Shown: in pieces, positions 1 to 54,543 of the stretch | Numbering within the stretch: the stretch's first letter is position 1 | How the letters are laid out: every line of letters starts with the position of its first letter | Virus record (IMG/VR): IMGVR_UViG_3300046461_000068 | Location: 1 to 54,543 of that record | Length of the DNA: 54,543 nucleotides | Origin: a virus | Strand: one strand, 5' to 3' | Position numbers and translations under genes: made by a program | The notes under the pieces: generated by a model | Seen by the model: only the letters and a program-made list of their open reading frames with translations | Told to the model about the DNA's origin: nothing | Databases searched by the model: none

Positions 1-117
1 GGTGTAAGTCCAGGCGTGAGCTACAAAGCCGGATACGGGATCGACATAGCGGTAGCCCTCGGGAGGGCAGTCGCCCATCGTGTTAATAAGGCACAGACGA
101 GTATTCGGGGCTGACAT
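1..117 (-). CDS. Cys-rich zinc-binding protein, N-terminal fragment (same gene as 53531-54187)
   Basis: Bases 1-117 on the minus strand encode the first 39 residues (from MSAPNTRLCLINTMG) of the protein that is complete at 53531-54187. The gene runs off the left edge because the window was opened inside it. The start codon at 115-117 lies inside the 3' end of terL (stop at 83), so the two genes overlap by 35 bp in different frames, exactly as at the other end of the window. This is the same gene seen twice, not a duplication. Confidence 0.85.
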   Translation of the reverse strand, partial: MSAPNTRLCLINTMGDCPPEGYRYVDPVSGFVAHAWTYT

Positions 118-127
118 TGCGTTTTTT
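1..127. repeat. Terminal overlap, copy 1 (exact match to 54071-54197)
   Basis: The first 127 bases are identical to 54071-54197. The match stops at base 128 (c here, g in the other copy). Beyond that point the two copies are still alignable to position 473 (54543) but differ at about one base in ten. An exact match of 127 bases fits the largest k-mer used by common short-read assemblers, so this is most likely an assembly overlap showing that the genome closes on itself, not a physical terminal repeat. Confidence 0.85.
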
Positions 128-1750
128 CAGGAAGCGTTTCCATGGGGAATCGGGGCGATCCTCGCTGGTGGAAATATCGTTGGGTGAAAGATGGCACCGC
201 GCTGCGGCCACCTGCGCCGTCACCACATCGGCGTCAGCCAGGTCCGGGGAATGCCTGGTGCGGTCTTTCATCTTGGCCTTGGTCTCCAGGGAAATGTAGT
301 TGCCGCGCATGGTCCACCAACGGCGGCAGAACTCCATGGCTGACTCGGGATCGAGGCCACGGATCTGCTCGTTGAGCAGGATCAGCCGGAAGAAGAACCA
401 GAGTTCCGTGACTCGCCGGTCGTATTCCTCGTCGGCTCGCTTAGGATTGGTGTTAGACACAGGATTTCTGGATGGTCTGCCTCCAAATTCCACACATAAG
501 ATTTCACGCGACCACTCTCGCTGGAAAATTGAAGCGAGGCCACCACCTTCCCCGGTGGAATCCAAACCGAAATAATACGGGGTAACTCCTTCATTCTTGC
601 ATGCCTCCTTTACCTGTCGGACAATCTGGTAATGCGCTGGATCGTCCGGTTTGACCTTGGTCTTGACGAATACCTTGCGTTCAAGCCGGAGCGTCATCTT
701 GCCCGATACCTTGCCGCATTTCCCAAAGCGAAGGACGCACCGGTCATCTCCTTCAAAGGCCGGGTCAAGACCCGCGACGGGGATTACCTCCTGGTCGAAG
801 GAACAGTCCGAAAAGGCGTCGGAACGAACGATCATGGGCATGGTTAGGACCGTCTTAACAACGCCCTCCGGTGCCCAGTAACCGCGCCTCATCTGCCAGA
901 ATTGCGGCGAATCGACGCCATAAACAGCCGCAGTGGTGTCAATGTCGGCCTGGGTCAGTAATCCCGGGTAATTTGCCGCCTTATTGGTGATATTCGGGCT
1001 TTTCAGGCCGTCCAGATGAATGCAGACGCCTCTTTTTGTCTTCCAGGAGCTGGATTCTACATCCACGCTGTCCCAGCCGTTAATTGGCTCCGACATGCGC
1101 CCGTGCGGGTCAAGCATGTCGTCAGCGTTGCCTAATCCGATGAACTGGAAGGATTTTGCTCCTGTTTCAAGGTTGACGCACGCCTCAACGATGGCTTCAG
1201 GCGTGTAAGGCATCTCATCAACGATGACGACCATGTTAGGAGCGTGGAACCCGATGATTTTCCCGATTGCCTTGTCGATTTCACCTTTATCGGTGGCAAG
1301 CCCGAAGATTCCCGCGTCATCGTGGCCCTTGCGGTATTGAATGCAGTTTCGAGACTGGACCATGTGACCAAATAAGGGTCGAAGTCGATGGAAATGACTG
1401 ATTTCCTTCCAGACTCGTCGGCGGAGACCGTCCAGCGTGGTTGAGGTGACGATGACAACGGTGTCTTTGGGGGAGGAATAGAATCTAGCCAGTCCAAAAA
1501 GTCCTGCGGAAGTTGTTTTCCAGGAGGCAGCGGGACCAGTGACGGTTGACCAGGGATTTTCGGCAAAGGTTCGCTGCATCCAGTCCGACCAGTCGTTCCA
1601 GATGTAGGTGTTGGGGTGGTATTTGTTCCAGGTGAGATCAATGGCGTTCTTAAAGTGCTGATATTTGCCCAGCCCAAGCGGAGGATCGTTGTGGAAACAC
1701 CACAGCTCAATCGCCGCCTGGTCTTGAGTCGGAAAGTTCAGGCCATACAT
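83..1750 (-). CDS. terL: Terminase large subunit (ATPase-nuclease)
   Basis: The motor that pumps DNA into the prohead and cuts it, acting at the portal. The 555 residues have the usual two-domain layout. The ATPase half has a deviant Walker A, GPAASWKTT at 72-80, with Trp where the last Gly normally sits. It is followed by Walker B VVIVDE at 174-179. The RNase H-like nuclease half shows the expected acidic residues: Asp329 in GLDPAF, Asp397 in GLDSTGEG, and the Asp cluster PDLADAD at 503-508. The length is normal for TerL. The gene overlaps the upstream terS by 44 bp and the downstream gene by 35 bp. A second allele of its last 129 codons lies at 54153-54543. The assignment is firm from motifs and position; the packaging type (cos, pac or other) cannot be read from the protein. 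Confidence 0.95.
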   Translation of the reverse strand: MYGLNFPTQDQAAIELWCFHNDPPLGLGKYQHFKNAIDLTWNKYHPNTYIWNDWSDWMQRTFAENPWSTVTGPAASWKTTSAGLFGLARFYSSPKDTVVIVTSTTLDGLRRRVWKEISHFHRLRPLFGHMVQSRNCIQYRKGHDDAGIFGLATDKGEIDKAIGKIIGFHAPNMVVIVDEMPYTPEAIVEACVNLETGAKSFQFIGLGNADDMLDPHGRMSEPINGWDSVDVESSSWKTKRGVCIHLDGLKSPNITNKAANYPGLLTQADIDTTAAVYGVDSPQFWQMRRGYWAPEGVVKTVLTMPMIVRSDAFSDCSFDQEVIPVAGLDPAFEGDDRCVLRFGKCGKVSGKMTLRLERKVFVKTKVKPDDPAHYQIVRQVKEACKNEGVTPYYFGLDSTGEGGGLASIFQREWSREILCVEFGGRPSRNPVSNTNPKRADEEYDRRVTELWFFFRLILLNEQIRGLDPESAMEFCRRWWTMRGNYISLETKAKMKDRTRHSPDLADADVVTAQVAAARCHLSPNDISTSEDRPDSPWKRFLKKRNVSPEYSSVPY

Positions 1751-2216
1751 CGTTTGGGACTTCTTTGGCGCGTGCAGCTACTTCCTCGGCATTGACTGTC
1801 ACCTTAGCCGCTCCAATGAGGATTTCACCTTCAATCAGGCCGCCATCCTCCTCACGCGGGAAGATAATCTGATGAATTCCCGCCACATCACGCACTTTAC
1901 GGGCAACTTCCAAGGGATCGGTGCTGTCGGCAGCCTTCTTCGCCGCCTTGTCAACATACTTCGCCAGATTGAGCGTAGAATCGTTCCTGTGCCGCTCCAG
2001 TGACTCCCGAATGACATCGGCAGCATCCTTGCCAGCCAAAGGATGATCGCTCGGTGGAGCAAAGCCAGTAGCCTTCTTCCACTTATACTTGAAACACATG
2101 GAACTCACTGTTCCGAAAGGAATCCCGGCTACTCTGGCTGCTTCCCTGGGACCATGCAGCGTCACAAGAGCCTTTAATGCAGCTTTCTCCGGCTCCAGGT
2201 GAATCTTCTTACTCAC
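1707..2216 (-). CDS. terS: Terminase small subunit (DNA recognition)
   Basis: Probable small terminase of 169 residues, which would bind the packaging site on phage DNA and load TerL. The first 60 residues look like a helix-turn-helix: GPREAARVAGIPFGTVSSM resembles the recognition region of many TerS proteins. The rest is helical and charged, with a KYVDKAAKKAAD segment compatible with oligomerisation. The start codon is GTG at 2214-2216, with a GGGGA directly upstream. The gene ends 44 bp inside terL. Upstream lies a 500-base non-coding stretch with iterons and palindromes, a plausible place for its binding site. The call rests mainly on position and the HTH. Confidence 0.8.
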   Translation of the reverse strand: MSKKIHLEPEKAALKALVTLHGPREAARVAGIPFGTVSSMCFKYKWKKATGFAPPSDHPLAGKDAADVIRESLERHRNDSTLNLAKYVDKAAKKAADSTDPLEVARKVRDVAGIHQIIFPREEDGGLIEGEILIGAAKVTVNAEEVAARAKEVPNDVWPELSDSRPGGD

Positions 2217-2244
2217 TTCCCCGGTGTTGTAACGCCCCGGATTC

Positions 2245-2258
2245 TTATTTGCAAATAA
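2245..2258. promoter_or_regulatory. 14-bp palindrome upstream of terS
   Basis: TTATTTGCAAATAA is a perfect 14-bp palindrome, 29 bases upstream of the terS start, in an AT-rich patch. It has the look of an operator for a dimeric regulator. Its core TTGCAAA recurs in the divergent control region at 5998-6004. Confidence 0.45.
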
Positions 2259-2458
2259 AATTTCTTACAGGTAACCGGGCTTTTGCACCTATGCATTTCT
2301 GTCTGGGTAACTAGCCCCCCCCTACCCCCCCCGGCGAAAAAGAAAAGAGATTCCTTGCCACGGGTAAGGGGCTGCCACCCTTCGACTTATGCATGCCCCT
2401 TGAAGCATGCTTGGCCCGTAAGTTACACGCACCTCCGGGGATGGTTCGCGCGGAACAA

Positions 2459-2538
2459 GTGCGTTACGTTACAGACAAGTGCGTTGCGTGCTTCAATGGT
2501 GCGTTACCATCGCTGATGGTGCGCCTATTACTCCGGGG
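2459..2538 (+). repeat. Four 20-bp iterons (GTGCG units)
   Basis: GTGCGTTACG, GTGCGTTGCG, GTGCGTTACC and GTGCGCCTAT begin at 2459, 2479, 2499 and 2519, exactly 20 bp apart, so equivalent bases face the same side of the helix about every two turns. One inverted unit (GTGCGT read on the minus strand) lies at 2427-2432. The array sits 240-320 bp upstream of terS. Regular iterons next to terS could be the small-terminase binding site (pac or cos) or an origin. Confidence 0.7.
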
Positions 2539-2644
2539 TAATGCATTACTGTGATGCATTCCGGCCTCTGTCCCCGGTGATACATTCACGCAATGAATGC
2601 GCGTTGGATGCTCGGCCTTGCAATCCTGGCCTCTGATGCCAAGC

Positions 2645-2670
2645 AAAAAGCCGGGATGATTAGTCCCGGC
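2645..2670 (-). terminator. Rho-independent terminator of the MoxR/VWA operon
   Basis: Read on the minus strand this is a perfect 7-bp stem GCCGGGA / TCCCGGC with a 7-base loop, followed directly by five T residues. It lies 55 bases after the stop of the last gene of the leftward operon (2726-2956). It therefore separates that operon from the terminase block. Confidence 0.85.
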
Positions 2671-2725
2671 CTTCTGCTCTCCTGTCAATGTTTCGGCTCG
2701 GCCTCTCGACCTACACCGGATTATG

Positions 2726-2956
2726 TCATTGTTTCACGCATGATTGCCAAGCTCCCTCTTTGGTGTGCGTGTGAATATACCACTGCTCCACTCCACATTT
2801 GCAGGTGTGCGCGGGTTTGTCGTTCACGCATGAATCCTCATGGCTCCAGACATTGCCGCAAGCTGTGCATTTGTGCGAGTGTTCCCCGGTTCCGTCCATC
2901 TCGCGCAACATTGCCACCAGTGCCGCGAGCGGGTTTTGTTCTTTGGTCGTTCTCAA
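2726..2956 (-). CDS. Small zinc-ribbon-like protein
   Basis: A 76-residue protein, last gene of the leftward operon. Residues 27-60 carry a candidate zinc site: HKCTACG, a lone Cys in DSCVND, then TCKCG. The rest is rich in His and Trp near the end. The apparent start is TTG at 2954-2956, overlapping the TGA stop of the VWA protein as TTGA, with AAGGA just upstream. Translational coupling to its neighbour is likely. I do not recognise the family. Its position suggests an accessory to the ATPase/VWA pair, which is inference only. Confidence 0.6.
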   Translation of the reverse strand: MRTTKEQNPLAALVAMLREMDGTGEHSHKCTACGNVWSHEDSCVNDKPAHTCKCGVEQWYIHTHTKEGAWQSCVKQ

Positions 2957-4473
2957 TTCCTTAACGGGCCTTTCCCCCCGAATGCTTCGTATGCTTCATC
3001 CAATGAGCGATAGACTTTCAAGTTGCCGTTGCGTGTCTCGCGTTCAACGATCGCCTTGGCCACATCTTCCGAACCCAAGACGCCACCGCAAAACTTCAAG
3101 TCGGAGACCAGAACCCACGGTTTCGGGAAACGCATCATCCAACGAATGGCGGGTAGATCAACGGCATTTCCACCGTGCAACGTCCCCTCCGGCAGTTCGT
3201 CGGCAAAGCGCATTCCCTTATTGGCGTAAACGCAAAGTTCCCCTTTGCCGTATCCGCTCCCGGAGTAGTAGGCAACGACAGCTTGCGGGACAAGCTTGCA
3301 AAGCGCAGACAAGTTCTCCCGGCTTGCGCCCATGCTTCCGCTCGCGTCGATCATCACGCAACCCCCCGGCTTTTGTCTGACTCGTTTGCTAAACAGTCCG
3401 TTTGCATCGCCTGACACAATCGCGGCGACGTAGCGCGACGGGTTTATGATTACACCGTTGGGCGTCTTTCGCATGCTGATTGACTTTTCCTTGGCGCAAT
3501 AAACGCTTTTCGGTTTCAAGTCCGTTATTTGCATGTGTCCATCAAGTGCGTCTCCGTCCTGCTCAGGCAACAAAAAGTCTCCGTCACCTTTCGGGCCTTC
3601 TTCGCCTTCTTCGATTTCCGGGTTGGGTTCCGATTCCATCAACGCCAGCAACATCGAAATTGCCTTTGCCCGTTTGCGGCGGCTGATTGCCATTGTCGCA
3701 ATTCTGGAAACGGCATTTAGCATCCGGTGTCCGATTGCGTCCCGGATCTTTTTTAGTCCCCGGTCTTTGACATGCATTCCGGCATAGTCCCCGTTGTTGA
3801 AGTCCGGTTGTCCGTAGTGCTTCAACATGGCGATTGTCCGAACTGAATGGATTAACTGCCCGTTGCGAAGTGGCACGGCATCCGGGATGACTCCGGCCTT
3901 AACTTTTCGTGCGGTGTTCTTAATGACGCGAACCCCTTTCATTGCCGTTGTTAGGTGCGCTCGCTTGTAAGGTTTGAGCAGTCCCGGCGATACTTGCGGA
4001 AGGTCGGTTGATTCAATGTTTACATCATCAACGACTTGGCCAATTAAGGCCTCCAATTCCGAAACGGGTTTTTTCCGTGTCGGTGTGTGCCGCGTTGCGT
4101 GTCGGGTTTCGTGTCCCCGGATTGTGATTCCTTCGGCTGAATCGTCCAAAGGTGCGCCAAGCTTTACAACGTCCCGGCGGTTTTTCTGATCGTATTCGGT
4201 GAAGCCACCAATCGGAGAACCCGCAAGCTGTGCGCGTTCCGCCAAGATGATTTTGGCCTTCCTTAGCTTGCCACCGGGAACACTGCCCCGGATTGCAGCC
4301 CTGACCGTCTTTCGGCTCGGCTTTGCTCGCTTCGGCAGCATCGCCCCGACAGCTTTGACGATTTGCTCAACCCCGGCCTTGCCCGGAGCGATTGGTATCG
4401 CCCCGGCAATTTCGGCGGCGGTTAAACCCGCGCCCGTTCCTATTCGTGGGATTCCTCCCGGCCCAATTACCAT
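2953..4473 (-). CDS. HExxH zincin-VWA domain protein (CobT/DUF2201-like)
   Basis: A 506-residue protein combining two recognisable parts. At 121-125 is HETRH, a HExxH zinc-metallopeptidase motif, followed at about 148-154 by VDDVNIE, the place where related VWA-associated peptidases carry a third metal ligand. At 376-380 is DASGS, the MIDAS Mg-binding motif of a von Willebrand A domain, with a supporting VSD at 456-458. An acidic stretch at 283-300 links them. VWA proteins of this kind normally pair with a MoxR-type AAA+ ATPase, as CobT with CobS or ViaA with RavA, and the ATPase is the gene directly upstream. An AGGAG lies at the end of that gene, 9 bases before the ATG. Such pairs remodel or insert metal into target proteins; the target here is unknown. 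Confidence 0.75.
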   Translation of the reverse strand: MVIGPGGIPRIGTGAGLTAAEIAGAIPIAPGKAGVEQIVKAVGAMLPKRAKPSRKTVRAAIRGSVPGGKLRKAKIILAERAQLAGSPIGGFTEYDQKNRRDVVKLGAPLDDSAEGITIRGHETRHATRHTPTRKKPVSELEALIGQVVDDVNIESTDLPQVSPGLLKPYKRAHLTTAMKGVRVIKNTARKVKAGVIPDAVPLRNGQLIHSVRTIAMLKHYGQPDFNNGDYAGMHVKDRGLKKIRDAIGHRMLNAVSRIATMAISRRKRAKAISMLLALMESEPNPEIEEGEEGPKGDGDFLLPEQDGDALDGHMQITDLKPKSVYCAKEKSISMRKTPNGVIINPSRYVAAIVSGDANGLFSKRVRQKPGGCVMIDASGSMGASRENLSALCKLVPQAVVAYYSGSGYGKGELCVYANKGMRFADELPEGTLHGGNAVDLPAIRWMMRFPKPWVLVSDLKFCGGVLGSEDVAKAIVERETRNGNLKVYRSLDEAYEAFGGKGPLRN

Positions 4474-4474
4474 A

Positions 4475-5221
4475 TTATTTGCTCCTTATGTTGTTTCTCG
4501 CAGCGTCCACCAAAGCCATGAGAATTGTTTTTCCTTGCGCCTCACCGAACACAATGTCGGCGGCTAATTCATCCGAGACGCCTTGCGCCCGGAAATTTTC
4601 CCACGCGAGAAACTTTCGCGGCGACGGTGTTGGAACCCATTCGTCATGGTCTGGCGCATTCGCCATTTGATTAACGATGAATGCCGCAGCCTCCGGCGAC
4701 AGTCGGCGCAATAGGCCTTCGTGCGGTGTGTTGCATTTGATGATGCAATCAAAACGGTCTTGCCATGTGTCCGGCAGTTGATCGGGTGAACCGTTCATTG
4801 TGGCAATTACTCTGTAACCGTCTTTTGGAACGATCACTTCGCCATTGTCCAGACTGAAACGGGCAACGGTTGAATCGTCCAGAACGCTATTCATTGCAGA
4901 ATCTAATTCTGAAGATGCCTTGTGGATTTCGTTCACGATCAACGGGCAGCCTTTGAGAGCGGCCCTAGATGCCGTGCCGTGCGCCCAATGTGTCGAACCG
5001 TCTTTGAGTAGAAACTTACCAAACAGAACGTCCGGGAACTGTCCCGGCGTAAGGGTAATGTCCTCAAATTCGGCAACGAGTGATTGCGCGTATGTTGTTT
5101 TCCCGGTTCCCGGAGGCCCGTAGTAAAGTTGGCGTCTCGGCGGGTTGGGTAGTGAGTTAATCAAAGCGGCGACTTTCGGCCAATCTTTGATTGCGATTCC
5201 TTCTTTGTTACTTGTTGACAT
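4475..5221 (-). CDS. MoxR/CobS-like AAA+ ATPase
   Basis: A 248-residue AAA+ ATPase of the MoxR type. Walker A is GPPGTGKTT at 35-43, and the Walker B position is LIVNE at 94-98. The usual Asp before the Glu is replaced by Asn, which may slow or alter hydrolysis. A sensor-1 Asn is in IATMNGS near 143, and an arginine-finger-like Arg is in WQDRFD. It is shorter than free-standing MoxR proteins (about 300 residues) and has a reduced lid. It lies one base from the HExxH-VWA gene and overlaps the small gene upstream by 14 bp, so the three are co-translated. By family knowledge it should form a hexamer acting with the VWA protein. CobS-like genes are known in other phages. Confidence 0.85.
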   Translation of the reverse strand: MSTSNKEGIAIKDWPKVAALINSLPNPPRRQLYYGPPGTGKTTYAQSLVAEFEDITLTPGQFPDVLFGKFLLKDGSTHWAHGTASRAALKGCPLIVNEIHKASSELDSAMNSVLDDSTVARFSLDNGEVIVPKDGYRVIATMNGSPDQLPDTWQDRFDCIIKCNTPHEGLLRRLSPEAAAFIVNQMANAPDHDEWVPTPSPRKFLAWENFRAQGVSDELAADIVFGEAQGKTILMALVDAARNNIRSK

Positions 5222-5378
5222 ATATCGGTGTTACTTCTTTGCTGCTTTCTGACAGCTTGTTGGTTATGATTGTTATTGCCGATTGCGTGAACTCGCAAAG
5301 CATGATTTTTAGATCAGTTTCGCTCGTTCCTTTGTAGCTTTCGGCGGCTTCGTCTATTAACTGGCTGAGTGTTTGCAT
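5208..5378 (-). CDS. Small hypothetical protein of the MoxR/VWA operon
   Basis: A 56-residue helical protein starting MQTLSQLIDEAAESYKG, with no cysteines and no recognised family. I chose the start at 5376-5378 rather than the longer reading frame because GGAGG lies about 11 bases upstream and the preceding gene stops at 5381. It overlaps the ATPase start by 14 bp, so translation is probably coupled. Confidence 0.6.
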   Translation of the reverse strand: MQTLSQLIDEAAESYKGTSETDLKIMLCEFTQSAITIITNKLSESSKEVTPIYVNK

Positions 5379-5380
5379 TG

Positions 5381-5569
5381 TTATATTTTGCCTCCGTCGC
5401 AGATGAAACAAGGTTGGCATCCGGTCTCGCTACGACCAGTCCCCCCGCATTCCACGCAGAACCCGCCAAGATTCGTCCACCTGTCCGGCAGACTGACTCT
5501 CGGCAATGGCGACTTGCCCAAGTTGGGCAATTCTTCGACTTCGGTTTCGTTCATCTTTTCTGTTATCAT
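5381..5569 (-). CDS. Small DnaJ-type zinc-finger protein, first gene of leftward operon
   Basis: 62 residues ending in CVECGGTGRSE...CQPCFICDGG, a CxxCxGxG-like repeat similar to half of a DnaJ zinc domain (known to bind zinc and unfolded protein). The N-terminal half is acidic. The start could be the ATG at 5567-5569 or the in-frame ATG at 5552-5554; neither has a convincing ribosome site. A competing frame (5430-5639) has no motif and is less likely. The stop is two bases before the next start. A chaperone-like finger next to an AAA+/VWA pair is suggestive but unproven. Confidence 0.5.
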   Translation of the reverse strand: MITEKMNETEVEELPNLGKSPLPRVSLPDRWTNLGGFCVECGGTGRSETGCQPCFICDGGKI

Positions 5570-5741
5570 TTGTTACTGATTTAGACAGCATCCCAACCCG
5601 TTCGTTCAATCTATGGCAATCTTTTTTTCGGCTCGGCATCTATTCAAGGTTCCCCCCTATAGTCCCCCCGTTGCCAAGCTTTTCGGAAACTTTTCCCCGG
5701 TTTGCGAGCGGGTTGGTATGCTTCCTGCTCCATAAGACAGT

Positions 5742-5957
5742 ATGACACGACAGAGACACGACGCAGCGCGACAGATCGCCGCGCATTTCGCGGCACTGGG
5801 CCGCGCCTCCGGGCAGCGTCGCCGGGAGATCGCCGCCGCGCGACGCCGTGCCGGTGCGCCCCCACCCGGCCCGACCGCGACGCGGCCTAGCACAACTCAA
5901 CCTTTGCCAACCCCGGACAAGGACACCCCGGACTTGTCGCGGCGAGGCACAACTTGA
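5742..5957 (+). CDS. Doubtful Arg-rich small ORF
   Basis: 71 residues, rich in Arg, Ala and Pro (starts MTRQRHDAARQIAAHF). It lies in the most GC-rich stretch of the control region, where chance ORFs are long in several frames, and an overlapping minus-strand ORF is even longer. A CATAAG five bases before the ATG would fit the leaderless arrangement seen at other starts, but no -35 partner is visible. No family recognised. Confidence 0.3.
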   Translation: MTRQRHDAARQIAAHFAALGRASGQRRREIAAARRRAGAPPPGPTATRPSTTQPLPTPDKDTPDLSRRGTT

Positions 5958-5974
5958 CCTTTGGCCGAACCAGG

Positions 5975-6016
5975 GATTGCATATTTTTACAACCCGATTG
6001 CAAATTTTCACAATCA
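5975..6016 (+). repeat. 21-bp tandem operator-like repeat
   Basis: Two units beginning GATTGCATATTTTTAC at 5975 and GATTGCAAATTTTCAC at 5996 match at 17 of 21 positions and abut each other. They lie just upstream of the first rightward gene (6036) and between two divergent transcription units, where a phage repressor or activator would bind. Confidence 0.6.
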
Positions 6017-6035
6017 TGCGAAGTTACTTGGTATT

Positions 6036-6203
6036 ATGACAACAGCAGCATCAGCAACAGCAGTCAAAGACTATTTACGGAAGATCGGCTCTAAAGGCGG
6101 AAAGAAAAGCGCACAGCATCCTGACCGCCCCCGGCTAAATCGAGAGGCAGCAATAGCCCGTTGGAGAGGCCACATGCCCAAACCAAAAGAAATTCCAAAA
6201 TAA
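6036..6203 (+). CDS. Small basic hypothetical protein, first rightward gene
   Basis: 55 residues starting MTTAASATAVKDYLRKIGS and continuing KGGKKSAQHPDRPRLNREAA, strongly basic. Short KGGKKSA...HP.R..LN-type proteins occur in many phages and plasmids, without known function. I prefer the ATG at 6036 because upstream in-frame codons fall inside the direct repeats. A TTACTT box sits 6 bases before the ATG, so it too may be leaderless, but its -35 is poor. Confidence 0.55.
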   Translation: MTTAASATAVKDYLRKIGSKGGKKSAQHPDRPRLNREAAIARWRGHMPKPKEIPK

Positions 6204-6206
6204 TAC

Positions 6207-6234
6207 TTGCACCTGCCAAGTCGCATGGCATATT
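6207..6234 (+). promoter_or_regulatory. Promoter for leaderless gene at 6240
   Basis: TTGCAC at 6207-6212, a 16-base spacer, and CATATT at 6229-6234. The ATG at 6240 starts five bases after the -10, at the expected transcription start. The spacer and downstream bases (CCAAG.CG.ATGG) resemble the promoter at 6757. Confidence 0.65.
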
Positions 6235-6239
6235 AAGGC

Positions 6240-6443
6240 ATGCCAAAAACACCGATTAAGATAACGATTCAGAAATACACTTCGACACTCGCAGGGGATG
6301 CTGATTATCGCATCACCCGCATTTGTCGCGCCATCACCGTTGATGCCGACAGGCGCAACGTCCGTGTTGGCGATCTACTCACCAGCAAAGAGGCCGAGCA
6401 GCTAAATCGTTGCCGCGCCTATGAAGTCACCGTTGTAGCATGA
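6240..6443 (+). CDS. Hypothetical protein, predicted leaderless
   Basis: 67 residues starting MPKTPIKITIQKYTS. It contains a beta-rich N-terminal half and the segment VDADRRNVRVGDLLTSKEAEQL. No family recognised. It has no room for a ribosome site, because the -10 box of its promoter ends five bases before the ATG. The stop overlaps the next start by four bases. Confidence 0.65.
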   Translation: MPKTPIKITIQKYTSTLAGDADYRITRICRAITVDADRRNVRVGDLLTSKEAEQLNRCRAYEVTVVA

Positions 6444-6622
6444 GACGCTCACGCGGCCCCAAAATACGGCTCCCGGCATCGTCCTATGAGGAACGGTGCG
6501 CGGCGAGAGACAAGGCAACAGGAACACTGGAACCCTGCAAGCACTCCAACATCTACTGGATTAAGCGAGGCAATTTCCGGTGTCTGGATTGCGGCTTTCA
6601 ATACTTCGCTAAAGATGAATAA
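6440..6622 (+). CDS. Small zinc-ribbon protein
   Basis: 60 residues. A CKHSNIYWIKRG...CLDCG arrangement at 33-52 suggests a zinc knuckle, preceded by a basic N-terminus (MRRSRGPKIRLP). It starts by ATGA overlap with the previous gene and overlaps the next start by eight bases. Function unknown; nucleic-acid binding is possible from charge and the cysteines. Confidence 0.65.
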   Translation: MRRSRGPKIRLPASSYEERCAARDKATGTLEPCKHSNIYWIKRGNFRCLDCGFQYFAKDE

Positions 6623-6794
6623 GCCACAGGAAACCATTGCAGACTTCAAGCACCGCATCGCGCTTATGATGCGTAACAAGGAAGGTGGCAAGGTCTATTC
6701 CATCATTGGAGCAGCTAGGCCGCACCCTTGCACGATTCGCAAAACAACAAAACCACTTGACAATACCAACCCGGATGGTATATTAACAGCATGA
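6615..6794 (+). CDS. Small hypothetical protein
   Basis: 59 residues starting MNKPQETIADFKHRIALMM. The segment KVYSIIGAARPHPCTIRK looks like a short helix-turn-helix, but the match is weak. The upstream frame is open, but this ATG is chosen because it lies at the end of the preceding gene, as elsewhere in the operon. Its last 13 codons carry the promoter of the next gene (6757-6784). Confidence 0.55.
   Translation: MNKPQETIADFKHRIALMMRNKEGGKVYSIIGAARPHPCTIRKTTKPLDNTNPDGILTA
6757..6784 (+). promoter_or_regulatory. Strong promoter for leaderless gene at 6791
   Basis: TTGACA at 6757-6762, a 16-base spacer and TATATT at 6779-6784. This is the best sigma70-type promoter in the window. The A of the ATG at 6791 is the seventh base after the -10, the normal transcription start, so the mRNA should begin at its start codon. 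It lies inside the 3' end of the preceding gene. Confidence 0.8.
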
Positions 6795-7030
6795 CAAAGA
6801 AACACTTTATTGCACTGGCAGACGCCATTCGATGCACGAAGCCGGAACATACCGGAGAATATGACGACGGAACAACCGTTGGCATGATGGAGCAACGCTC
6901 TCAGCAGTGGGAGCATGACGTTCGTAGCTTGGCGGCTTTCTGTGAGTCGCAAAACCCGCGCTTTAATCGCGCAAGATGGATGGGCTACATCAAAGGAACC
7001 AACGGCCCGAACGGGGGAACACCGAAATGA
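6791..7030 (+). CDS. Conserved-type small phage protein, predicted leaderless
   Basis: 79 residues starting MTKKHFIALADAIRC. The pattern of FIALADAIR near the start, then LAAFCESQNPRFNRARWMGYI near the end, is typical of a short protein found in many phage early operons (function unknown). First gene after the promoter at 6757-6784. It overlaps the next start as ATGA. Confidence 0.8.
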   Translation: MTKKHFIALADAIRCTKPEHTGEYDDGTTVGMMEQRSQQWEHDVRSLAAFCESQNPRFNRARWMGYIKGTNGPNGGTPK

Positions 7031-7797
7031 ACATTTTAACCAAAAACCGAATCTTACAGAAAGGCGACGAATACCGCAACAACGGTGAATGGAAACCAGT
7101 CCCGAAGGATAACTACGGGTTGCAGATTCAATTCACCACCTACAAGGAAGTCCGTCGCCCATCCGAAAAACCAATCTCGCCGGACAGTGAAACGCCAAGG
7201 CCGAAAGCGGCGGAAATAGTAACTGCAAAGGCAGAGAGTGACGAATCTCCCGTAGCTAGTCACTCGGCTACGGGAGACGCCTCTTACTTGCCCACCGTGG
7301 TAAGCAAGAAAGCGCACAAGCGTCCATTCTTAAAGCTTGGCACTCCACAGGACGAACAATTCGGGCTACCACCTGAAGAACGTCCAGTGGATGCACCTAC
7401 TTATGACCCGACAGGGCCAGCACCATTTCCACACTTGGAAGTTAAAGCCATACTCGTTCCAATGACACCGGAGCAGCTTAAAATTCAAAAAGGCCCAATC
7501 GAGAAAGCCGCCGACAAGGTGGCAGCGGTTGGCGCGGCATACAACGCCAAAAACGGTCTTGTGAAAATCACGTTCCCGAAGCCTGACCCGACCAATCTGA
7601 TCGAAATGGAAACCCAACCGATCTGGACAGGCAGGAACGGGACGTTCACAGGCTACGGACTGGAAGCAATGCGCGTAAATAACAATGTGATGTTTTCACC
7701 GATTGGGAAGCGTGGAGTGGGTAACTGCGCTATTCAAGTCCCGCTCGCCAGCATCGACGAATTGATTGAGTGGCTCAAAAAGCAAACACCGAAATGA
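7027..7797 (+). CDS. Hypothetical protein, two-part with disordered linker
   Basis: 256 residues. The N-terminal 50 residues (MNILTKNRILQKGDEYRNNG) look like a small beta-rich module. They are followed by a Pro/Ser/Ala-rich linker to about 140, and a C-terminal domain ending in a DELIEWLKKQTPK helix. No cysteines and no recognised family. I prefer the start at 7027 over an upstream ATG because it overlaps the previous stop as ATGA. An 11-bp perfect hairpin lies in the linker coding sequence (7246-7277). Confidence 0.7.
   Translation: MNILTKNRILQKGDEYRNNGEWKPVPKDNYGLQIQFTTYKEVRRPSEKPISPDSETPRPKAAEIVTAKAESDESPVASHSATGDASYLPTVVSKKAHKRPFLKLGTPQDEQFGLPPEERPVDAPTYDPTGPAPFPHLEVKAILVPMTPEQLKIQKGPIEKAADKVAAVGAAYNAKNGLVKITFPKPDPTNLIEMETQPIWTGRNGTFTGYGLEAMRVNNNVMFSPIGKRGVGNCAIQVPLASIDELIEWLKKQTPK
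7246..7277 (+). other. Perfect 11-bp inverted repeat inside a gene
   Basis: TCTCCCGTAGC at 7246-7256 and GCTACGGGAGA at 7267-7277 are exact reverse complements around a ten-base loop. No T run follows, so it is not an intrinsic terminator. It falls in the disordered linker of the 7027-7797 protein, where coding constraint is low. Confidence 0.6.
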
Positions 7798-7934
7798 GAT
7801 ACCTAGTTTATATCACACCAGCAAGCGGCGGCGAGCTACGGACACCTATTGGGTTCCGTAGCCGCAAACGCGCCAGACTATACGCGGCGGCTTGCCGTTC
7901 AAAAGGCCAGAGGGCCAGAATCTCAAGAATATGA
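7794..7934 (+). CDS. Tiny basic protein (46 aa)
   Basis: 46 residues starting MRYLVYITPASGGELRTPIGF, then an Arg/Ala-rich helix. It fills the only gap between the two neighbouring genes and overlaps both as ATGA (7794-7797 and 7931-7934), which supports it despite its size. No family recognised. Confidence 0.65.
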   Translation: MRYLVYITPASGGELRTPIGFRSRKRARLYAAACRSKGQRARISRI

Positions 7935-8104
7935 GCGTCACCAGCACCGAGAAACATTTAATCGCCAGAGGATGGAAGAAACTCACCACCCAACAGGCAA
8001 ATCGTCTCGTTAAACACGACGACCGCGTTGCGCTCAAGGTGGTGGGTAGCTTGCTTTACGAGTTATACACCCTCAATGGCAGCACCTACATCAGAAGATT
8101 ATGA
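7931..8104 (+). CDS. Small hypothetical protein
   Basis: 57 residues, starting MSVTSTEKHLIARGWKKL. The N-terminal RGWKKLTTQQANRLVKHDD looks helical and basic; the C-terminal half is beta-like. The start at 7931 overlaps the previous stop as ATGA, and the next gene starts as ATGA at 8101. No family recognised. Confidence 0.65.
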   Translation: MSVTSTEKHLIARGWKKLTTQQANRLVKHDDRVALKVVGSLLYELYTLNGSTYIRRL

Positions 8105-8520
8105 CAACCAAAAACACCGAACAACAACATCACCCAAGTTGCACCGAGAACGATAAATCTCTAGTGCAGCATTGCAGTCAGTGCGGAATAAACGAACCAG
8201 TGGGCGATCAGGTTGTTTGTGCGATCTGCAATGAGCGCACCGACAATCTCATGCGCCCCGGAGACGCGGCCAACCTTGTGTTACACAATGCAAGGCTCAA
8301 CAAAGAATTGCCCGAAATGCGGAAAGAGAATCTGCGTCTCATGGCATTCCTACAGGATGCTGCGGCTTTCGTCCGTGTCGCCAACAGTGGCAAGGGAACA
8401 TGGAACAGCAACATGGTCCTCTCCACGCTAATCCACGACATCAACGGTCTGGCCAATGACGAGAAATGTTTCAGCCCCCGCGTCACTGGCTACGCTCAAC
8501 GGGAGAGGGACGACCAATGA
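8101..8520 (+). CDS. Zinc-finger protein with helical C-terminal half
   Basis: 139 residues. HCSQCG and CAICNER at about 24-45 form a candidate zinc ribbon (two CxxC pairs 15 residues apart). After that, LHNARLNKELPEMRKENLRLM predicts a coiled coil, and VLSTLIHDINGLAND a further helix. Coupled by ATGA at both ends. Phage early regions often hold such short zinc-plus-coil proteins; function unknown. Confidence 0.7.
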   Translation: MTTKNTEQQHHPSCTENDKSLVQHCSQCGINEPVGDQVVCAICNERTDNLMRPGDAANLVLHNARLNKELPEMRKENLRLMAFLQDAAAFVRVANSGKGTWNSNMVLSTLIHDINGLANDEKCFSPRVTGYAQRERDDQ

Positions 8521-8711
8521 CCGCGATCTACAAAGGCAAGGTTTACAAGACCTACGACGACAATTCATGGGGAGTGAAACTGGAAAGCTTGGAAGCTGGC
8601 TCCGATGAACGGATTGCCGTTCCCTACACTTCCCCGGACTTAATTCTCGACCCCACTGACGACGAGATCAACAACATCTGCCCCGATTACGAGAACCAGG
8701 AACGAGCATGA
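8517..8711 (+). CDS. Small acidic hypothetical protein
   Basis: 64 residues beginning MTAIYKGKVYKTYDDNSWG, a short beta-rich fold with an acidic C-terminus (LDPTDDEINNICPDYENQE). The start is taken at 8517, overlapping the previous stop as ATGA, rather than an upstream ATG. No family recognised. Confidence 0.65.
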   Translation: MTAIYKGKVYKTYDDNSWGVKLESLEAGSDERIAVPYTSPDLILDPTDDEINNICPDYENQERA

Positions 8712-8968
8712 ACACGACGACCGAAGAACCAGGGATTTACATTCCCAACGAGGATGCCGAAACAGAACGTCCTAGCACAACGCGAGTTTCGCGCGTAATC
8801 AACCGAGATTACGTCAAGCGGTGGGCCTTGGACTATGCCCGGACAAACCGATCTCACCCCTTCACCCGCGTTTCAGAGCAGTTTCTGAACGCAATCGAAG
8901 CAGCAACCAAAGCGGCAATCCGTGACAAGATCGACCGCGCACCATCCAAAGGAAAGACCCTATTATGA
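8708..8968 (+). CDS. Hypothetical protein, probably helical
   Basis: 86 residues. After an acidic start, residues 33-80 (RDYVKRWALDYARTNR, then VSEQFLNAIEAATKAAIRDKI) form amphipathic helices. This resembles short phage proteins in which FTRVS..FL..IE.A....I precedes a DNA-binding or nucleoid-associated role, but I cannot name a family. AGGAAC lies about six bases upstream of the ATG. Coupled to both neighbours by ATGA. Confidence 0.65.
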   Translation: MNTTTEEPGIYIPNEDAETERPSTTRVSRVINRDYVKRWALDYARTNRSHPFTRVSEQFLNAIEAATKAAIRDKIDRAPSKGKTLL

Positions 8969-9612
8969 ACACCGACACCAAAGACGATGCAGTCACCAAA
9001 ATAACCGCCGAGGCAGCGGCAGAGGCCATGCCTTGGAAATGCCCGAAATGCCCGAAGCGTTTCACCAGCAAGGCGGGACTATTCATGCACAACGGCAGAG
9101 TCCACGCGAAAAACATCGTGGCGGCTGGCCAGAAGGGATTCAAGCCGAACCCCGACAACAAAAAGAGGAAGCAAAATTATCCATCCGATTCCTCTGCCGT
9201 CAAGCGACGGAAATATCAGGCAATGCGGGACAAGTTTCATGCCATGGGGCTTGATGCCAAAGGTCGCCCCTTCAAGACCGAATACGGCAGGAGAACGTCA
9301 CTAGCCATGCGCGGGAAGGGGCCAACCGCATGGACACCGGAACGCAGAGCCAAATTCAAAGCCACTTGGAGAAGGAAAGAGCGGGAGAAAGCAGGAGCGC
9401 AACTTCCGGGCGGGAAACTGCACCCGAACAGTCTCAAGGCCAAGAAACGCATTCAATTTGTTTACCCTGTCCCCACCCCCGGCACACCACCGACCATTGA
9501 GGAAGCTATCGCTAACACTTGGCCGGAAGACAAACCAACCAACATCCGCAAGGTGCGTTACTGCCCCTTCTGCGGAGAACACATCGAAAAACACCTATAT
9601 GAAACACCGTAA
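8965..9612 (+). CDS. C2H2 zinc-finger protein with C-terminal zinc ribbon
   Basis: 215 residues. At 25-45 CPKCPKRFTSKAGLFMH....H is a classical C2H2 finger (C-x2-C-x12-H-x4-H), rare in bacterial viruses. The middle is very basic, and residues 110-155 carry RTSLAMRGK followed by PERRAKFKATWRRK, reminiscent of the DNA-binding NUMOD-type repeats attached to homing endonucleases. YCPFCGEHIEKH near the end is a second zinc site. No catalytic nuclease motif is visible. A sequence-specific DNA-binding role is likely. GGAAAG lies upstream of the ATG; ATGA overlap with the previous gene. Confidence 0.7.
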   Translation: MNTDTKDDAVTKITAEAAAEAMPWKCPKCPKRFTSKAGLFMHNGRVHAKNIVAAGQKGFKPNPDNKKRKQNYPSDSSAVKRRKYQAMRDKFHAMGLDAKGRPFKTEYGRRTSLAMRGKGPTAWTPERRAKFKATWRRKEREKAGAQLPGGKLHPNSLKAKKRIQFVYPVPTPGTPPTIEEAIANTWPEDKPTNIRKVRYCPFCGEHIEKHLYETP

Positions 9613-10084
9613 GAAAAGAGGAAGCGGCGGTTCCCTTGGGATGATACGCAAGTATTTTCCCCAAGTGGAATTCGTCAAGGATGCAACCAAAACTGAGATC
9701 GTTGAAGTCACCGTTGCCGACAATGATAACTCGGAAGTCAAAAGCCATAGAACCTGTGCGCTGGCACTGGCTTGTAAGCGGTTCTTCAAAGCGGATGGAG
9801 TCATTATCGGCCTCACAACGTCATGGATTATCCGTGGCAAGGTCGCTACTCGATTCCTCAACGCTGCCACAGTCAGCAGGGAGATTACGTCATTCGATCG
9901 CAAGGCCGGATTCGACGCTGGTCGCTACCTACTCACCCCGGTTCCAGAGACCAGCAGACTCGGAAGGCAGAAAGCTTATGACCCTCACCGCAAGGGAACA
10001 CGGTCAGGCATCCGGAAATTCCGGCACTACACGCGGGGGGTGAGAACCAGTCTCCACGCGCACAACGAACCAGCAGCAGCATGA
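9599..10084 (+). CDS. Basic hypothetical protein
   Basis: 161 residues, starting MKHRKKRGSGGSLGMIRKYF, strongly basic at both ends with a mixed alpha/beta centre (TSWIIRGKVATRFLNAATV). The start is placed at 9599, 14 bases inside the previous gene, with a competing longer frame rejected because its N-terminal part is a shadow of that gene. No family recognised; DNA or RNA binding is possible from charge alone. Confidence 0.6.
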   Translation: MKHRKKRGSGGSLGMIRKYFPQVEFVKDATKTEIVEVTVADNDNSEVKSHRTCALALACKRFFKADGVIIGLTTSWIIRGKVATRFLNAATVSREITSFDRKAGFDAGRYLLTPVPETSRLGRQKAYDPHRKGTRSGIRKFRHYTRGVRTSLHAHNEPAAA

Positions 10085-10434
10085 ACCACTGTGATGCAGG
10101 GCCACCTTCTCCGAGTGCGGAGAGGCTGGCTAAAAAACTACACGACGACATGAGCGACTCAACACGCATACCACCGGGGGAATGCCCGGAATGCGGCTAC
10201 CATATTGATTCCACCAGCGCGGCCTACAATTACGGTGGGCAGAAGCCTAGCCCCGGGGATATTTCCATGTGCCTTTCCTGCGGCTATGCCTCCATCTTCG
10301 CTGCCGATCTCTCGCGGCGAAGGCCGAACAAAGAGGAATCAGAAGCAATCATGCGTAGCCCGGAAGTGAAAAAGGCGCAACGCGCAAGGGCCGTGGTCGT
10401 GGGAAACAAAATCAGGAAGCGCGACAACCTGTGA
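10081..10434 (+). CDS. Zinc-ribbon protein
   Basis: 117 residues. CPECGYH at 35-41 and CLSCGYA at 63-69 form a typical two-knuckle zinc ribbon. The C-terminal 45 residues are a basic helix (EVKKAQRARAVVVGNK). Similar ribbon-plus-tail proteins are common in phage early operons. ATGA overlap with the previous gene and GTGA with the next. Confidence 0.7.
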   Translation: MNHCDAGPPSPSAERLAKKLHDDMSDSTRIPPGECPECGYHIDSTSAAYNYGGQKPSPGDISMCLSCGYASIFAADLSRRRPNKEESEAIMRSPEVKKAQRARAVVVGNKIRKRDNL

Positions 10435-10679
10435 ACGCGCTCAAGACATCGTGGGGATGCCTGTTCATCGCCTGTGCCTTGAATGCGGCATTCACCTTCG
10501 GGCAAACCCTTGTCCCACAACCCGAAGTCCAATTCCAAGAACCACCGTGGCTACAGATGAACGTCCATAATCCGGCCAGAAATCAAAGGTTGAAGCCGGA
10601 GTGGACTGTCATTGTGACTTCCATCAAGCCTTCGATCAAACAGATCGACGTCAACCATTGGGAGATCTCTTTCAAATGA
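10431..10679 (+). CDS. Exported small protein (signal peptide)
   Basis: 82 residues starting at GTG (10431), overlapping the previous stop as GTGA. Residues 1-25 look like a signal peptide: one Lys, a hydrophobic core CLFIACALNAAF, then a polar change near Gly24-Gln25. The mature part is short and beta-like (WTVIVTSIKPSIKQIDV). No other gene in this operon looks exported. It could modify the host envelope during infection. No family recognised. Confidence 0.6.
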   Translation: MNALKTSWGCLFIACALNAAFTFGQTLVPQPEVQFQEPPWLQMNVHNPARNQRLKPEWTVIVTSIKPSIKQIDVNHWEISFK

Positions 10680-10972
10680 AGATCAACAAAACCAAATGCG
10701 CCACCTGTCCATGGCGAGAGGATAGTCCCTACGCTTACCTTCGCGGCGAATTAACAACGTCTGCCCTTAGTCGCAATTCCCGCATCTGCCACAGCACCGG
10801 GAAGGATAACGCCATTCACAAACGCACTGGCAAGCCGGAGCGGATATGCCGTGGGGCGCGGGACGAGCAGCTACAAATGCTTTCCCGCATTGGATTCCTT
10901 GAGGGAGCCACCGATGAAGCGTGGGCCAAAAAGTGCAAAGAAATGGGAATTATTCCTGACAAATCCTCTTGA
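10676..10972 (+). CDS. Cys-rich CATCPW protein (DUF6283-like)
   Basis: 98 residues starting MKINKTKCATCPWREDSPY. The CxxCPW start, a later RICHSTGK, and ERICRGARDEQ near 60-70 match my memory of a small phage family with conserved CxxCPW and iCxGa motifs (DUF6283), probably metal binding, function unknown. The chosen ATG at 10676 overlaps the previous stop as ATGA. Its own TGA lies inside the -35 box of the next promoter. Confidence 0.65.
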   Translation: MKINKTKCATCPWREDSPYAYLRGELTTSALSRNSRICHSTGKDNAIHKRTGKPERICRGARDEQLQMLSRIGFLEGATDEAWAKKCKEMGIIPDKSS

Positions 10973-10996
10973 CAATGCCAAGCGGTATCGTATCTT
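10969..10996 (+). promoter_or_regulatory. Promoter for leaderless gene at 11004
   Basis: TTGACA at 10969-10974, a 16-base spacer starting ATGCCAAG, and TATCTT at 10991-10996. The ATG at 11004 begins eight bases after the -10. The stop codon of the preceding gene is embedded in the -35 hexamer. Confidence 0.75.
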
Positions 10997-11003
10997 ACCA
11001 GTA

Positions 11004-11228
11004 ATGAGAACAAACTACACACTATGGCGAGCGCAAAACGGCTGGCTGCTTGTGCCGGAAGGAAATTCCGACAAGGCGATCAGCGCGAAAGACGTTGCGG
11101 AATGCGTCGTCTTTAAGACGCTCGATGAATTTGCGAAATTCTCCCCCAAGAGGGTTCGCAAAAGCAGAGCAACACCGAAAACCAAACCAGTAACAACGAA
11201 AGAACCCGAACATGCCAATATCACTTAA
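11004..11228 (+). CDS. Small hypothetical protein, predicted leaderless
   Basis: 74 residues starting MRTNYTLWRAQNGWLLVPEG. The N-terminal part (to KTLDEFAKF) has the look of a short beta-alpha domain seen in phage early genes; the C-terminus is a basic Lys/Thr/Pro tail. I chose the start at 11004 rather than a longer upstream frame because the promoter at 10969-10996 ends eight bases before it. Confidence 0.65.
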   Translation: MRTNYTLWRAQNGWLLVPEGNSDKAISAKDVAECVVFKTLDEFAKFSPKRVRKSRATPKTKPVTTKEPEHANIT

Positions 11229-11472
11229 CGTCAACGTCGATAAGGTCGATAAAAAGCGATTCTTTGAAGGGAAGAAAGGTCGCTATCTCGATCTCGTCCT
11301 CTTTGAAACCCCGGACTCCGAGTATGGAGACTACATGGTAAAACAGAGGGGCGACAAAGGGGAGAAGATGCCCATTCTCGGCAACGGCAAATACTTCAAG
11401 CCGAAGGATGGAGCCGGAAAGAAATCAACCAGTGCCGAAGGCGGCGGCGGAGAGAAGGAAGATGCCTGGTAA
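11212..11472 (+). CDS. Conserved phage protein with FFxGKKGxYLDL motif
   Basis: 86 residues. The segment KVDKKRFFEGKKGRYLDLV followed by MPILGNGKYF matches a small protein widespread in phages of Gram-negative bacteria, usually next to nuclease and recombination genes. Its function is not established; a nucleic-acid-binding role is often assumed. The C-terminus is a Gly/Ser/Glu tail. It lies two genes before the RecB-like nuclease, apart from tiny ORFs, consistent with that context. Confidence 0.75.
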   Translation: MPISLNVNVDKVDKKRFFEGKKGRYLDLVLFETPDSEYGDYMVKQRGDKGEKMPILGNGKYFKPKDGAGKKSTSAEGGGGEKEDAW

Positions 11473-11716
11473 CATACCAATCGAAGAACAGGACAAGCTA
11501 TGCCGCGAGGCTGGCTTTCCTACCATCACCGAGCAGCAGGAATACTGGAACAACAAAGAGGCGGCTGACCGTGAAAAGGCAAACCTTCTCCGCGCCGTGG
11601 ATGCCATGGCCGTGTTCCTCGATGAAATGAACAAGTCCACCGCGAAGCTGCGGATGGAATTTGAGAAATTAGCCCGGACATACCAACCGAAAGACGAAGA
11701 TCTTTCACCAGCTTAA
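11462..11716 (+). CDS. Helical coiled-coil protein
   Basis: 84 residues from MPGNIPIEEQDKLCREAG, mostly predicted helix with heptad-like spacing (RAVDAMAVFLDEMNKS, then LRMEFEKLARTY). The ATG at 11462 has GAAGGAAG directly upstream and overlaps the end of the previous gene. No family recognised. Confidence 0.65.
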   Translation: MPGNIPIEEQDKLCREAGFPTITEQQEYWNNKEAADREKANLLRAVDAMAVFLDEMNKSTAKLRMEFEKLARTYQPKDEDLSPA

Positions 11717-11721
11717 CAATT

Positions 11722-11796
11722 ATGCGGGAGATCGCATTGGAACTGCACTGTCATGCGGCAGGTCGGAGCAAGGCGCAAACGCTCTGCGTGGATTAG
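11722..11796 (+). CDS. Doubtful 24-residue ORF
   Basis: Encodes MREIALELHCHAAGRSKAQT and four more residues. It occupies an otherwise gene-free 130 bp between two operon genes. No ribosome site and no motif; included only because nothing else fills the gap. Confidence 0.25.
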   Translation: MREIALELHCHAAGRSKAQTLCVD

Positions 11797-11802
11797 CTAG
11801 AA

Positions 11803-11850
11803 ATGAAGCGCAGGAAACGCATTACCCGGTGGTCTCTCGCACCTTTATGA
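11803..11850 (+). CDS. Doubtful 15-residue basic peptide
   Basis: Encodes MKRRKRITRWSLAPL, ending as ATGA on the start of the next gene (11847). The coupling arrangement is the same as for the real genes around it, and the next gene lacks a ribosome site of its own, so this may act as a translation leader. Confidence 0.35.
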   Translation: MKRRKRITRWSLAPL

Positions 11851-12056
11851 AATACCACGAAAAAAAGAGCCTCGGTCACAAATACCGTCTTGTTAAAGAG
11901 ACCAACGCCAGTGGGAATGTCTATTGGAAGGTCGAAAAGAAAATCCTGTGGTGGTGGGAGAACGTGAACCTTTTTTGCAGTCAGCACGATGCCATCCACT
12001 TACTGGAACAGCTTCGGGCCGGAGTGCCGGAGAAAACACTGGAAGTAATCCAATGA
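11847..12056 (+). CDS. Small Trp-rich hypothetical protein
   Basis: 69 residues starting MKYHEKKSLGHKYRLVKE. It contains VYWKVEKKILWWWENVNLF and a helical C-terminus. No family recognised. The start at 11847 is chosen for its ATGA overlap with a preceding mini-ORF; an in-frame ATG at 11829 is the alternative. It overlaps the next start as ATGA. Confidence 0.6.
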   Translation: MKYHEKKSLGHKYRLVKETNASGNVYWKVEKKILWWWENVNLFCSQHDAIHLLEQLRAGVPEKTLEVIQ

Positions 12057-12283
12057 CAAAAACAGAACACAAGAAACGTCACCTTGAGCTGCACCGAGCC
12101 TTGGATGAATTGTTTGCTGACTACATCGAACATCACCCTGACCAACATGGCTTTCTGGAAATGCCGCTCAAGAAACTGATCGACTGGTCATACGATCAAA
12201 CCCAAAATCCGATACCTTCACCAAATGAAACTAACAAACCGATTCAACCTGCCCGAACCCTTTGTAGCTGCGGTAAGCAGTGA
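12053..12283 (+). CDS. Conserved small phage protein (HxxLHxALDELFADY)
   Basis: 76 residues. KKRHLELHRALDELFADYI followed by LIDWSYDQTQNP is a pattern I recognise from many phage early operons; the function is unknown. The last residues LCSCGKQ add a CxC. It overlaps the nuclease gene downstream by 59 bp in another frame, an unusually long overlap for this operon. GGAAG lies upstream of the ATG at 12053. Confidence 0.75.
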   Translation: MTKTEHKKRHLELHRALDELFADYIEHHPDQHGFLEMPLKKLIDWSYDQTQNPIPSPNETNKPIQPARTLCSCGKQ

Positions 12284-13148
12284 CGACTACGAACGCGGTG
12301 ATGCCGAATACACGGCCACCGAGTTAATCAAACCGAGCCGCATTGTGGCCTACTCGCGGAAGTTTGATTCCGTGATGTCAGAAGATGCCTCCGAACGGGT
12401 ATGGCGTTTCCAGGGCCAGACCAAACATATCGTTCTTGAGCGCATCGCCAAGGCCAACCCTGCCCGATACCTTGTGGAGCAGCGGATGGAAGCGGTCATG
12501 CCGGGGACTGGCGCGAAGATCAGCGCGAAGTTTGACCTTTACGACAAAGAGACTTTTACCCTCTATGACTGGAAGGAAACTTCCGTCTGGAAATTTATGA
12601 TGGGCGACACCGAGGAATGGGAGCAACAGGCGAACATCAACCTTTACCTGATGCGAGTGAATAACATCAACCCGGAGAAGATGGTGAACATCGCCATTCT
12701 CAAAGACTGGAAGGCGCGACAGGCGCGGTTCAGCCGTGACCCCGAATACCCGAAGTGCGCCGTTCATGTCATGCCTCTCCCGATGTGGAGCGTGGGACAG
12801 GCGCAGGATTACATCAACAAACGTGTGGAGAAGCACAGGGCGGAGGCGGCTAACCCTCCAGTGTGCAACAAAAAGGAACGCTGGCAGCGAGACGCAAGTT
12901 TCGCTGTCATGCGAACCGATCGCAAACGCGCACTGCGTCTCTATCAGAACAGGGACCAGGCCGAGGCCGCGATGATTCAAGCCGCCAAGATCGCTCCCCC
13001 GGGGGACGCCAAAAAGTTTTACATCGAGGAACGCGCAGCGGAGCCGGTTCGTTGTCTGGACTTTTGCGGAGTGCAGCTAGAATGCGACTTCGGCCTTGAA
13101 GCCGAAAAGAAATGGAAAGAAAAACATGCGTCTAAAACTGAGGATTAA
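12225..13148 (+). CDS. PD-(D/E)XK nuclease, RecB/Cas4-like with four Cys
   Basis: 307 residues. The nuclease core is visible: HIVLERI around 68 (motif I His), KFDLYD with Asp104, DWKET with Asp115 and Lys117 (the D...DxK pair), and QQANINLYLM at 134-143 (motif III Gln/Tyr). Cys214 plus Cys277, Cys281 and Cys287 (RCLDFCGVQLEC) match the one-plus-three cysteine layout that holds a 4Fe-4S cluster in Cas4 and AddB-type nucleases. By family this is a metal-dependent DNA exonuclease for recombination, repair or DNA processing. No Cas1 or Cas2 is nearby, so an adaptation role is not supported. Confidence 0.85.
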   Translation: MKLTNRFNLPEPFVAAVSSDDYERGDAEYTATELIKPSRIVAYSRKFDSVMSEDASERVWRFQGQTKHIVLERIAKANPARYLVEQRMEAVMPGTGAKISAKFDLYDKETFTLYDWKETSVWKFMMGDTEEWEQQANINLYLMRVNNINPEKMVNIAILKDWKARQARFSRDPEYPKCAVHVMPLPMWSVGQAQDYINKRVEKHRAEAANPPVCNKKERWQRDASFAVMRTDRKRALRLYQNRDQAEAAMIQAAKIAPPGDAKKFYIEERAAEPVRCLDFCGVQLECDFGLEAEKKWKEKHASKTED

Positions 13149-13248
13149 ACTTCTCTGGCACTGCCTCTGGCACTTTCACCGTCCGGCCTACGACTCCCTT
13201 TACCCCGACAAGTCCTTTTGTTGGGACTGTGACTACATGCCTAAATGA
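13126..13248 (+). CDS. Tiny Cys/His-rich protein (40 aa)
   Basis: 40 residues starting MRLKLRIKLLWHCLWHFHRP and ending FCWDCDYMPK. HCLWHFH plus CWDC would make a compact zinc site. It overlaps the nuclease gene by 23 bp, has GGAAAG about seven bases upstream, and overlaps the next start as ATGA. Position and motif together make it likely real. Confidence 0.65.
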   Translation: MRLKLRIKLLWHCLWHFHRPAYDSLYPDKSFCWDCDYMPK

Positions 13249-13361
13249 CCTACGAACAAGCTACTGAGTTACTCAATACACTCCAGCATATACAGTGGGA
13301 CTTATATCTTATCCTGTTTGCAATCGGAATGGTGATAGGAGTCTTACTTTTCAAACCATGA
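13245..13361 (+). CDS. Tiny single-span membrane protein (38 aa)
   Basis: 38 residues: a polar start MTYEQATELLNTLQHIQWD, then a hydrophobic stretch LYLILFAIGMVIGVLLF long enough to span a membrane, and a short tail KP. It starts as ATGA on the previous stop. Early-operon position makes a holin unlikely; interference with a host membrane process is possible. Confidence 0.6.
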   Translation: MTYEQATELLNTLQHIQWDLYLILFAIGMVIGVLLFKP

Positions 13362-13546
13362 ACACACACACCGCCTACACCGGGGTTAGAGACCCCATCT
13401 ACTGCCAAACCTTACTAACAGAAATCCAAGACAATGATCGAAGACGAGCAGATAAAAAACATCGAAGAAAAAATGCAGGAAAGCGTAGCGGCCATGCGAA
13501 AAATGACCGCACTGGTCGGCGCAGCGCGGCAGATCAAAGAGTTTAG
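13358..13546 (+). CDS. Doubtful small ORF overlapping the next gene
   Basis: 62 residues starting MNTHTAYTGVRDPIYCQTLL, with a very basic second half. The start couples as ATGA to the preceding stop, but from 13434 on it overlaps a better-looking gene in another frame for 113 bp, and its basic tail is probably a shadow. The first 25 residues could be a real short peptide. Confidence 0.25.
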   Translation: MNTHTAYTGVRDPIYCQTLLTEIQDNDRRRADKKHRRKNAGKRSGHAKNDRTGRRSAADQRV

Positions 13547-13787
13547 CGGAGACCAGCGCAAGAACGCACTCGCTGCCGAGCAGATCAAATTCATCGCTCG
13601 CGGAGAATCCGTGTCGGCGGCTGAGAACCTTGCGCGGAGCAGTCCGATCTACCTTGAAAAATTCAAGGCACTGGAGGCATCCTACGCTGAAGCCTGTGGC
13701 ACGATTGCTGAATGGGAGGCTATCTTCGCTCGCTTTGAAGCTTGCCGCAGCATGCTGGCCATGGCGCGGCAGACCCTGGGGCTATGA
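13434..13787 (+). CDS. Helical hypothetical protein
   Basis: 117 residues starting MIEDEQIKNIEEKMQESVAA. It is nearly all helix, acidic at the start and with two Cys near the end of the chain. It resembles small helical proteins found beside recombination nucleases in phages, but I cannot name a family. It overlaps the next gene as ATGA. Confidence 0.7.
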   Translation: MIEDEQIKNIEEKMQESVAAMRKMTALVGAARQIKEFSGDQRKNALAAEQIKFIARGESVSAAENLARSSPIYLEKFKALEASYAEACGTIAEWEAIFARFEACRSMLAMARQTLGL

Positions 13788-13870
13788 ACGACGCCACTGC
13801 TTGCTGTGTGAGTATCGTAGCCATTTGTGTGCTGATTGGGTGGATTTTCTACTTGGGTTCAAGGGTATGA
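13784..13870 (+). CDS. Tiny membrane peptide (28 aa)
   Basis: 28 residues: MNDATACCVSIVAICVLIGW followed by IFYLGSRV. Almost the whole chain is hydrophobic and could cross a membrane once, with two adjacent Cys. It overlaps both neighbours as ATGA (13784-13787 and 13867-13870), the strongest evidence that it is translated. Confidence 0.6.
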   Translation: MNDATACCVSIVAICVLIGWIFYLGSRV

Positions 13871-14148
13871 AGCTGTCACACCGAGAGCGATGGGCCTTAG
13901 AGATCATCACCGAGAACCCCGGAATCACCATGATTGGAATCGCGGCGGCGTTCAACGTCCCGCACCCGATCTACGGGAAGCAACGTGCGGCCTCCACCGT
14001 GATAGCACGGTTGCGAAAACTGAAACTGGTTGAGGATTGCCCTCGCTGTCCTGTCTGCCACCGCGCATTGTCGCGGTCACGGAGGAATGTTCCACTGTAT
14101 GCTACAGGAGCGGGGCCAGCGGGTAGAGAGCCTGACTTCTTCAGGTAA
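13867..14148 (+). CDS. Winged-helix protein with zinc knuckle
   Basis: 93 residues. The first 60 (MKLSHRERWALEIITENPG, then MIGIAAAF and STVIARLRKLKLVED) have the helix-turn-helix and wing pattern of a winged-helix DNA-binding domain. CPRCPVCHRAL follows directly, adding a CxxCxxC zinc knuckle. It is the last gene before the promoter at 14224 and a candidate transcription regulator of the phage. The C-terminal tail is low complexity. Confidence 0.7.
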   Translation: MKLSHRERWALEIITENPGITMIGIAAAFNVPHPIYGKQRAASTVIARLRKLKLVEDCPRCPVCHRALSRSRRNVPLYATGAGPAGREPDFFR

Positions 14149-14223
14149 TTTCGCGCGAAACCTGCCGTGGTGGGAGGCATAACCCTTCAGCGTGGTGCAA
14201 ACGCACACGGCGGGAATTTCCTG

Positions 14224-14252
14224 TTGACAACCCCGGGCAACGGGGGGTTAAT
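14224..14252 (+). promoter_or_regulatory. Promoter for the 14261-15520 genes
   Basis: TTGACA at 14224-14229 and GTTAAT at 14247-14252 with 17 bases between; the spacer holds CCCCGGG and a G6 run. The ATG at 14261 lies eight bases after the -10, again leaving essentially no leader. Confidence 0.6.
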
Positions 14253-14260
14253 CAGAAGCG

Positions 14261-14449
14261 ATGAAGACTACATCGCAGAAAAACAGCTTGGGCGGAGGCT
14301 ACGGAATCAACCGTGGATTGGGAGCGGCATCGCATCTGACAGCAGCAACACCGGCAATGAAGAACGTCACCGTTCGTCCCGGTCTCGGGAAGCAGTTGCC
14401 GGGAAGTCACAAGACCGGCAGACATTTCCAGGGAGCGAAGATCAGATAA
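14261..14449 (+). CDS. Small basic Gly-rich protein
   Basis: 62 residues starting MKTTSQKNSLGGGYGINRGL, basic and Gly/Ala rich, with a Cys-free PGLGKQLPGSHKTGRHFQG tail. It is the first gene after the promoter at 14224. Its TAA overlaps the next ATG by one base (TAATG). No family recognised; the composition resembles small virion-associated or DNA-coating proteins. Confidence 0.6.
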   Translation: MKTTSQKNSLGGGYGINRGLGAASHLTAATPAMKNVTVRPGLGKQLPGSHKTGRHFQGAKIR

Positions 14450-14616
14450 TGGCCTTCCCGAAATTACCGGGATTCCCAAAATCCCCAATGCCGAAGCCAT
14501 CGAAGGGGCAGCTCATGCTCAAGGCAGCGGGGAAAAAGGCAGTTGGCTCAAACCTGAAGCAATTCACGATCACCGGACCAAAACGGAAAATGAAGGGCTT
14601 CCCGCAACCGTTCTAA
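14449..14616 (+). CDS. Small basic Pro/Lys-rich protein
   Basis: 55 residues beginning MAFPKLPGFPKSPMPKPSKG, strongly basic. It starts in a TAATG overlap and ends in another, so its expression is tied to both neighbours. No motif or family recognised. Confidence 0.6.
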   Translation: MAFPKLPGFPKSPMPKPSKGQLMLKAAGKKAVGSNLKQFTITGPKRKMKGFPQPF

Positions 14617-14663
14617 TGGCTAAGAAAAAGAAAAAAGGCGGCAAGCCACCAATCGGTTACTGA
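14616..14663 (+). CDS. 15-residue Lys-rich peptide between coupled genes
   Basis: Encodes MAKKKKKGGKPPIGY. It begins in a TAATG overlap with the gene before and stops two bases before the ATG of the gene after. The exact chaining suggests ribosomes read through it by reinitiation. It may be a real peptide or only a bridge; the sequence cannot tell. Confidence 0.45.
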   Translation: MAKKKKKGGKPPIGY

Positions 14664-14665
14664 CC

Positions 14666-15520
14666 ATGACCTTTGAGGATTACTGGAGTGCGGTTGATAG
14701 CCAGCCGACCCATATCCCAGGCACGGTCCCGCCCCCCGGAGTAACACCCACACGCACCGACCTTCTCAGCAGTTACTCCAGCCAGATCAAAGGCTTTCCT
14801 ACTAACAAGAATCAGCGCACTGACTTGTTAAAGAGTTACTCCGACAGCATTAACTCCGGTCCCTCGCTCCGTGAACGGATGCGAGACCTACTTCTTGGGA
14901 AAGGGCCAATTCCACCGGTAGGTGCATACGAGATTCCACCGAGACCGTCTGCAACTCCTGGTCCTAGCTCCACTCCTTCAGCTCGACGCGCTTACCCCGG
15001 GGCTGGTTCCCTTGTGGGTGTGCCCTTTATGAGCATGGCGTCCACAATGCCGCCGGAAGCTTACGTCCCGGCCAGTCCCGCAGCTACTCCAATTCAGGAA
15101 GATCTCAATCCTTCCATCAATGCAGACTTGGCGCGTTTCGGCAGAGGCGTTGCAAACTTTGCCGGTCCACGTTCCACTACCAATCCTTCCTTTCAGCCGA
15201 TGGGTGGTGCCGCGACTCCTTCCTTTCAGCCGATGCGCGGCGAACAGCTTGCGCTTCAGATGCCCGGACTAACAGACTGGTGGAATCGTGGTGCATACCA
15301 GGAGCCACCGAACTTCAGGTCGATGCCGACCATGAATTATGGTCCGGAAGCGACACCATATCCTGCCCCTCCGTGGCTGAATCTCCGGAACTGGATGGAT
15401 ACCGGCGAGCGAGGACCGCTCCCATTGCAGTGGTATAGTCCCGGTGGTTATCCATCTCCAGCCAACACACCAATGCCGGAAGCGTATGACGCGCTGACCA
15501 GCGGCGGTGCGCTCGGATAA
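14666..15520 (+). CDS. Pro/Ser-rich low-complexity protein with internal repeats
   Basis: 284 residues. Two copies of a short unit, RTDLLSSYSSQIKGFP and RTDLLKSYSDSINSGP, lie near residues 30-70, and PSFQPM occurs twice near 175-190. The rest is rich in Pro, Ser, Gly and Ala with scattered aromatic residues. It resembles the Pro/Gly-rich late protein at 35775-37682 in composition and may also be a virion component, though it is encoded on the early strand. It is followed by a terminator. Confidence 0.6.
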   Translation: MTFEDYWSAVDSQPTHIPGTVPPPGVTPTRTDLLSSYSSQIKGFPTNKNQRTDLLKSYSDSINSGPSLRERMRDLLLGKGPIPPVGAYEIPPRPSATPGPSSTPSARRAYPGAGSLVGVPFMSMASTMPPEAYVPASPAATPIQEDLNPSINADLARFGRGVANFAGPRSTTNPSFQPMGGAATPSFQPMRGEQLALQMPGLTDWWNRGAYQEPPNFRSMPTMNYGPEATPYPAPPWLNLRNWMDTGERGPLPLQWYSPGGYPSPANTPMPEAYDALTSGGALG

Positions 15521-15529
15521 AAGACAAAA

Positions 15530-15566
15530 GCGGCCAGGCACACCGATGAGCCTGACCGCCCTTTTT
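15530..15566 (+). terminator. Rho-independent terminator closing the first rightward operon
   Basis: GCGGCCAGGC at 15530-15539 pairs with GCCTGACCGC at 15550-15559 (one mismatch), loop of ten bases, then CCTTTTT. It begins ten bases after the stop of the 14666-15520 gene. Confidence 0.8.
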
Positions 15567-15626
15567 GTCTCACTTCACCTCGATAACAGATGGAACGAAG
15601 GTCTTAAAATAATTCCAAAAAAAACC

Positions 15627-15655
15627 TTGTCAACAAATCCTGCGGTGTGCTTTAT
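15627..15655 (+). promoter_or_regulatory. Promoter for replication genes
   Basis: TTGTCA at 15627-15632, 17 bases, CTTTAT at 15650-15655. The ATG of a small ORF follows at 15664, nine bases after the -10, so the message again has almost no leader. It lies 60 bases after a terminator, so the primase gene needs a promoter here. On the other strand the same bases give TTGACA and TATTTT 17 apart; no gene follows in that direction. Confidence 0.6.
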
Positions 15656-15663
15656 TGCGTTCC

Positions 15664-15780
15664 ATGCGAGAGAGGAACCCCGATCAACCTTCCAGTGGGT
15701 GCTTCGTGTGTGGTCTAGGCATTACGCCTCCTCTACTCGCAAAGCACGGGGCATCCACTGGAGGGCTGACGCATGCGTGA
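15664..15780 (+). CDS. Short leaderless CFVCG peptide upstream of primase (38 aa)
   Basis: 38 residues starting MRERNPDQPSSGCFVCG and ending in THA. One CxxC motif. Its ATG is nine bases after the -10 box. The GGAGG that serves the next gene lies inside this ORF, and the two genes overlap by eight bases. It may be a small zinc protein or mainly a translated leader that delivers ribosomes to the next gene. Confidence 0.5.
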   Translation: MRERNPDQPSSGCFVCGLGITPPLLAKHGASTGGLTHA

Positions 15781-16096
15781 GCAGTCCGATTTTCAATTCG
15801 GAGACTGTCCTCACCCGCATAAAATTGTTGTTGCCGAGAAGCGCGGCCCACATCACGCCAAGATAATCTGCAAAGACTGCAAGAAATTCTTCAGTTGGGT
15901 GCCGAAGCCGCAGAATCTCGCGCAGAAGCGTGAGAACGATGAAATCCTCACCGCCCTCTCAAAGCTAAAAGACCTGCCATCATGGGAGCGGCAGTTTGTC
16001 CGGCAGCTATCCACTCTCAGACACCTTAGCCCGAGGCAGCAGGAGAAATTGCTGCAACTTCGGGACTTATACCTGAAGAAAGAGGCCAGCCTATGA
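15773..16096 (+). CDS. Zinc-finger protein coupled to the primase gene
   Basis: 107 residues. CPHPHKIVV and IICKDCKKFFSWVPKP at 12-44 form a zinc ribbon (Cys/His pair, then CxxC) of a type I associate with phage replication loci. The remaining 60 residues are helical (LPSWERQFVRQLSTLRHLSP). GGAGG lies eight bases before the ATG. Its stop overlaps the primase start as ATGA. A primase or helicase cofactor is a reasonable guess from context only. Confidence 0.7.
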   Translation: MREQSDFQFGDCPHPHKIVVAEKRGPHHAKIICKDCKKFFSWVPKPQNLAQKRENDEILTALSKLKDLPSWERQFVRQLSTLRHLSPRQQEKLLQLRDLYLKKEASL

Positions 16097-18003
16097 CGGT
16101 CTCCATGGTAAAACGCTGTCACCAGACAGAGACCCATCCCATCACCTTCGATGAAATCTGGCTCGCCATACGCACTGGGGAGCATGGCCTCAAGGAAAAG
16201 ATCGTTCGCATCCGCAACCGCTACGAGGCCGAGAAAGATATAACCGGGGACACCGACAAGGCCAAGAAAGCCATTGCAGAGCTGAAACTGGAGCTGCCTG
16301 GGTTCCTGCCGTCCGGGACGTTCTCAAAGCGCGAGAGCGGCAGCCTCGTTGAATACTCCGGGGTTCTGTGCGCCGATCTGGATTCACTGGGCGATCGAAT
16401 TCCGGAGATCCGGGAACTGATGAAGTCGCTGCCCTTTGTCCGGGCTGTCGCGCTGTCGCCATCGGGCGATGGGCTTAAAGTTTTCTTTAATGTAGTTAAT
16501 GATTCTCTTAGGCACGAAGATTCGTTCCGCGCGATCCGCGACAACGTGCGCGACCTGGGAATCGAGATCGACGAGAAGTGCAAAGACCCATGCCGCATCT
16601 GCTTCTTTACCTACGATCCTGATTTATGGCTCCGGGTGGATGGGAACGAGATCCTGCCCCCGTCAGAGCCATTACCCCGGGGTAAGACATCCGCAGTCCC
16701 ACCTCCGACGTCAGCCGACGTCAGAAACGGTCAATCCCGCGAGATGATTGCATTCAGGCTTTTGGGTGAATTACGCCCGGCACCGGAGAAGGGCGGCTTC
16801 TTCGTGGATTGCCCCGGGGTTAGCTTCCACACCGCCAAAAGCGCAGGGAAGCACACCATTCTGTTTCTTGAGAATGTGCCCACCTTGTTCTGCCAGCACC
16901 AGAGTTGTGCCCATGTTGTTGAGGCCTTCAACAAGGTGCTTCGCTCGGAGATTGGCAAGGCCGAATTCACGCCGCCGCCGCCGCGCAGTCCGTTCGGCGC
17001 GAACGGCGACATTCCCGTTGAGGACGCCAAAGTGGTTGATGAATGGGCCGAAGCCCTGGGGAAATCCTTCGTTTCCAGCAGAGAGCTGGAAGGGCTGACC
17101 ATCGTCCCGAGGAAAAAGATCATGTCCGACTGGTTCAGGGAAGGCGACCTTGGCTACATCTTCGGATTCCGTGGTGTAGCCAAAACCTGGTTCGCTCTCG
17201 GACTCAGCACCGCACTCGCCACGGGCGGTAAAATAGGCGAATGGCAGGCGAATGGGGAGTTTCAGGTCGCCTATCTGGACAGCGAAATGCCAGCCGAAGA
17301 CATTCGCTCCCGCGTCATTGGGATGGGACTGACCCTGAATGACAATTTCCACCTTCTCAACCATGAGTTGCTGTTTGAACGCACCGGCAAAGTGGTGAAC
17401 GTCAACAATTTAACCATCCAGAAGGCAATCACGCGCTACTGCGTGGCGAACAAGATTCAGGTCTTCGTTGTTGATAACCTTTCCACGGCGGCCTACGGCA
17501 TGCGGGAGAACGAGGCCGACAGTTGGGAGCAGATGAATCGCTGGCTTCTGGAACTGCGCCGGGAGAAGATCTCGGTCGTAATCATTCACCACGCGGGGCG
17601 TTCCGGGAACATGCGTGGCACCAGCAAGCGCGAGGATGCAGCCTTTTGGGTGATACAGCTCGACGACGCCAAAAAGGATTCTGACGACCGTAATGGAGCG
17701 CGGTTCATCAGCCGATTCACCAAATCCAGCCGGAACACGCAGTTGGACGTTCCTTCCTACGAGTGGCACTTCCTCACCGACTTCGCCACCAATGAAGTCC
17801 ACATCACCTGCAAGTTGAGCGAAGGATTGGCCGTGTTCCATGCCGTGATTGATTCCGGCGTCACCAAACCGAGCGAGATCGCCAAGGTCATGGGGATTCA
17901 GGATTATCAGGTCTCCCGGTTCGCCAAGAAAGCCATAGACCAGGGGTGGCTGGAAAGAGCCAGCCGGGGCGAGTATCGGCTGGTGACCATTGACCCGAAA
18001 TGA
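16093..18003 (+). CDS. AEP primase - RepA-like helicase fusion
   Basis: 636 residues; the replication initiator of this genome. Residues 75-190 match a BT4734-type archaeo-eukaryotic primase domain: the metal-binding pair CADLDSLG (Asp95, Asp97), SPSGDGLKVFF at 122-132 in place of the usual sxH strand, and CRICFFTYDPDLWL further on. Residues 238-275 hold a Cys/His cluster (VDCPG...H, FCQHQSCAH) that could bind zinc. Residues 340-560 are a RepA/AAA_25-type helicase: Walker A GFRGVAKTW at 358-366 with Ala for the last Gly, Walker B VFVVDN, then IIHHAGRSGN. The last 55 residues form a winged helix. The array of 12-bp repeats begins three bases after the stop. No DNA polymerase is present, so the host enzyme is probably used. 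Confidence 0.85.
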   Translation: MTVSMVKRCHQTETHPITFDEIWLAIRTGEHGLKEKIVRIRNRYEAEKDITGDTDKAKKAIAELKLELPGFLPSGTFSKRESGSLVEYSGVLCADLDSLGDRIPEIRELMKSLPFVRAVALSPSGDGLKVFFNVVNDSLRHEDSFRAIRDNVRDLGIEIDEKCKDPCRICFFTYDPDLWLRVDGNEILPPSEPLPRGKTSAVPPPTSADVRNGQSREMIAFRLLGELRPAPEKGGFFVDCPGVSFHTAKSAGKHTILFLENVPTLFCQHQSCAHVVEAFNKVLRSEIGKAEFTPPPPRSPFGANGDIPVEDAKVVDEWAEALGKSFVSSRELEGLTIVPRKKIMSDWFREGDLGYIFGFRGVAKTWFALGLSTALATGGKIGEWQANGEFQVAYLDSEMPAEDIRSRVIGMGLTLNDNFHLLNHELLFERTGKVVNVNNLTIQKAITRYCVANKIQVFVVDNLSTAAYGMRENEADSWEQMNRWLLELRREKISVVIIHHAGRSGNMRGTSKREDAAFWVIQLDDAKKDSDDRNGARFISRFTKSSRNTQLDVPSYEWHFLTDFATNEVHITCKLSEGLAVFHAVIDSGVTKPSEIAKVMGIQDYQVSRFAKKAIDQGWLERASRGEYRLVTIDPK

Positions 18004-18006
18004 CCA

Positions 18007-18154
18007 CTCTTGCATTATCTCTTGCACTCACTCTTGCACTTAACCCGATCCCAAATGGAGTTCTTGCACATAAAAGCCTATAGATGTTTGCAAGTGCAAG
18101 AGTGCTTTTCGCCATTCCTGGCCTTAGTTCTTGCACTTTCTCTTGCAGCTACGC
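18007..18154 (+). repeat. 12-bp iterons CTCTTGCACTNA, candidate replication origin
   Basis: Three tandem 12-bp units begin at 18007, 18019 and 18031 (CTCTTGCATTAT, CTCTTGCACTCA, CTCTTGCACTTA). A further TTCTTGCACATA is at 18061, an inverted unit AAGTGCAAGAG at 18093-18103, and two more tandem units at 18127 and 18139. An AT-rich stretch with TTAAAACGTAAAAATG follows at 18154-18172. Iterons beside an initiator gene, with an AT-rich flank, are the classic form of an iteron origin. Binding by the winged helix of the primase-helicase is inference. Confidence 0.75.
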
Positions 18155-18221
18155 TTAAAACGTAAAAATGTGACAAACCAAATTCCTACCGAAACACACC
18201 CCCGCCCCTTTTCCTGACAAA

Positions 18222-18452
18222 ATGGCCAAACGAAAACCCGATTCCTACCATGCCGCCAAGAAGAAAATGAAGATGGAGCGGCTGGTCGAGCGATACTACG
18301 GCAAGAAAGATCTACTGGCCGCGTGGGACGAGCATTCCAATCCTGACCCTGAATACATTCGGGACTTGAAAGCCCGACTGCGAACCCATAAAAACGATCT
18401 GATCTACAGAGGCAGAGACGTAGAGGCAGAACTGAGTGAACAACCAACATAG
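18222..18452 (+). CDS. Small basic hypothetical protein downstream of origin
   Basis: 76 residues starting MAKRKPDSYHAAKKKMKMER, strongly basic at the start and helical. It lies directly after the iteron array, with about 70 non-coding bases between. No convincing ribosome site. No family recognised; DNA binding is plausible from charge. Confidence 0.6.
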   Translation: MAKRKPDSYHAAKKKMKMERLVERYYGKKDLLAAWDEHSNPDPEYIRDLKARLRTHKNDLIYRGRDVEAELSEQPT

Positions 18453-18467
18453 AAAGACCCACATAAT

Positions 18468-18668
18468 ATGCTGTATGAAGTAGCGATCCTGGAGAAGCCC
18501 ACTAAAAAAGAGGTGGAGGAGAGCGGAGCGACTGAGAAACTGGTGTTCGGCCCCAAGGCCGTGGTCGCCAACGATCCGCAGAGCGCGGCCATTGCCGCAG
18601 TGCTGGACGGAGAGAAGATCGTAGTCGATCGAGCGCGAATGATGGTGCTTGTGCGCCCTTTTGCGTAA
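18468..18668 (+). CDS. Conserved-type phage protein (MLYEVAIL)
   Basis: 66 residues: MLYEVAILEKPTKKEVEESG then EKLVFGPKAVVANDPQSAAI and VDRARMMVLVRPFA. This short alpha/beta protein with a MxYEVAI start and a final MxVLVRPF strand is of a kind common in late or transition regions of phages. Function unknown. Confidence 0.75.
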   Translation: MLYEVAILEKPTKKEVEESGATEKLVFGPKAVVANDPQSAAIAAVLDGEKIVVDRARMMVLVRPFA

Positions 18669-18673
18669 CTCCG

Positions 18674-18898
18674 GTGCCGTGTGAGCCAGCTCGGAGGCGC
18701 GATGAAGCCAAGCCACGGCCTGACATCATGGCGCATCTGAGGAGCATCGGAGAACAATCCTGGCAGGAGAAATTCGGAATGCCCACGCATGAGATTGGGG
18801 TTGCTGGCCCACAGGGGTCGGTGGGGATGTCCTACATGATGGCCTCCGCTCCGGCGGGTGGACAGACCTACACCGCGCAGAACCTGGGAATCAAATAA
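18674..18898 (+). CDS. Small hypothetical protein
   Basis: 74 residues if started at GTG (18674), 56 if started at ATG 18728 (MAHLRSIGEQSWQEKFGMPT). Neither start has a clear ribosome site. The C-terminal half is Gly/Ser/Met rich. It abuts the next gene (stop and start share base 18898). No family recognised. Confidence 0.55.
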   Translation: MPCEPARRRDEAKPRPDIMAHLRSIGEQSWQEKFGMPTHEIGVAGPQGSVGMSYMMASAPAGGQTYTAQNLGIK

Positions 18899-19368
18899 TG
18901 GCATTGCTCAATTACACCACCACGGTTCCCGCCGAGCGCACCATTGCAGAGATTCAGACAAAGCTGGCCAGAGCTGGTGCGCGGCAGATCATGCACGGCT
19001 ACGATGAGAAAGGGAACTGCACCGAGCTGGCATTCAAGATCAATACCAAATGGGGTGAGGTGGCATTCCTGCTGCCAGCCAACATCAATGCGGTTGACGC
19101 CATTCTGCGAAAGCAGATGAAGCGCATCCGCAACTACGACGCCCTGCGCGAGCAAGCAACTCGCGTGGGGTGGCGCATTCTGAAGGACTGGGTGGAGGCG
19201 CAGATCGCACTCATTGAGACCGGCATGGTCTCAGTCGAGCAGGTGTTTCTGCCCTTCGCGCAGGACGACAAGGGTGTGACCGTTTATGAATTTTTTGAGA
19301 AGCAGAAGTTCAAAGGTCTTGCCCTGATGGAGAGAACTAATGTAGTCGAAATGAAGGAAGCCAAATGA
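18898..19368 (+). CDS. Conserved phage hypothetical protein
   Basis: 156 residues. The pattern YTTTVPAERTIAEIQTKLAR, then INTKWGEVAFLLPANI, and later GWRILKDWVEAQIALIE with MVSVEQVFLPF belongs to a protein conserved in many tailed phages of environmental origin, usually in the middle of the genome. Function unknown. GGGAATC precedes the ATG. It overlaps the next start as ATGA. Confidence 0.8.
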   Translation: MALLNYTTTVPAERTIAEIQTKLARAGARQIMHGYDEKGNCTELAFKINTKWGEVAFLLPANINAVDAILRKQMKRIRNYDALREQATRVGWRILKDWVEAQIALIETGMVSVEQVFLPFAQDDKGVTVYEFFEKQKFKGLALMERTNVVEMKEAK

Positions 19369-21077
19369 TTGCTGTTTACCCATTCTGCACACGCGATGAA
19401 GACCAGGCGTTTAAGAACGCGCGTTGGTTCAACGAACTCGGAGGCTGTCAGGGCCATGAAGTTGTCTGCTGCTACGATCCCCGGTGTGACGCGCAGCTCG
19501 TAGAGAAGATCGGCCTTGAGTTGCTCAAGGCTTTCACCAAGGTTTACCGTCTCCCGGCGCAAGCCGAGATTGACGGCTGGCCACAGGGCGCGAATTACCT
19601 GTTCCGGTATGCCGCCACATGGTTACAGGCCAAGCCGCAATACGATCACTATCTCTGGCTTGAGCCGGATGCTGTCCCGATAACCCCGGGGTGGATGGAC
19701 ACTCTGGAGGGAGAATACAAACGCGGCAAGAAGCCTTTCATGGGCGAGCGCGTGGATCTCGGAACCGCGCGGCCTGATGTGCCAGTCCACATGTCCGGGA
19801 TAGGCATCTATCAGAACCCGATCTACCTGCTGGCCGGTGAGTGCTACCGCGCCAACGATGTTGCGTGGGACATCGCCGCCAAGGACCAGATCATTCCACA
19901 TGCCCATTTCACCAGCATGATTCAGCACTACTGGAAGCACGGCACTTTCACCCATGCCATGGAAGTCAGGCCGGAGACTGTGATCTTCCATTCCTCAAAG
20001 GATGGAAGCCTGATCGACGTTCTGCGGAAAAAGGCTGCGCCGGACCTTAATCCAAACTCCGTGGAGACGGAACCGACGAGTGGTTCGCCCTCGCGTGAAG
20101 AAATCGGAACTCTCCCGGCGCAGCCCATCCGGAAACTTCGTGGTGACATTTGGGTGCTGGAGGGTGATAAGATCATCAGCGAACAGGTGGTGCAGCATGG
20201 ACGCCTTGATTTTGATACCCTCATTCCTTACGTCACATCACTCATCAGACCCGGTGATACCGTGGTTGATGTTGGTGCTTTTATTGGGGATCATACTGTT
20301 GCGTATTCTCACGCGGTAGGCAAAGCCGGGAAGGTGATGGCCTACGAGCCTAACCCCAATGCGTTCAAGTGCCTCGTTCATAACACCAATGGCATGTCGA
20401 ATGTCTTTGGGTTTTGTCACGCCCTTGGAGCCTCAGACGGTGTAGCAGGACTGGTGGGAGAACATGCCTCAAGCTACATCTCTCATAACAACGAGGAACG
20501 AGGCCCGATCATTCAGGTCAGGCGACTCGACATTGATGCTTCCCTATTCGGGCAACTCGATCTCATTAAGATGGACGTTGAGGGCTATGAACTGAACGCT
20601 CTCAAAGGTATGGAGCTGCTCATCGAGAAGTTTCATCCGAAGATGGTGATTGAGATCAACGAAATTGCTCTCCAGCGGCAACGCGCCATTCCCAAGGATA
20701 TTCTGGACTGGCTCGGAGCGCATGGTTACAATGAAGTTAGCGTTCTTCATCGCCATGGTCCAGACGTTCCCTTCTATGATATTTTGGCCCTCGCCAAACA
20801 ACCACCGGAGATTTCCAGCAGCGTCGGGATGGCCCACACTGACGCACCGCCCGTCGCCGCGCCTCCGGTGGCTGCCCTTTTTAGGCCCACCGTCAAGGAA
20901 GAAATCCAATGGCACGTTGAAGTGCTAAGAGCATTCTGTGAACACGACCCTCAAGCGAAAGCTATGGTTATGCAAAAGCTGGTGTATGCTGGTCTTAGAC
21001 CACCTAACAAGAAAAAGAAACATGCAAAATCCAAGACTAATCAACGGGCCAACGGGAGCGGTGGGGCCACTGCTTAA
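19365..21077 (+). CDS. Glycosyltransferase - FkbM methyltransferase fusion
   Basis: 570 residues, two enzymes in one chain. Residues 1-230 look like a GT-A glycosyltransferase: HYLWLEPDAVPITPGWMD at 95-112 provides the acidic metal and sugar-nucleotide site, and CTRDEDQAF lies at the start. Residues 285-470 are an FkbM-family SAM methyltransferase: DTVVDVGAFIGDHT (SAM-binding loop), MAYEPNPNAF (acidic end of strand 2), LIKMDVEGYELNALKG and MVIEINE. By family it would transfer a sugar and methylate a sugar or similar acceptor. Virion, host-glycan or DNA-base decoration are all possible; no base-modification partner is seen. AAGGAAG precedes the ATG. Confidence 0.8.
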   Translation: MIAVYPFCTRDEDQAFKNARWFNELGGCQGHEVVCCYDPRCDAQLVEKIGLELLKAFTKVYRLPAQAEIDGWPQGANYLFRYAATWLQAKPQYDHYLWLEPDAVPITPGWMDTLEGEYKRGKKPFMGERVDLGTARPDVPVHMSGIGIYQNPIYLLAGECYRANDVAWDIAAKDQIIPHAHFTSMIQHYWKHGTFTHAMEVRPETVIFHSSKDGSLIDVLRKKAAPDLNPNSVETEPTSGSPSREEIGTLPAQPIRKLRGDIWVLEGDKIISEQVVQHGRLDFDTLIPYVTSLIRPGDTVVDVGAFIGDHTVAYSHAVGKAGKVMAYEPNPNAFKCLVHNTNGMSNVFGFCHALGASDGVAGLVGEHASSYISHNNEERGPIIQVRRLDIDASLFGQLDLIKMDVEGYELNALKGMELLIEKFHPKMVIEINEIALQRQRAIPKDILDWLGAHGYNEVSVLHRHGPDVPFYDILALAKQPPEISSSVGMAHTDAPPVAAPPVAALFRPTVKEEIQWHVEVLRAFCEHDPQAKAMVMQKLVYAGLRPPNKKKKHAKSKTNQRANGSGGATA

Positions 21078-21183
21078 AAACGCCAAGCCTGACGGAACCT
21101 GGGACTACAGGCCGGTCAAACGCCGCACATCAAATGATAAAAGTCCTCGACCCCGGACATCAATACCTCCTACTGACGCTTGA
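21022..21183 (+). CDS. Possible small protein overlapping the methyltransferase end
   Basis: 53 residues starting MQNPRLINGPTGAVGPLLKN. It overlaps the genes on both sides (56 bp and 50 bp) in other frames. Its first 30 residues look protein-like, with KPDGTWDYRPVKRR, and fill the 56-bp gap between neighbours. It could equally be a shadow. Confidence 0.35.
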   Translation: MQNPRLINGPTGAVGPLLKNAKPDGTWDYRPVKRRTSNDKSPRPRTSIPPTDA

Positions 21184-21535
21184 TGGCGAGACGCCGCAGG
21201 TTCTGACCTTCGTCAAGCGCGATCACCCACAAGCCAAATATCCCGGCAACAGGGGGCATCACGATGGCACTACCCTGCAAAGTGTCATTCGCGCTTTGAT
21301 TGATCGTGTCGGTTACCTGACAACGCAGGGAGAAATCACCAGTCAGGACACCCGCGAAGACATCGCCATTATCAATAATCTGCGTAACTGTCTTTACCTG
21401 CTGGAACACCGCGCCATGCGGCAACACGGACTCGACCCCAGTTCACTCACTCAATACGATGCCGTCAACAAACCGATGTGCCCGGTGTGCGGTCATGTGA
21501 ACTGTATTCATCCACCCGCAGGTTCAAGCTTGTAA
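21134..21535 (+). CDS. Conserved phage protein with C-terminal zinc motif
   Basis: 133 residues. MIKVLDPGHQYLLLTLDGE, LTFVKRDHPQAKYPGNRGHH and LQSVIRALIDRVGYL are the signature of a small protein conserved in many environmental tailed phages; function unknown. Here it has an added MCPVCGHVNCIH zinc site near the end. It is the last rightward gene and its final 28 bp overlap the final codons of the opposing lysin gene. Confidence 0.8.
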   Translation: MIKVLDPGHQYLLLTLDGETPQVLTFVKRDHPQAKYPGNRGHHDGTTLQSVIRALIDRVGYLTTQGEITSQDTREDIAIINNLRNCLYLLEHRAMRQHGLDPSSLTQYDAVNKPMCPVCGHVNCIHPPAGSSL

Positions 21536-21990
21536 GTCTTCCCATCAACAACGGCGGGAACGTCCGGCCATAGCTCGTAGAGATAGATTCGATTGGTATC
21601 CCCGGAGTTGTGGGTGGTCTTCGGGTTGAGTATCTGCGACAGACAGTAGGCAGTTTCGCCTGTCTTGTCGTCGGGACCGATCTCTCCGATCACGCCCATG
21701 CTCATCACGCCGGTCAGCAGATTGGTGGCGCGGCCCTGGCAGCCCATAACCACTCCAGGCACCATCGCCCTGACCTGAGGCGGAATAACGATGTATTTAT
21801 CCACATCGGCGTTGAGGAATTTTCCCCCGTTGTAGTAAGCTGTCTGCGACTGGTGAAACTGGTCGTCGTAGTCGGGGCCGCTTCCGTCGTTGCAAACGTC
21901 AAGGTCACTCCGGAACCAGATGTAACGACCACAGGCAAATTCGTAGATGGTGACTGGTGGGATGATGAGCAGTTCATTGAAGTGGTCCAT
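21508..21990 (-). CDS. GH75-like glycan hydrolase, probable endolysin
   Basis: 160 residues. NADVDKYIVIPPQVR at 60-75, the following GCQGRATNLLTG, VIGEIGPDDKTGE at 98-110 and YCLSQILN match the conserved core of glycoside hydrolase family 75 (chitosanase-type; the Asp and Glu in this core act in catalysis). Family members and relatives appear as lysins or wall-active enzymes in phages. No signal peptide or wall-binding domain is seen. It is the last late gene on the leftward strand, far from the holin at 42453. Confidence in the fold is moderate, in a lysin role somewhat lower. Confidence 0.6.
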   Translation of the reverse strand: MDHFNELLIIPPVTIYEFACGRYIWFRSDLDVCNDGSGPDYDDQFHQSQTAYYNGGKFLNADVDKYIVIPPQVRAMVPGVVMGCQGRATNLLTGVMSMGVIGEIGPDDKTGETAYCLSQILNPKTTHNSGDTNRIYLYELWPDVPAVVDGKTYKLEPAGG

Positions 21991-21995
21991 GATGT

Positions 21996-23603
21996 TTATC
22001 CTGAGTAAACGGGACGTTTCCCCTTCCCGCGTGAACCTTTCGGTTCGGTGCTTGGCTTGTAGTAATGCGCTCCGAGCATTGCTGGAATCATAACAAAGAC
22101 AGCGTTCCTGAGTGACCTTAGCACCTTGGCGTTGAACTCCTCTGGAACCCCGGTCTGATCGGCCATGCTCTTGGAGAATTCATGGATGCCTTCCTCTGTG
22201 AAGATGGGGCCAAGTTCAGCGGTAACAAACTCCGCCCAGTGATAGAAGTCATTGGGTGCGTTCCCGAATGGAGCCGGAACATCGGTGCCACCAAAGCCGT
22301 AACCTTTCATCATTGTGCCCACGAAGTTGATGAACGGATGCACTTTCCCCAGGGCATAGTTTCCAAAGATGGTGGGAGCCTGCTTTGGGTTCATTGCCAT
22401 TCTCACCACGGTTCGGATCATCGACGTCTCGCCGCCGGTAGGATTGAGAATGCTTCCGTCCGGTGCTTTGATAGATGCCCAGTCCGGGGAATCGAAATCA
22501 CCCACGTTCACGTTCTCGTCGCTGCCAAAGAAGTGCTTGAGCAACATCTGATTCAATAACAGAATGGAACTTCCCACTGCGGCTATGCGAATCCACTGCC
22601 TGATGTTGTAACCCGCGATGTAACGCGCCTCCGGGCTGGCATCAGACCACACCTTCCTGAGCGTGTCGCCAATCACGGGCAACTTATTCAGGTTATGTCG
22701 GGCCAGGATCTGAGATGACTGAAGCAGATCGACGGGCCGCATCACCCGCGCGACATCCAGGGAAGGAGCGAACTCAATACCCCGGGCAGCCTTGCCGAAT
22801 TTTCCAGAGAGAGCCAGTGCCGCAGAAGGACCAGGCGCACCAGTCATGTGATTCACATAAGTTGACGCCCTTTTCCGCAGCTCATCCGTCTTCAGATGCT
22901 CCGGTGCGCCATCCATGACAGCATCCCAGCCGAAACCCCGGAGTTCTTTCAGCCCCAGGAAGCTGTGACTGAGCATTCGTCCTATCTTCCCGAAGAATCC
23001 TGCCCGGTGCTGAACGTCATCGTAGATCTTGCGCGGATCGGCAGCCAGACCGCTGGTGATTTTCTCGTCAAACCTGGGGTCGAGCATGATGCGCTGACCA
23101 ATGGCGCGAGCCTGGGATTCACTCATCGACTTGATGGAGTCCACCCATGTTTTTCCGAATCCCTTCCACATCACGGGGTCGAAGGCATACGGCCATGCAT
23201 GAGTGCCGTGCAGTGCCGTGGAGTGACCGAAGACCTTGAGGGAATACGGAGCCTGGTAAGCACCAGTGAAGAACCTGTTGAGTGGCGACTTCTCGGTGCC
23301 TGCCACGAAATCCCTGGCCTGACGCAACATCTGTTGCCTGTTGCGGTCAGCCAGCAGCAGGTTTTTACTCCGGGGTTTCACCGCCTTTGGTGTCGCCAGC
23401 ACTTTTGCCACCTCCTCCGGGACCATGCGAACCCCGGTCCTTTTGTAGATGTCATCCGAAAGCCTGGTGGTTAGCTCCTTGAAATCCGGGTATCCATATC
23501 TTCCCGGCTGCTTCAGATATTTCTCTTTGGCGTAATCCCAGAGTTCCTTGGCATCCCTGATGGTGTAACAAGGCGAGACTGAGATGCTTGGGACGGTAGG
23601 CAT
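21996..23603 (-). CDS. Large polyvalent-protein-associated C-terminal domain protein
   Basis: 535 residues. It has the features of the C-terminal region of very large phage internal proteins: FTGAYQAPYSLKVFGHSTAL, a long helical middle, SSILLLNQMLLKHFFG (hydrophobic, about 360-375), and FINFVGTMMKGYG with an ALGKVHPFI core (LPD38-like by memory). In other phages these sequences are fused to giant ejected proteins; here they are a separate gene whose start shares the stop base of the 2015-residue gene upstream. A role in the ejected internal core is inferred. Confidence 0.65.
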   Translation of the reverse strand: MPTVPSISVSPCYTIRDAKELWDYAKEKYLKQPGRYGYPDFKELTTRLSDDIYKRTGVRMVPEEVAKVLATPKAVKPRSKNLLLADRNRQQMLRQARDFVAGTEKSPLNRFFTGAYQAPYSLKVFGHSTALHGTHAWPYAFDPVMWKGFGKTWVDSIKSMSESQARAIGQRIMLDPRFDEKITSGLAADPRKIYDDVQHRAGFFGKIGRMLSHSFLGLKELRGFGWDAVMDGAPEHLKTDELRKRASTYVNHMTGAPGPSAALALSGKFGKAARGIEFAPSLDVARVMRPVDLLQSSQILARHNLNKLPVIGDTLRKVWSDASPEARYIAGYNIRQWIRIAAVGSSILLLNQMLLKHFFGSDENVNVGDFDSPDWASIKAPDGSILNPTGGETSMIRTVVRMAMNPKQAPTIFGNYALGKVHPFINFVGTMMKGYGFGGTDVPAPFGNAPNDFYHWAEFVTAELGPIFTEEGIHEFSKSMADQTGVPEEFNAKVLRSLRNAVFVMIPAMLGAHYYKPSTEPKGSRGKGKRPVYSG

Positions 23604-26600
23604 TAGCAGGGCTTTCTCTTTTTGCTGATTCCCTTGGTGGCAGTGTCGATGGTGGCCGGACCTTTTCGGTCAGTTTTGATCCGGCCCAGCTCGTTGTCGA
23701 TCGAATTATACAGCTCGGCGGTGTCCTTCATGTATTGCGACTGGGCCTTGGTGGTCTTATCGGCAATCTGCCTGGCTTCAGCTTCCTCTGGCACCATTGA
23801 TTCCCGGCCTCTTATCTCCCTGAATCGACGCATAAGCCCGGTGAAGGATGACGCCGTGCGCGGGTCAATGGGTGCAGATCCATCGAGAGTCTTCAGGGTG
23901 TCCCGGGCCACGGCATCCATGGGACGATAAGCATTGGTGAAGTCTTCCTCTGCTCTCTGAGCTGCGTTGAATTTCCTTTCCAGATCCGCATCGTGCGGGT
24001 GCTTCATCAGCGCATCCCCGGCCTCGTTAGTGGCTGCCTGCAAGTCATCCAGATGTGCCCGGGCCTTCCCCATATCAGCGGCGGTCACCTTCCCGGTCTT
24101 GTGAAAATTATCGACCACACCCTTGATGTCGCCTCCTGCGGCCAGCCATTCCCTGCCTTGGGTCAGGGATTCGTGCCACCCGATTGGTGGACGTCGCGGC
24201 TCAGTTTCCACGGTGGGAACCGGCTCTTTGGCAGCAACAGCTCTGGTGGTTGGCGACAGAGCCTCGACCATCCGCGAAGGAGTCATGTCTCCTTTGAGGA
24301 TCATGTCGCGCATCTGAGAGTCCATGTCCCAATGCTTTGCGCGATCCGCCAGACTGCGGAGTTCAGCCAGCTTATGGGCTACATCGGCAGGATTTTCGAC
24401 ATTGACTCCTAATGCCCGGGCTTTTTCCGGGTGCCGTGCCGCGCCAGCCACGGAACTGATGTGCTGGTTCAACTCTCTCTGAAGTGCGCTGGCTCTTTTC
24501 CCCGCGTCGGCCATGGCTTGCATGGCTGTGTCATCGGATGACAGCAGATCGAGCTGATGTGAGTGCGGATGGCCGCCCAGATTCGCCCGGACACCTCGGA
24601 TCAAATTGCCAACCGACTGGCCGCTTTCTCCACCAAGGGCGGCCTTTATCCCAACGCGCTGAAGCCCTTCATTGCCTGGGGCGGCTTCTGCGATCGCTTG
24701 AGCCTGCGCGTCGGATATGCGGCCAGACTGGTGTAGTCCAAAGAGCGATTCGCCGCTTCCTCGCGCGATTGAGAATCCGGCTTTGCCAGTTCCCCGCGCC
24801 AGAAGTCCTCTGGACTCGGCTGCTTGCTGCGTGATCCCTGAATTCCTGAAGTAGTTTGCATAATCTGCTACGCTCCCTTGGTTGTCTCTGATGTTTAGTT
24901 CCGCGTCAAGCCGCGCTGCCTGACGCGCGTCGAATCCGTTCACCTCGCGGTGGATCTGTGAAGGGATGGTTTTTTCCCCGGTGCGCTTTGCCAGATCGAA
25001 CCTGTGCCGTCCGGAAATCAGCTCCAGCTTTCCATTGCGACGCTCCCAGAGCTGCACGGGAGGAGTTCCAACTCTCTCGTATTTTCCAGCCAGTGGTTCC
25101 ACCACGCCCTGCTCGTTTGCCCCGGACTTAAACTGGGGCACATCCTTGCTCAAGGAGATCTTGTTCAGAGGAACCTCTGAGATCGGATAGCCGGTGGCGT
25201 GAGTGGCAGTGTCCGGCGGAGCTGGAAGTGCCAGCCGTGGTTTCAGTTTAATGAACTCACCCTCGATGTCCGGAGGATTAAGATCCCTGCCAGGAAAAGG
25301 ATGACCGCGATTCGCTTCATCGAGCATGTCCGGAACTGAAAACGACTGCGGCCTGCCAGCTCTTTGCTGGAAAAAAGCCTGCGCTTCTTTGAATCGCCTC
25401 ATTTCCGAGTCGTCTCTCAGGTTGACGAATTGCTCCCATTCCCTGGGAGAAAGCGGAGGGCCGGAAGCATTTTCAAACTTGGTGTGCTTCTGCTGCAATT
25501 TTCGATACATCGCCTCATCGTGTTCGGCCTTAGTGATGTCGCCATTATCCAGTGAGCCTTTCAGTCCGGCGTCACTCATGGTTGACAGCTCCTGCATCCG
25601 GGTTTCAGGATCTACAACCAGCGGTATTTCGCGTGCAGTTTTCGGCGGAGTAACCTTGTGCGCGGTGAGTTGATCTCGATCCGGTTTCTTAATCCCAATG
25701 CCTTGCTTCTCCAGGTATGCGGCACGATCCCTGAGAACCTGTTCCACCTCGGGCGGGACCAGTGGCATGGCGTTGATCTTTGCGATCGCTGCATCGGCCT
25801 GGGCCTGGCTGTAGGTCTTCGGACCAACATCTTTCTGCCAGCCGTCGATCATTCTTTTGCGGCTCGCCAGTGCTTCTTCCTTGAATTGCTGCGCCAGCTT
25901 GTAGGCCTTGTTGAAATCGCCCATCGCCTTGGCGTTTATCATCTCCCGCAGTGGAGACACCGGAGGAGGCGCGGCCTTGCCGCCAGCTCTTGGCGGAACG
26001 AATGGAATTATGTCGCCGCCAGCGGTCTGGCTACCCTGTTGTTGCGGCTGTTGCTGCGGGATGGACGAAAGATGCTTTGCGATCCCTGGGACCGGCGGTT
26101 GCGGAGGAGGTTTAGGCTTCTGGAACTCCAGTCCCCCCGGGGGAATTGGAACTTCCCGCTCCGGCCTTGTCGGTTCTGCGGATTTTTGCGTCCAGTCCAG
26201 CTTGGTGCTTCTGCTGCTCGGATCGAATGTAGTCCCGCTCGACTGCGCTTGGCTCCCAGGTGTCCCATCCTTCTCCCCAGACTCCAGATCCGCTTCGTGG
26301 GGTTTCATCCCCTTCATCAACTTCAGCTCCTCGTCGATCTGGTGAATCTCCGCTTCGCTGACTTTCCATTCCGGCAATTTACCCGTCTGTCGGAAATGTC
26401 CAATCTCATCCTGAATGGTGAGGCCGATGGCGGTCGCGTCTCCTTCGGCCAGATCAATACGGTAGCCTTTGGTTTCCCCGGGGATAGGCGCACGCACATC
26501 GCCTCCCACAAACACACCTGGCATTTTCGTTCTACGGCTTCCGTCACCAAGGGTTTCCACGAACCCTCCCTTTTTCCCCACCTTGGTTAAGGTGATACCC

Positions 26601-29600
26601 TTCGGCAGCCATGCCGTGTTATTCTCACCGCCCAGGAAATTCTCAACGTGGGCAACTTTGAAGGTGTAGTCAGCCCTGGGGTTATCCTCGGAAGGACCGA
26701 CATGAACTGTTCTGCTCCCATCGGGATTTGCAGTAACATGATCTATGGTCCCGGTTACCAGTTCGACATTGCCTTTGCTGACATGATCCAGGATGCGTCG
26801 ATCCTGATTGATGCTGGCCTCCGGGCCAAATTTGTGCCGGGTAACCACGGTCACTTTTTTGGTTCCCAGGTCCAGTGATCCGAGGACAGCCTGCGTCACG
26901 GCATTGCTGCCGCCATACACCATGCCTTCTTTTCCGTTGGTCAGATTCTTGAACCGCTCAGTGCTTGCCCAGCCGGTATATTGAGACCCGGGGTAAGGTC
27001 TGATTGCTGGTTTTGTCCCAGGGAAAAGGGCCACCCTGCTTGCGGGAATGGTCTTTATGTTTACGAGAGCATTACCCCTTCTCTCGCCAGTAATAACATG
27101 AACACTGCCATCCGGTTGGTCGATGATGTTTACGACTTCCGTGTTGGTCCGGATTTCCGCACCGCCATTTCTGGCGGTCTCGATTTTTGCGTTAAAGTAG
27201 TCTCGCCCTGTTGAACCCCGCGCTCCCCTTCCGACATTGAACAGCTCCAGGGATTCCTTTGCAGCACCACCAGCCCTGGCTCCAGCCTCTATGCCCAGAA
27301 CCCTGAGTCCCTCGTAAGGAAGATGACCGAGCATCTTAGATCCGGCTGCTCCAATCCCGACTACAACCACATCGTAATTTTGCCCGGACTTCTCCCAGAG
27401 TTTGTGCTGCTCCCTGAAATTATCCCATAGAGCCTGCTGCTTATCGCCCCAGTCCTGCCTTTCCTCCCTGGTTATTCTCCTGGATTCAGACAGTTTCTCG
27501 TAGCGAAGCACTGCATTCTGCAAACCGGCTGCGTCATCCTCCAGTTGATGGAGTTGAACCTGTTCTTCAGGTTGAAGCTTGGTAGGCTCGGTTGTTTTAA
27601 TTATCTTGCCAGAAGCGTCCCTGCCTTCCCGCCGTTCGCCGGACAGGAGGCGTCCCAGCTCATGCGTTTTTTCCACCGGGATGGGAAGCGGGTCTTCACC
27701 ACGGGCAATCCGCGCGGTGTTCTCTATTCTCAGGTCGTGCAGTTCGTCATCGAGCTGTTTGGCGCGAAGTTGCTCCGGGGTTGATGGTCCCCCTTCAGCT
27801 TTGGCCTTGTCCTCGATCGCCTTAACCAGAGCGTCTCTTTCCTGGGTCTTCAGGATCGACGGTCTTTCTCCGCGTTTGTAGATGTCGGAGATTTCCTTCT
27901 GGAGTGCCTTGAGACGGACAGCATCCGTGTCGGCTTCCGGGGCTTGCTGTGGCGCACCCTTGATTGCTTCAGTGGCGATCTCCCGGAAACCACCCTTCTT
28001 AATAATCAGCTCTCCCTCGGATTCGTTACCTGCGGCAACAACATCTTCGCGCCGGACAAATCCCTTTGTTACTTTCGCCCCGCGCTTGGCCGCATTCACT
28101 CCAAAGTCAGGAAGTGTTGAAACAGAAATGTGGTCACCGACACCTTGGCCGGTTGCACCATGCTCGTAGCCTTCGACCCTGGTGACAGGGATGAGTTCAT
28201 CTCCGTAATGGAGTTTCAGGACTCTTTGGAGATCGTCATAATACGCGGGGTAATCTTCGTGCCTTAAAGCATCAACCAATCCCTGCCCTTCCTGACCGTG
28301 CGTGTAGCGGTCAATGGCGGCTGCGACAATGGGATGCTCCTGGTTGATCCCTTCCTCGATCAAGCCATCTCCGATCGGCTTCGGCTCATGCTTCGGACCA
28401 CCCATGTTCTCATCAAGGATCTTCTGCTGCGCGGCTTCGTCCTTGGCGGCATACATTTCACCGATGCGCTTTTCGATTCCGCCCTTGGATGACTCAGGGG
28501 TTGGTGGCAAAGCGTCCGGAGGAAGTTCACCAGCGATCTGCTTGTTGAGGTGATCTATCTCATCAATTTTTGCCTGAATCTTTTCAGGCGGCATACCTGG
28601 GACATTTTTCAGCAGCTCAACTTCATGCTGCGCTTCCTTGACTCGTCTTTCCCATCCGCCTATTTGCCCTGGTGTCGCTTTTGGTGCCTCGGATACCACG
28701 GGCGCGGCGTTGGGGACGGGTTCTGTGCGTGGTAGCTGCCCCCCTGCTGCCGCTCCTTGCGGCGTTCCGACAACATAATCGCTATCGCCTGGGATCGGGA
28801 TTGAACCATCGGGCCGTGCTTGCTGCCCGAGTGCAGTTCCCCCGCCTTGAACTTGTGCATCACCTGGTTGCTTGGCATAAGGTTGAACTCCTGGTATTTC
28901 CTGCGTTTGGATTGGCGGCTTCGCCAATGGCTCTGTCCCCGGCCCCGGAATTGGTGGGCCTGGAATCGGCTCCTGAAATTTTACTTCACCGACACTGCTC
29001 TCAAAATCCGCCGGGTTAAAGATACCGGGAGGAGGCGGAACGGCTCCTGGTTTGGGAATCCCCGGGCGAGCTATGTCGCCCATGGCTTTAAGTCCGGCGA
29101 GCTGCGCCAGATCGAACACGGTTCCTATTCCAGCATCATATCTTTCCTGTGATCCAGCCGGAGTCTGGTCTGCCGCATGAATCTCTTTAGCCCGATTGTA
29201 AACCTGCTCCGGGAAGTCCATCCCTGCTCTCAGGGGTGGAAAATACAATCCCAGCCACTGCTTAATACCTTCAGGAGTAGTAGGAGCCTGAGTTGGAATT
29301 CCGGCGGATCTCGCCCACTGCTCTCCGGTCTGAGGCACCATGCCTGAAATATATTTCCCAACCGCCGAAGCGGTCTTCCCAAATGGTGCTGGGTAACCAC
29401 TCCAGTCCACCGGATTGTATTGAGACGCCGCGTTCTTCTGAGTGAATGCCATGTATCTCTGGAACATCCCCATGGCACCATCGGTGGCGGGAGTGGAAGA
29501 AACAGGAGCGGATGGTTGAGGCTGCGCTGTTGCGGCAGGCTTATTGCCGCCAGTGACCTGTTCCCAGGATAACGCCCCGGAGCTGTCAGGCTGCTGCGGT

Positions 29601-29650
29601 GGAGGAGAAGACCCTCCTACCACCTCCTCGTATGAAAGCCCGTCTGCCAT
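23603..29650 (-). CDS. Giant polyvalent internal protein with ART-, TrxR- and ParB-like domains
   Basis: 2015 residues. The start has two LSYEEVVGG-type repeats. About 460-560 resembles an ADP-ribosyltransferase: HISVSTLPDF (S-T-S) and ESEGELIIK (E-x-E). About 755-1085 is a complete thioredoxin-reductase-like flavoprotein fold: VVVVGIGAAGSKML (FAD site), GMVYGGSNAVTQAVLG (NAD(P)H site), and GVFVGGDVRAPIPGE with AEGDATAIGL (second FAD site). The redox CxxC of true thioredoxin reductase is absent. About 1485-1610 is ParB/sulfiredoxin-like: ELISGRHRFDLAKRTGE. The remainder is helical and Pro-rich. Multi-domain proteins of this style are ejected with the DNA and act on the host. The flavoprotein module inside one is unusual. 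Confidence 0.75.
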   Translation of the reverse strand: MADGLSYEEVVGGSSPPPQQPDSSGALSWEQVTGGNKPAATAQPQPSAPVSSTPATDGAMGMFQRYMAFTQKNAASQYNPVDWSGYPAPFGKTASAVGKYISGMVPQTGEQWARSAGIPTQAPTTPEGIKQWLGLYFPPLRAGMDFPEQVYNRAKEIHAADQTPAGSQERYDAGIGTVFDLAQLAGLKAMGDIARPGIPKPGAVPPPPGIFNPADFESSVGEVKFQEPIPGPPIPGPGTEPLAKPPIQTQEIPGVQPYAKQPGDAQVQGGGTALGQQARPDGSIPIPGDSDYVVGTPQGAAAGGQLPRTEPVPNAAPVVSEAPKATPGQIGGWERRVKEAQHEVELLKNVPGMPPEKIQAKIDEIDHLNKQIAGELPPDALPPTPESSKGGIEKRIGEMYAAKDEAAQQKILDENMGGPKHEPKPIGDGLIEEGINQEHPIVAAAIDRYTHGQEGQGLVDALRHEDYPAYYDDLQRVLKLHYGDELIPVTRVEGYEHGATGQGVGDHISVSTLPDFGVNAAKRGAKVTKGFVRREDVVAAGNESEGELIIKKGGFREIATEAIKGAPQQAPEADTDAVRLKALQKEISDIYKRGERPSILKTQERDALVKAIEDKAKAEGGPSTPEQLRAKQLDDELHDLRIENTARIARGEDPLPIPVEKTHELGRLLSGERREGRDASGKIIKTTEPTKLQPEEQVQLHQLEDDAAGLQNAVLRYEKLSESRRITREERQDWGDKQQALWDNFREQHKLWEKSGQNYDVVVVGIGAAGSKMLGHLPYEGLRVLGIEAGARAGGAAKESLELFNVGRGARGSTGRDYFNAKIETARNGGAEIRTNTEVVNIIDQPDGSVHVITGERRGNALVNIKTIPASRVALFPGTKPAIRPYPGSQYTGWASTERFKNLTNGKEGMVYGGSNAVTQAVLGSLDLGTKKVTVVTRHKFGPEASINQDRRILDHVSKGNVELVTGTIDHVTANPDGSRTVHVGPSEDNPRADYTFKVAHVENFLGGENNTAWLPKGITLTKVGKKGGFVETLGDGSRRTKMPGVFVGGDVRAPIPGETKGYRIDLAEGDATAIGLTIQDEIGHFRQTGKLPEWKVSEAEIHQIDEELKLMKGMKPHEADLESGEKDGTPGSQAQSSGTTFDPSSRSTKLDWTQKSAEPTRPEREVPIPPGGLEFQKPKPPPQPPVPGIAKHLSSIPQQQPQQQGSQTAGGDIIPFVPPRAGGKAAPPPVSPLREMINAKAMGDFNKAYKLAQQFKEEALASRKRMIDGWQKDVGPKTYSQAQADAAIAKINAMPLVPPEVEQVLRDRAAYLEKQGIGIKKPDRDQLTAHKVTPPKTAREIPLVVDPETRMQELSTMSDAGLKGSLDNGDITKAEHDEAMYRKLQQKHTKFENASGPPLSPREWEQFVNLRDDSEMRRFKEAQAFFQQRAGRPQSFSVPDMLDEANRGHPFPGRDLNPPDIEGEFIKLKPRLALPAPPDTATHATGYPISEVPLNKISLSKDVPQFKSGANEQGVVEPLAGKYERVGTPPVQLWERRNGKLELISGRHRFDLAKRTGEKTIPSQIHREVNGFDARQAARLDAELNIRDNQGSVADYANYFRNSGITQQAAESRGLLARGTGKAGFSIARGSGESLFGLHQSGRISDAQAQAIAEAAPGNEGLQRVGIKAALGGESGQSVGNLIRGVRANLGGHPHSHQLDLLSSDDTAMQAMADAGKRASALQRELNQHISSVAGAARHPEKARALGVNVENPADVAHKLAELRSLADRAKHWDMDSQMRDMILKGDMTPSRMVEALSPTTRAVAAKEPVPTVETEPRRPPIGWHESLTQGREWLAAGGDIKGVVDNFHKTGKVTAADMGKARAHLDDLQAATNEAGDALMKHPHDADLERKFNAAQRAEEDFTNAYRPMDAVARDTLKTLDGSAPIDPRTASSFTGLMRRFREIRGRESMVPEEAEARQIADKTTKAQSQYMKDTAELYNSIDNELGRIKTDRKGPATIDTATKGISKKRKPC

Positions 29651-29652
29651 TT

Positions 29653-30633
29653 TTACGGTGGGACAAATTGTGTTCCCGTCCAGCGCAGATCACCCTGGTC
29701 CGTCTGATAAACCACACCGGCCTGCATCTGCTGCTTCGTCGTTGGCAGCGGCTGCGTTTGGTAGGTTCCCTTATCCACCGATGGCAATGACGATACCCGA
29801 TCCTGGATTTGCTGGTATCTCCTGGCCTGATCGGTCAGCCATTGCGAGGAAATTATTCGTGGTTTTCCAACAGGCTTCCCGTTTACATACTGCTGGATTT
29901 GCTTCATCCCGGTGGATGGTGCTTCCGGCTTCGGGTAACCAGGCACTCCCAATCTCTGTTGCCAGGTCAGGTTTGCCTTCTGCTCGTCCGTCAGTTCTCC
30001 GGGAACATCCGGGTATAACTCTGGATGCAGAACGGGGTTGGTGTCAGTGTTCTGAATGTTGCCCCAAAGCTGACTGCTAACACCATGCTGCCATGCCTTG
30101 GTGTCGGACTCGATTCCTCTCCTGGCATTGATAACAGCGTTCTGTTGCAGCCTCGCCTTGTTATTCCTGGCCTGAGTGTAGAACGAAGGCGGAGCATACT
30201 GGTAATCAGGGTTTCCCAGGATGTTGTCGATCTTCGACATGTAATCAGGGTCGAGTGGATTCGCGTCGAGGCTGGCAAAGTCCCTGGAAATTCCAGAAAC
30301 GCTGTCCTGCATCTTTTTTCTGTCACCCACTTTTTCATCGAAGATGTCCTGCTTTAACTGGAGCGCACCTTCCCTCAAGCCCACGCCTTGCTGCATCCCA
30401 TAAAGCTTCATCTCGTTCAGCTTGTCCTTCATCGCGCTGTCTGCTTCGATCTGGGCGTTCTTCTGCTGCAACGCCTGCATTTTGCCTTCAAACTCCTGCT
30501 GCTTCAGCTTGAGTCCGGTGGACAAAGCCCATGCATTAAGGAACGTCTCCGCCGGATTCCCGAGGGCGATGTTCTTGTAGGGGATCTGATTGGCTTCAGC
30601 CTGTGCTGCTGTTAGTCCTGATGCGTCTGCCAT
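29653..30633 (-). CDS. Coiled-coil structural protein, probable internal or tail protein
   Basis: 326 residues. Residues 40-115 are a long coiled coil (KQQEFEGKMQALQQKNAQIE and onward). The C-terminus LPTTKQQMQAGVVYQTDQGD, then LRWTGTQFVPP, is a short beta unit found at the ends of several phage structural proteins. The position beside the giant protein and the helical make-up suggest an internal core or tail-interior protein. Two bases separate it from the next gene. Confidence 0.6.
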   Translation of the reverse strand: MADASGLTAAQAEANQIPYKNIALGNPAETFLNAWALSTGLKLKQQEFEGKMQALQQKNAQIEADSAMKDKLNEMKLYGMQQGVGLREGALQLKQDIFDEKVGDRKKMQDSVSGISRDFASLDANPLDPDYMSKIDNILGNPDYQYAPPSFYTQARNNKARLQQNAVINARRGIESDTKAWQHGVSSQLWGNIQNTDTNPVLHPELYPDVPGELTDEQKANLTWQQRLGVPGYPKPEAPSTGMKQIQQYVNGKPVGKPRIISSQWLTDQARRYQQIQDRVSSLPSVDKGTYQTQPLPTTKQQMQAGVVYQTDQGDLRWTGTQFVPP

Positions 30634-30637
30634 AATG

Positions 30638-31564
30638 TTATCCTTGGTTGAAGTGCAGGTTGCCTCCGAGGAGATTAGAGAACGACCCTATCAGGCCCGG
30701 GTATTGTGATGAAGGATTAACTGCCGGGCCGTAACCACCAGCGGGAATCGCTGCGGGATAACCGCTCTCTCCATAGACAGGCCGTGATGCTCCAGCGGCT
30801 GCGTAGTTCGCGCTGAGTGCGCCCATGTCGGAACCCGAGGGACCGCCCTGCGCTGAAGAAGCGAAGTAGTTTGGCGCGACCCCGCCGCCACCGCCGCCTT
30901 TCCCTGCACCAAGGTAGGCACCAATCAGATTGATGATGGTGTCACTGATTCCTTTTGCCACGGGGTTGGGAGCAGCTCTCTGGTTTTCCGCGCGTTGCTC
31001 AGTCTGCTGCCTGTAAAGATTGTTCTGCATGGTCATGGCAGCCTGCTCCTGTGGCGAGATAAAGAACGACGCAGGATTCATGTTCAACTGACTGGCCATC
31101 GACGCCCATGTCTGTGCAGCGTTCTGCCCGGCCTGACCGGTTGCTATTCCCTTGTTAATCATGTCCAGGGATGTGAGACCGAGATTCCTCGCCTGGTTCG
31201 CGGTCCCCATCGCGCCACCCCACAAACCAGAACCGAGATTCTGGAACGCAGTGCTTCTGGTAACCTGGTCAACGACATCCTGTGGGATTTGTCCGGCCAG
31301 CTCCTCGGCGGAAAGGCTCTGCAACGTCTTGGTGAGATCGCCGCCACGCGCGAGAATATCGCTAAACCCGGGGATGGATCGGTTCATCATCCCCAGCATG
31401 TAATCGTAATACTCACCACCCAGAGACTTGATCCACGGCATTGCCGCCAGATCTTCCTTGAGAGCCTTTATCTGCTCATCACCAAGGTTGGTTGGAGTGT
31501 AGGGAATGATGTCCGGGGTTGACCCGAACACCTCTGAAAGAACCGGTATGTTGTCTGATGGCAT
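30638..31564 (-). CDS. Structural hypothetical protein, Ala/Gly-rich tail
   Basis: 308 residues. A helical N-terminal two thirds (QIKALKEDLAAMPWIKSLG ... LSAEELAGQIPQDVVDQVTR) and a flexible C-terminus with a Gly6 run and many Ala, Ser and Tyr. It contains GISDTIINLIGAYLGAG, a possible short hydrophobic helix. No named family; the place between connector-type and internal proteins suggests a virion component. Confidence 0.55.
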   Translation of the reverse strand: MPSDNIPVLSEVFGSTPDIIPYTPTNLGDEQIKALKEDLAAMPWIKSLGGEYYDYMLGMMNRSIPGFSDILARGGDLTKTLQSLSAEELAGQIPQDVVDQVTRSTAFQNLGSGLWGGAMGTANQARNLGLTSLDMINKGIATGQAGQNAAQTWASMASQLNMNPASFFISPQEQAAMTMQNNLYRQQTEQRAENQRAAPNPVAKGISDTIINLIGAYLGAGKGGGGGGVAPNYFASSAQGGPSGSDMGALSANYAAAGASRPVYGESGYPAAIPAGGYGPAVNPSSQYPGLIGSFSNLLGGNLHFNQG

Positions 31565-31567
31565 GGT

Positions 31568-32971
31568 TTATAGGCTCCCGAATGTGCCCACATCTCCAAG
31601 GCTGAATCCTTCAGTCTGGATGTGAACAGTGTGACGGATTCCTCCGAGGTAAGCCCGGAGTTCTTTATCCAGTATGTCGAGTGCTGCCTGCTGGTTGACT
31701 GAAGCATTTTGCCAGTCTTCCTTCTCCTCCAGGAACTTGGCGGTCACCATCAGTCGAATGGCCTCGTAATTCTTGATCGTCATTATGTCGCTGGGTTCCT
31801 TCAAGATCCACCTGATCTTCACCGCGAGCGTGATGGTTGACCCATTGCAGCAGTCGGCAATCAACCTGTATTTCCGGCGCGGATGACTGAACCCAGGCTG
31901 GAGTTTGTCGCCCTGGTCGATCAGCATCGAGCCGCAGGGAGAACACCCCGGGCCATTGTCCAGATGCTGGAAGAACTGACTCCGGATAGGAATGGGGCGA
32001 CCGTTCAAATTGATTCCCAGGACCGCTTCGACACTCAGCGGCATATAGATGACGCCGCCCACCACGGTAGCCTGGATCGTTTGCACGCAATCCTTCCAGA
32101 TTCCGCGCTCCATCAGCCTTCGTTCTGACTGCTGAACGTGCCATGTGAGATCGCGCTTGGCGGTGTGCAACGCCTGCGGGAGATCCAATGCGATCTGCGC
32201 CCTGATCCAGCCGAGGGAATCCTGTGGGAATTTCTGGATGTCGAGAAGGTAGTTGCTCTTTCGCAGCGCGAAGTTGCGCGGGTCGAGCATGTGCTTCTTC
32301 ACTTCCTGCTGCAACATCTCCAGTCCGGTCTGGCGGTATTGCTGGCCATCGGCCACCGCGTTGTTCTCGTAACGCTCGATCGACAGAATGATGCACTTGA
32401 TGGCTTCCACGTTTTGAACAATGAGGTAGTCCTCATCGTTGGTGACGGGGAGGTAACGCCGCGCTCCGGCGCAGTTCACTGTGGCGTTCCCTGGCTCAAG
32501 TCCGGGGTAATAATAGACCCTTCTCAGATCCGATGCGTCGTTGGGATTGGCGACCAAGCCGAGATCAATCAGCGGGTTGTCCATCTGTTGCTCCGGCTCC
32601 AGGTAAGTCGAGCTGCTGGTGATTTCATACCAGCTCTGAGTGACGTCCTTGCTGCCATACACCTTGGCGTCTGCCGTGCCTATGGGGTGCGCCTCAATGA
32701 TGTTCTCCATCTGCGGCGGCAAGATAAGGAACTTCGGAAACTCAGTGATCGGAGTGATGTTGGCCGCAATCATTCCTCCCACGGGAATCATGGCATCGAG
32801 AATGATCTTGGTGGCCTCGTTGAGACGCACCATCACCCGTGGATCGTCAGCGCAGACACCATTGTCCACTACGCCGCAGATCATGGGAGCAACGTCTTTG
32901 AATTGCAGGCCGCCAACGATCACCGGGGGAGGAGGAAAGGTGATGTCCGAAATGTCAGGGATGTCGATCAT
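31568..32971 (-). CDS. Conserved virion-associated protein
   Basis: 467 residues from MIDIPDISDITFPPPPV. The start at 32969-32971 is chosen because it overlaps the previous stop as ATGA; a longer TTG-started frame reaches 33001. Features are VRLNEATKIILDAMIPVGG, SIERYENNAVADGQQYRQ and KKHMLDPRNFALRKSNYL. I know similar sequences from environmental phages without assigned function. Mixed alpha/beta, no enzyme motif; probably part of the neck or tail. Confidence 0.6.
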   Translation of the reverse strand: MIDIPDISDITFPPPPVIVGGLQFKDVAPMICGVVDNGVCADDPRVMVRLNEATKIILDAMIPVGGMIAANITPITEFPKFLILPPQMENIIEAHPIGTADAKVYGSKDVTQSWYEITSSSTYLEPEQQMDNPLIDLGLVANPNDASDLRRVYYYPGLEPGNATVNCAGARRYLPVTNDEDYLIVQNVEAIKCIILSIERYENNAVADGQQYRQTGLEMLQQEVKKHMLDPRNFALRKSNYLLDIQKFPQDSLGWIRAQIALDLPQALHTAKRDLTWHVQQSERRLMERGIWKDCVQTIQATVVGGVIYMPLSVEAVLGINLNGRPIPIRSQFFQHLDNGPGCSPCGSMLIDQGDKLQPGFSHPRRKYRLIADCCNGSTITLAVKIRWILKEPSDIMTIKNYEAIRLMVTAKFLEEKEDWQNASVNQQAALDILDKELRAYLGGIRHTVHIQTEGFSLGDVGTFGSL

Positions 32972-33801
32972 GCTGTGCTGTATCCTACGAAGATTATCCA
33001 ACCAAGGGCGATGAAGGGAGGCAGTATGGTCACTGCTTCGATGGGAGGATCTGTGTCCGGGGTTCTCCCCTTGTCAGCCGGAATCAACAGGTGATTTGGC
33101 GGGTCGTTAGGCTCCGGAGTTCCTGAATCCGGCCCGGTGACGATTTTCTTAGGAAGTCCATACATCTGGCCTTTGTCATCCCGCGCGTTAGTGTCGGCAG
33201 ACCAGCGTCCCACCCATAGATCACTGCTGGGATTACGAAACGTGTTGGCCTCAGTCGCGGTCACTTCAAACTTTCCCCCGGTCTTCTGGTCGGTTGGGTT
33301 CTTCGCGGTGTCGATGAACGCCTGCCAGCCGTTGTCGTAGTCGGTGTGGCTGTTGGATTTGTTCATGTGTGCGCCCATGAGAAACTTGTCGGAATAGTCC
33401 GGCCTTCCGTCCTTTCCGTTGCACAGTCCCCAGCCGTCGTAATTGCCGGTCACGTTTCCCAGGCCCGTGGAGTCGAAGTCAGAGTGAGGATCGTTGTCGT
33501 GATACCCCGGGGCACCGGAGTAACCTCGGATCTCTCCCAGCATTCCGTTGTAAACTCTGCGCCATTTGTTGTGGTAGAAGACCTTGATGTTCACAGGGCG
33601 GCCCTGGGCATCTTTCTCAAACCACACCTTGTCCTGGTCCTGGACGTCCGGGGTGCCGTTGCGGAGAACGACACTGAGATAGGAGTCCGAGATCGTGGAG
33701 CTGACCAGCCGGTTAGCCAGCGCGAAAAGTTGCTGAAGATTCAGCGGCGATTCGCCCGGATCGGGCATCGCAAATTCAGTGAGAATATCTGGCGGATTCA
33801 T
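32968..33801 (-). CDS. Tail collar-like structural protein
   Basis: 277 residues from MNPPDILTEFAMPDPGESPL. GNYDGWGLCNGKDGRPDYSD followed by KFLMGAHMNK is the PxGWxxCDGxxxP....FL.G pattern of the phage tail collar domain, which sits on baseplates or fibres. The start at 33799-33801 is preferred to a longer TTG frame. Coupled to the next gene by ATGA. Confidence 0.7.
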   Translation of the reverse strand: MNPPDILTEFAMPDPGESPLNLQQLFALANRLVSSTISDSYLSVVLRNGTPDVQDQDKVWFEKDAQGRPVNIKVFYHNKWRRVYNGMLGEIRGYSGAPGYHDNDPHSDFDSTGLGNVTGNYDGWGLCNGKDGRPDYSDKFLMGAHMNKSNSHTDYDNGWQAFIDTAKNPTDQKTGGKFEVTATEANTFRNPSSDLWVGRWSADTNARDDKGQMYGLPKKIVTGPDSGTPEPNDPPNHLLIPADKGRTPDTDPPIEAVTILPPFIALGWIIFVGYSTA

Positions 33802-33808
33802 AGGCAGT

Positions 33809-34123
33809 CTAACATTTTGATGTGCTTTTCTCAACGATCTTCTGGGCGTGCAAACGGAACCTGTCGATCACCACATGCCCGGAGCCAGTCATCTTGATCT
33901 GGAAATCGTAACCCCGGCGCAGTTGCCTGCCAGTGGTGGCATCGCAGTCGTTGGCGGGTTTGCCCAGGGGAACCCGTGGCGCGAACCCGGCGCGTGCCGA
34001 TGGAAGCCCGGCCATGTCGATTGCCCCGGCCTCCCCGATCATGTCGAACTTCTGGGTGAACTCCCGCCACAGTATCCACGAAGGATACTGATCTGGCCGG
34101 TAGTAGATCCGCATGGTGTGCAT
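33809..34123 (-). CDS. Small structural hypothetical protein
   Basis: 104 residues starting MHTMRIYYRPDQYPSWILW. It is beta-rich, with DFQIKMTGSGHVVIDRFRLH near the end, a pattern seen in small proteins that accompany the beta-propeller-like tail protein upstream in other phages. The start and the previous stop share base 34123. Function unknown. Confidence 0.6.
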   Translation of the reverse strand: MHTMRIYYRPDQYPSWILWREFTQKFDMIGEAGAIDMAGLPSARAGFAPRVPLGKPANDCDATTGRQLRRGYDFQIKMTGSGHVVIDRFRLHAQKIVEKSTSKC

Positions 34124-35778
34124 TATTCAATGATCTCCCTTAGCCACAGGTCACCATCATACATCTCGTTTTCCGTGAACGGAGTCGATTCTTGCGAGGC
34201 CTGAAAGTCGAGCGTCCTGGACACGAATTCCCACGGGATTCTTTCATTAACGAAGTCATCCCTGTCGTCCTTTGAAACCTCGTAAAGCTGGTTTTGCTCA
34301 TTCTCATCCAGTCCAAAACAAAATGCCCGGGTCTTCCCGTCGAACGTGCCGGTGAGTAGCTGGAGTGGGCGGAACCGATCGCATTTCCACTGGCCCTCCC
34401 ATGCTGGTTTGGCGGTCTGCGGGGCTTGTGGGCTTCCGGCAAAGGAACTGATGACGTCAAAGTCCACCGCCACTACCCCGGTGTGATACGGCCTGCCATT
34501 ATTCCACGCGGGAGATGTGGTGAAAATGATCCGGTTGTCGAAGTAGATCGAGGAGGCGTATTTCAGGAGGAAGTCGCTGTCGTTCTCCAGGAATTGCCTC
34601 ACGTTGGTCGAGAGCGGAACGTGCGCCCATCCGCTGGGTTCGCTTCGGGCCTGGCGATATGAGCGCACGCCATCGTCACTCCGAAACCAGAGATCTTCAT
34701 TCACCACTGAGATACTGCGGTGGCCGCGCATGCCCGTGGTTAAAAGGGACAGCACCTGGAACGCGCTGGTCTTCCACTGCTCGCGCGGAATGGACAGGAA
34801 GAAGCTGGCCGAGCCGCGCTCCGCAAACGCCATGAGCTGACCGTTGCCCGTGGAGGTGTCCAACTGGGCGAAAAATGACAGTCCTGTTACTTTTCCCTGC
34901 TGGAAGGGAATCGCCGCGTCAAAGCCTTCCGCCAGGAAGTTCCGCTCCGTGAAAAGCACCAGGGAATCCGCTGGATCAGACAGATCATGGCTGCCATAAA
35001 GATCACCAAAAGCGATGTCTCGGTCATTGACGACCACAACCAGGCGACCCATACCGTAGGCCATAATTGTGCCAACCGGGATCTCAGTCTGCTCCGCTGT
35101 TCCCGTGGTCTTGGCTCTCCTGGCCTTGTTGGAATCATAAATGATCGCTCCGCCGGTTCCGTCCTGCGCGATCAGGAATTTGTCAGCCTGGCACATGTAG
35201 GCAATCTTCCGATTCCTCATGTTGCGAACACTTCTGGGGTCATCTTCGATCTTGATCTCGATTGCCTTCGCTGTCTTTATCCCCGGGGTAATCTTGAACA
35301 GGCGTCCACCGATCATCGCCATGATGCAATCGTCTCCGTTGTGAGGCGAGTAACACTGGGCACACTGGAAAATGCCGTTCCTGTAAACATAGTCTGAGTT
35401 CTCGTTATTCAGGTTCGGTGGCACGAAGAAGTAAGGCGGGTCCGGCAAAGGAACAGCAGGGACGCCTTCCTTATCAGGATCGGCATACTCGCCTTCAATC
35501 CTGTCCACGAACTGGGAATGAAACCTGGTGTTGTAACACCAAAGCTGCCTGTCAGTGTGAATGGTCCTGTCCGGGAAGTTGGGATGGTCCACCATTGGAG
35601 GAAACGCCTCGTCTATTCTCCGGAACCCCGGGCGCGTAGTGATGCTCCCTCCACGGAAGGTCATATTGATCGCGCTCTGGACCTGGTTTGGATCGAGCAG
35701 GTTCGGCTGACGACCGGCGTCCACGCCGCCTTCCAGCGTGCGCCATCCGTCGAAAATCCTGTTTTTATCAACGATCAT
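34123..35778 (-). CDS. Beta-propeller-like tail hub or stabilisation protein
   Basis: 551 residues, mainly beta. The N-terminus RTLEGGVDAGRQPNLLDPNQ and INMTFRGGSITTRPGFRR is typical of a podovirus-type protein group that plugs or extends the neck (stabilisation or tail-hub proteins). Repeats such as DKFLIAQDGTGGAIIYDS and EDLWFRSDDGVRSYRQAR fit blades of a propeller. Coupled to both neighbours by overlaps. The name is by pattern and position, not by a catalytic motif. Confidence 0.65.
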   Translation of the reverse strand: MIVDKNRIFDGWRTLEGGVDAGRQPNLLDPNQVQSAINMTFRGGSITTRPGFRRIDEAFPPMVDHPNFPDRTIHTDRQLWCYNTRFHSQFVDRIEGEYADPDKEGVPAVPLPDPPYFFVPPNLNNENSDYVYRNGIFQCAQCYSPHNGDDCIMAMIGGRLFKITPGIKTAKAIEIKIEDDPRSVRNMRNRKIAYMCQADKFLIAQDGTGGAIIYDSNKARRAKTTGTAEQTEIPVGTIMAYGMGRLVVVVNDRDIAFGDLYGSHDLSDPADSLVLFTERNFLAEGFDAAIPFQQGKVTGLSFFAQLDTSTGNGQLMAFAERGSASFFLSIPREQWKTSAFQVLSLLTTGMRGHRSISVVNEDLWFRSDDGVRSYRQARSEPSGWAHVPLSTNVRQFLENDSDFLLKYASSIYFDNRIIFTTSPAWNNGRPYHTGVVAVDFDVISSFAGSPQAPQTAKPAWEGQWKCDRFRPLQLLTGTFDGKTRAFCFGLDENEQNQLYEVSKDDRDDFVNERIPWEFVSRTLDFQASQESTPFTENEMYDGDLWLREIIE

Positions 35779-37682
35779 TTCGGAGAGTATTTTCCACTTG
35801 TTGCGTGCATCATTTGAGAGGTCGGCACGGCGGCTGCCGGTTGCTCGCTGCCGCCACGAAACCTATCCACGATTGACTGGTAAAAACCTGGTTCATTTAC
35901 TAACCTGTTATGAAAATCAACCTGCCCTCCATGGTAAGCGTTCCAGTTCCAGCCCGGATTCATTGTGCTTCCAAGCGGCTGGCTGGCCCAGGGACTCGGC
36001 ATGGCGTGTTTCATCAATCCAAAGTTCTGTGGCGTGGTGTAAATACCCTTACGCATCTGGGTTAGCCAATGCAGTGCTTCGCCGTTTCCCCTGCCCCATA
36101 GTGCGGCGGCACTCGTCGGCCCATACATGGGAGGACCACCACCTCCCTGCGGTGCTGGAACACTGGAACTTCCAACCTGTCCGACCCCGAAGGGATTCGT
36201 CGGTGAGTTGATGTCAGGATTAAAGTTAGTCTGAGAACCAAAGAAGCCGCCCCTTCCACTGGGATCACTGCCCAGTCGCTCAAGGCCGCTCTGAGTGTTG
36301 GGGCCGGTCTGGACAGGACCAAACGCGCCTTCGGCGGCCAGCTTGCCCATGTCTCCCCCGGTGTCAGCGTTCCAATATGGTCCACCGGGAACATTGGTGT
36401 TGTATCCGCTAGGTGTAACACCAGCCAGTCTCTGCGCGAATGTCTTGGCAGCATCACCGGCAGCGGCAACAATCTTTCCAGCACCATCAATGATGTTGCC
36501 AGCCGTGTCAGTAAAGAACTGGCCTACGCCTCCACCGCCAGGGAATTGCGTCATGTTAAAGGCGTTGGCGTTGCCTTCTGGCGAAACTGCTGTTCCGGGA
36601 ATGACGTTGCCATTTGCATCTAGCATTCCTTGAGTTGGAGGAGCGTAATTAAACCCGGGCGCGTTGGGCAACAATCCGGGGTCAGCACCACCAACCGGAT
36701 TTGGTCCGGATGGGCTGTAGTAACCTGTCGGCGGAGTCCCGGCAGCACCTCCGGCGAATCCACCACCTCCGCCCGAAGTGTCGTCCGGTGGAGCAACAGC
36801 TCCTCCTCCTGGAAATTGGTCAACAAAGAAGGGCCACTGGAAATCACCTCCTGTCGTGTCAGCTCCGGTCGCCACAGTGGAAGGCTGCTGGTAGCCGGAC
36901 ATGTCGGGAAGGTTGTCGAAATCCCCAAGGTCGGTCGGAGGTGCCATTCCGGTTCCGGCACTTAGATTTCCACTCCAGTCCGGAGTAGGAGGCGGCGGGA
37001 ACAATTCATTATAGATCCCGGCGTAGGGATTATCCGGGGGATTCGGGGCATTGACATTCAGATGCACCGTATCGGTGCCGAAGGGGTTCTCCGGAATGCC
37101 TGAAGGCTGCCCAAAGGGATCGACCGGCAGATCCATAAATGGCGGATAAACTCCAGGAGGCACATCCATGCCCTCATGTGGCATTCCGCCGACCGGAATT
37201 GGTGTTGGTTCAATGCTGGGATCGCCAAACTGCATACCAGGACGACTGTCGGGAGGCAGTGCTTGCAGTCCGGCAGGATTACCGAGATCTCCTTCCCTGA
37301 TGGCGCGTTGCGTCATCCGCGTGAACAAATCAGTGTCCATGGCGTGATACTCCATCTGTAACGCCGTGTTTGATCCCGGCCCTTCATAATTCACCGGGGT
37401 TGTAGCTGGCTGCGCTGGCTCATTCGGAAAGGTTGGAACCTGTCCGGTGCCGACAGGAAAAGGCCTGGCTGACGGGAAGGAAGGATCATCCAGCCAGACA
37501 TTCGGGTCAGTGCTGGCGCGGAAAATGTTCGGGTTCGGAGACAGTTGATTCGGAGACAGCGGTTGCCCGGAGATGAAAGGATCAACGCCCTGACGGAACT
37601 GGGGATAACTTCCAGCCGAAGGCGATGACGATCCACCTCCGCCGTAGAGCTGCATCAGGTATTGAAACTGTTGATCTGTCAT
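35775..37682 (-). CDS. Pro/Gly-rich low-complexity virion protein
   Basis: 635 residues from MTDQQFQYLMQLYGGGG. Very rich in Pro, Gly, Asn and Ser throughout, with few charged residues. Only the C-terminal 120 residues (ALHWLTQMRKGIYTTPQNFG, then NRLVNEPGFYQSIVDRF) look folded. The start at 37680-37682 overlaps the previous stop as ATGA. A flexible linker or fibre-associated protein is likely. It is similar in make-up to the 284-residue protein at 14666. Confidence 0.6.
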   Translation of the reverse strand: MTDQQFQYLMQLYGGGGSSSPSAGSYPQFRQGVDPFISGQPLSPNQLSPNPNIFRASTDPNVWLDDPSFPSARPFPVGTGQVPTFPNEPAQPATTPVNYEGPGSNTALQMEYHAMDTDLFTRMTQRAIREGDLGNPAGLQALPPDSRPGMQFGDPSIEPTPIPVGGMPHEGMDVPPGVYPPFMDLPVDPFGQPSGIPENPFGTDTVHLNVNAPNPPDNPYAGIYNELFPPPPTPDWSGNLSAGTGMAPPTDLGDFDNLPDMSGYQQPSTVATGADTTGGDFQWPFFVDQFPGGGAVAPPDDTSGGGGGFAGGAAGTPPTGYYSPSGPNPVGGADPGLLPNAPGFNYAPPTQGMLDANGNVIPGTAVSPEGNANAFNMTQFPGGGGVGQFFTDTAGNIIDGAGKIVAAAGDAAKTFAQRLAGVTPSGYNTNVPGGPYWNADTGGDMGKLAAEGAFGPVQTGPNTQSGLERLGSDPSGRGGFFGSQTNFNPDINSPTNPFGVGQVGSSSVPAPQGGGGPPMYGPTSAAALWGRGNGEALHWLTQMRKGIYTTPQNFGLMKHAMPSPWASQPLGSTMNPGWNWNAYHGGQVDFHNRLVNEPGFYQSIVDRFRGGSEQPAAAVPTSQMMHATSGKYSPK

Positions 37683-39019
37683 GGGAGTTCGTAGGCGCAA
37701 ACTGACACCGCGCCGATGTTGGCAGTCCCGATCCCTCCATTGGTTGCAAGCTGCACATCAATCCAGATTGGAATTCCCAACGATAGGCCGCCGATAACGA
37801 AACTCATCGAGAATGGAACAAGCGCGTTGGCTGCCAGCCTTGTGCATCCCGCGTAACCTCCGATTGGCGCACTGCCAGCCGGTGGATTGTCGCCATTGTG
37901 AGGAGCTGCCCCGGTGCCGATTCTGATCTGGGCGATCGCGCTGCCTGCGGCGTTGTTATTCCACATCCAGCCGTGAATGGTAGCAGTGACTTTGCCGCTG
38001 GTGAGAAGCGTTATCACCGCGTTAAGGCCCATCATCTTAAAAGCTGCGGATGTCGTTCCTGTAACCGTGTCCTGCTTGACAGTCTGGACGGCGGCGTAAT
38101 TAGGAACGGTGATCCCGGGAACGGCTACCCATTTGGAGTCGTAATCGTCAGGAGAATTCTTGACCAGGACGTCATTTGTCGCTCCTCCTGCCGGAACCCC
38201 GGGGCCGGGAGGACCAGGATCTCCTTGGCCAGATCCGATCACCGCAAAGAGAATCCATGCCTTTGGATCTCCATTCGCTGTTTGAGGCGAGACCTGGACC
38301 CAGCTCGTCCCCGCGTTTGCGTTGCCTTCCCGCACCGTGCAGTAGGCGCGGTTCACCTCATCGAAGGTGTCCATGTCCGGGGCTGTGGTCCACGCTCCGG
38401 TCTGGGCAATCCAGATCGTGTTCTCGCTTTCCCTGCCAGTCTGATCCTTCAGGAGAATCCGGTCACCGGCCCGTGGAACTACGCCATCAACGGCGTGAAG
38501 GCCGACATGGGAATGGAAAGTCGTGCTGGCCAGTCTCACCGCTGTCTTGGGATTGAGTCCCTGGAGCAGCATATCCATGAAGGACTTGGTTACCGCATCC
38601 TGCGCGTTGATCGGATTCGCCAGGTTGATGATCCTCTTGCTGGCCAGATTGACGTCTGCCCCGGGCTGCCGGATCTGATCGAGTTTCGCCAGATACGTCC
38701 CAGAGATGATTCCTCCCTGCCACGTTCCTACAGCAATCGTTCCCAGTTCGGTGATGTGACGCTGCTGTCCATTCACACCAGCAGTGAGCTGTCCGGCCAG
38801 ATCCACGAAACCAGGCTGCTTCACGGTCCATACATGCGTGGGATTATCCCAGCCTTGCAGCCACTGGTTCCCCGGGGGATGAATGGTTGGAGGTGCGCCC
38901 AGCTCCTGAAGATTGGATGTGTCGAGGTTCAGCAGCTTGTGGTGCTGCATGTCCACATCGTTCTGCGCCAGCGCGTGCCACAGCAAACTGTGTCCGGTTC
39001 CTGCTACTTCGATTGCCAT
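37679..39019 (-). CDS. Tail fibre protein B-tip with shared C-terminal domain
   Basis: 446 residues. The N-terminal 150 contain the fibre repeat NLASKRIINLANPINAQDAV (common in phage fibre shafts). A short collagen-like GDPGPPGPG at about 270 acts as a hinge. The last 130 residues (from about YAAVQTVKQD to AVSVCAYELP) match the C-terminal domain of the proteins at 40110 and 43060: G..T..I.G, RIGTGAAPHNG, PFSMSFVIGG, WIDVQLAT, ending ELP. This is the probable receptor-binding tip. Confidence 0.7.
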   Translation of the reverse strand: MAIEVAGTGHSLLWHALAQNDVDMQHHKLLNLDTSNLQELGAPPTIHPPGNQWLQGWDNPTHVWTVKQPGFVDLAGQLTAGVNGQQRHITELGTIAVGTWQGGIISGTYLAKLDQIRQPGADVNLASKRIINLANPINAQDAVTKSFMDMLLQGLNPKTAVRLASTTFHSHVGLHAVDGVVPRAGDRILLKDQTGRESENTIWIAQTGAWTTAPDMDTFDEVNRAYCTVREGNANAGTSWVQVSPQTANGDPKAWILFAVIGSGQGDPGPPGPGVPAGGATNDVLVKNSPDDYDSKWVAVPGITVPNYAAVQTVKQDTVTGTTSAAFKMMGLNAVITLLTSGKVTATIHGWMWNNNAAGSAIAQIRIGTGAAPHNGDNPPAGSAPIGGYAGCTRLAANALVPFSMSFVIGGLSLGIPIWIDVQLATNGGIGTANIGAVSVCAYELP

Positions 39020-39021
39020 AG

Positions 39022-40113
39022 TTATGCCTCGGTTATGATGTCGATGATCTCCGGCAGCGGCACTGTGTAAGAAGCGATGTCGCTGTTGTTGAATCCCTGC
39101 TTTGCCGCGTAAGCCTCCACCAGCACTCCTCTGGAAACAGTGATCGTGATGTGAACGTCAGGACCGGAGGGAGGTGCTTCCCTGAAGGTCGGTCTCCCGG
39201 CGCGGTAGAAAAGGACCGATCCTGAAACAGCCCGGATGGTCACGGTGGCCGTGGTTTCGTGAAGCTCGACCAGGATAATGGTGGGCTTGTTCAACTGCGG
39301 CTGGTAAGGAGGACCAGAAAGAAAGTGATGGTAGTCCATGTCCCGACCCAGATATTCGTAGGGATCACCCTGAAGCCCGGGGTCAGGCACCATTCCTGAA
39401 TGATGATCTTCACCGAACTCTGCTATCGGCAGAACTTCAGGATCAAATTGCCCGGTGGTAAACTTGGAAGCGTCCAGAGGAGGAATGAAAGGAATCGGAA
39501 GTTGTTCCGTGTGGAACTGCGGGTCCATGACCGGACCTGTCCCCGGACCCATTCCAATTCCCAGTCCGTGCTGCCCGAAGACACCAAACCAGGAGTTGTT
39601 AGGCGCAGGCACCCACGCCACATTGCAAGTCTGTGAACTGGTCCCCACTCCAGAAACAGAGAACTGATCCGGAAAACTGAACAGCACTTCCGACACTGTT
39701 CCCAGCCCTGCGCCCGGGGTCACATTGGCTGGAAGAAGCCGAAGGTTGGAATCGACCGCAGCGTATCCATTCGGTGCGCCTTTGCGCGACGTCAGCTCGG
39801 CCAGATCTCCACGCGCGGCCCACGCGGGAGGAGCTGGAGCGTCGATCTCGTCGGTGGGGGGAAGTGGAGGAGAAAACCATGCTGGTGGGATGACGCCATT
39901 CAGATTTAGTTTGCTCTGAACGATCGCAGCGTGCTGCGAAACGCTCTCATTGATGACTGAGCCATCGAGCATCGGCCTTGGATCGGAAAGCCTGGGATCG
40001 GTCAACTGCACCAACCCCGGTGGAGTGGGATAAAAGTGTAGAACCTTGAGCAGATCATTGAACTGGCAGTCCAGATCAGTGCTAAGAGAAGCGTTTTCTA
40101 CAATCGGAATCAT
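39022..40113 (-). CDS. Tail fibre protein, paralogue of 40712-41848
   Basis: 363 residues. The N-terminus (ENASLSTDLDCQFNDLLKV, then PTPPGLVQLTDPRLSDPRP and AAIVQSKLNLNG) matches position for position that of the gene at 40712, as does the end (FYRAGRPTF..., GVLVEAYAAKQGFNNSDIAS). DPRLSDPR and IVQSKL are typical of fibre anchor regions. It starts as ATGA on the preceding tip gene. A duplicated receptor-binding unit. Confidence 0.7.
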   Translation of the reverse strand: MIPIVENASLSTDLDCQFNDLLKVLHFYPTPPGLVQLTDPRLSDPRPMLDGSVINESVSQHAAIVQSKLNLNGVIPPAWFSPPLPPTDEIDAPAPPAWAARGDLAELTSRKGAPNGYAAVDSNLRLLPANVTPGAGLGTVSEVLFSFPDQFSVSGVGTSSQTCNVAWVPAPNNSWFGVFGQHGLGIGMGPGTGPVMDPQFHTEQLPIPFIPPLDASKFTTGQFDPEVLPIAEFGEDHHSGMVPDPGLQGDPYEYLGRDMDYHHFLSGPPYQPQLNKPTIILVELHETTATVTIRAVSGSVLFYRAGRPTFREAPPSGPDVHITITVSRGVLVEAYAAKQGFNNSDIASYTVPLPEIIDIITEA

Positions 40114-40709
40114 GGCAATTCTACGGCTAGGACACTGACGGAACTGAGGGTTGTTGTTCCTCCCGCTGTTGTTGATTGCACCAAATCAAACCAGAGAGCG
40201 ACCGCGAGTGCCGCATTCAGGATTACCCCGGACAAGGAGAACGGAGTGGCGTTATTGACCGTGTTCCCGGTCAGGAAATCCAACGCTCCAAGGGCTGTTC
40301 CAGCCGGAGCTGCGCCGTTGGCTGGAGGAGTTCCTGTGCCGTAACGCATCGCAACCGCTGGCCACTTATTGGCCACGGCGTTGACCATCGTTCCGGTGAT
40401 GATGACCAGCACCTTCCCTGTAACAGTGGGCGTCAGCGTGGCACCAAGACCGGCGTGAACTCCGGTGGAAGAAGTTGTTCCAGCAGGATTAAGTGGAGGC
40501 TGCGGGGTTTGGACAGCAGCGTAAGCACCATTGAGTCGTTTCCAGGTTGGAGTCGCGCTCAATAGACGCCAGTAGTCTCCGGTGTCGGTTTGATAGCCGA
40601 TCCTCCCAACATCGGCGGAAACATAGCTTCCGGCAGCGATTCGGGCTGCGGCGTTCGCAAACACCCAGCTCTCCAGCCGGTGATTGATTGTGGCGTCTTG
40701 GTGTCTCAT
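40110..40709 (-). CDS. Fibre tip protein with shared C-terminal domain
   Basis: 199 residues. A 50-residue N-terminal part (GRIGYQTDTGDYWRLLSATP is a known fibre motif) is followed by the same beta domain that ends the proteins at 37679 and 43060: AMRYGTGTPPANGAAPAG, PFSLSGVILN, WFDLVQSTTAGG, ending VELP. It lies between two paralogous fibre genes and is coupled to the downstream one. Confidence 0.7.
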   Translation of the reverse strand: MRHQDATINHRLESWVFANAAARIAAGSYVSADVGRIGYQTDTGDYWRLLSATPTWKRLNGAYAAVQTPQPPLNPAGTTSSTGVHAGLGATLTPTVTGKVLVIITGTMVNAVANKWPAVAMRYGTGTPPANGAAPAGTALGALDFLTGNTVNNATPFSLSGVILNAALAVALWFDLVQSTTAGGTTTLSSVSVLAVELP

Positions 40710-40711
40710 AA

Positions 40712-41848
40712 TTATGGTCCTACGGTTATCGGCGTAATGCCGTCATCTCCGAGAATTGGTTCGGTCGGATCGAGCGGATCTCCTGTCACAATGATTTCTC
40801 CAGGAGGCGCGTAAGGAGCTGGCATCACCACAATTCCCGAGTTGGTGTAGCCGACCTTTGAGCAATAGGCGTAAACAGATTGCCCAGAGTTGATCTGAAC
40901 CTGGCCTCCGCTGGTGATTGGCGTGAACCCTACAGTGGGATCATCCACGGAGTAGAAAAGCGATGCCCCGTTAAGCCCTGAAGTGACAGTCACGAAGTAA
41001 GGCGGCCCACTTCCAATGGCGAGGAGTGGAGCAGGGCACACCGGCTGGTAAACAGGCCCGATGAGAGGAAGCGGCTTGTAAGTCATGTCCCGCGCGAGGT
41101 AGTCACTGAGTTGGACCGCGTTGGGATCTGGTCCACCACCAGGAAGCGGAGAATCACCCGGGGGAATTACCGCTCCCCCGGGATCAGGAACTGCGCCAGG
41201 GGCATGACCCGGACCCAGACCGACAGCAATAGGAATGCGTGCCGGAGCGAGCATGCCGCTGGCGACTATCGAAGCATCCAGATCCGGAATGAGAGCCATC
41301 GGAAATGGAGTGTTGTAAAACTTGGGCGGCCCCGCTGCGCCTTCCATGTTGCCGAACCATGAAAGGTCAGCAGCGGTAGCCCAAACTGCGGAAAGTGTTC
41401 CGGACTGAGTGATCGGGCTGCCGCTCACCACGAACTGCGGCGGCATGGCCAGTCCAACTGAAGTCACGGTTCCCGTCCCAACCGTCCCAGGAAGCTGCGC
41501 GGCGGGGACTTTTGATCCTCCGTCGAGGCCGCAGTAACCAAGCGGTTTGTTCTTATTGGTGAGATACTCAGCCAGATTCCCCGGTGCTGCCGTTGTAGCA
41601 GTGGTCCCTAACCATGACGCGGGGATCTGGCCATTGAGAGCCAACTTCGACTGAACAATCCCAGCGTTGGCAGCGCATGACGCATCGACGACGCTCCCAG
41701 GAAGCGGTGCCCGGGCATCCGTAAGCCGTGGATCATCACTTCCTACCAGACCCGGAGGAGTAGGAATGAGATTCCGGACATTCAACAGATCGTGAAAATC
41801 ACAGTTCAGATCTGTCGAAAGGATTGCGTCTTCGATGATTGGCGTCAT
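40712..41848 (-). CDS. Tail fibre protein, paralogue of 39022-40113
   Basis: 378 residues. Same architecture as the 39022 gene: DAILSTDLNCDFHDLLNV, PTPPGLVGSDDPRLTDARA and IVQSKLALNGQIP at the start, a Pro/Gly-rich centre, and SGGQVQINSGQSVYAYCSKV near the end. TGTVTSVGLAMPPQFVVSG in the middle is a fibre repeat seen in many phages. Starts as ATGA on the upstream gene. Confidence 0.7.
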   Translation of the reverse strand: MTPIIEDAILSTDLNCDFHDLLNVRNLIPTPPGLVGSDDPRLTDARAPLPGSVVDASCAANAGIVQSKLALNGQIPASWLGTTATTAAPGNLAEYLTNKNKPLGYCGLDGGSKVPAAQLPGTVGTGTVTSVGLAMPPQFVVSGSPITQSGTLSAVWATAADLSWFGNMEGAAGPPKFYNTPFPMALIPDLDASIVASGMLAPARIPIAVGLGPGHAPGAVPDPGGAVIPPGDSPLPGGGPDPNAVQLSDYLARDMTYKPLPLIGPVYQPVCPAPLLAIGSGPPYFVTVTSGLNGASLFYSVDDPTVGFTPITSGGQVQINSGQSVYAYCSKVGYTNSGIVVMPAPYAPPGEIIVTGDPLDPTEPILGDDGITPITVGP

Positions 41849-42456
41849 GGCGTCCTGACTCTGAGGAAATAAAACTCGGTTGGTGGCCGTGGGTTAATGG
41901 CGATAGAGAATCCGCTGATCGTCTTGTGGACGACCTGGACATGAATCACTGCCTGGACACTGTGATCTTCAGTCAGGTTTTCCACTCTCAGTTCAGTGAA
42001 TCCGTAGTTGGTTCCGCTGCGCGGCTGACGGAATGCGATGACCTGAATGTTGGCATGAGGCGTTAGCTGGACGTTGAGATCCTCCGGCGCATCAATCAGG
42101 ACCAGGGAAGTTGGCCGGTGAATGACCACCCTCCAGTGCATGACGTAGCCGGGGCCGATCGGCGCACCGGCAAAGACCACGGCGAAACCTTCTATCGCTC
42201 TTACCGTGGGGACGATCTGGACTGCTCCAGGTTCGACATTGCCCATGGCATCGACGTAGAGGTATTCAAAGCTGTATTGGGCATTCAGCTTCAACACATC
42301 AAAGAGGACCACGGCGTTGATCTGACCATCGACCAACTCCAGTGATCCGCGTTCGTCCATGTCATTGGTAGTGCCAGCGGAATCGACCAACAGGTCGTCC
42401 TTCGGCTCAATGATCTGAACCGTGTCGCACTCGATTACGTCAGGGCCGCAGCTCAT
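41845..42456 (-). CDS. Beta-rich structural hypothetical protein
   Basis: 203 residues starting MSCGPDVIECDTVQIIEPKD. Predominantly beta with immunoglobulin-like patches (ANIQVIAFRQPRSGTNYGFT). Placed between the lysis cassette and the fibre genes, coupled by ATGA on both sides. Probably a fibre-associated or baseplate component; no family recognised. Confidence 0.6.
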   Translation of the reverse strand: MSCGPDVIECDTVQIIEPKDDLLVDSAGTTNDMDERGSLELVDGQINAVVLFDVLKLNAQYSFEYLYVDAMGNVEPGAVQIVPTVRAIEGFAVVFAGAPIGPGYVMHWRVVIHRPTSLVLIDAPEDLNVQLTPHANIQVIAFRQPRSGTNYGFTELRVENLTEDHSVQAVIHVQVVHKTISGFSIAINPRPPTEFYFLRVRTP

Positions 42457-42617
42457 TGATGTCCCTGGATTGCGTGAATTGCTCCGCCTCCCATTAGGAA
42501 TGCCAACAGCCCTGTCCAGAACATGATCCGTCCGACTTCAACGATCTTGGGATTGCTCGACAGGACATACATCAACAGTCCGATTATGGAGACTAGGAGT
42601 GGTAGGTAGATTATCAT
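42453..42617 (-). CDS. Holin-like small membrane protein (54 aa)
   Basis: 54 residues with two hydrophobic spans: IIYLPLLVSIIGLLMYVL and, after SSNPKIVEVGR, IMFWTGLLAFLMGGGAI. The pattern YxPLLVxxxGLLMYxL...NPK..E.GR.MFxxGLLAFL is one I recognise from small phage proteins annotated as holins. By family it would open the inner membrane for the lysin. It overlaps the coiled-coil gene upstream by 80 bp in another frame and the gene downstream as ATGA. No ribosome site is obvious. Confidence 0.75.
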   Translation of the reverse strand: MIIYLPLLVSIIGLLMYVLSSNPKIVEVGRIMFWTGLLAFLMGGGAIHAIQGHQ

Positions 42618-42825
42618 GGTTATTGTTGGTTGGTTGTGGTAGCAGCTTTTGTAACTCGGCTATTGCGCCTGTTAGTTGTGCATACCGGGTTTGGTTTTCT
42701 GTTGCTTTCTGCTGGAAGTCCTGGTTGGCTTTCTGGTTGGCCCGATACTCAGCGTTGTGCTGCGTCTCGATGGCATTCCTTTCAAGAATCAGGGCTTGGA
42801 TTCGTTCTTTTATGATGTTTTCCAT
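42538..42825 (-). CDS. Coiled-coil protein of the lysis cassette
   Basis: 95 residues from [20 protein letters not shown], almost all coiled coil to about residue 60 (NQKANQDFQQKATENQTRYA), then a flexible tail. I chose the ATG at 42823-42825 because AGAGAG is nine bases upstream; an in-frame ATG six bases earlier is possible. It is nested by overlaps between a membrane protein (42782) and the holin (42453). A spanin-like helper is conceivable, but no signal or lipobox is present. Confidence 0.55.
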   Translation of the reverse strand: MENIIKERIQALILERNAIETQHNAEYRANQKANQDFQQKATENQTRYAQLTGAIAELQKLLPQPTNNNHDNLPTTPSLHNRTVDVCPVEQSQDR

Positions 42826-43063
42826 TTCCATTTCTCTCTTTAACAACTTCCCAGGTTCGCAGGCCAGACAATCCGAACACCAGGATGGCAAGGGCACGTT
42901 GAAACTCGTAGAGGTATTTGAACTCGGCCTGGGGCAGAGCTTCTTTCAGGAACCCTGGGAACGCCAGAGCCGCCAACTGAATCACCATGATGAGAATTGG
43001 CATGAACAGGAACATCAGCACCGCTCCCCAGTTGAGAAAATGTTTCCATGGTTCTTCCTTCAT
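42782..43063 (-). CDS. Two-span membrane protein of the lysis cassette
   Basis: 93 residues from [20 protein letters not shown]. Hydrophobic segments at about 11-35 ([20 protein letters not shown]) and 58-73 ([15 protein letters not shown]) predict two membrane spans; the tail is basic ([12 protein letters not shown]). The start overlaps the preceding stop as ATGA, which is why the long upstream extension of this frame is rejected. A second holin or antiholin is likely from context. Confidence 0.65.
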
Positions 43064-44523
43064 GGTATTTCCGCAGCGCACATGGCGACGGAACTCAACT
43101 TCCCTATTCCGCTTCCACCAGCATTGCCGTATCCCGCGCTGAACCAGTAACGAGTTCCGACCACTAATCCGGTGACGATGGCAACCAGTCCTATCGGGCA
43201 AGGCAAATTAGCGATGGCAGAACCCGACAAAGCAAGTCCACCCGCAACGGTTCCGGCGACCGACGATCCCGGATTAGGTTTACTTCCTGTTCCCCACCGG
43301 AGCTGTGCTGATGCGCCCTGGTTCACTGAGTTGTTACTCATGTAACCAGACAAGCTGAACATGACCTTTCCACTGAAACTTGGAGTAAGGTAGTCACCCA
43401 ATCCGGTCATTACTTCGCCCTGGGTTGTTCCAGCCAGTGTTGACTGTGCGGTCTGGAAAAAAGCGAATGTTCCAGTCGGTCCTACTTCGCCCTGAATTCC
43501 CTGCGCTCCCTGAAGTCCCTGCGGCCCCGCTGGGCCTGCTGGTCCCTGGATTCCCTGTGCGCCGGTTGCGCCGGTCGCTCCAGTGTTTCCTTTTGCTCCG
43601 GTCGCTCCTGCTGGGCCGGTTGGTCCTGTCGGGCCAGTTGGCCCGGGGATGCCCTGAATTCCCTGAGATCCTGCTGTTCCCTGGTCTCCTTTTGCTCCTT
43701 GGGGACCAGTCAGTCCTGTGGCTCCGGTTTGTCCTGCTGAACCAGGATCGCCCTTCACGCCCTGTGGACCTGTGGCTCCAGCCGGGCCTTGTGCGCCTGT
43801 CGCGCCGGGAGTGCCGGGTGCGCCTGCCGGTCCCTGGATCGGGCCAACATCACTCCATTGCCCGGGCAAACCCCAAACCCAGCCGTGGCTCGTATCCAGG
43901 GTGATCCACAAATCTCCCGGAGTTGCCGAGGCCGGGAGGCTGGCGTGCGTTGCAACCGATCCCTTGATGACGACACTCGTTCCGTCAGCTCCCTTCGGAC
44001 CTGTCGGGCCTGCCGCGCCTTGAATTCCCTGTGGACCTGGTGCGCCCTGTGCGCCCTGAGTTCCAGTTGCTCCTGTTGCCCCGGGGTTACCTTGTGGCCC
44101 CTGAGATCCGACATCTCCTTTGTTTCCTTGCGGCCCCTGCGCTCCGGTTGCTCCCGGCGCACCGGCAGCTCCTGTTGCGCCAGTGGCTCCAGTGGCTCCC
44201 GGAGGACCAGTTGGCCCAGGGATAGTTGAATCTGCTCCGGCGGCTCCCGGTGGCCCTTGTGGTCCGGTGGCTCCGGGAACGCCTTGCGGTCCCTGCGCTC
44301 CAGTCGCTCCCTGCGGCCCGGTTCCTGGCGGTCCCTGTGGACCCGTTGGGCCAGTTGGACCTGCTGGACCTTCCGGGCCTACAGCGGCTGGGATTTGAAT
44401 CTGGACAGGCGAACCATCGCCAGCGTCGAATACCTGAACACCACCGAATGGTGGTGTCAGTGGCTCAATCACCTCGACCTGAAGGAGAGATGGAGCTGTT
44501 TGTAAATCGTCCAGTGTAGTCAC
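43060..44523 (-). CDS. Collagen-like fibre with shared tip domain
   Basis: 487 residues. After a 50-residue anchor ([20 protein letters not shown]), about 290 residues are Gly-X-Y repeats ([32 protein letters not shown]), interrupted near 185-225 by a folded insert ([20 protein letters not shown]). The last 130 residues are the same beta domain as in 37679 and 40110: [26 protein letters not shown], ending AAEIP. Collagen-like shafts trimerise; this is an adhesion fibre. Confidence 0.85.
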
Positions 44524-44948
44524 GATGGAAGGGAAAAAATTGGAGGTGCTTCGACGAGTTCAGGCGGCTCATCGTCACTTGGAAGGTTGGGGATCAATGG
44601 ATCAATGCCTGCCTTGGTAACAGGATCTTTGATCTGGACCTTGCCTGCCAGGAAAGGCGGAAACCGGTAGTCAACAATGCCGTGATGGTCAACATGCTCC
44701 CAAATCCAGTCCCATGATTCGACACCGAGTTTGAACAAGGCAGTTTCGTCCCTGCCAAGGGATAGGGTTGTTACTCCATGCAATGACTCAGTAATGGCAG
44801 CTCCAAGGAAGATATTCAACGACTGTGCCCTGCACTGCCAGCCAGCCAGGTTGACTCCAATGCCATCCTTGTCTTTCCATTTAAGGGTCACCGGCCCCCA
44901 GTCGCAGCCGCGCCAGATTGTAGGTAGGTCTAACTTGCCTGGTTTCAT
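44520..44948 (-). CDS. Structural hypothetical protein (fibre adaptor type)
   Basis: 142 residues. [20 protein letters not shown] then [16 protein letters not shown] is the opening of small beta-sandwich proteins that often precede fibre genes and join them to the tail (dG..lnLtGw..R). The C-terminal 40 residues are Pro-rich. ATGA overlaps on both sides. Confidence 0.6.
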
Positions 44949-46714
44949 AGTCCGTGCCTTGCCTTGATCTCATTATGCAGCTTGGTCAGGTTCGCTGGTG
45001 AAACGAAATTGTTGTAGAACTGGATTTCTGCCAGGTAACTGCTTGCGGAGGCAAAACTGCCAGAACCCACAGTGGTAAATGGAGCAACACCAACAGGGAG
45101 AGAGAATGCATTAGACGGAACAGACGCTCCATTCAGGTAGAGTCCATTGCACGCTGTTACGATTTCCCATTGACCGGTTGTGGCTACATTAGTGGTTGAC
45201 TGATGTTGCAGGCTCCCATCGTTGTAAGCCATGTAAGCTGAAGCGTCAGAATCGCTTTTCAGGTAAATTCCCCGCGTTCCATCCACCCCGCTTGGTGCGA
45301 CCGTCAATGAAACCGCACCGTTATAGATTTGGCAAAACAACAGCGCAACGATTGTCCACGGCTGACTGGTGTTGATGGGCTGATTCAGCGTCATAAACAG
45401 CCCGGTATAGAACTGCAACAGGGGAATGCCTACCAGTCGGGCGATGCCTTCCTTCTCCGCTGCTGACATTGGGGTTGCCAATTCTGCTGCCCTGATTGCG
45501 GCGAAAGCGTTGTTGTAAAACACCGGGCCTGTGGCTGGTGCGGCAGTGGCGTTGTTAGGAACTGCACTGCTGTCCGGCCAGAGGGTCACCTGGTTGCCAT
45601 CAGGGATGGGAGTAATCGCCTCGCTTTTAAGCCAGAGTTTGAGTCCCGGGACAGTGAGTGGCGAAAATGGCGGCTGATCCACTAATAGTGAATCCGCCTT
45701 CCACCAACCCATCATTCCTGGAACTGATAATGGATCAATCACCACTCCGGAAGGCGGAGCCGGTGTTCCATATTTAACACTGAGAGTTTTTTCGATATTG
45801 GCGCGGTCGCCTGCCGCCATGGGTTCTACGACTGCATCCAGTTGAGCCTCCGTGGGGTGTGCGCCATGATGGTGAAGGTATCGTTTGATCTTGTGTCGAT
45901 GTCCCGCCATTGCCTCCAGTTCAGCTTCTCCTGGGAATTGACCGGTAACCAGCAGGGTTGTTATTAACAGGGCGAGCTTTGCTCTTAACGCCAATGGGAA
46001 GGAGTAAAAAATGATTTCCGCCATGTCGCCATCGCTGTAGGAAGGAGTGGTTGAAGGCCCGTAACCGATGGTCGCGTAATCACCGGTGCTGGTGAATGCT
46101 CCTGCTCCAACAAGTATCTCCACTCCGTCCTTGTAGATCGTGGTGTAAATCCCGTTCCTCATGTAAGAGGTAACAACATGGAATGCATCCACAGTTCCCT
46201 GTCCTGTTACGGCGGTTAGCCTGCTGGCAGCATAGGTGCGTCCATCGGTATTCTGTAATGGGCCATACGGCGTGGCGTCTGAAGCGTTCCCCCCAAGAGA
46301 CCATTGCCTTACGCTCGCGCTATTACCTTTCATCACCACAAAAATAGTGTTGTCACCCGCACCCGAGATTGCTGCCAGGAGGTTAAATCCGTCCATGGAT
46401 GCGGGAGTGAGACGCACCACAGGTTGCCCACCAACGATGTTTCTCTTGAAGGTCGGGTTTCCGGTTTTTAACCCGTCGTTCCCATTCCCACTGGAATCAG
46501 GCCAGACGTTTATCGTGGCACCATCGGCAAGACCGCCACCGCCAGGAGGAGTTACCGGCCCCTGTGAAGGCATTCCCAGCCAGCGGTCGGGCAGCCAGCG
46601 GTCACCCGTGCGGTGAAAACCGTAGCCGCGATCGAGGATTTCCCGATCGCCGCCGACTAAGCCTCTGTCACCATTGCGTCTCATTAGGCATTTGTAGTTA
46701 TCGACCAGCACCAC
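44945..46714 (-). CDS. Adhesin with two LamG/concanavalin-like domains
   Basis: Up to 589 residues. Two copies of a lectin-like jelly-roll are visible: the first around 65-245 (INVWPDSSGNGNDGLKTG, IYKDGVEILVG, YLAEI-type FYS), the second from about 360 to the end (VTLWPDSSAVPNNATA, LYLNGASVPSN, YLAEIQFYNN). Between them is a helical spacer. Both domains carry the WPDSSG opening of carbohydrate-binding LamG folds. The start is GTG at 46714 or ATG at 46684; neither has a ribosome site. A host-glycan adhesin is likely. Confidence 0.7.
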   Translation of the reverse strand: MVLVDNYKCLMRRNGDRGLVGGDREILDRGYGFHRTGDRWLPDRWLGMPSQGPVTPPGGGGLADGATINVWPDSSGNGNDGLKTGNPTFKRNIVGGQPVVRLTPASMDGFNLLAAISGAGDNTIFVVMKGNSASVRQWSLGGNASDATPYGPLQNTDGRTYAASRLTAVTGQGTVDAFHVVTSYMRNGIYTTIYKDGVEILVGAGAFTSTGDYATIGYGPSTTPSYSDGDMAEIIFYSFPLALRAKLALLITTLLVTGQFPGEAELEAMAGHRHKIKRYLHHHGAHPTEAQLDAVVEPMAAGDRANIEKTLSVKYGTPAPPSGVVIDPLSVPGMMGWWKADSLLVDQPPFSPLTVPGLKLWLKSEAITPIPDGNQVTLWPDSSAVPNNATAAPATGPVFYNNAFAAIRAAELATPMSAAEKEGIARLVGIPLLQFYTGLFMTLNQPINTSQPWTIVALLFCQIYNGAVSLTVAPSGVDGTRGIYLKSDSDASAYMAYNDGSLQHQSTTNVATTGQWEIVTACNGLYLNGASVPSNAFSLPVGVAPFTTVGSGSFASASSYLAEIQFYNNFVSPANLTKLHNEIKARHGL

Positions 46715-46746
46715 GATGGGCGTAATGCTGGCGCATAACTACACTC

Positions 46747-47958
46747 TTATGAGTAGCAACTTGTGTGCGGCACTCGGAGCGGTGGGCAGTTCAAGTGAGC
46801 GATCGCGTAGCCCAGGTAGGTTTGGCCCGGCTGAGACGCACTCGCATAGAGCGCATCGAAGAAGCCGAGTTCACCGCGCGGGTTACAAGCCTTGTCGGTG
46901 ATGACAAGGAACTGGAACTCGCCCATGTGGGAAGCGTAATCGAACTTGATACCTCCGCCCGGGGCGGTGCTTGGTCGCTCCATCAGACAGGTGTAAACCG
47001 TGGGGATGAAGACGAAGCTGATGCCGTATGGCGCATAAATATACGCCGGGTTAATCAGCCGTTTCCAGCCTTTGGTGGTTGTCTGTGGCGCGAGATACGG
47101 GTAAACCCTGGCCCCGCCTGAGTCGTAACGCGGCGGGAATTTCAGCCAGACATGCTTAAAGCCGTTGTAGCTATAAGGCGTGCCCAGCGTGTTGATGAGT
47201 TTATCCGGATCAGCATACCGGAAATCCATCCGCAACTCAGGATCTTGACGGATAAGATCGCGCGACGTAACCGCATCGGTGAACAGCGCGAAGATCGGTT
47301 GATCGTTCGCACCCTTTCCGATTGCGCCTGCCGTGGCGACCGCGCCGTCAAGGACGAGCTGCGTGTAGATTTGCTCAAGCGTCCCCTGGACCAGACGACT
47401 GGTTGGCGTATTGCCCAGCGTCTGCGGTGTGAACCGCGTAGCTGCATCGGCAATAGCTCCAGATCCGGTCTCTACGATGTGGTGACCGGCCAGACTGAGA
47501 TACTCATTCTGGTAACGGTTGCTCCATACCCACTCGGTTACGGTCTCAAGCTGATCCATCACGTTGCTCAAGACCTGCGCGATCATAAAATCGTTTTGCA
47601 GATCGTTGATGCAGAAGTTCTCCGTCTGGATATTTCTGCGTGCCATCGTGAATGGCGTAAGCGTTTGACCGAACTTCAGGATTTCGGGTGTAGGAAGACA
47701 GTTATTGTTGTCAATGACCGCTCCCTCGACTCCACTGGTGCTTGAAGGCACCGCAGGAATCCACTCTGATCCGTTTTCGTGGTCTGTAAGCGTCCGTTCC
47801 AGCATCATCGAGTTGATGGTGAAACCCATGCCGGTGGGCCATTCGCCCTTTTCGACATAAGCAACCCACGGATCGTTGATGCTGATCCGATTATACAAAC
47901 GTGGCGACACTTGCCCTGTGAGAGCGTAGAAAGCGTTTTTGATGTTTTCGCAAGCCAT
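46747..47958 (-). CDS. Major capsid protein (probable)
   Basis: 403 residues from MACENIKNAFYALTGQVSPR. No short catalytic motif exists for capsid proteins. The call rests on order (portal, small protein, scaffold-like protein, small protein, this gene), on length, on the mixed alpha/beta sequence with long hydrophobic strands (YGISFVFIPTVYTCLMERPS, GEFQFLVITDKACNP), and on the strong ribosome site AAAGGA eight bases upstream. A longer in-frame start at 48021 exists but lacks a ribosome site. It has its own candidate promoter at 48139. Confidence 0.7.
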   Translation of the reverse strand: MACENIKNAFYALTGQVSPRLYNRISINDPWVAYVEKGEWPTGMGFTINSMMLERTLTDHENGSEWIPAVPSSTSGVEGAVIDNNNCLPTPEILKFGQTLTPFTMARRNIQTENFCINDLQNDFMIAQVLSNVMDQLETVTEWVWSNRYQNEYLSLAGHHIVETGSGAIADAATRFTPQTLGNTPTSRLVQGTLEQIYTQLVLDGAVATAGAIGKGANDQPIFALFTDAVTSRDLIRQDPELRMDFRYADPDKLINTLGTPYSYNGFKHVWLKFPPRYDSGGARVYPYLAPQTTTKGWKRLINPAYIYAPYGISFVFIPTVYTCLMERPSTAPGGGIKFDYASHMGEFQFLVITDKACNPRGELGFFDALYASASQPGQTYLGYAIAHLNCPPLRVPHTSCYS

Positions 47959-48138
47959 TAAAAAGTCCTTTCTCTCAAACAGTTGAGCTGGATGATGTTC
48001 CTCCTCCAAGGGAGAAGGCATTCAGCTTTTTCCGGGTGGCTGGCTTCCGGTATTCAGCCGTCTGTTTGAGAACGGGACTATTTCTCGACCGCGTTACGCC
48101 CTGCGGTGGATGAGGCCGCTAATTGTCATCCGTAGGAC
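47959..48138 (-). other. Long 5' leader of the capsid gene
   Basis: About 175 bases from the candidate promoter to the capsid ATG, without a leftward gene. It contains CTCAAACAG (47974-47982) and its reverse complement CTGTTTGAG (48062-48070), able to pair across 79 bases, and an internal GGAGGAGGAA. Possibly a structured leader controlling capsid output. Confidence 0.45.
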
Positions 48139-48167
48139 GTTCTACTACCCCGGGGTAAGCTGGTCAA
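48139..48167 (-). promoter_or_regulatory. Candidate promoter of the capsid gene
   Basis: On the minus strand TTGACC (48162-48167), 17 bases, TAGAAC (48139-48144). The spacer contains the perfect palindrome TACCCCGGGGTA at 48146-48157, which may be an operator. It would give the capsid gene extra transcription over the polycistronic late message. Confidence 0.5.
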
Positions 48168-48214
48168 CACGATTTTTCTGGCATCTGAAAGAAAATGAGT
48201 TACGAATCGTGATT

Positions 48215-48394
48215 ATGGACAAACATACCAAGGATGCTGACCACCAGCACAAGGAAGGCGAAGGATACAAGGACTCACTCGGCCAGGAGAACCCAGCGCA
48301 GGATCTTCAGAAGAAAACCATCACCGAAGTTGGCGAGATCAACAAAAAGGCGGCGGCAGATGCCGAAAAAGCAGAGAAATCCGAAAAGCATTAA
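48215..48394 (+). CDS. Small charged protein on the opposite strand
   Basis: 59 residues from MDKHTKDADHQHKEGEGYKD, made mostly of Lys, Glu, Asp, Ala and Gln; helical and probably disordered. It is the only rightward gene candidate inside the leftward late block, filling a 250-base gap between the capsid gene and 48391, and its stop overlaps the stop of the opposing gene by four bases. No ribosome site or good promoter. A longer frame from 48110 is open but less likely. Confidence 0.45.
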   Translation: MDKHTKDADHQHKEGEGYKDSLGQENPAQDLQKKTITEVGEINKKAAADAEKAEKSEKH

Positions 48395-48600
48395 GCGTCT
48401 TCTGCGGAAGACGAAGCGCAAAGTTCGCCAGAAACCTGTGGGGGCGGGATACTGACGTCAGTTGGTATCCATTGGGCGATTCGCTTCCAGTAATCCAGTT
48501 TTTTCCTCAGAATCGGAGCGCAAGTGGTCACTTCGCCGTCCCTGACGACGAACGCAGCGCATATCGAGCGCGTGTTCACCATATAGAGACCGTCTTTCAT
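48391..48600 (-). CDS. Conserved small phage protein (VNTRSICAAFVVRDG)
   Basis: 69 residues. MVNTRSICAAFVVRDGEVTT then CAPILRKKLDYWKRIAQWI is a widely conserved small phage protein of unknown function, found in many unrelated tailed phages; I recognise it with good confidence as a family but not by role. It starts as ATGA on the scaffold gene stop. Confidence 0.8.
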   Translation of the reverse strand: MKDGLYMVNTRSICAAFVVRDGEVTTCAPILRKKLDYWKRIAQWIPTDVSIPPPQVSGELCASSSAEDA

Positions 48601-49832
48601 CGGTTTCGGGCCTGCGACTTGTGAAATTCCCTCAAAAACACATCCGCGAAGGGCTTTTTTAGGTCGTCCTTCATCTGAGACTCGGCGGTGAAGGAACTTC
48701 CCGCGCTTTCTGACAGGTTTGGCTCTCCACCGAGCCTGTCATTGATGATTTTTTGGAGATCTCCCACCTTTTTCTGAGCGGTGAGGAACAATTTCCGGTA
48801 AGTGTCTGCCGCCGGAGCCAAAAGGCAGGCCAAAGCGACACGATCCAGGTCAGTGTTCTCCAAAAAGAGGCTCCTTCCCTGCGCGATTAGCTGGTCACTC
48901 TGGTCATTCCACCATTTTCCCTCGGGATCGTTCGTCCTTTGGAACACTTCCACCTTCGCTTCGTCCCTAAGACGCGCCACGGCGCGTTCAAACATGTTGC
49001 CCATCTCCTGCCGCTGGGCGGTCATCTCCTGATACTGCCTCTGGTTCTCACGGTCCCTGATCTTTTCCAGTGTTTTCGGGGCATCAGCCACAGCCCTTCT
49101 CCGGAGATCCTCGTAGCGGCGGTAGGACCGGAGCGCGTCATGCGCTTCCATCTTGGCTGACTCGGGCATTCCCTCAAAAAGTTGGTCGAGGCCTTCAAAC
49201 TGGGCCTTCCCTGAGAGGGACATCACTTTGGCCAGCTCCTGCGGATCTCCCCCTGAGTCGCGCACGATCCGCGCGGCCTCATTCCAGCTCTGCGTCAGGG
49301 GCTGAATGATGTTCTGATGGAATTCCGCAGACTGCTCGACGCCCACGCGGGAAAGCATTTCCGCCATGGCCTGGTTATTCTTTTCCAGCCACTGCATCCG
49401 GGCCTGTTCCTGCGGGTCGCGCTGCGGCTGCGCCCGTAGAGCATCGGCTTCCGCTTTGACCTTCTTATACGCCTCACGCAAGCCTTTGATGCGGCTCTGC
49501 TTCTGCTCCGGGGGAAGGTCATCCGGGAACTCCGCGTCAGGCTCCGGTGCGCCCGGTGCCAGGGTAGCGTCCGGCTTGAGCGCGTCCTGAAGAAAGGAAG
49601 GAATCTTCAGTTCATCCGGAGCCTTCGGCGGGGCGTCAGGAGGCGGAGCCGTGGCTCCAGGCAAAGGCGCGGTCGGATGTTCGGGAGCGGAGGAAGGAGT
49701 GCTGGCGCGTTTTACATCCGGGTAAGCAGTGTCGAATGCTCGCTGGACAGCATCCATGCCCGGGGAATTATCAACTCCGGGCGGAGGCTGAGTGATTGTC
49801 GGTGTTGGTGGGACGATGACTGGTTCTGCCAT
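48597..49832 (-). CDS. Scaffolding-like protein
   Basis: 411 residues. A Pro/Ala-rich disordered start (to about 110), then long charged helices (KQSRIKGLREAYKKVKAEAD, LEKIRDRENQRQYQEMTAQR), and a basic end (KKPFADVFLREFHKSQARNR). This composition, and its place between portal and capsid, fit a capsid assembly scaffold. No protease motif is seen, so the scaffold may be released intact. No strong ribosome site upstream. Confidence 0.7.
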   Translation of the reverse strand: MAEPVIVPPTPTITQPPPGVDNSPGMDAVQRAFDTAYPDVKRASTPSSAPEHPTAPLPGATAPPPDAPPKAPDELKIPSFLQDALKPDATLAPGAPEPDAEFPDDLPPEQKQSRIKGLREAYKKVKAEADALRAQPQRDPQEQARMQWLEKNNQAMAEMLSRVGVEQSAEFHQNIIQPLTQSWNEAARIVRDSGGDPQELAKVMSLSGKAQFEGLDQLFEGMPESAKMEAHDALRSYRRYEDLRRRAVADAPKTLEKIRDRENQRQYQEMTAQRQEMGNMFERAVARLRDEAKVEVFQRTNDPEGKWWNDQSDQLIAQGRSLFLENTDLDRVALACLLAPAADTYRKLFLTAQKKVGDLQKIINDRLGGEPNLSESAGSSFTAESQMKDDLKKPFADVFLREFHKSQARNR

Positions 49833-49840
49833 AACTTTGG

Positions 49841-50143
49841 TTACGTTTTCTGTTCGTTTTGTTCCGGTTCGTAAGTTGGTTCTCCTACTGCTTCAGCCGT
49901 TCGCAGAGGTGTGGCGAGGAGACGAAGTGTGTCGCCATATTTGCTATAACCCCGGGTAAGCCCGAGTTCAATGGCTGCCCGTGTTGGTGAGACGTCTTCG
50001 TCCTTGTCTCCCCTGATGGCGTAACGCGCGGGGTGATTGTCCTCCATGAGCCGGATAACGGCTTGCAGGATTCCATTGGTTTGCAGTTCCCTGGCCCACT
50101 GGCTGGCCAGGAATTTGTGTTTCCGAAATTCTTCAATGGTCAC
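49841..50143 (-). CDS. Small conserved hypothetical protein
   Basis: 100 residues starting MTIEEFRKHKFLASQWAREL. Helical, with ILQAVIRLMEDNHPARYAI and ELGLTRGYSKYGDTLRLL. Small proteins of this type lie between portal and scaffold genes in several environmental phages. Its start overlaps the portal stop as ATGA. Confidence 0.65.
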   Translation of the reverse strand: MTIEEFRKHKFLASQWARELQTNGILQAVIRLMEDNHPARYAIRGDKDEDVSPTRAAIELGLTRGYSKYGDTLRLLATPLRTAEAVGEPTYEPEQNEQKT

Positions 50144-52800
50144 TCGGATGCAGGTTTCTTATTGGCCTGCTTTGCTGCTGCTTCGGCTTTTCTTGCGGCG
50201 AGTCGCGCGGCGTGCGCGGCCTTGCGCTCCGCCAGCGACATTCCGTGATGAGCCTTGGTGCGCTCGACCGCCATTCCCTGCCCGGCCTTGGCCCGTTCAA
50301 GATCCAGTTTCTGCTGAGTAGTGGCTTGCGCCAAAGACATTCCGTGAGCTGTTTCCTGGTCCTGGAGTTCCATGGCGGCCTGCGCCTTCGCTGCTTCACC
50401 GGCTGTCTTCTGGGTGTCGCGCTGCATGCCGAACGCTGTTTTCTTGTCGGCCATTTGCTCATTAAAATCCTGCTTGCGAACCTTCAGGCCGTGGTCCAGT
50501 TCCATCTTCTGGGATTTGACGGCAAGGTCTCCGTGGACCTTTGCCATTTTGGGAATAAGGTCGGATGCCATTCCCATCGCCGCTTCATCGCCCACTGGCG
50601 CGGCACCGTTGCCGTTTTGTCCCTGCGCTCCCATGGCTTCCTGGACCTGCTGCTGTAGCTGGTCGGTTTTCTTGCCGAGATCATCAAGCTTCTTCTGCTT
50701 GTCCTTGACTTCATTCTTCCTGGTCGGGTCTCCCTGAAGAAGCAGTAAATGCTGTGCCATGTGCGGCCCAACTTGATGAAGGTGCATGAGAAGATCCGTC
50801 TGCTTTTGTAGATCCTCCGGCTGCATTTGTTGTGGCTGAACCGGAGCCGGAGCAACCTGCGGCAGAGGAGCCTGTGGCGGAGCCTGTCCGTTTTGAATCG
50901 CATTGGAACTGATCTCCATATAGTGCTGCATGGCGTCCTGGTAATGGGTGTCGAAATGGATCGACTGGTTCTGGGACGGTTCCACCATGGCCCTTCCGCC
51001 AGGCTGACGCAGCGCATTGTTTTCCAGCACCGCCATCGACATGTTCGCATTGGGGACGCCCTGCTTCTCGATCGGCGGGAAGAAGGAATCCACCGAATGC
51101 ATTCCAACCCCGGGCAAAGCTGCGGCACGGGCGCGAAGCGCGTGGTTCCTGCTCGTTTCATCCATGTAAGGAATCATGGCGACCAGCTCGCGCGTGGTCG
51201 TGTCGCGCACCACCGGGGAACCGAACCCGATTGAGCGCGTGGCCAGGACTCGCTTCACGTTTTTGAAAGTCAGAACTTCAGGAGGAATTCCCCGCGCCAG
51301 GCATCGAGCCTTGAATTCCATCGCCTCCTGTCCCCCGGGGATAGCCGCGCTCTGGGCCGGATCGAGTAACCTCCGGACGGTTTCACGGTGCCATTTGTCG
51401 AGGTTGTTGTAGTAGCGGTTGGTTGACCCCGTGGTAAGCATTCCCTGCTGCTGCTGCACAAGCTGGGCCTGGCCGAGAGTTGGCTCCGGCCTTCCTTCAT
51501 CGGTTCGCTGACGGTAGCTGCCGGTGTTGGCTTGCAGAGTTCCATGCAGTTCCCGGCGCATCGCCATCGCACCATCCAACGCCTCCGCAATCCGTGTCTG
51601 GACTACCTTGTAGCCCGGACTAACAACGGCAGCACCACCAACAAGAGCGATCTGAGTTTCCTCGATGGAATTGGCGTCCTGCGCTTCCAGTGTGATGCCG
51701 GAACCAATGACCGCGCCATCGAGCATCTGGCAGAAAGTTCGGTTACTGATGTCGCAAAAATCGTAGATCTTCGGCCCCAGCCCTTTGATAGCGTGCCAGG
51801 TTCCATCGGGACCGGAGTCGAAGAAGAACGGGCAAAACACCTGGGAAAAATTGTCGAACTTCCGACGCCGCTTGAACAGGTATCCGGTTTCCTCGGAAGT
51901 GTTTTCATAGGCCTCATTCATGTGACCCAGGTTCTGGTCGGTCACCATGTAGTGCGATACCTTGCCTCCGAATTCCTTAACGAATAGAGAAGCCACGAAA
52001 ATGCGATCAGAACGATGAATCCCGTGGAATAAATCACCAGTGCGTATCGCCCTTTGGTAGAGATCATAGTTTTCAGCTCCGAATGTTTGGCGCATCTCGC
52101 GCATTGAACTGTCGATGATGGCCTGCTGGCAAAGAGGAATGTTCCAGCCTTCTCCAGCCGGGTCGTAGGTTCCACCGCGCGACATAAACTGTTCCAGCTC
52201 GTCGGCGCGGTAGGAGTGAAGGACCGCGCACATTTCCAACTGCGAGATGTTGGCCCTGGTCTCCATCGGAACCAGGATCTTGCGGCACTTGACCGCCTCG
52301 GAATGCCAGCCAATGAAATGCGGCCAGAACATGGGACCAACGCCGTTGACCACCATCTGCCACTGCTGAAGCTGAATTTCGTGATCGAAACCATCCCAGC
52401 CGTTGAGGGTGTCGGTGTATTCCTCGGTGGCGATGTCGTCCCACTGGTCAACGATGTGCGCTGCCGCGCCGTCGATCCCGAAGTTGATCCGGGCAAAGTA
52501 GGGAACTTCAAAGACCAAATCGTAGTAGGGCGTCTTGGCAGCTTCAACGATGCCTTCGCTTTCGCGCAGGTTGAAGTTGGCCCGGTGTCCCTGTCCTATG
52601 TCAACCAGCTTCTGGTGAACCCAGGGCGGGTTACCATCCATGAGACCCTGGATCTTGGTGTAACGATACATCCGCGTCTCATCCTCATACTTGAGACGCT
52701 GGACTAACGAGCGAGCGTTGCTGGCGTTACCTATTCGGGAAGATGGCCGTTCTGTTGTCTCGGGATCGAGAGAGGCCAGTCCCTGGTAAATGTCCAGCAT
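50140..52800 (-). CDS. Portal protein
   Basis: 886 residues; the dodecameric ring at the capsid vertex through which DNA enters and leaves. The first 640 residues have the podovirus-type portal layout (EGIVEAAKTPYYDLVFEVPY, GDLFHGIHRSDRIFVASLFV, TFCQMLDGAVIGSGITLEAQ, ELVAMIPYMDETSRNHALRA). The last 250 are Gln/Lys/Ala-rich coiled coil, which would form an extended barrel inside the capsid. AAGGA precedes the ATG. Longer than most portals because of the barrel. Confidence 0.85.
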   Translation of the reverse strand: MLDIYQGLASLDPETTERPSSRIGNASNARSLVQRLKYEDETRMYRYTKIQGLMDGNPPWVHQKLVDIGQGHRANFNLRESEGIVEAAKTPYYDLVFEVPYFARINFGIDGAAAHIVDQWDDIATEEYTDTLNGWDGFDHEIQLQQWQMVVNGVGPMFWPHFIGWHSEAVKCRKILVPMETRANISQLEMCAVLHSYRADELEQFMSRGGTYDPAGEGWNIPLCQQAIIDSSMREMRQTFGAENYDLYQRAIRTGDLFHGIHRSDRIFVASLFVKEFGGKVSHYMVTDQNLGHMNEAYENTSEETGYLFKRRRKFDNFSQVFCPFFFDSGPDGTWHAIKGLGPKIYDFCDISNRTFCQMLDGAVIGSGITLEAQDANSIEETQIALVGGAAVVSPGYKVVQTRIAEALDGAMAMRRELHGTLQANTGSYRQRTDEGRPEPTLGQAQLVQQQQGMLTTGSTNRYYNNLDKWHRETVRRLLDPAQSAAIPGGQEAMEFKARCLARGIPPEVLTFKNVKRVLATRSIGFGSPVVRDTTTRELVAMIPYMDETSRNHALRARAAALPGVGMHSVDSFFPPIEKQGVPNANMSMAVLENNALRQPGGRAMVEPSQNQSIHFDTHYQDAMQHYMEISSNAIQNGQAPPQAPLPQVAPAPVQPQQMQPEDLQKQTDLLMHLHQVGPHMAQHLLLLQGDPTRKNEVKDKQKKLDDLGKKTDQLQQQVQEAMGAQGQNGNGAAPVGDEAAMGMASDLIPKMAKVHGDLAVKSQKMELDHGLKVRKQDFNEQMADKKTAFGMQRDTQKTAGEAAKAQAAMELQDQETAHGMSLAQATTQQKLDLERAKAGQGMAVERTKAHHGMSLAERKAAHAARLAARKAEAAAKQANKKPASE

Positions 52801-52803
52801 GTG

Positions 52804-53004
52804 TTAGTCCTTGAAATTCTCGATGCGTTCTCCCAGGACCATTGAGTATTGCACCATGATTTTTTGCTGCCTGCTCATGCGCTCCCATTCGTCGGGAGGA
52901 ACTATCTGAGTGGAGTTGTCATCGTCGAGAAAGGCGGATAGCGCGGCGGTCTTCTTGTCCAGTTCCTTCTTCTCCTCGACCACACGTTCCTGGTAGGGCT
53001 TCAT
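52804..53004 (-). CDS. Conserved small phage protein (YQERVVEEKxELD)
   Basis: 66 residues: YQERVVEEKKELDKKTAALS followed by RMSRQQKIMVQYSMVLGERI. This crossbar-like helical pattern (V.EK.EL..K...L..F ... L..Q...M..Y...L..RI) is conserved in many phages next to the Acb2/Tad1-like gene, as it is here. Function unknown. Overlaps the previous stop as ATGA. Confidence 0.8.
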   Translation of the reverse strand: MKPYQERVVEEKKELDKKTAALSAFLDDDNSTQIVPPDEWERMSRQQKIMVQYSMVLGERIENFKD

Positions 53005-53273
53005 AGTTTCAGGTTATCGGCGGTTGGTTCTACAACAGGAGAGGAAGGATCGTAGCTGTGCGGGTAGGGATTGGGAGTTCCCAGTCGCTTCAAATCCATT
53101 CCCATCCACATGATGGCTTCCTGGACCTTTGTTATGGCCAGGGCGCGTTCGCGGGAAGGCGGAAGCCGCTTCATTCCCTGAAGAATGCTGTCCAGTCCGT
53201 GCCGGACAATTTTATCCTCCTTGATTTCATCGAAGGGCATGTCGGTGTCCGGGTGTGTTGCTTCGTCGCTCAT
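53001..53273 (-). CDS. Acb2/Tad1 hairpin-like protein (candidate anti-defence sponge)
   Basis: 90 residues. The core RERALAITKVQEAIMWMGMD at 42-61 and the tail GTPNPYPHSYDPSSPVVEPT followed by ADNLKL match my memory of the Acb2/Tad1 hairpin family. Members bind cyclic (oligo)nucleotide signals and so block CBASS or Thoeris immunity. The helical hairpin (about 24-62) is visible; signal-binding residues cannot be assigned by eye. It is expressed with the late genes, between portal and terminase. Family assignment moderately sure, activity inferred. Confidence 0.65.
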   Translation of the reverse strand: MSDEATHPDTDMPFDEIKEDKIVRHGLDSILQGMKRLPPSRERALAITKVQEAIMWMGMDLKRLGTPNPYPHSYDPSSPVVEPTADNLKL

Positions 53274-53275
53274 AA

Positions 53276-53521
53276 TTAGAATCCGTTGGGTGTAATGATC
53301 CTGCTTGGTTCGCCCGAGGAGCGTTCATGCTCCAGGGGAAATTGTTTTCGCTTCTGCATCTCCTCGTTAATCACGTTGCGAAGGCGGGAAGTGATCTGCT
53401 CAATGGAGTTGCCCCGGATACCTTTCATGCGCTGGTTTTGAAGATCCAGGACAGAAGCGGCGTAGCCGCGCTCGGGATCGAATCCAACGTCAACGCGGAA
53501 CAAAAGAATAGGGTGAGCCAT
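53276..53521 (-). CDS. Small hypothetical protein
   Basis: 81 residues starting MAHPILLFRVDVGFDPERGY. A short beta-alpha protein (SVLDLQNQRMKGIRGNSIEQ then LRNVINEEMQKRKQF), of a type seen next to terminase or portal genes in environmental phages. No function known. Two bases separate it from the next gene. Confidence 0.65.
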   Translation of the reverse strand: MAHPILLFRVDVGFDPERGYAASVLDLQNQRMKGIRGNSIEQITSRLRNVINEEMQKRKQFPLEHERSSGEPSRIITPNGF

Positions 53522-53530
53522 CGGGAACCT

Positions 53531-54187
53531 TCAGGCTTTTTCCTCCTTTACCCCGGGCTTGTCAAGAGGAAGAAAATTCTCTCCTTCTTTTTTGAGCCAG
53601 CAAAAGTCGGGATACATATCTTGATGAGCGTCGGAATCGCTGCTAAGGGTTGCCATCGGAAAATGAACCTTCGCCTTGAGGAAACACTTGCAGACAGCGC
53701 AGGAACGGAGGGCAAAGTCGTAGCGAGACTTCTTATCCCCGATCACTTCCTTAACAGCCTGGGCGCAGCCAGCGCACCCCTGAACGTCAACATTCAGATA
53801 ACACTTTGCACAGATGCTGGCCCTCCTGTCAGCCTCGGCCTGCGTCACATATTTCATCCCGGAAGCTATCCAGCGAGCGAACGTCTTGAGTCCGGCGGTG
53901 ACGTCGCTGAAGTAAACGATCGGTGATGGACGCCTCCGGTTTGGATCGTCGTAAAGGCACCAGCCCGGAGGAAGCGTTTTGCAGATCTGTTCCTGCATGT
54001 CAGCTTCAAGCGTGGCAGGAATTTCTCGATTATTTGCGTAAAGGTGACGTCTCTCAACGTCTAGCCAGTCGGTGTAAGTCCAGGCGTGAGCTACAAAGCC
54101 GGATACGGGATCGACATAGCGGTAGCCCTCGGGAGGGCAGTCGCCCATCGTGTTAATAAGGCACAGACGAGTATTCGGGGCTGACAT
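53531..54187 (-). CDS. Cys-rich zinc-binding protein downstream of terL
   Basis: 218 residues. The N-terminal half is a small domain with GDCPPEGYRYVDPVSGFVAH. The C-terminal half carries many Cys: CAKCYLNVDVQGCAGC at about 133-148 and SCAVCKCFLKAKVHFP at 172-187, a two-site zinc ribbon with the last part (CxLKxKVHFP) very typical of a conserved phage protein that follows terL. Function unknown. It overlaps the end of terL by 35 bp. The same start is seen at 1-117. Confidence 0.8.
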   Translation of the reverse strand: MSAPNTRLCLINTMGDCPPEGYRYVDPVSGFVAHAWTYTDWLDVERRHLYANNREIPATLEADMQEQICKTLPPGWCLYDDPNRRRPSPIVYFSDVTAGLKTFARWIASGMKYVTQAEADRRASICAKCYLNVDVQGCAGCAQAVKEVIGDKKSRYDFALRSCAVCKCFLKAKVHFPMATLSSDSDAHQDMYPDFCWLKKEGENFLPLDKPGVKEEKA

Positions 54188-54197
54188 TGCGTTTTTT
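54071..54197. repeat. Terminal overlap, copy 2 (exact match to 1-127)
   Basis: Exact second copy of the first 127 bases of the window. Beyond 54197 the sequence follows another allele. See the copy at 1-127. Confidence 0.85.
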
Positions 54198-54543
54198 GAG
54201 GAAGCGTTTCCATGGGGAATCGGGCCGATCCTCGCTGGTGGAAATATCGTTGGGTGAAAGATGGCACCGCGCGGCTGCCACCTGCGCCGTCACCACATCG
54301 GCATCGGCCAGGTCCGGGGAATGGCGTGTCCGGTCTTTCATCTTGGCCTTGGTCTCCAGGGAAATGTAATTGCCGCGCATGGTCCACCAGCGGCGGCAGA
54401 ACTCCATGGCACTTTCAGGATCGAGACCCCGGATTTGCTCGTTGAGGAGGATCAGCCGGAAGAAGAACCACAGCTCGGTGACTCGGCGGTCATATTCTTC
54501 ATCCGCTCTTTTAGGGTTCGTGTTAGAGACAGGATTGCGGGAT
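54153..54543 (-). CDS. terL: Terminase large subunit, second allele, C-terminal part
   Basis: Codes for the last 129 residues of TerL (from about residue 427, SRNPVSN, to the SSVPY end) and runs off the right edge. The DNA from 54198 to 54543 differs from 128-473 at about 36 positions, yet every difference I checked is silent, including Ser TCA against AGT. It contains the final nuclease Asp cluster PDLADAD. It is a strain variant joined by assembly, not a second terL in the genome, unless reads show otherwise. Confidence 0.85.
   Translation of the reverse strand, partial: SRNPVSNTNPKRADEEYDRRVTELWFFFRLILLNEQIRGLDPESAMEFCRRWWTMRGNYISLETKAKMKDRTRHSPDLADADVVTAQVAAARCHLSPNDISTSEDRPDSPWKRFLKKRNVSPEYSSVPY

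Follow-up and report, generated by a model that had tools for sequence, protein, structure and literature searches.

A thioredoxin-reductase-fold flavoprotein module lacking the CxxC site was identified inside a 2,015-residue giant protein encoded by the window (all 54,543 nucleotides of IMG/VR virus record IMGVR_UViG_3300046461_000068), and profile searches together with structure prediction confirmed this predicted fold for residues ~750-1090. The same observation had been made in an earlier note from the letters of the DNA alone, and it was upheld; the interpretation offered there, namely a polyvalent, ejected protein acting on host redox state or sensing ligands, was partly supported. The giant ORF was uninterrupted by stops, intact within its own virus record, and encoded among virion genes, downstream of tail-fibre-type genes. 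It combines several unrelated domains, the FAD module and a ParB-type module, the latter named by motif (Table 1).

Table 1. Features of the giant protein gene and its neighbours in the window (L011, second phage of the same group)
Feature	Position	Strand	Basis
Giant polyvalent-type, probably ejected protein gene, 2015 aa	23603..29650	-	ORF call, Cys count
N-terminal tandem motif LSYEEVVGG...LSWEQVTGG of giant	29546..29638	-	Sequence
Thioredoxin-reductase-fold FAD/NAD(P)-binding module, residues ~750-1090, Cys-free	26381..27403	-	Pfam, PHROG, AlphaFold model, PDB fold search
GIGAAG, residues 765-770, FAD GxGxxG motif	27341..27358	-	Motif alignment
GWAST, residues 893-897, at place of thioredoxin reductase CxxC	26960..26974	-	Alignment
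GGSNA, residues 913-917, NAD(P)H-binding motif	26900..26914	-	Alignment
GGDVR, residues 1049-1053, second FAD-binding motif	26492..26506	-	Alignment
ParB/Srx-like module, residues 1486-1791	24278..25195	-	ParB name by motif and context
C-terminal module of giant, residues 1808-2006	23633..24229	-	61% identical to L011
Companion, 535 aa, 1 Cys, 78% identical in L011; probable ejection/membrane protein	21996..23603	-	
Companion, 326 aa, 0 Cys, probable ejection protein	29653..30633	-	Cys count
Companion, 308 aa, 0 Cys, probable ejection protein	30638..31564	-	Cys count

Profile searches placed the module in the pyridine nucleotide oxidoreductases. Pfam PF07992 (Pyr_redox_2) matched residues 759-1057 above its gathering score (E=6.8e-10) and phrog_6397 matched residues 758-1083 (2.6e-13), so that the match was far above chance; among PDB sequences, phmmer returned thioredoxin reductases (7aaw, 7.8e-6). 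An AlphaFold2 model computed on a 27-sequence alignment had a mean pLDDT of 85 and a pTM of 0.81, and thioredoxin reductases ranked first in Foldseek (4gcm at 4.9e-20, 3r9u, and 7aaw; TM 0.64-0.66), with an rmsd of ~5 A, the likely cause being that the angle between its two Rossmann domains varies within this fold. Modeling from two phage sequences alone gave a poor result (pLDDT 36), and the better model therefore leans on the cellular relatives in its alignment. The predicted structure has the two-Rossmann FAD/NADPH architecture of thioredoxin reductase. Against NCBIfam TIGR01292 the sequence scored 28.8 bits, below the equivalog cut-off of 343 bits. We rejected the label of phrog_6397, "ribonucleotide reductase large subunit," as erroneous; the phage G gp344 so named is a thioredoxin reductase with a CAVC site.

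Both FAD sites and the NAD(P)H site, which the earlier note had read as retained, were kept in their core residues, and some adjacent positions had drifted. In addition to the motifs in Table 1, the module has E788, an acidic residue that ends beta-2, GG at 794-795, N805, and G878. We scored 11 core positions (the GIGAAG glycines, GG 794-795, N805, G878, G913, N916, G1050, and D1051), and all 11 were identical in the window and in the modules of two other phage proteins described below, L011 and L111, versus 19% identity over all columns (hypergeometric p=5e-9). Position 788 was E, E, and D in the window, L011, and L111, respectively. The drifted sites include the Q after GG, which is A796 in the window and Q in the other two; the T/S before G878, which is P877 in the window; and the HRRxxxR motif that binds the NADPH phosphate in thioredoxin reductases, reduced to a lone R938. 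Because of these three changes a preference for NADH or NADPH is not readable, and catalysis or NADPH preference may have been lost through drift near the cofactor positions. The redox-active CxxC is absent, as is every other cysteine of the module; the three phage modules together have none, against 11.6 per 1,000 residues in relatives (p=8e-6).

The nearest cellular relatives, obtained by tblastn against plasmids and by a genome scan, were proteins of ~550-650 aa that combine cNMP_binding and Pyr_redox_2 domains and likewise lack CxxC, reading YWASP where the window reads GWAST. This family is common in cells, with strong matches in 45 of 398 Pseudomonadota genomes and 46 of 297 from the L100 phylum. 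Since these relatives already lack CxxC, the site was probably absent before phage capture, and its loss as a form of phage decay is unlikely. No PF00027 (cNMP-binding) domain was found in the window giant or its parts. The three phage modules grouped together on long branches in maximum-likelihood trees (support 98/90, or 93/91 when two long rows were removed), falling within neither the cNMP-type nor the thioredoxin reductase clade. The trees thus favor a single phage lineage of FAD modules, with alternatives left standing by the AU test (p=0.10).

The module recurred in two other phages. A profile search of ORFs from 70 ParB-type loci returned a single locus with the FAD module (L011; IMG/VR 3300045119_000359; 54,810 b), so that 2 of 71 ParB-type giants carry it. 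The 2,254-residue L011 giant has the same N-FAD-ParB-C order and is 44%, 57%, and 61% identical to the window giant in the FAD, ParB, and C-terminal modules, respectively. Where the window sequence differs, it has a HATPase_c/HSP90-like (GHKL) ATPase module and a HEITH motif, and by Pfam its FAD and HATPase modules lie in one polypeptide. Scanning with an FAD alignment made at family level additionally uncovered an unrelated Mu-type phage in two assemblies, L110 and L111, identical over 12,858 bases. Its ORF of 1,986 aa (L111) encodes Portal_Mu (84-437), Phage_Mu_F (1421-1522), and Pyr_redox_2 (1660-1946, E=2.6e-32), the FAD module thus being C-terminal to the portal and MuF domains; the seven cysteines of the protein are confined to those two parts. 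By sequence, then, the module occurs in two different virion-type carriers, a ParB-type giant and a portal-MuF fusion. This recurrence suggests that phages now and then send a redox, or redox-sensing, protein into the cell right at the start of infection.

Scans of genomes and viruses with the FAD, companion, and C-terminal alignments returned only the L011 phage. No close relative of the FAD module turned up in the genome collections, 398 Pseudomonadota genomes among them, at the search sensitivity applied. A search for prophage giants in ~700 bacterial genomes, a weak one in which 5-7 candidates per genome were scored, yielded no phage-type FAD carrier and only cellular ORFs, mostly of 540-700 aa.

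The remaining modules of the giant place it among known phage proteins. The ParB-type module was 41-45% identical to giants of Vibrio phages 1.211, 1.183, and D478 and of Shewanella phage X14, and a scan with the module located it at 70 further IMG/VR loci with giant proteins; its GRHR motif was kept in the alignment, and a Pfam match was absent. The C-terminal module matched nothing besides L011 in genome and viral scans. Residues ~440-560 include what looks by eye like an ART motif (VTR, SVST, EGE), which was without Pfam support even at E=10 and is treated herein as a lead only. Tandem repeats comparable to the N-terminal motif were seen in other giants (NPFDQFD, FDPDAYL, and DFSKFGTPV).

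Cysteine content and gene order point to a protein that is probably ejected. The sole cysteine of the giant is its last residue, 2015, and the four-gene cassette that it forms with the three companions has 2 cysteines in 3,184 aa versus 139 in 11,215 aa of the other window genes counted (p about 1e-11, from a slightly overlapping table). Among the 71 ParB-type giants the median is 0.30 cysteines per 1,000 residues. We compared these values with a control set of ejected proteins, comprising T7 gp6.7, gp7.3, gp14, gp15, and gp16 (2 cysteines in 2,448 aa), P22 gp7, gp20, and gp16 (0 in 1,309), and the N4 vRNAP with its neighbors gp51 and gp52 (0 in 4,294). In total this set has 2 cysteines in 8,051 aa versus 144 in 15,247 aa of the other T7, P22, and N4 proteins (Fisher p=4e-24). 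The ejected status of gp7.3, gp51, and gp52 is less certain than that of the rest, and omitting them leaves the picture unchanged because none has a cysteine. Avoidance of cysteine in ejected proteins is a natural reading, and a literature search, a weak negative, found no paper stating it. In Vibrio phages 1.211, 1.183, and D478 the ParB-type giants follow head-completion and ejection-type genes in P22-like gene orders. The proposal of a polyvalent, ejected protein is thus supported indirectly, by the order of the genes, by a ParB-type module in common with the Vibrio and Shewanella giants, and by strong cysteine depletion.

On balance, we lean toward a polyvalent-type ejection protein whose thioredoxin-reductase-fold cargo binds FAD and NAD(P)H and, once delivered, acts as a thiol-free enzyme that oxidizes NAD(P)H. 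The giant would be packaged in the virion, pass unfolded from the head down the tail along with its cysteine-poor companions, and refold in the host, where residues 750-1090, a module stemming from the CxxC-less branch of the fold, would bind host FAD and NAD(P)H. Its lack of thiols rules out a dithiol reductase; the most likely activity predicted from sequence is flavin chemistry carried out directly on NAD(P)H, as an oxidase, a diaphorase, or a carrier reductase like the thioredoxin-reductase-type FNRs. NAD(P)H would be oxidized and its electrons passed to a target such as oxygen, a quinone, or a protein carrier, and the outcome might be a shifted NAD(P)H pool or protection of the incoming phage. 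Several points count against such a cargo: FAD must be regained after unfolding, positions next to the cofactor sites have drifted, the good structure model depends on cellular relatives, and the module is rare among the ParB-type giants and genomes searched.

The main rival, which we consider unlikely, is that the module binds FAD/NAD(P)H as a sensor of redox state or ligand that switches neighboring modules (the ParB-type nuclease/NTPase or others) on or off after delivery. The missing thiol active site, the cNMP-binding sensor domain of the cellular relatives, and the invariable location of the FAD module within a multi-module protein are all consistent with sensing. However, the NAD(P)H-binding motif is retained beside the FAD motifs, as in enzymes, and the surrounding modules differ between carriers, which leaves the module without a fixed partner to regulate. 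It is less probable again that the module is an inert spacer or cargo fold that is losing cofactor binding. Such decay would fit the changes seen at A796 and P877 and in the phosphate-binding motif, as well as the fast divergence between the window and L011 (44% identity in the module versus 78% in the neighboring gene). The core cofactor positions, whose loss the earlier note had named as a reason to abandon its reading, argue otherwise, having stayed the same in all three copies while 81% of the columns changed; moreover, L111 still scores well for Pyr_redox_2 (E=3e-32).

There is also little to recommend the view that the giant, as a late or virion-scaffold protein, never enters the host, its cysteine depletion arising from virion assembly. 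Cysteine-free virion proteins that are not ejected do exist (in N4 the major capsid protein and gp57; in the window positions 35775-37700), but depletion over thousands of residues fits the proven ejected proteins and the cassette rather than the tail and capsid genes taken together, and in P22-like phages the ParB-type giants come after the ejection genes. A merger of two genes by assembly error, against which the earlier note had cautioned and which could draw on the strain chimera at the contig end (a terminal 473 b repeat with mismatches), is refuted for practical purposes by the same N-FAD-ParB-C order in the independent phage L011, the continuous codon composition across the FAD module, and the fused FAD modules of L110/L111.

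The enzyme reading has a broader form that we regard as doubtful, in which a cysteine-free lineage of the thioredoxin reductase fold would be used only as ejected cargo, swapped between unrelated virion carriers, and would attack or buffer the host NAD(P)H pool as soon as infection begins, for example to blunt NAD+-based immunity; cysteine depletion would then be a general, searchable signature of ejection. This work adds a redox-type flavoprotein to the proteins that phages appear to inject alongside their DNA. Near-absence of cysteine is a simple compositional criterion by which proven ejected proteins can be told apart from other virion proteins, and it could serve a genome-wide search for delivered effectors. 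One question also becomes testable: whether phages tamper with host NAD(P)H ahead of any gene expression.

Polyvalent proteins of phages, including a DdrB-like ParB-containing subset, are already known (Iyer et al. 2017, PMC5512222). As described in the main text of that survey, they resemble the window giant in being giant multi-module proteins among late genes, with a ParB-type module and modules exchanged between relatives, and the window giant differs by its flavoprotein module. The main texts, as distinct from the supplements, of PMC5512222, of a survey of viral NAD+-ADPr systems (PMC9503650), and of one on MuF toxins (PMC5576092) name no flavoprotein, FAD, or oxidoreductase domain in such carriers; relative to those texts the module is new, consistent with the claim in the earlier note that a flavoreductase in a polyvalent protein was undescribed. 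With TrxB and the free-standing phage thioredoxin reductases (phage G gp344, Microcystis phage MaAM05, and Enterococcus phage EF1) the module shares the fold and the FAD and NAD(P) motifs; it differs in having no redox-active CxxC and in being part of a giant protein. The thioredoxin-reductase-like ferredoxin/flavodoxin-NADP+ reductases, which appeared in the fold-search list, also have this fold without CxxC, and the profile score of the module was lower for them than for thioredoxin reductases. The bacterial cNMP_binding and Pyr_redox_2 flavoproteins share a CxxC-less Pyr_redox_2 half with W-A-S in place of C-A-x-C, whereas the phage modules lack the cNMP domain, are cysteine-free, lie inside giant proteins, and have long branches. 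T7 gp14-16, P22 gp7/gp20/gp16, and the N4 vRNAP resemble the giant in their near-absence of cysteine, cassette position, and, for vRNAP, great length; their module content differs, and the likeness drawn here is one of composition and position.

The contig ends of the window matched each other exactly over the first 127 bases, with 36 mismatches beyond, which fell mostly at third codon positions of an ATPase/terminase-like gene. A complete genome of ~54.07 kb, whose contig end derives from a related strain, is probable. The FkbM-type methyltransferase gene adjoined the virion cluster and had a close counterpart at 15946-17658 in L011, a second phage of the same group. The collagen-repeat gene stood in a row of several fibre-like genes.

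Coordinates of features in the window and in two other phage loci
Feature	Location	Match or remark
Terminal repeat pair	window 1-473 and 54071-54543	two contig ends match each other
FkbM-type methyltransferase gene, N-terminal half glycosyltransferase-like	window 19365-21077	PF05050 2e-21
Tail fibre-like protein with collagen repeats	window 43060-44523	
HSP90/GHKL-like ATPase module within the L011 phage giant protein	L011:10916-12043	NCBIfam PRK14083 2e-12
Single ORF joining Mu-type portal, MuF and FAD module	L111:1024-6984	

Within the window's giant protein, an R / S-x-S / E-x-E pattern (28100-28330, residues ~440-560) resembled ADP-ribosyltransferases by eye; no profile support was found for it. 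In the L011 giant, the ATPase module was followed by a HEITH metallopeptidase-like motif. Repeated 'WDEDLHPRDDAGKF'-type motifs preceded cargo segments in the ORF of L111, a Mu-type phage locus, and recurred in the Cys-poor proteins encoded downstream, one of which had a weak KptA/ART-like match.

The label 'ribonucleotide reductase large subunit' was rejected for phage G gp344 (NC_023719.1), a thioredoxin reductase with the CAVC motif. Proteins of Lactococcus phages with a similar product name (BFVD E0YIZ6, A0A0D3MT87) also matched the thioredoxin reductase fold, and the name around phrog_6397, the family matching the window's FAD module, looks like a propagated misannotation.

As a class, ejected proteins contained almost no cysteine, as observed in window 21996-31564, the 71 related ParB-type giants and the T7, P22 and N4 controls. 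This scarcity may generally mark proteins that are threaded through the tail.
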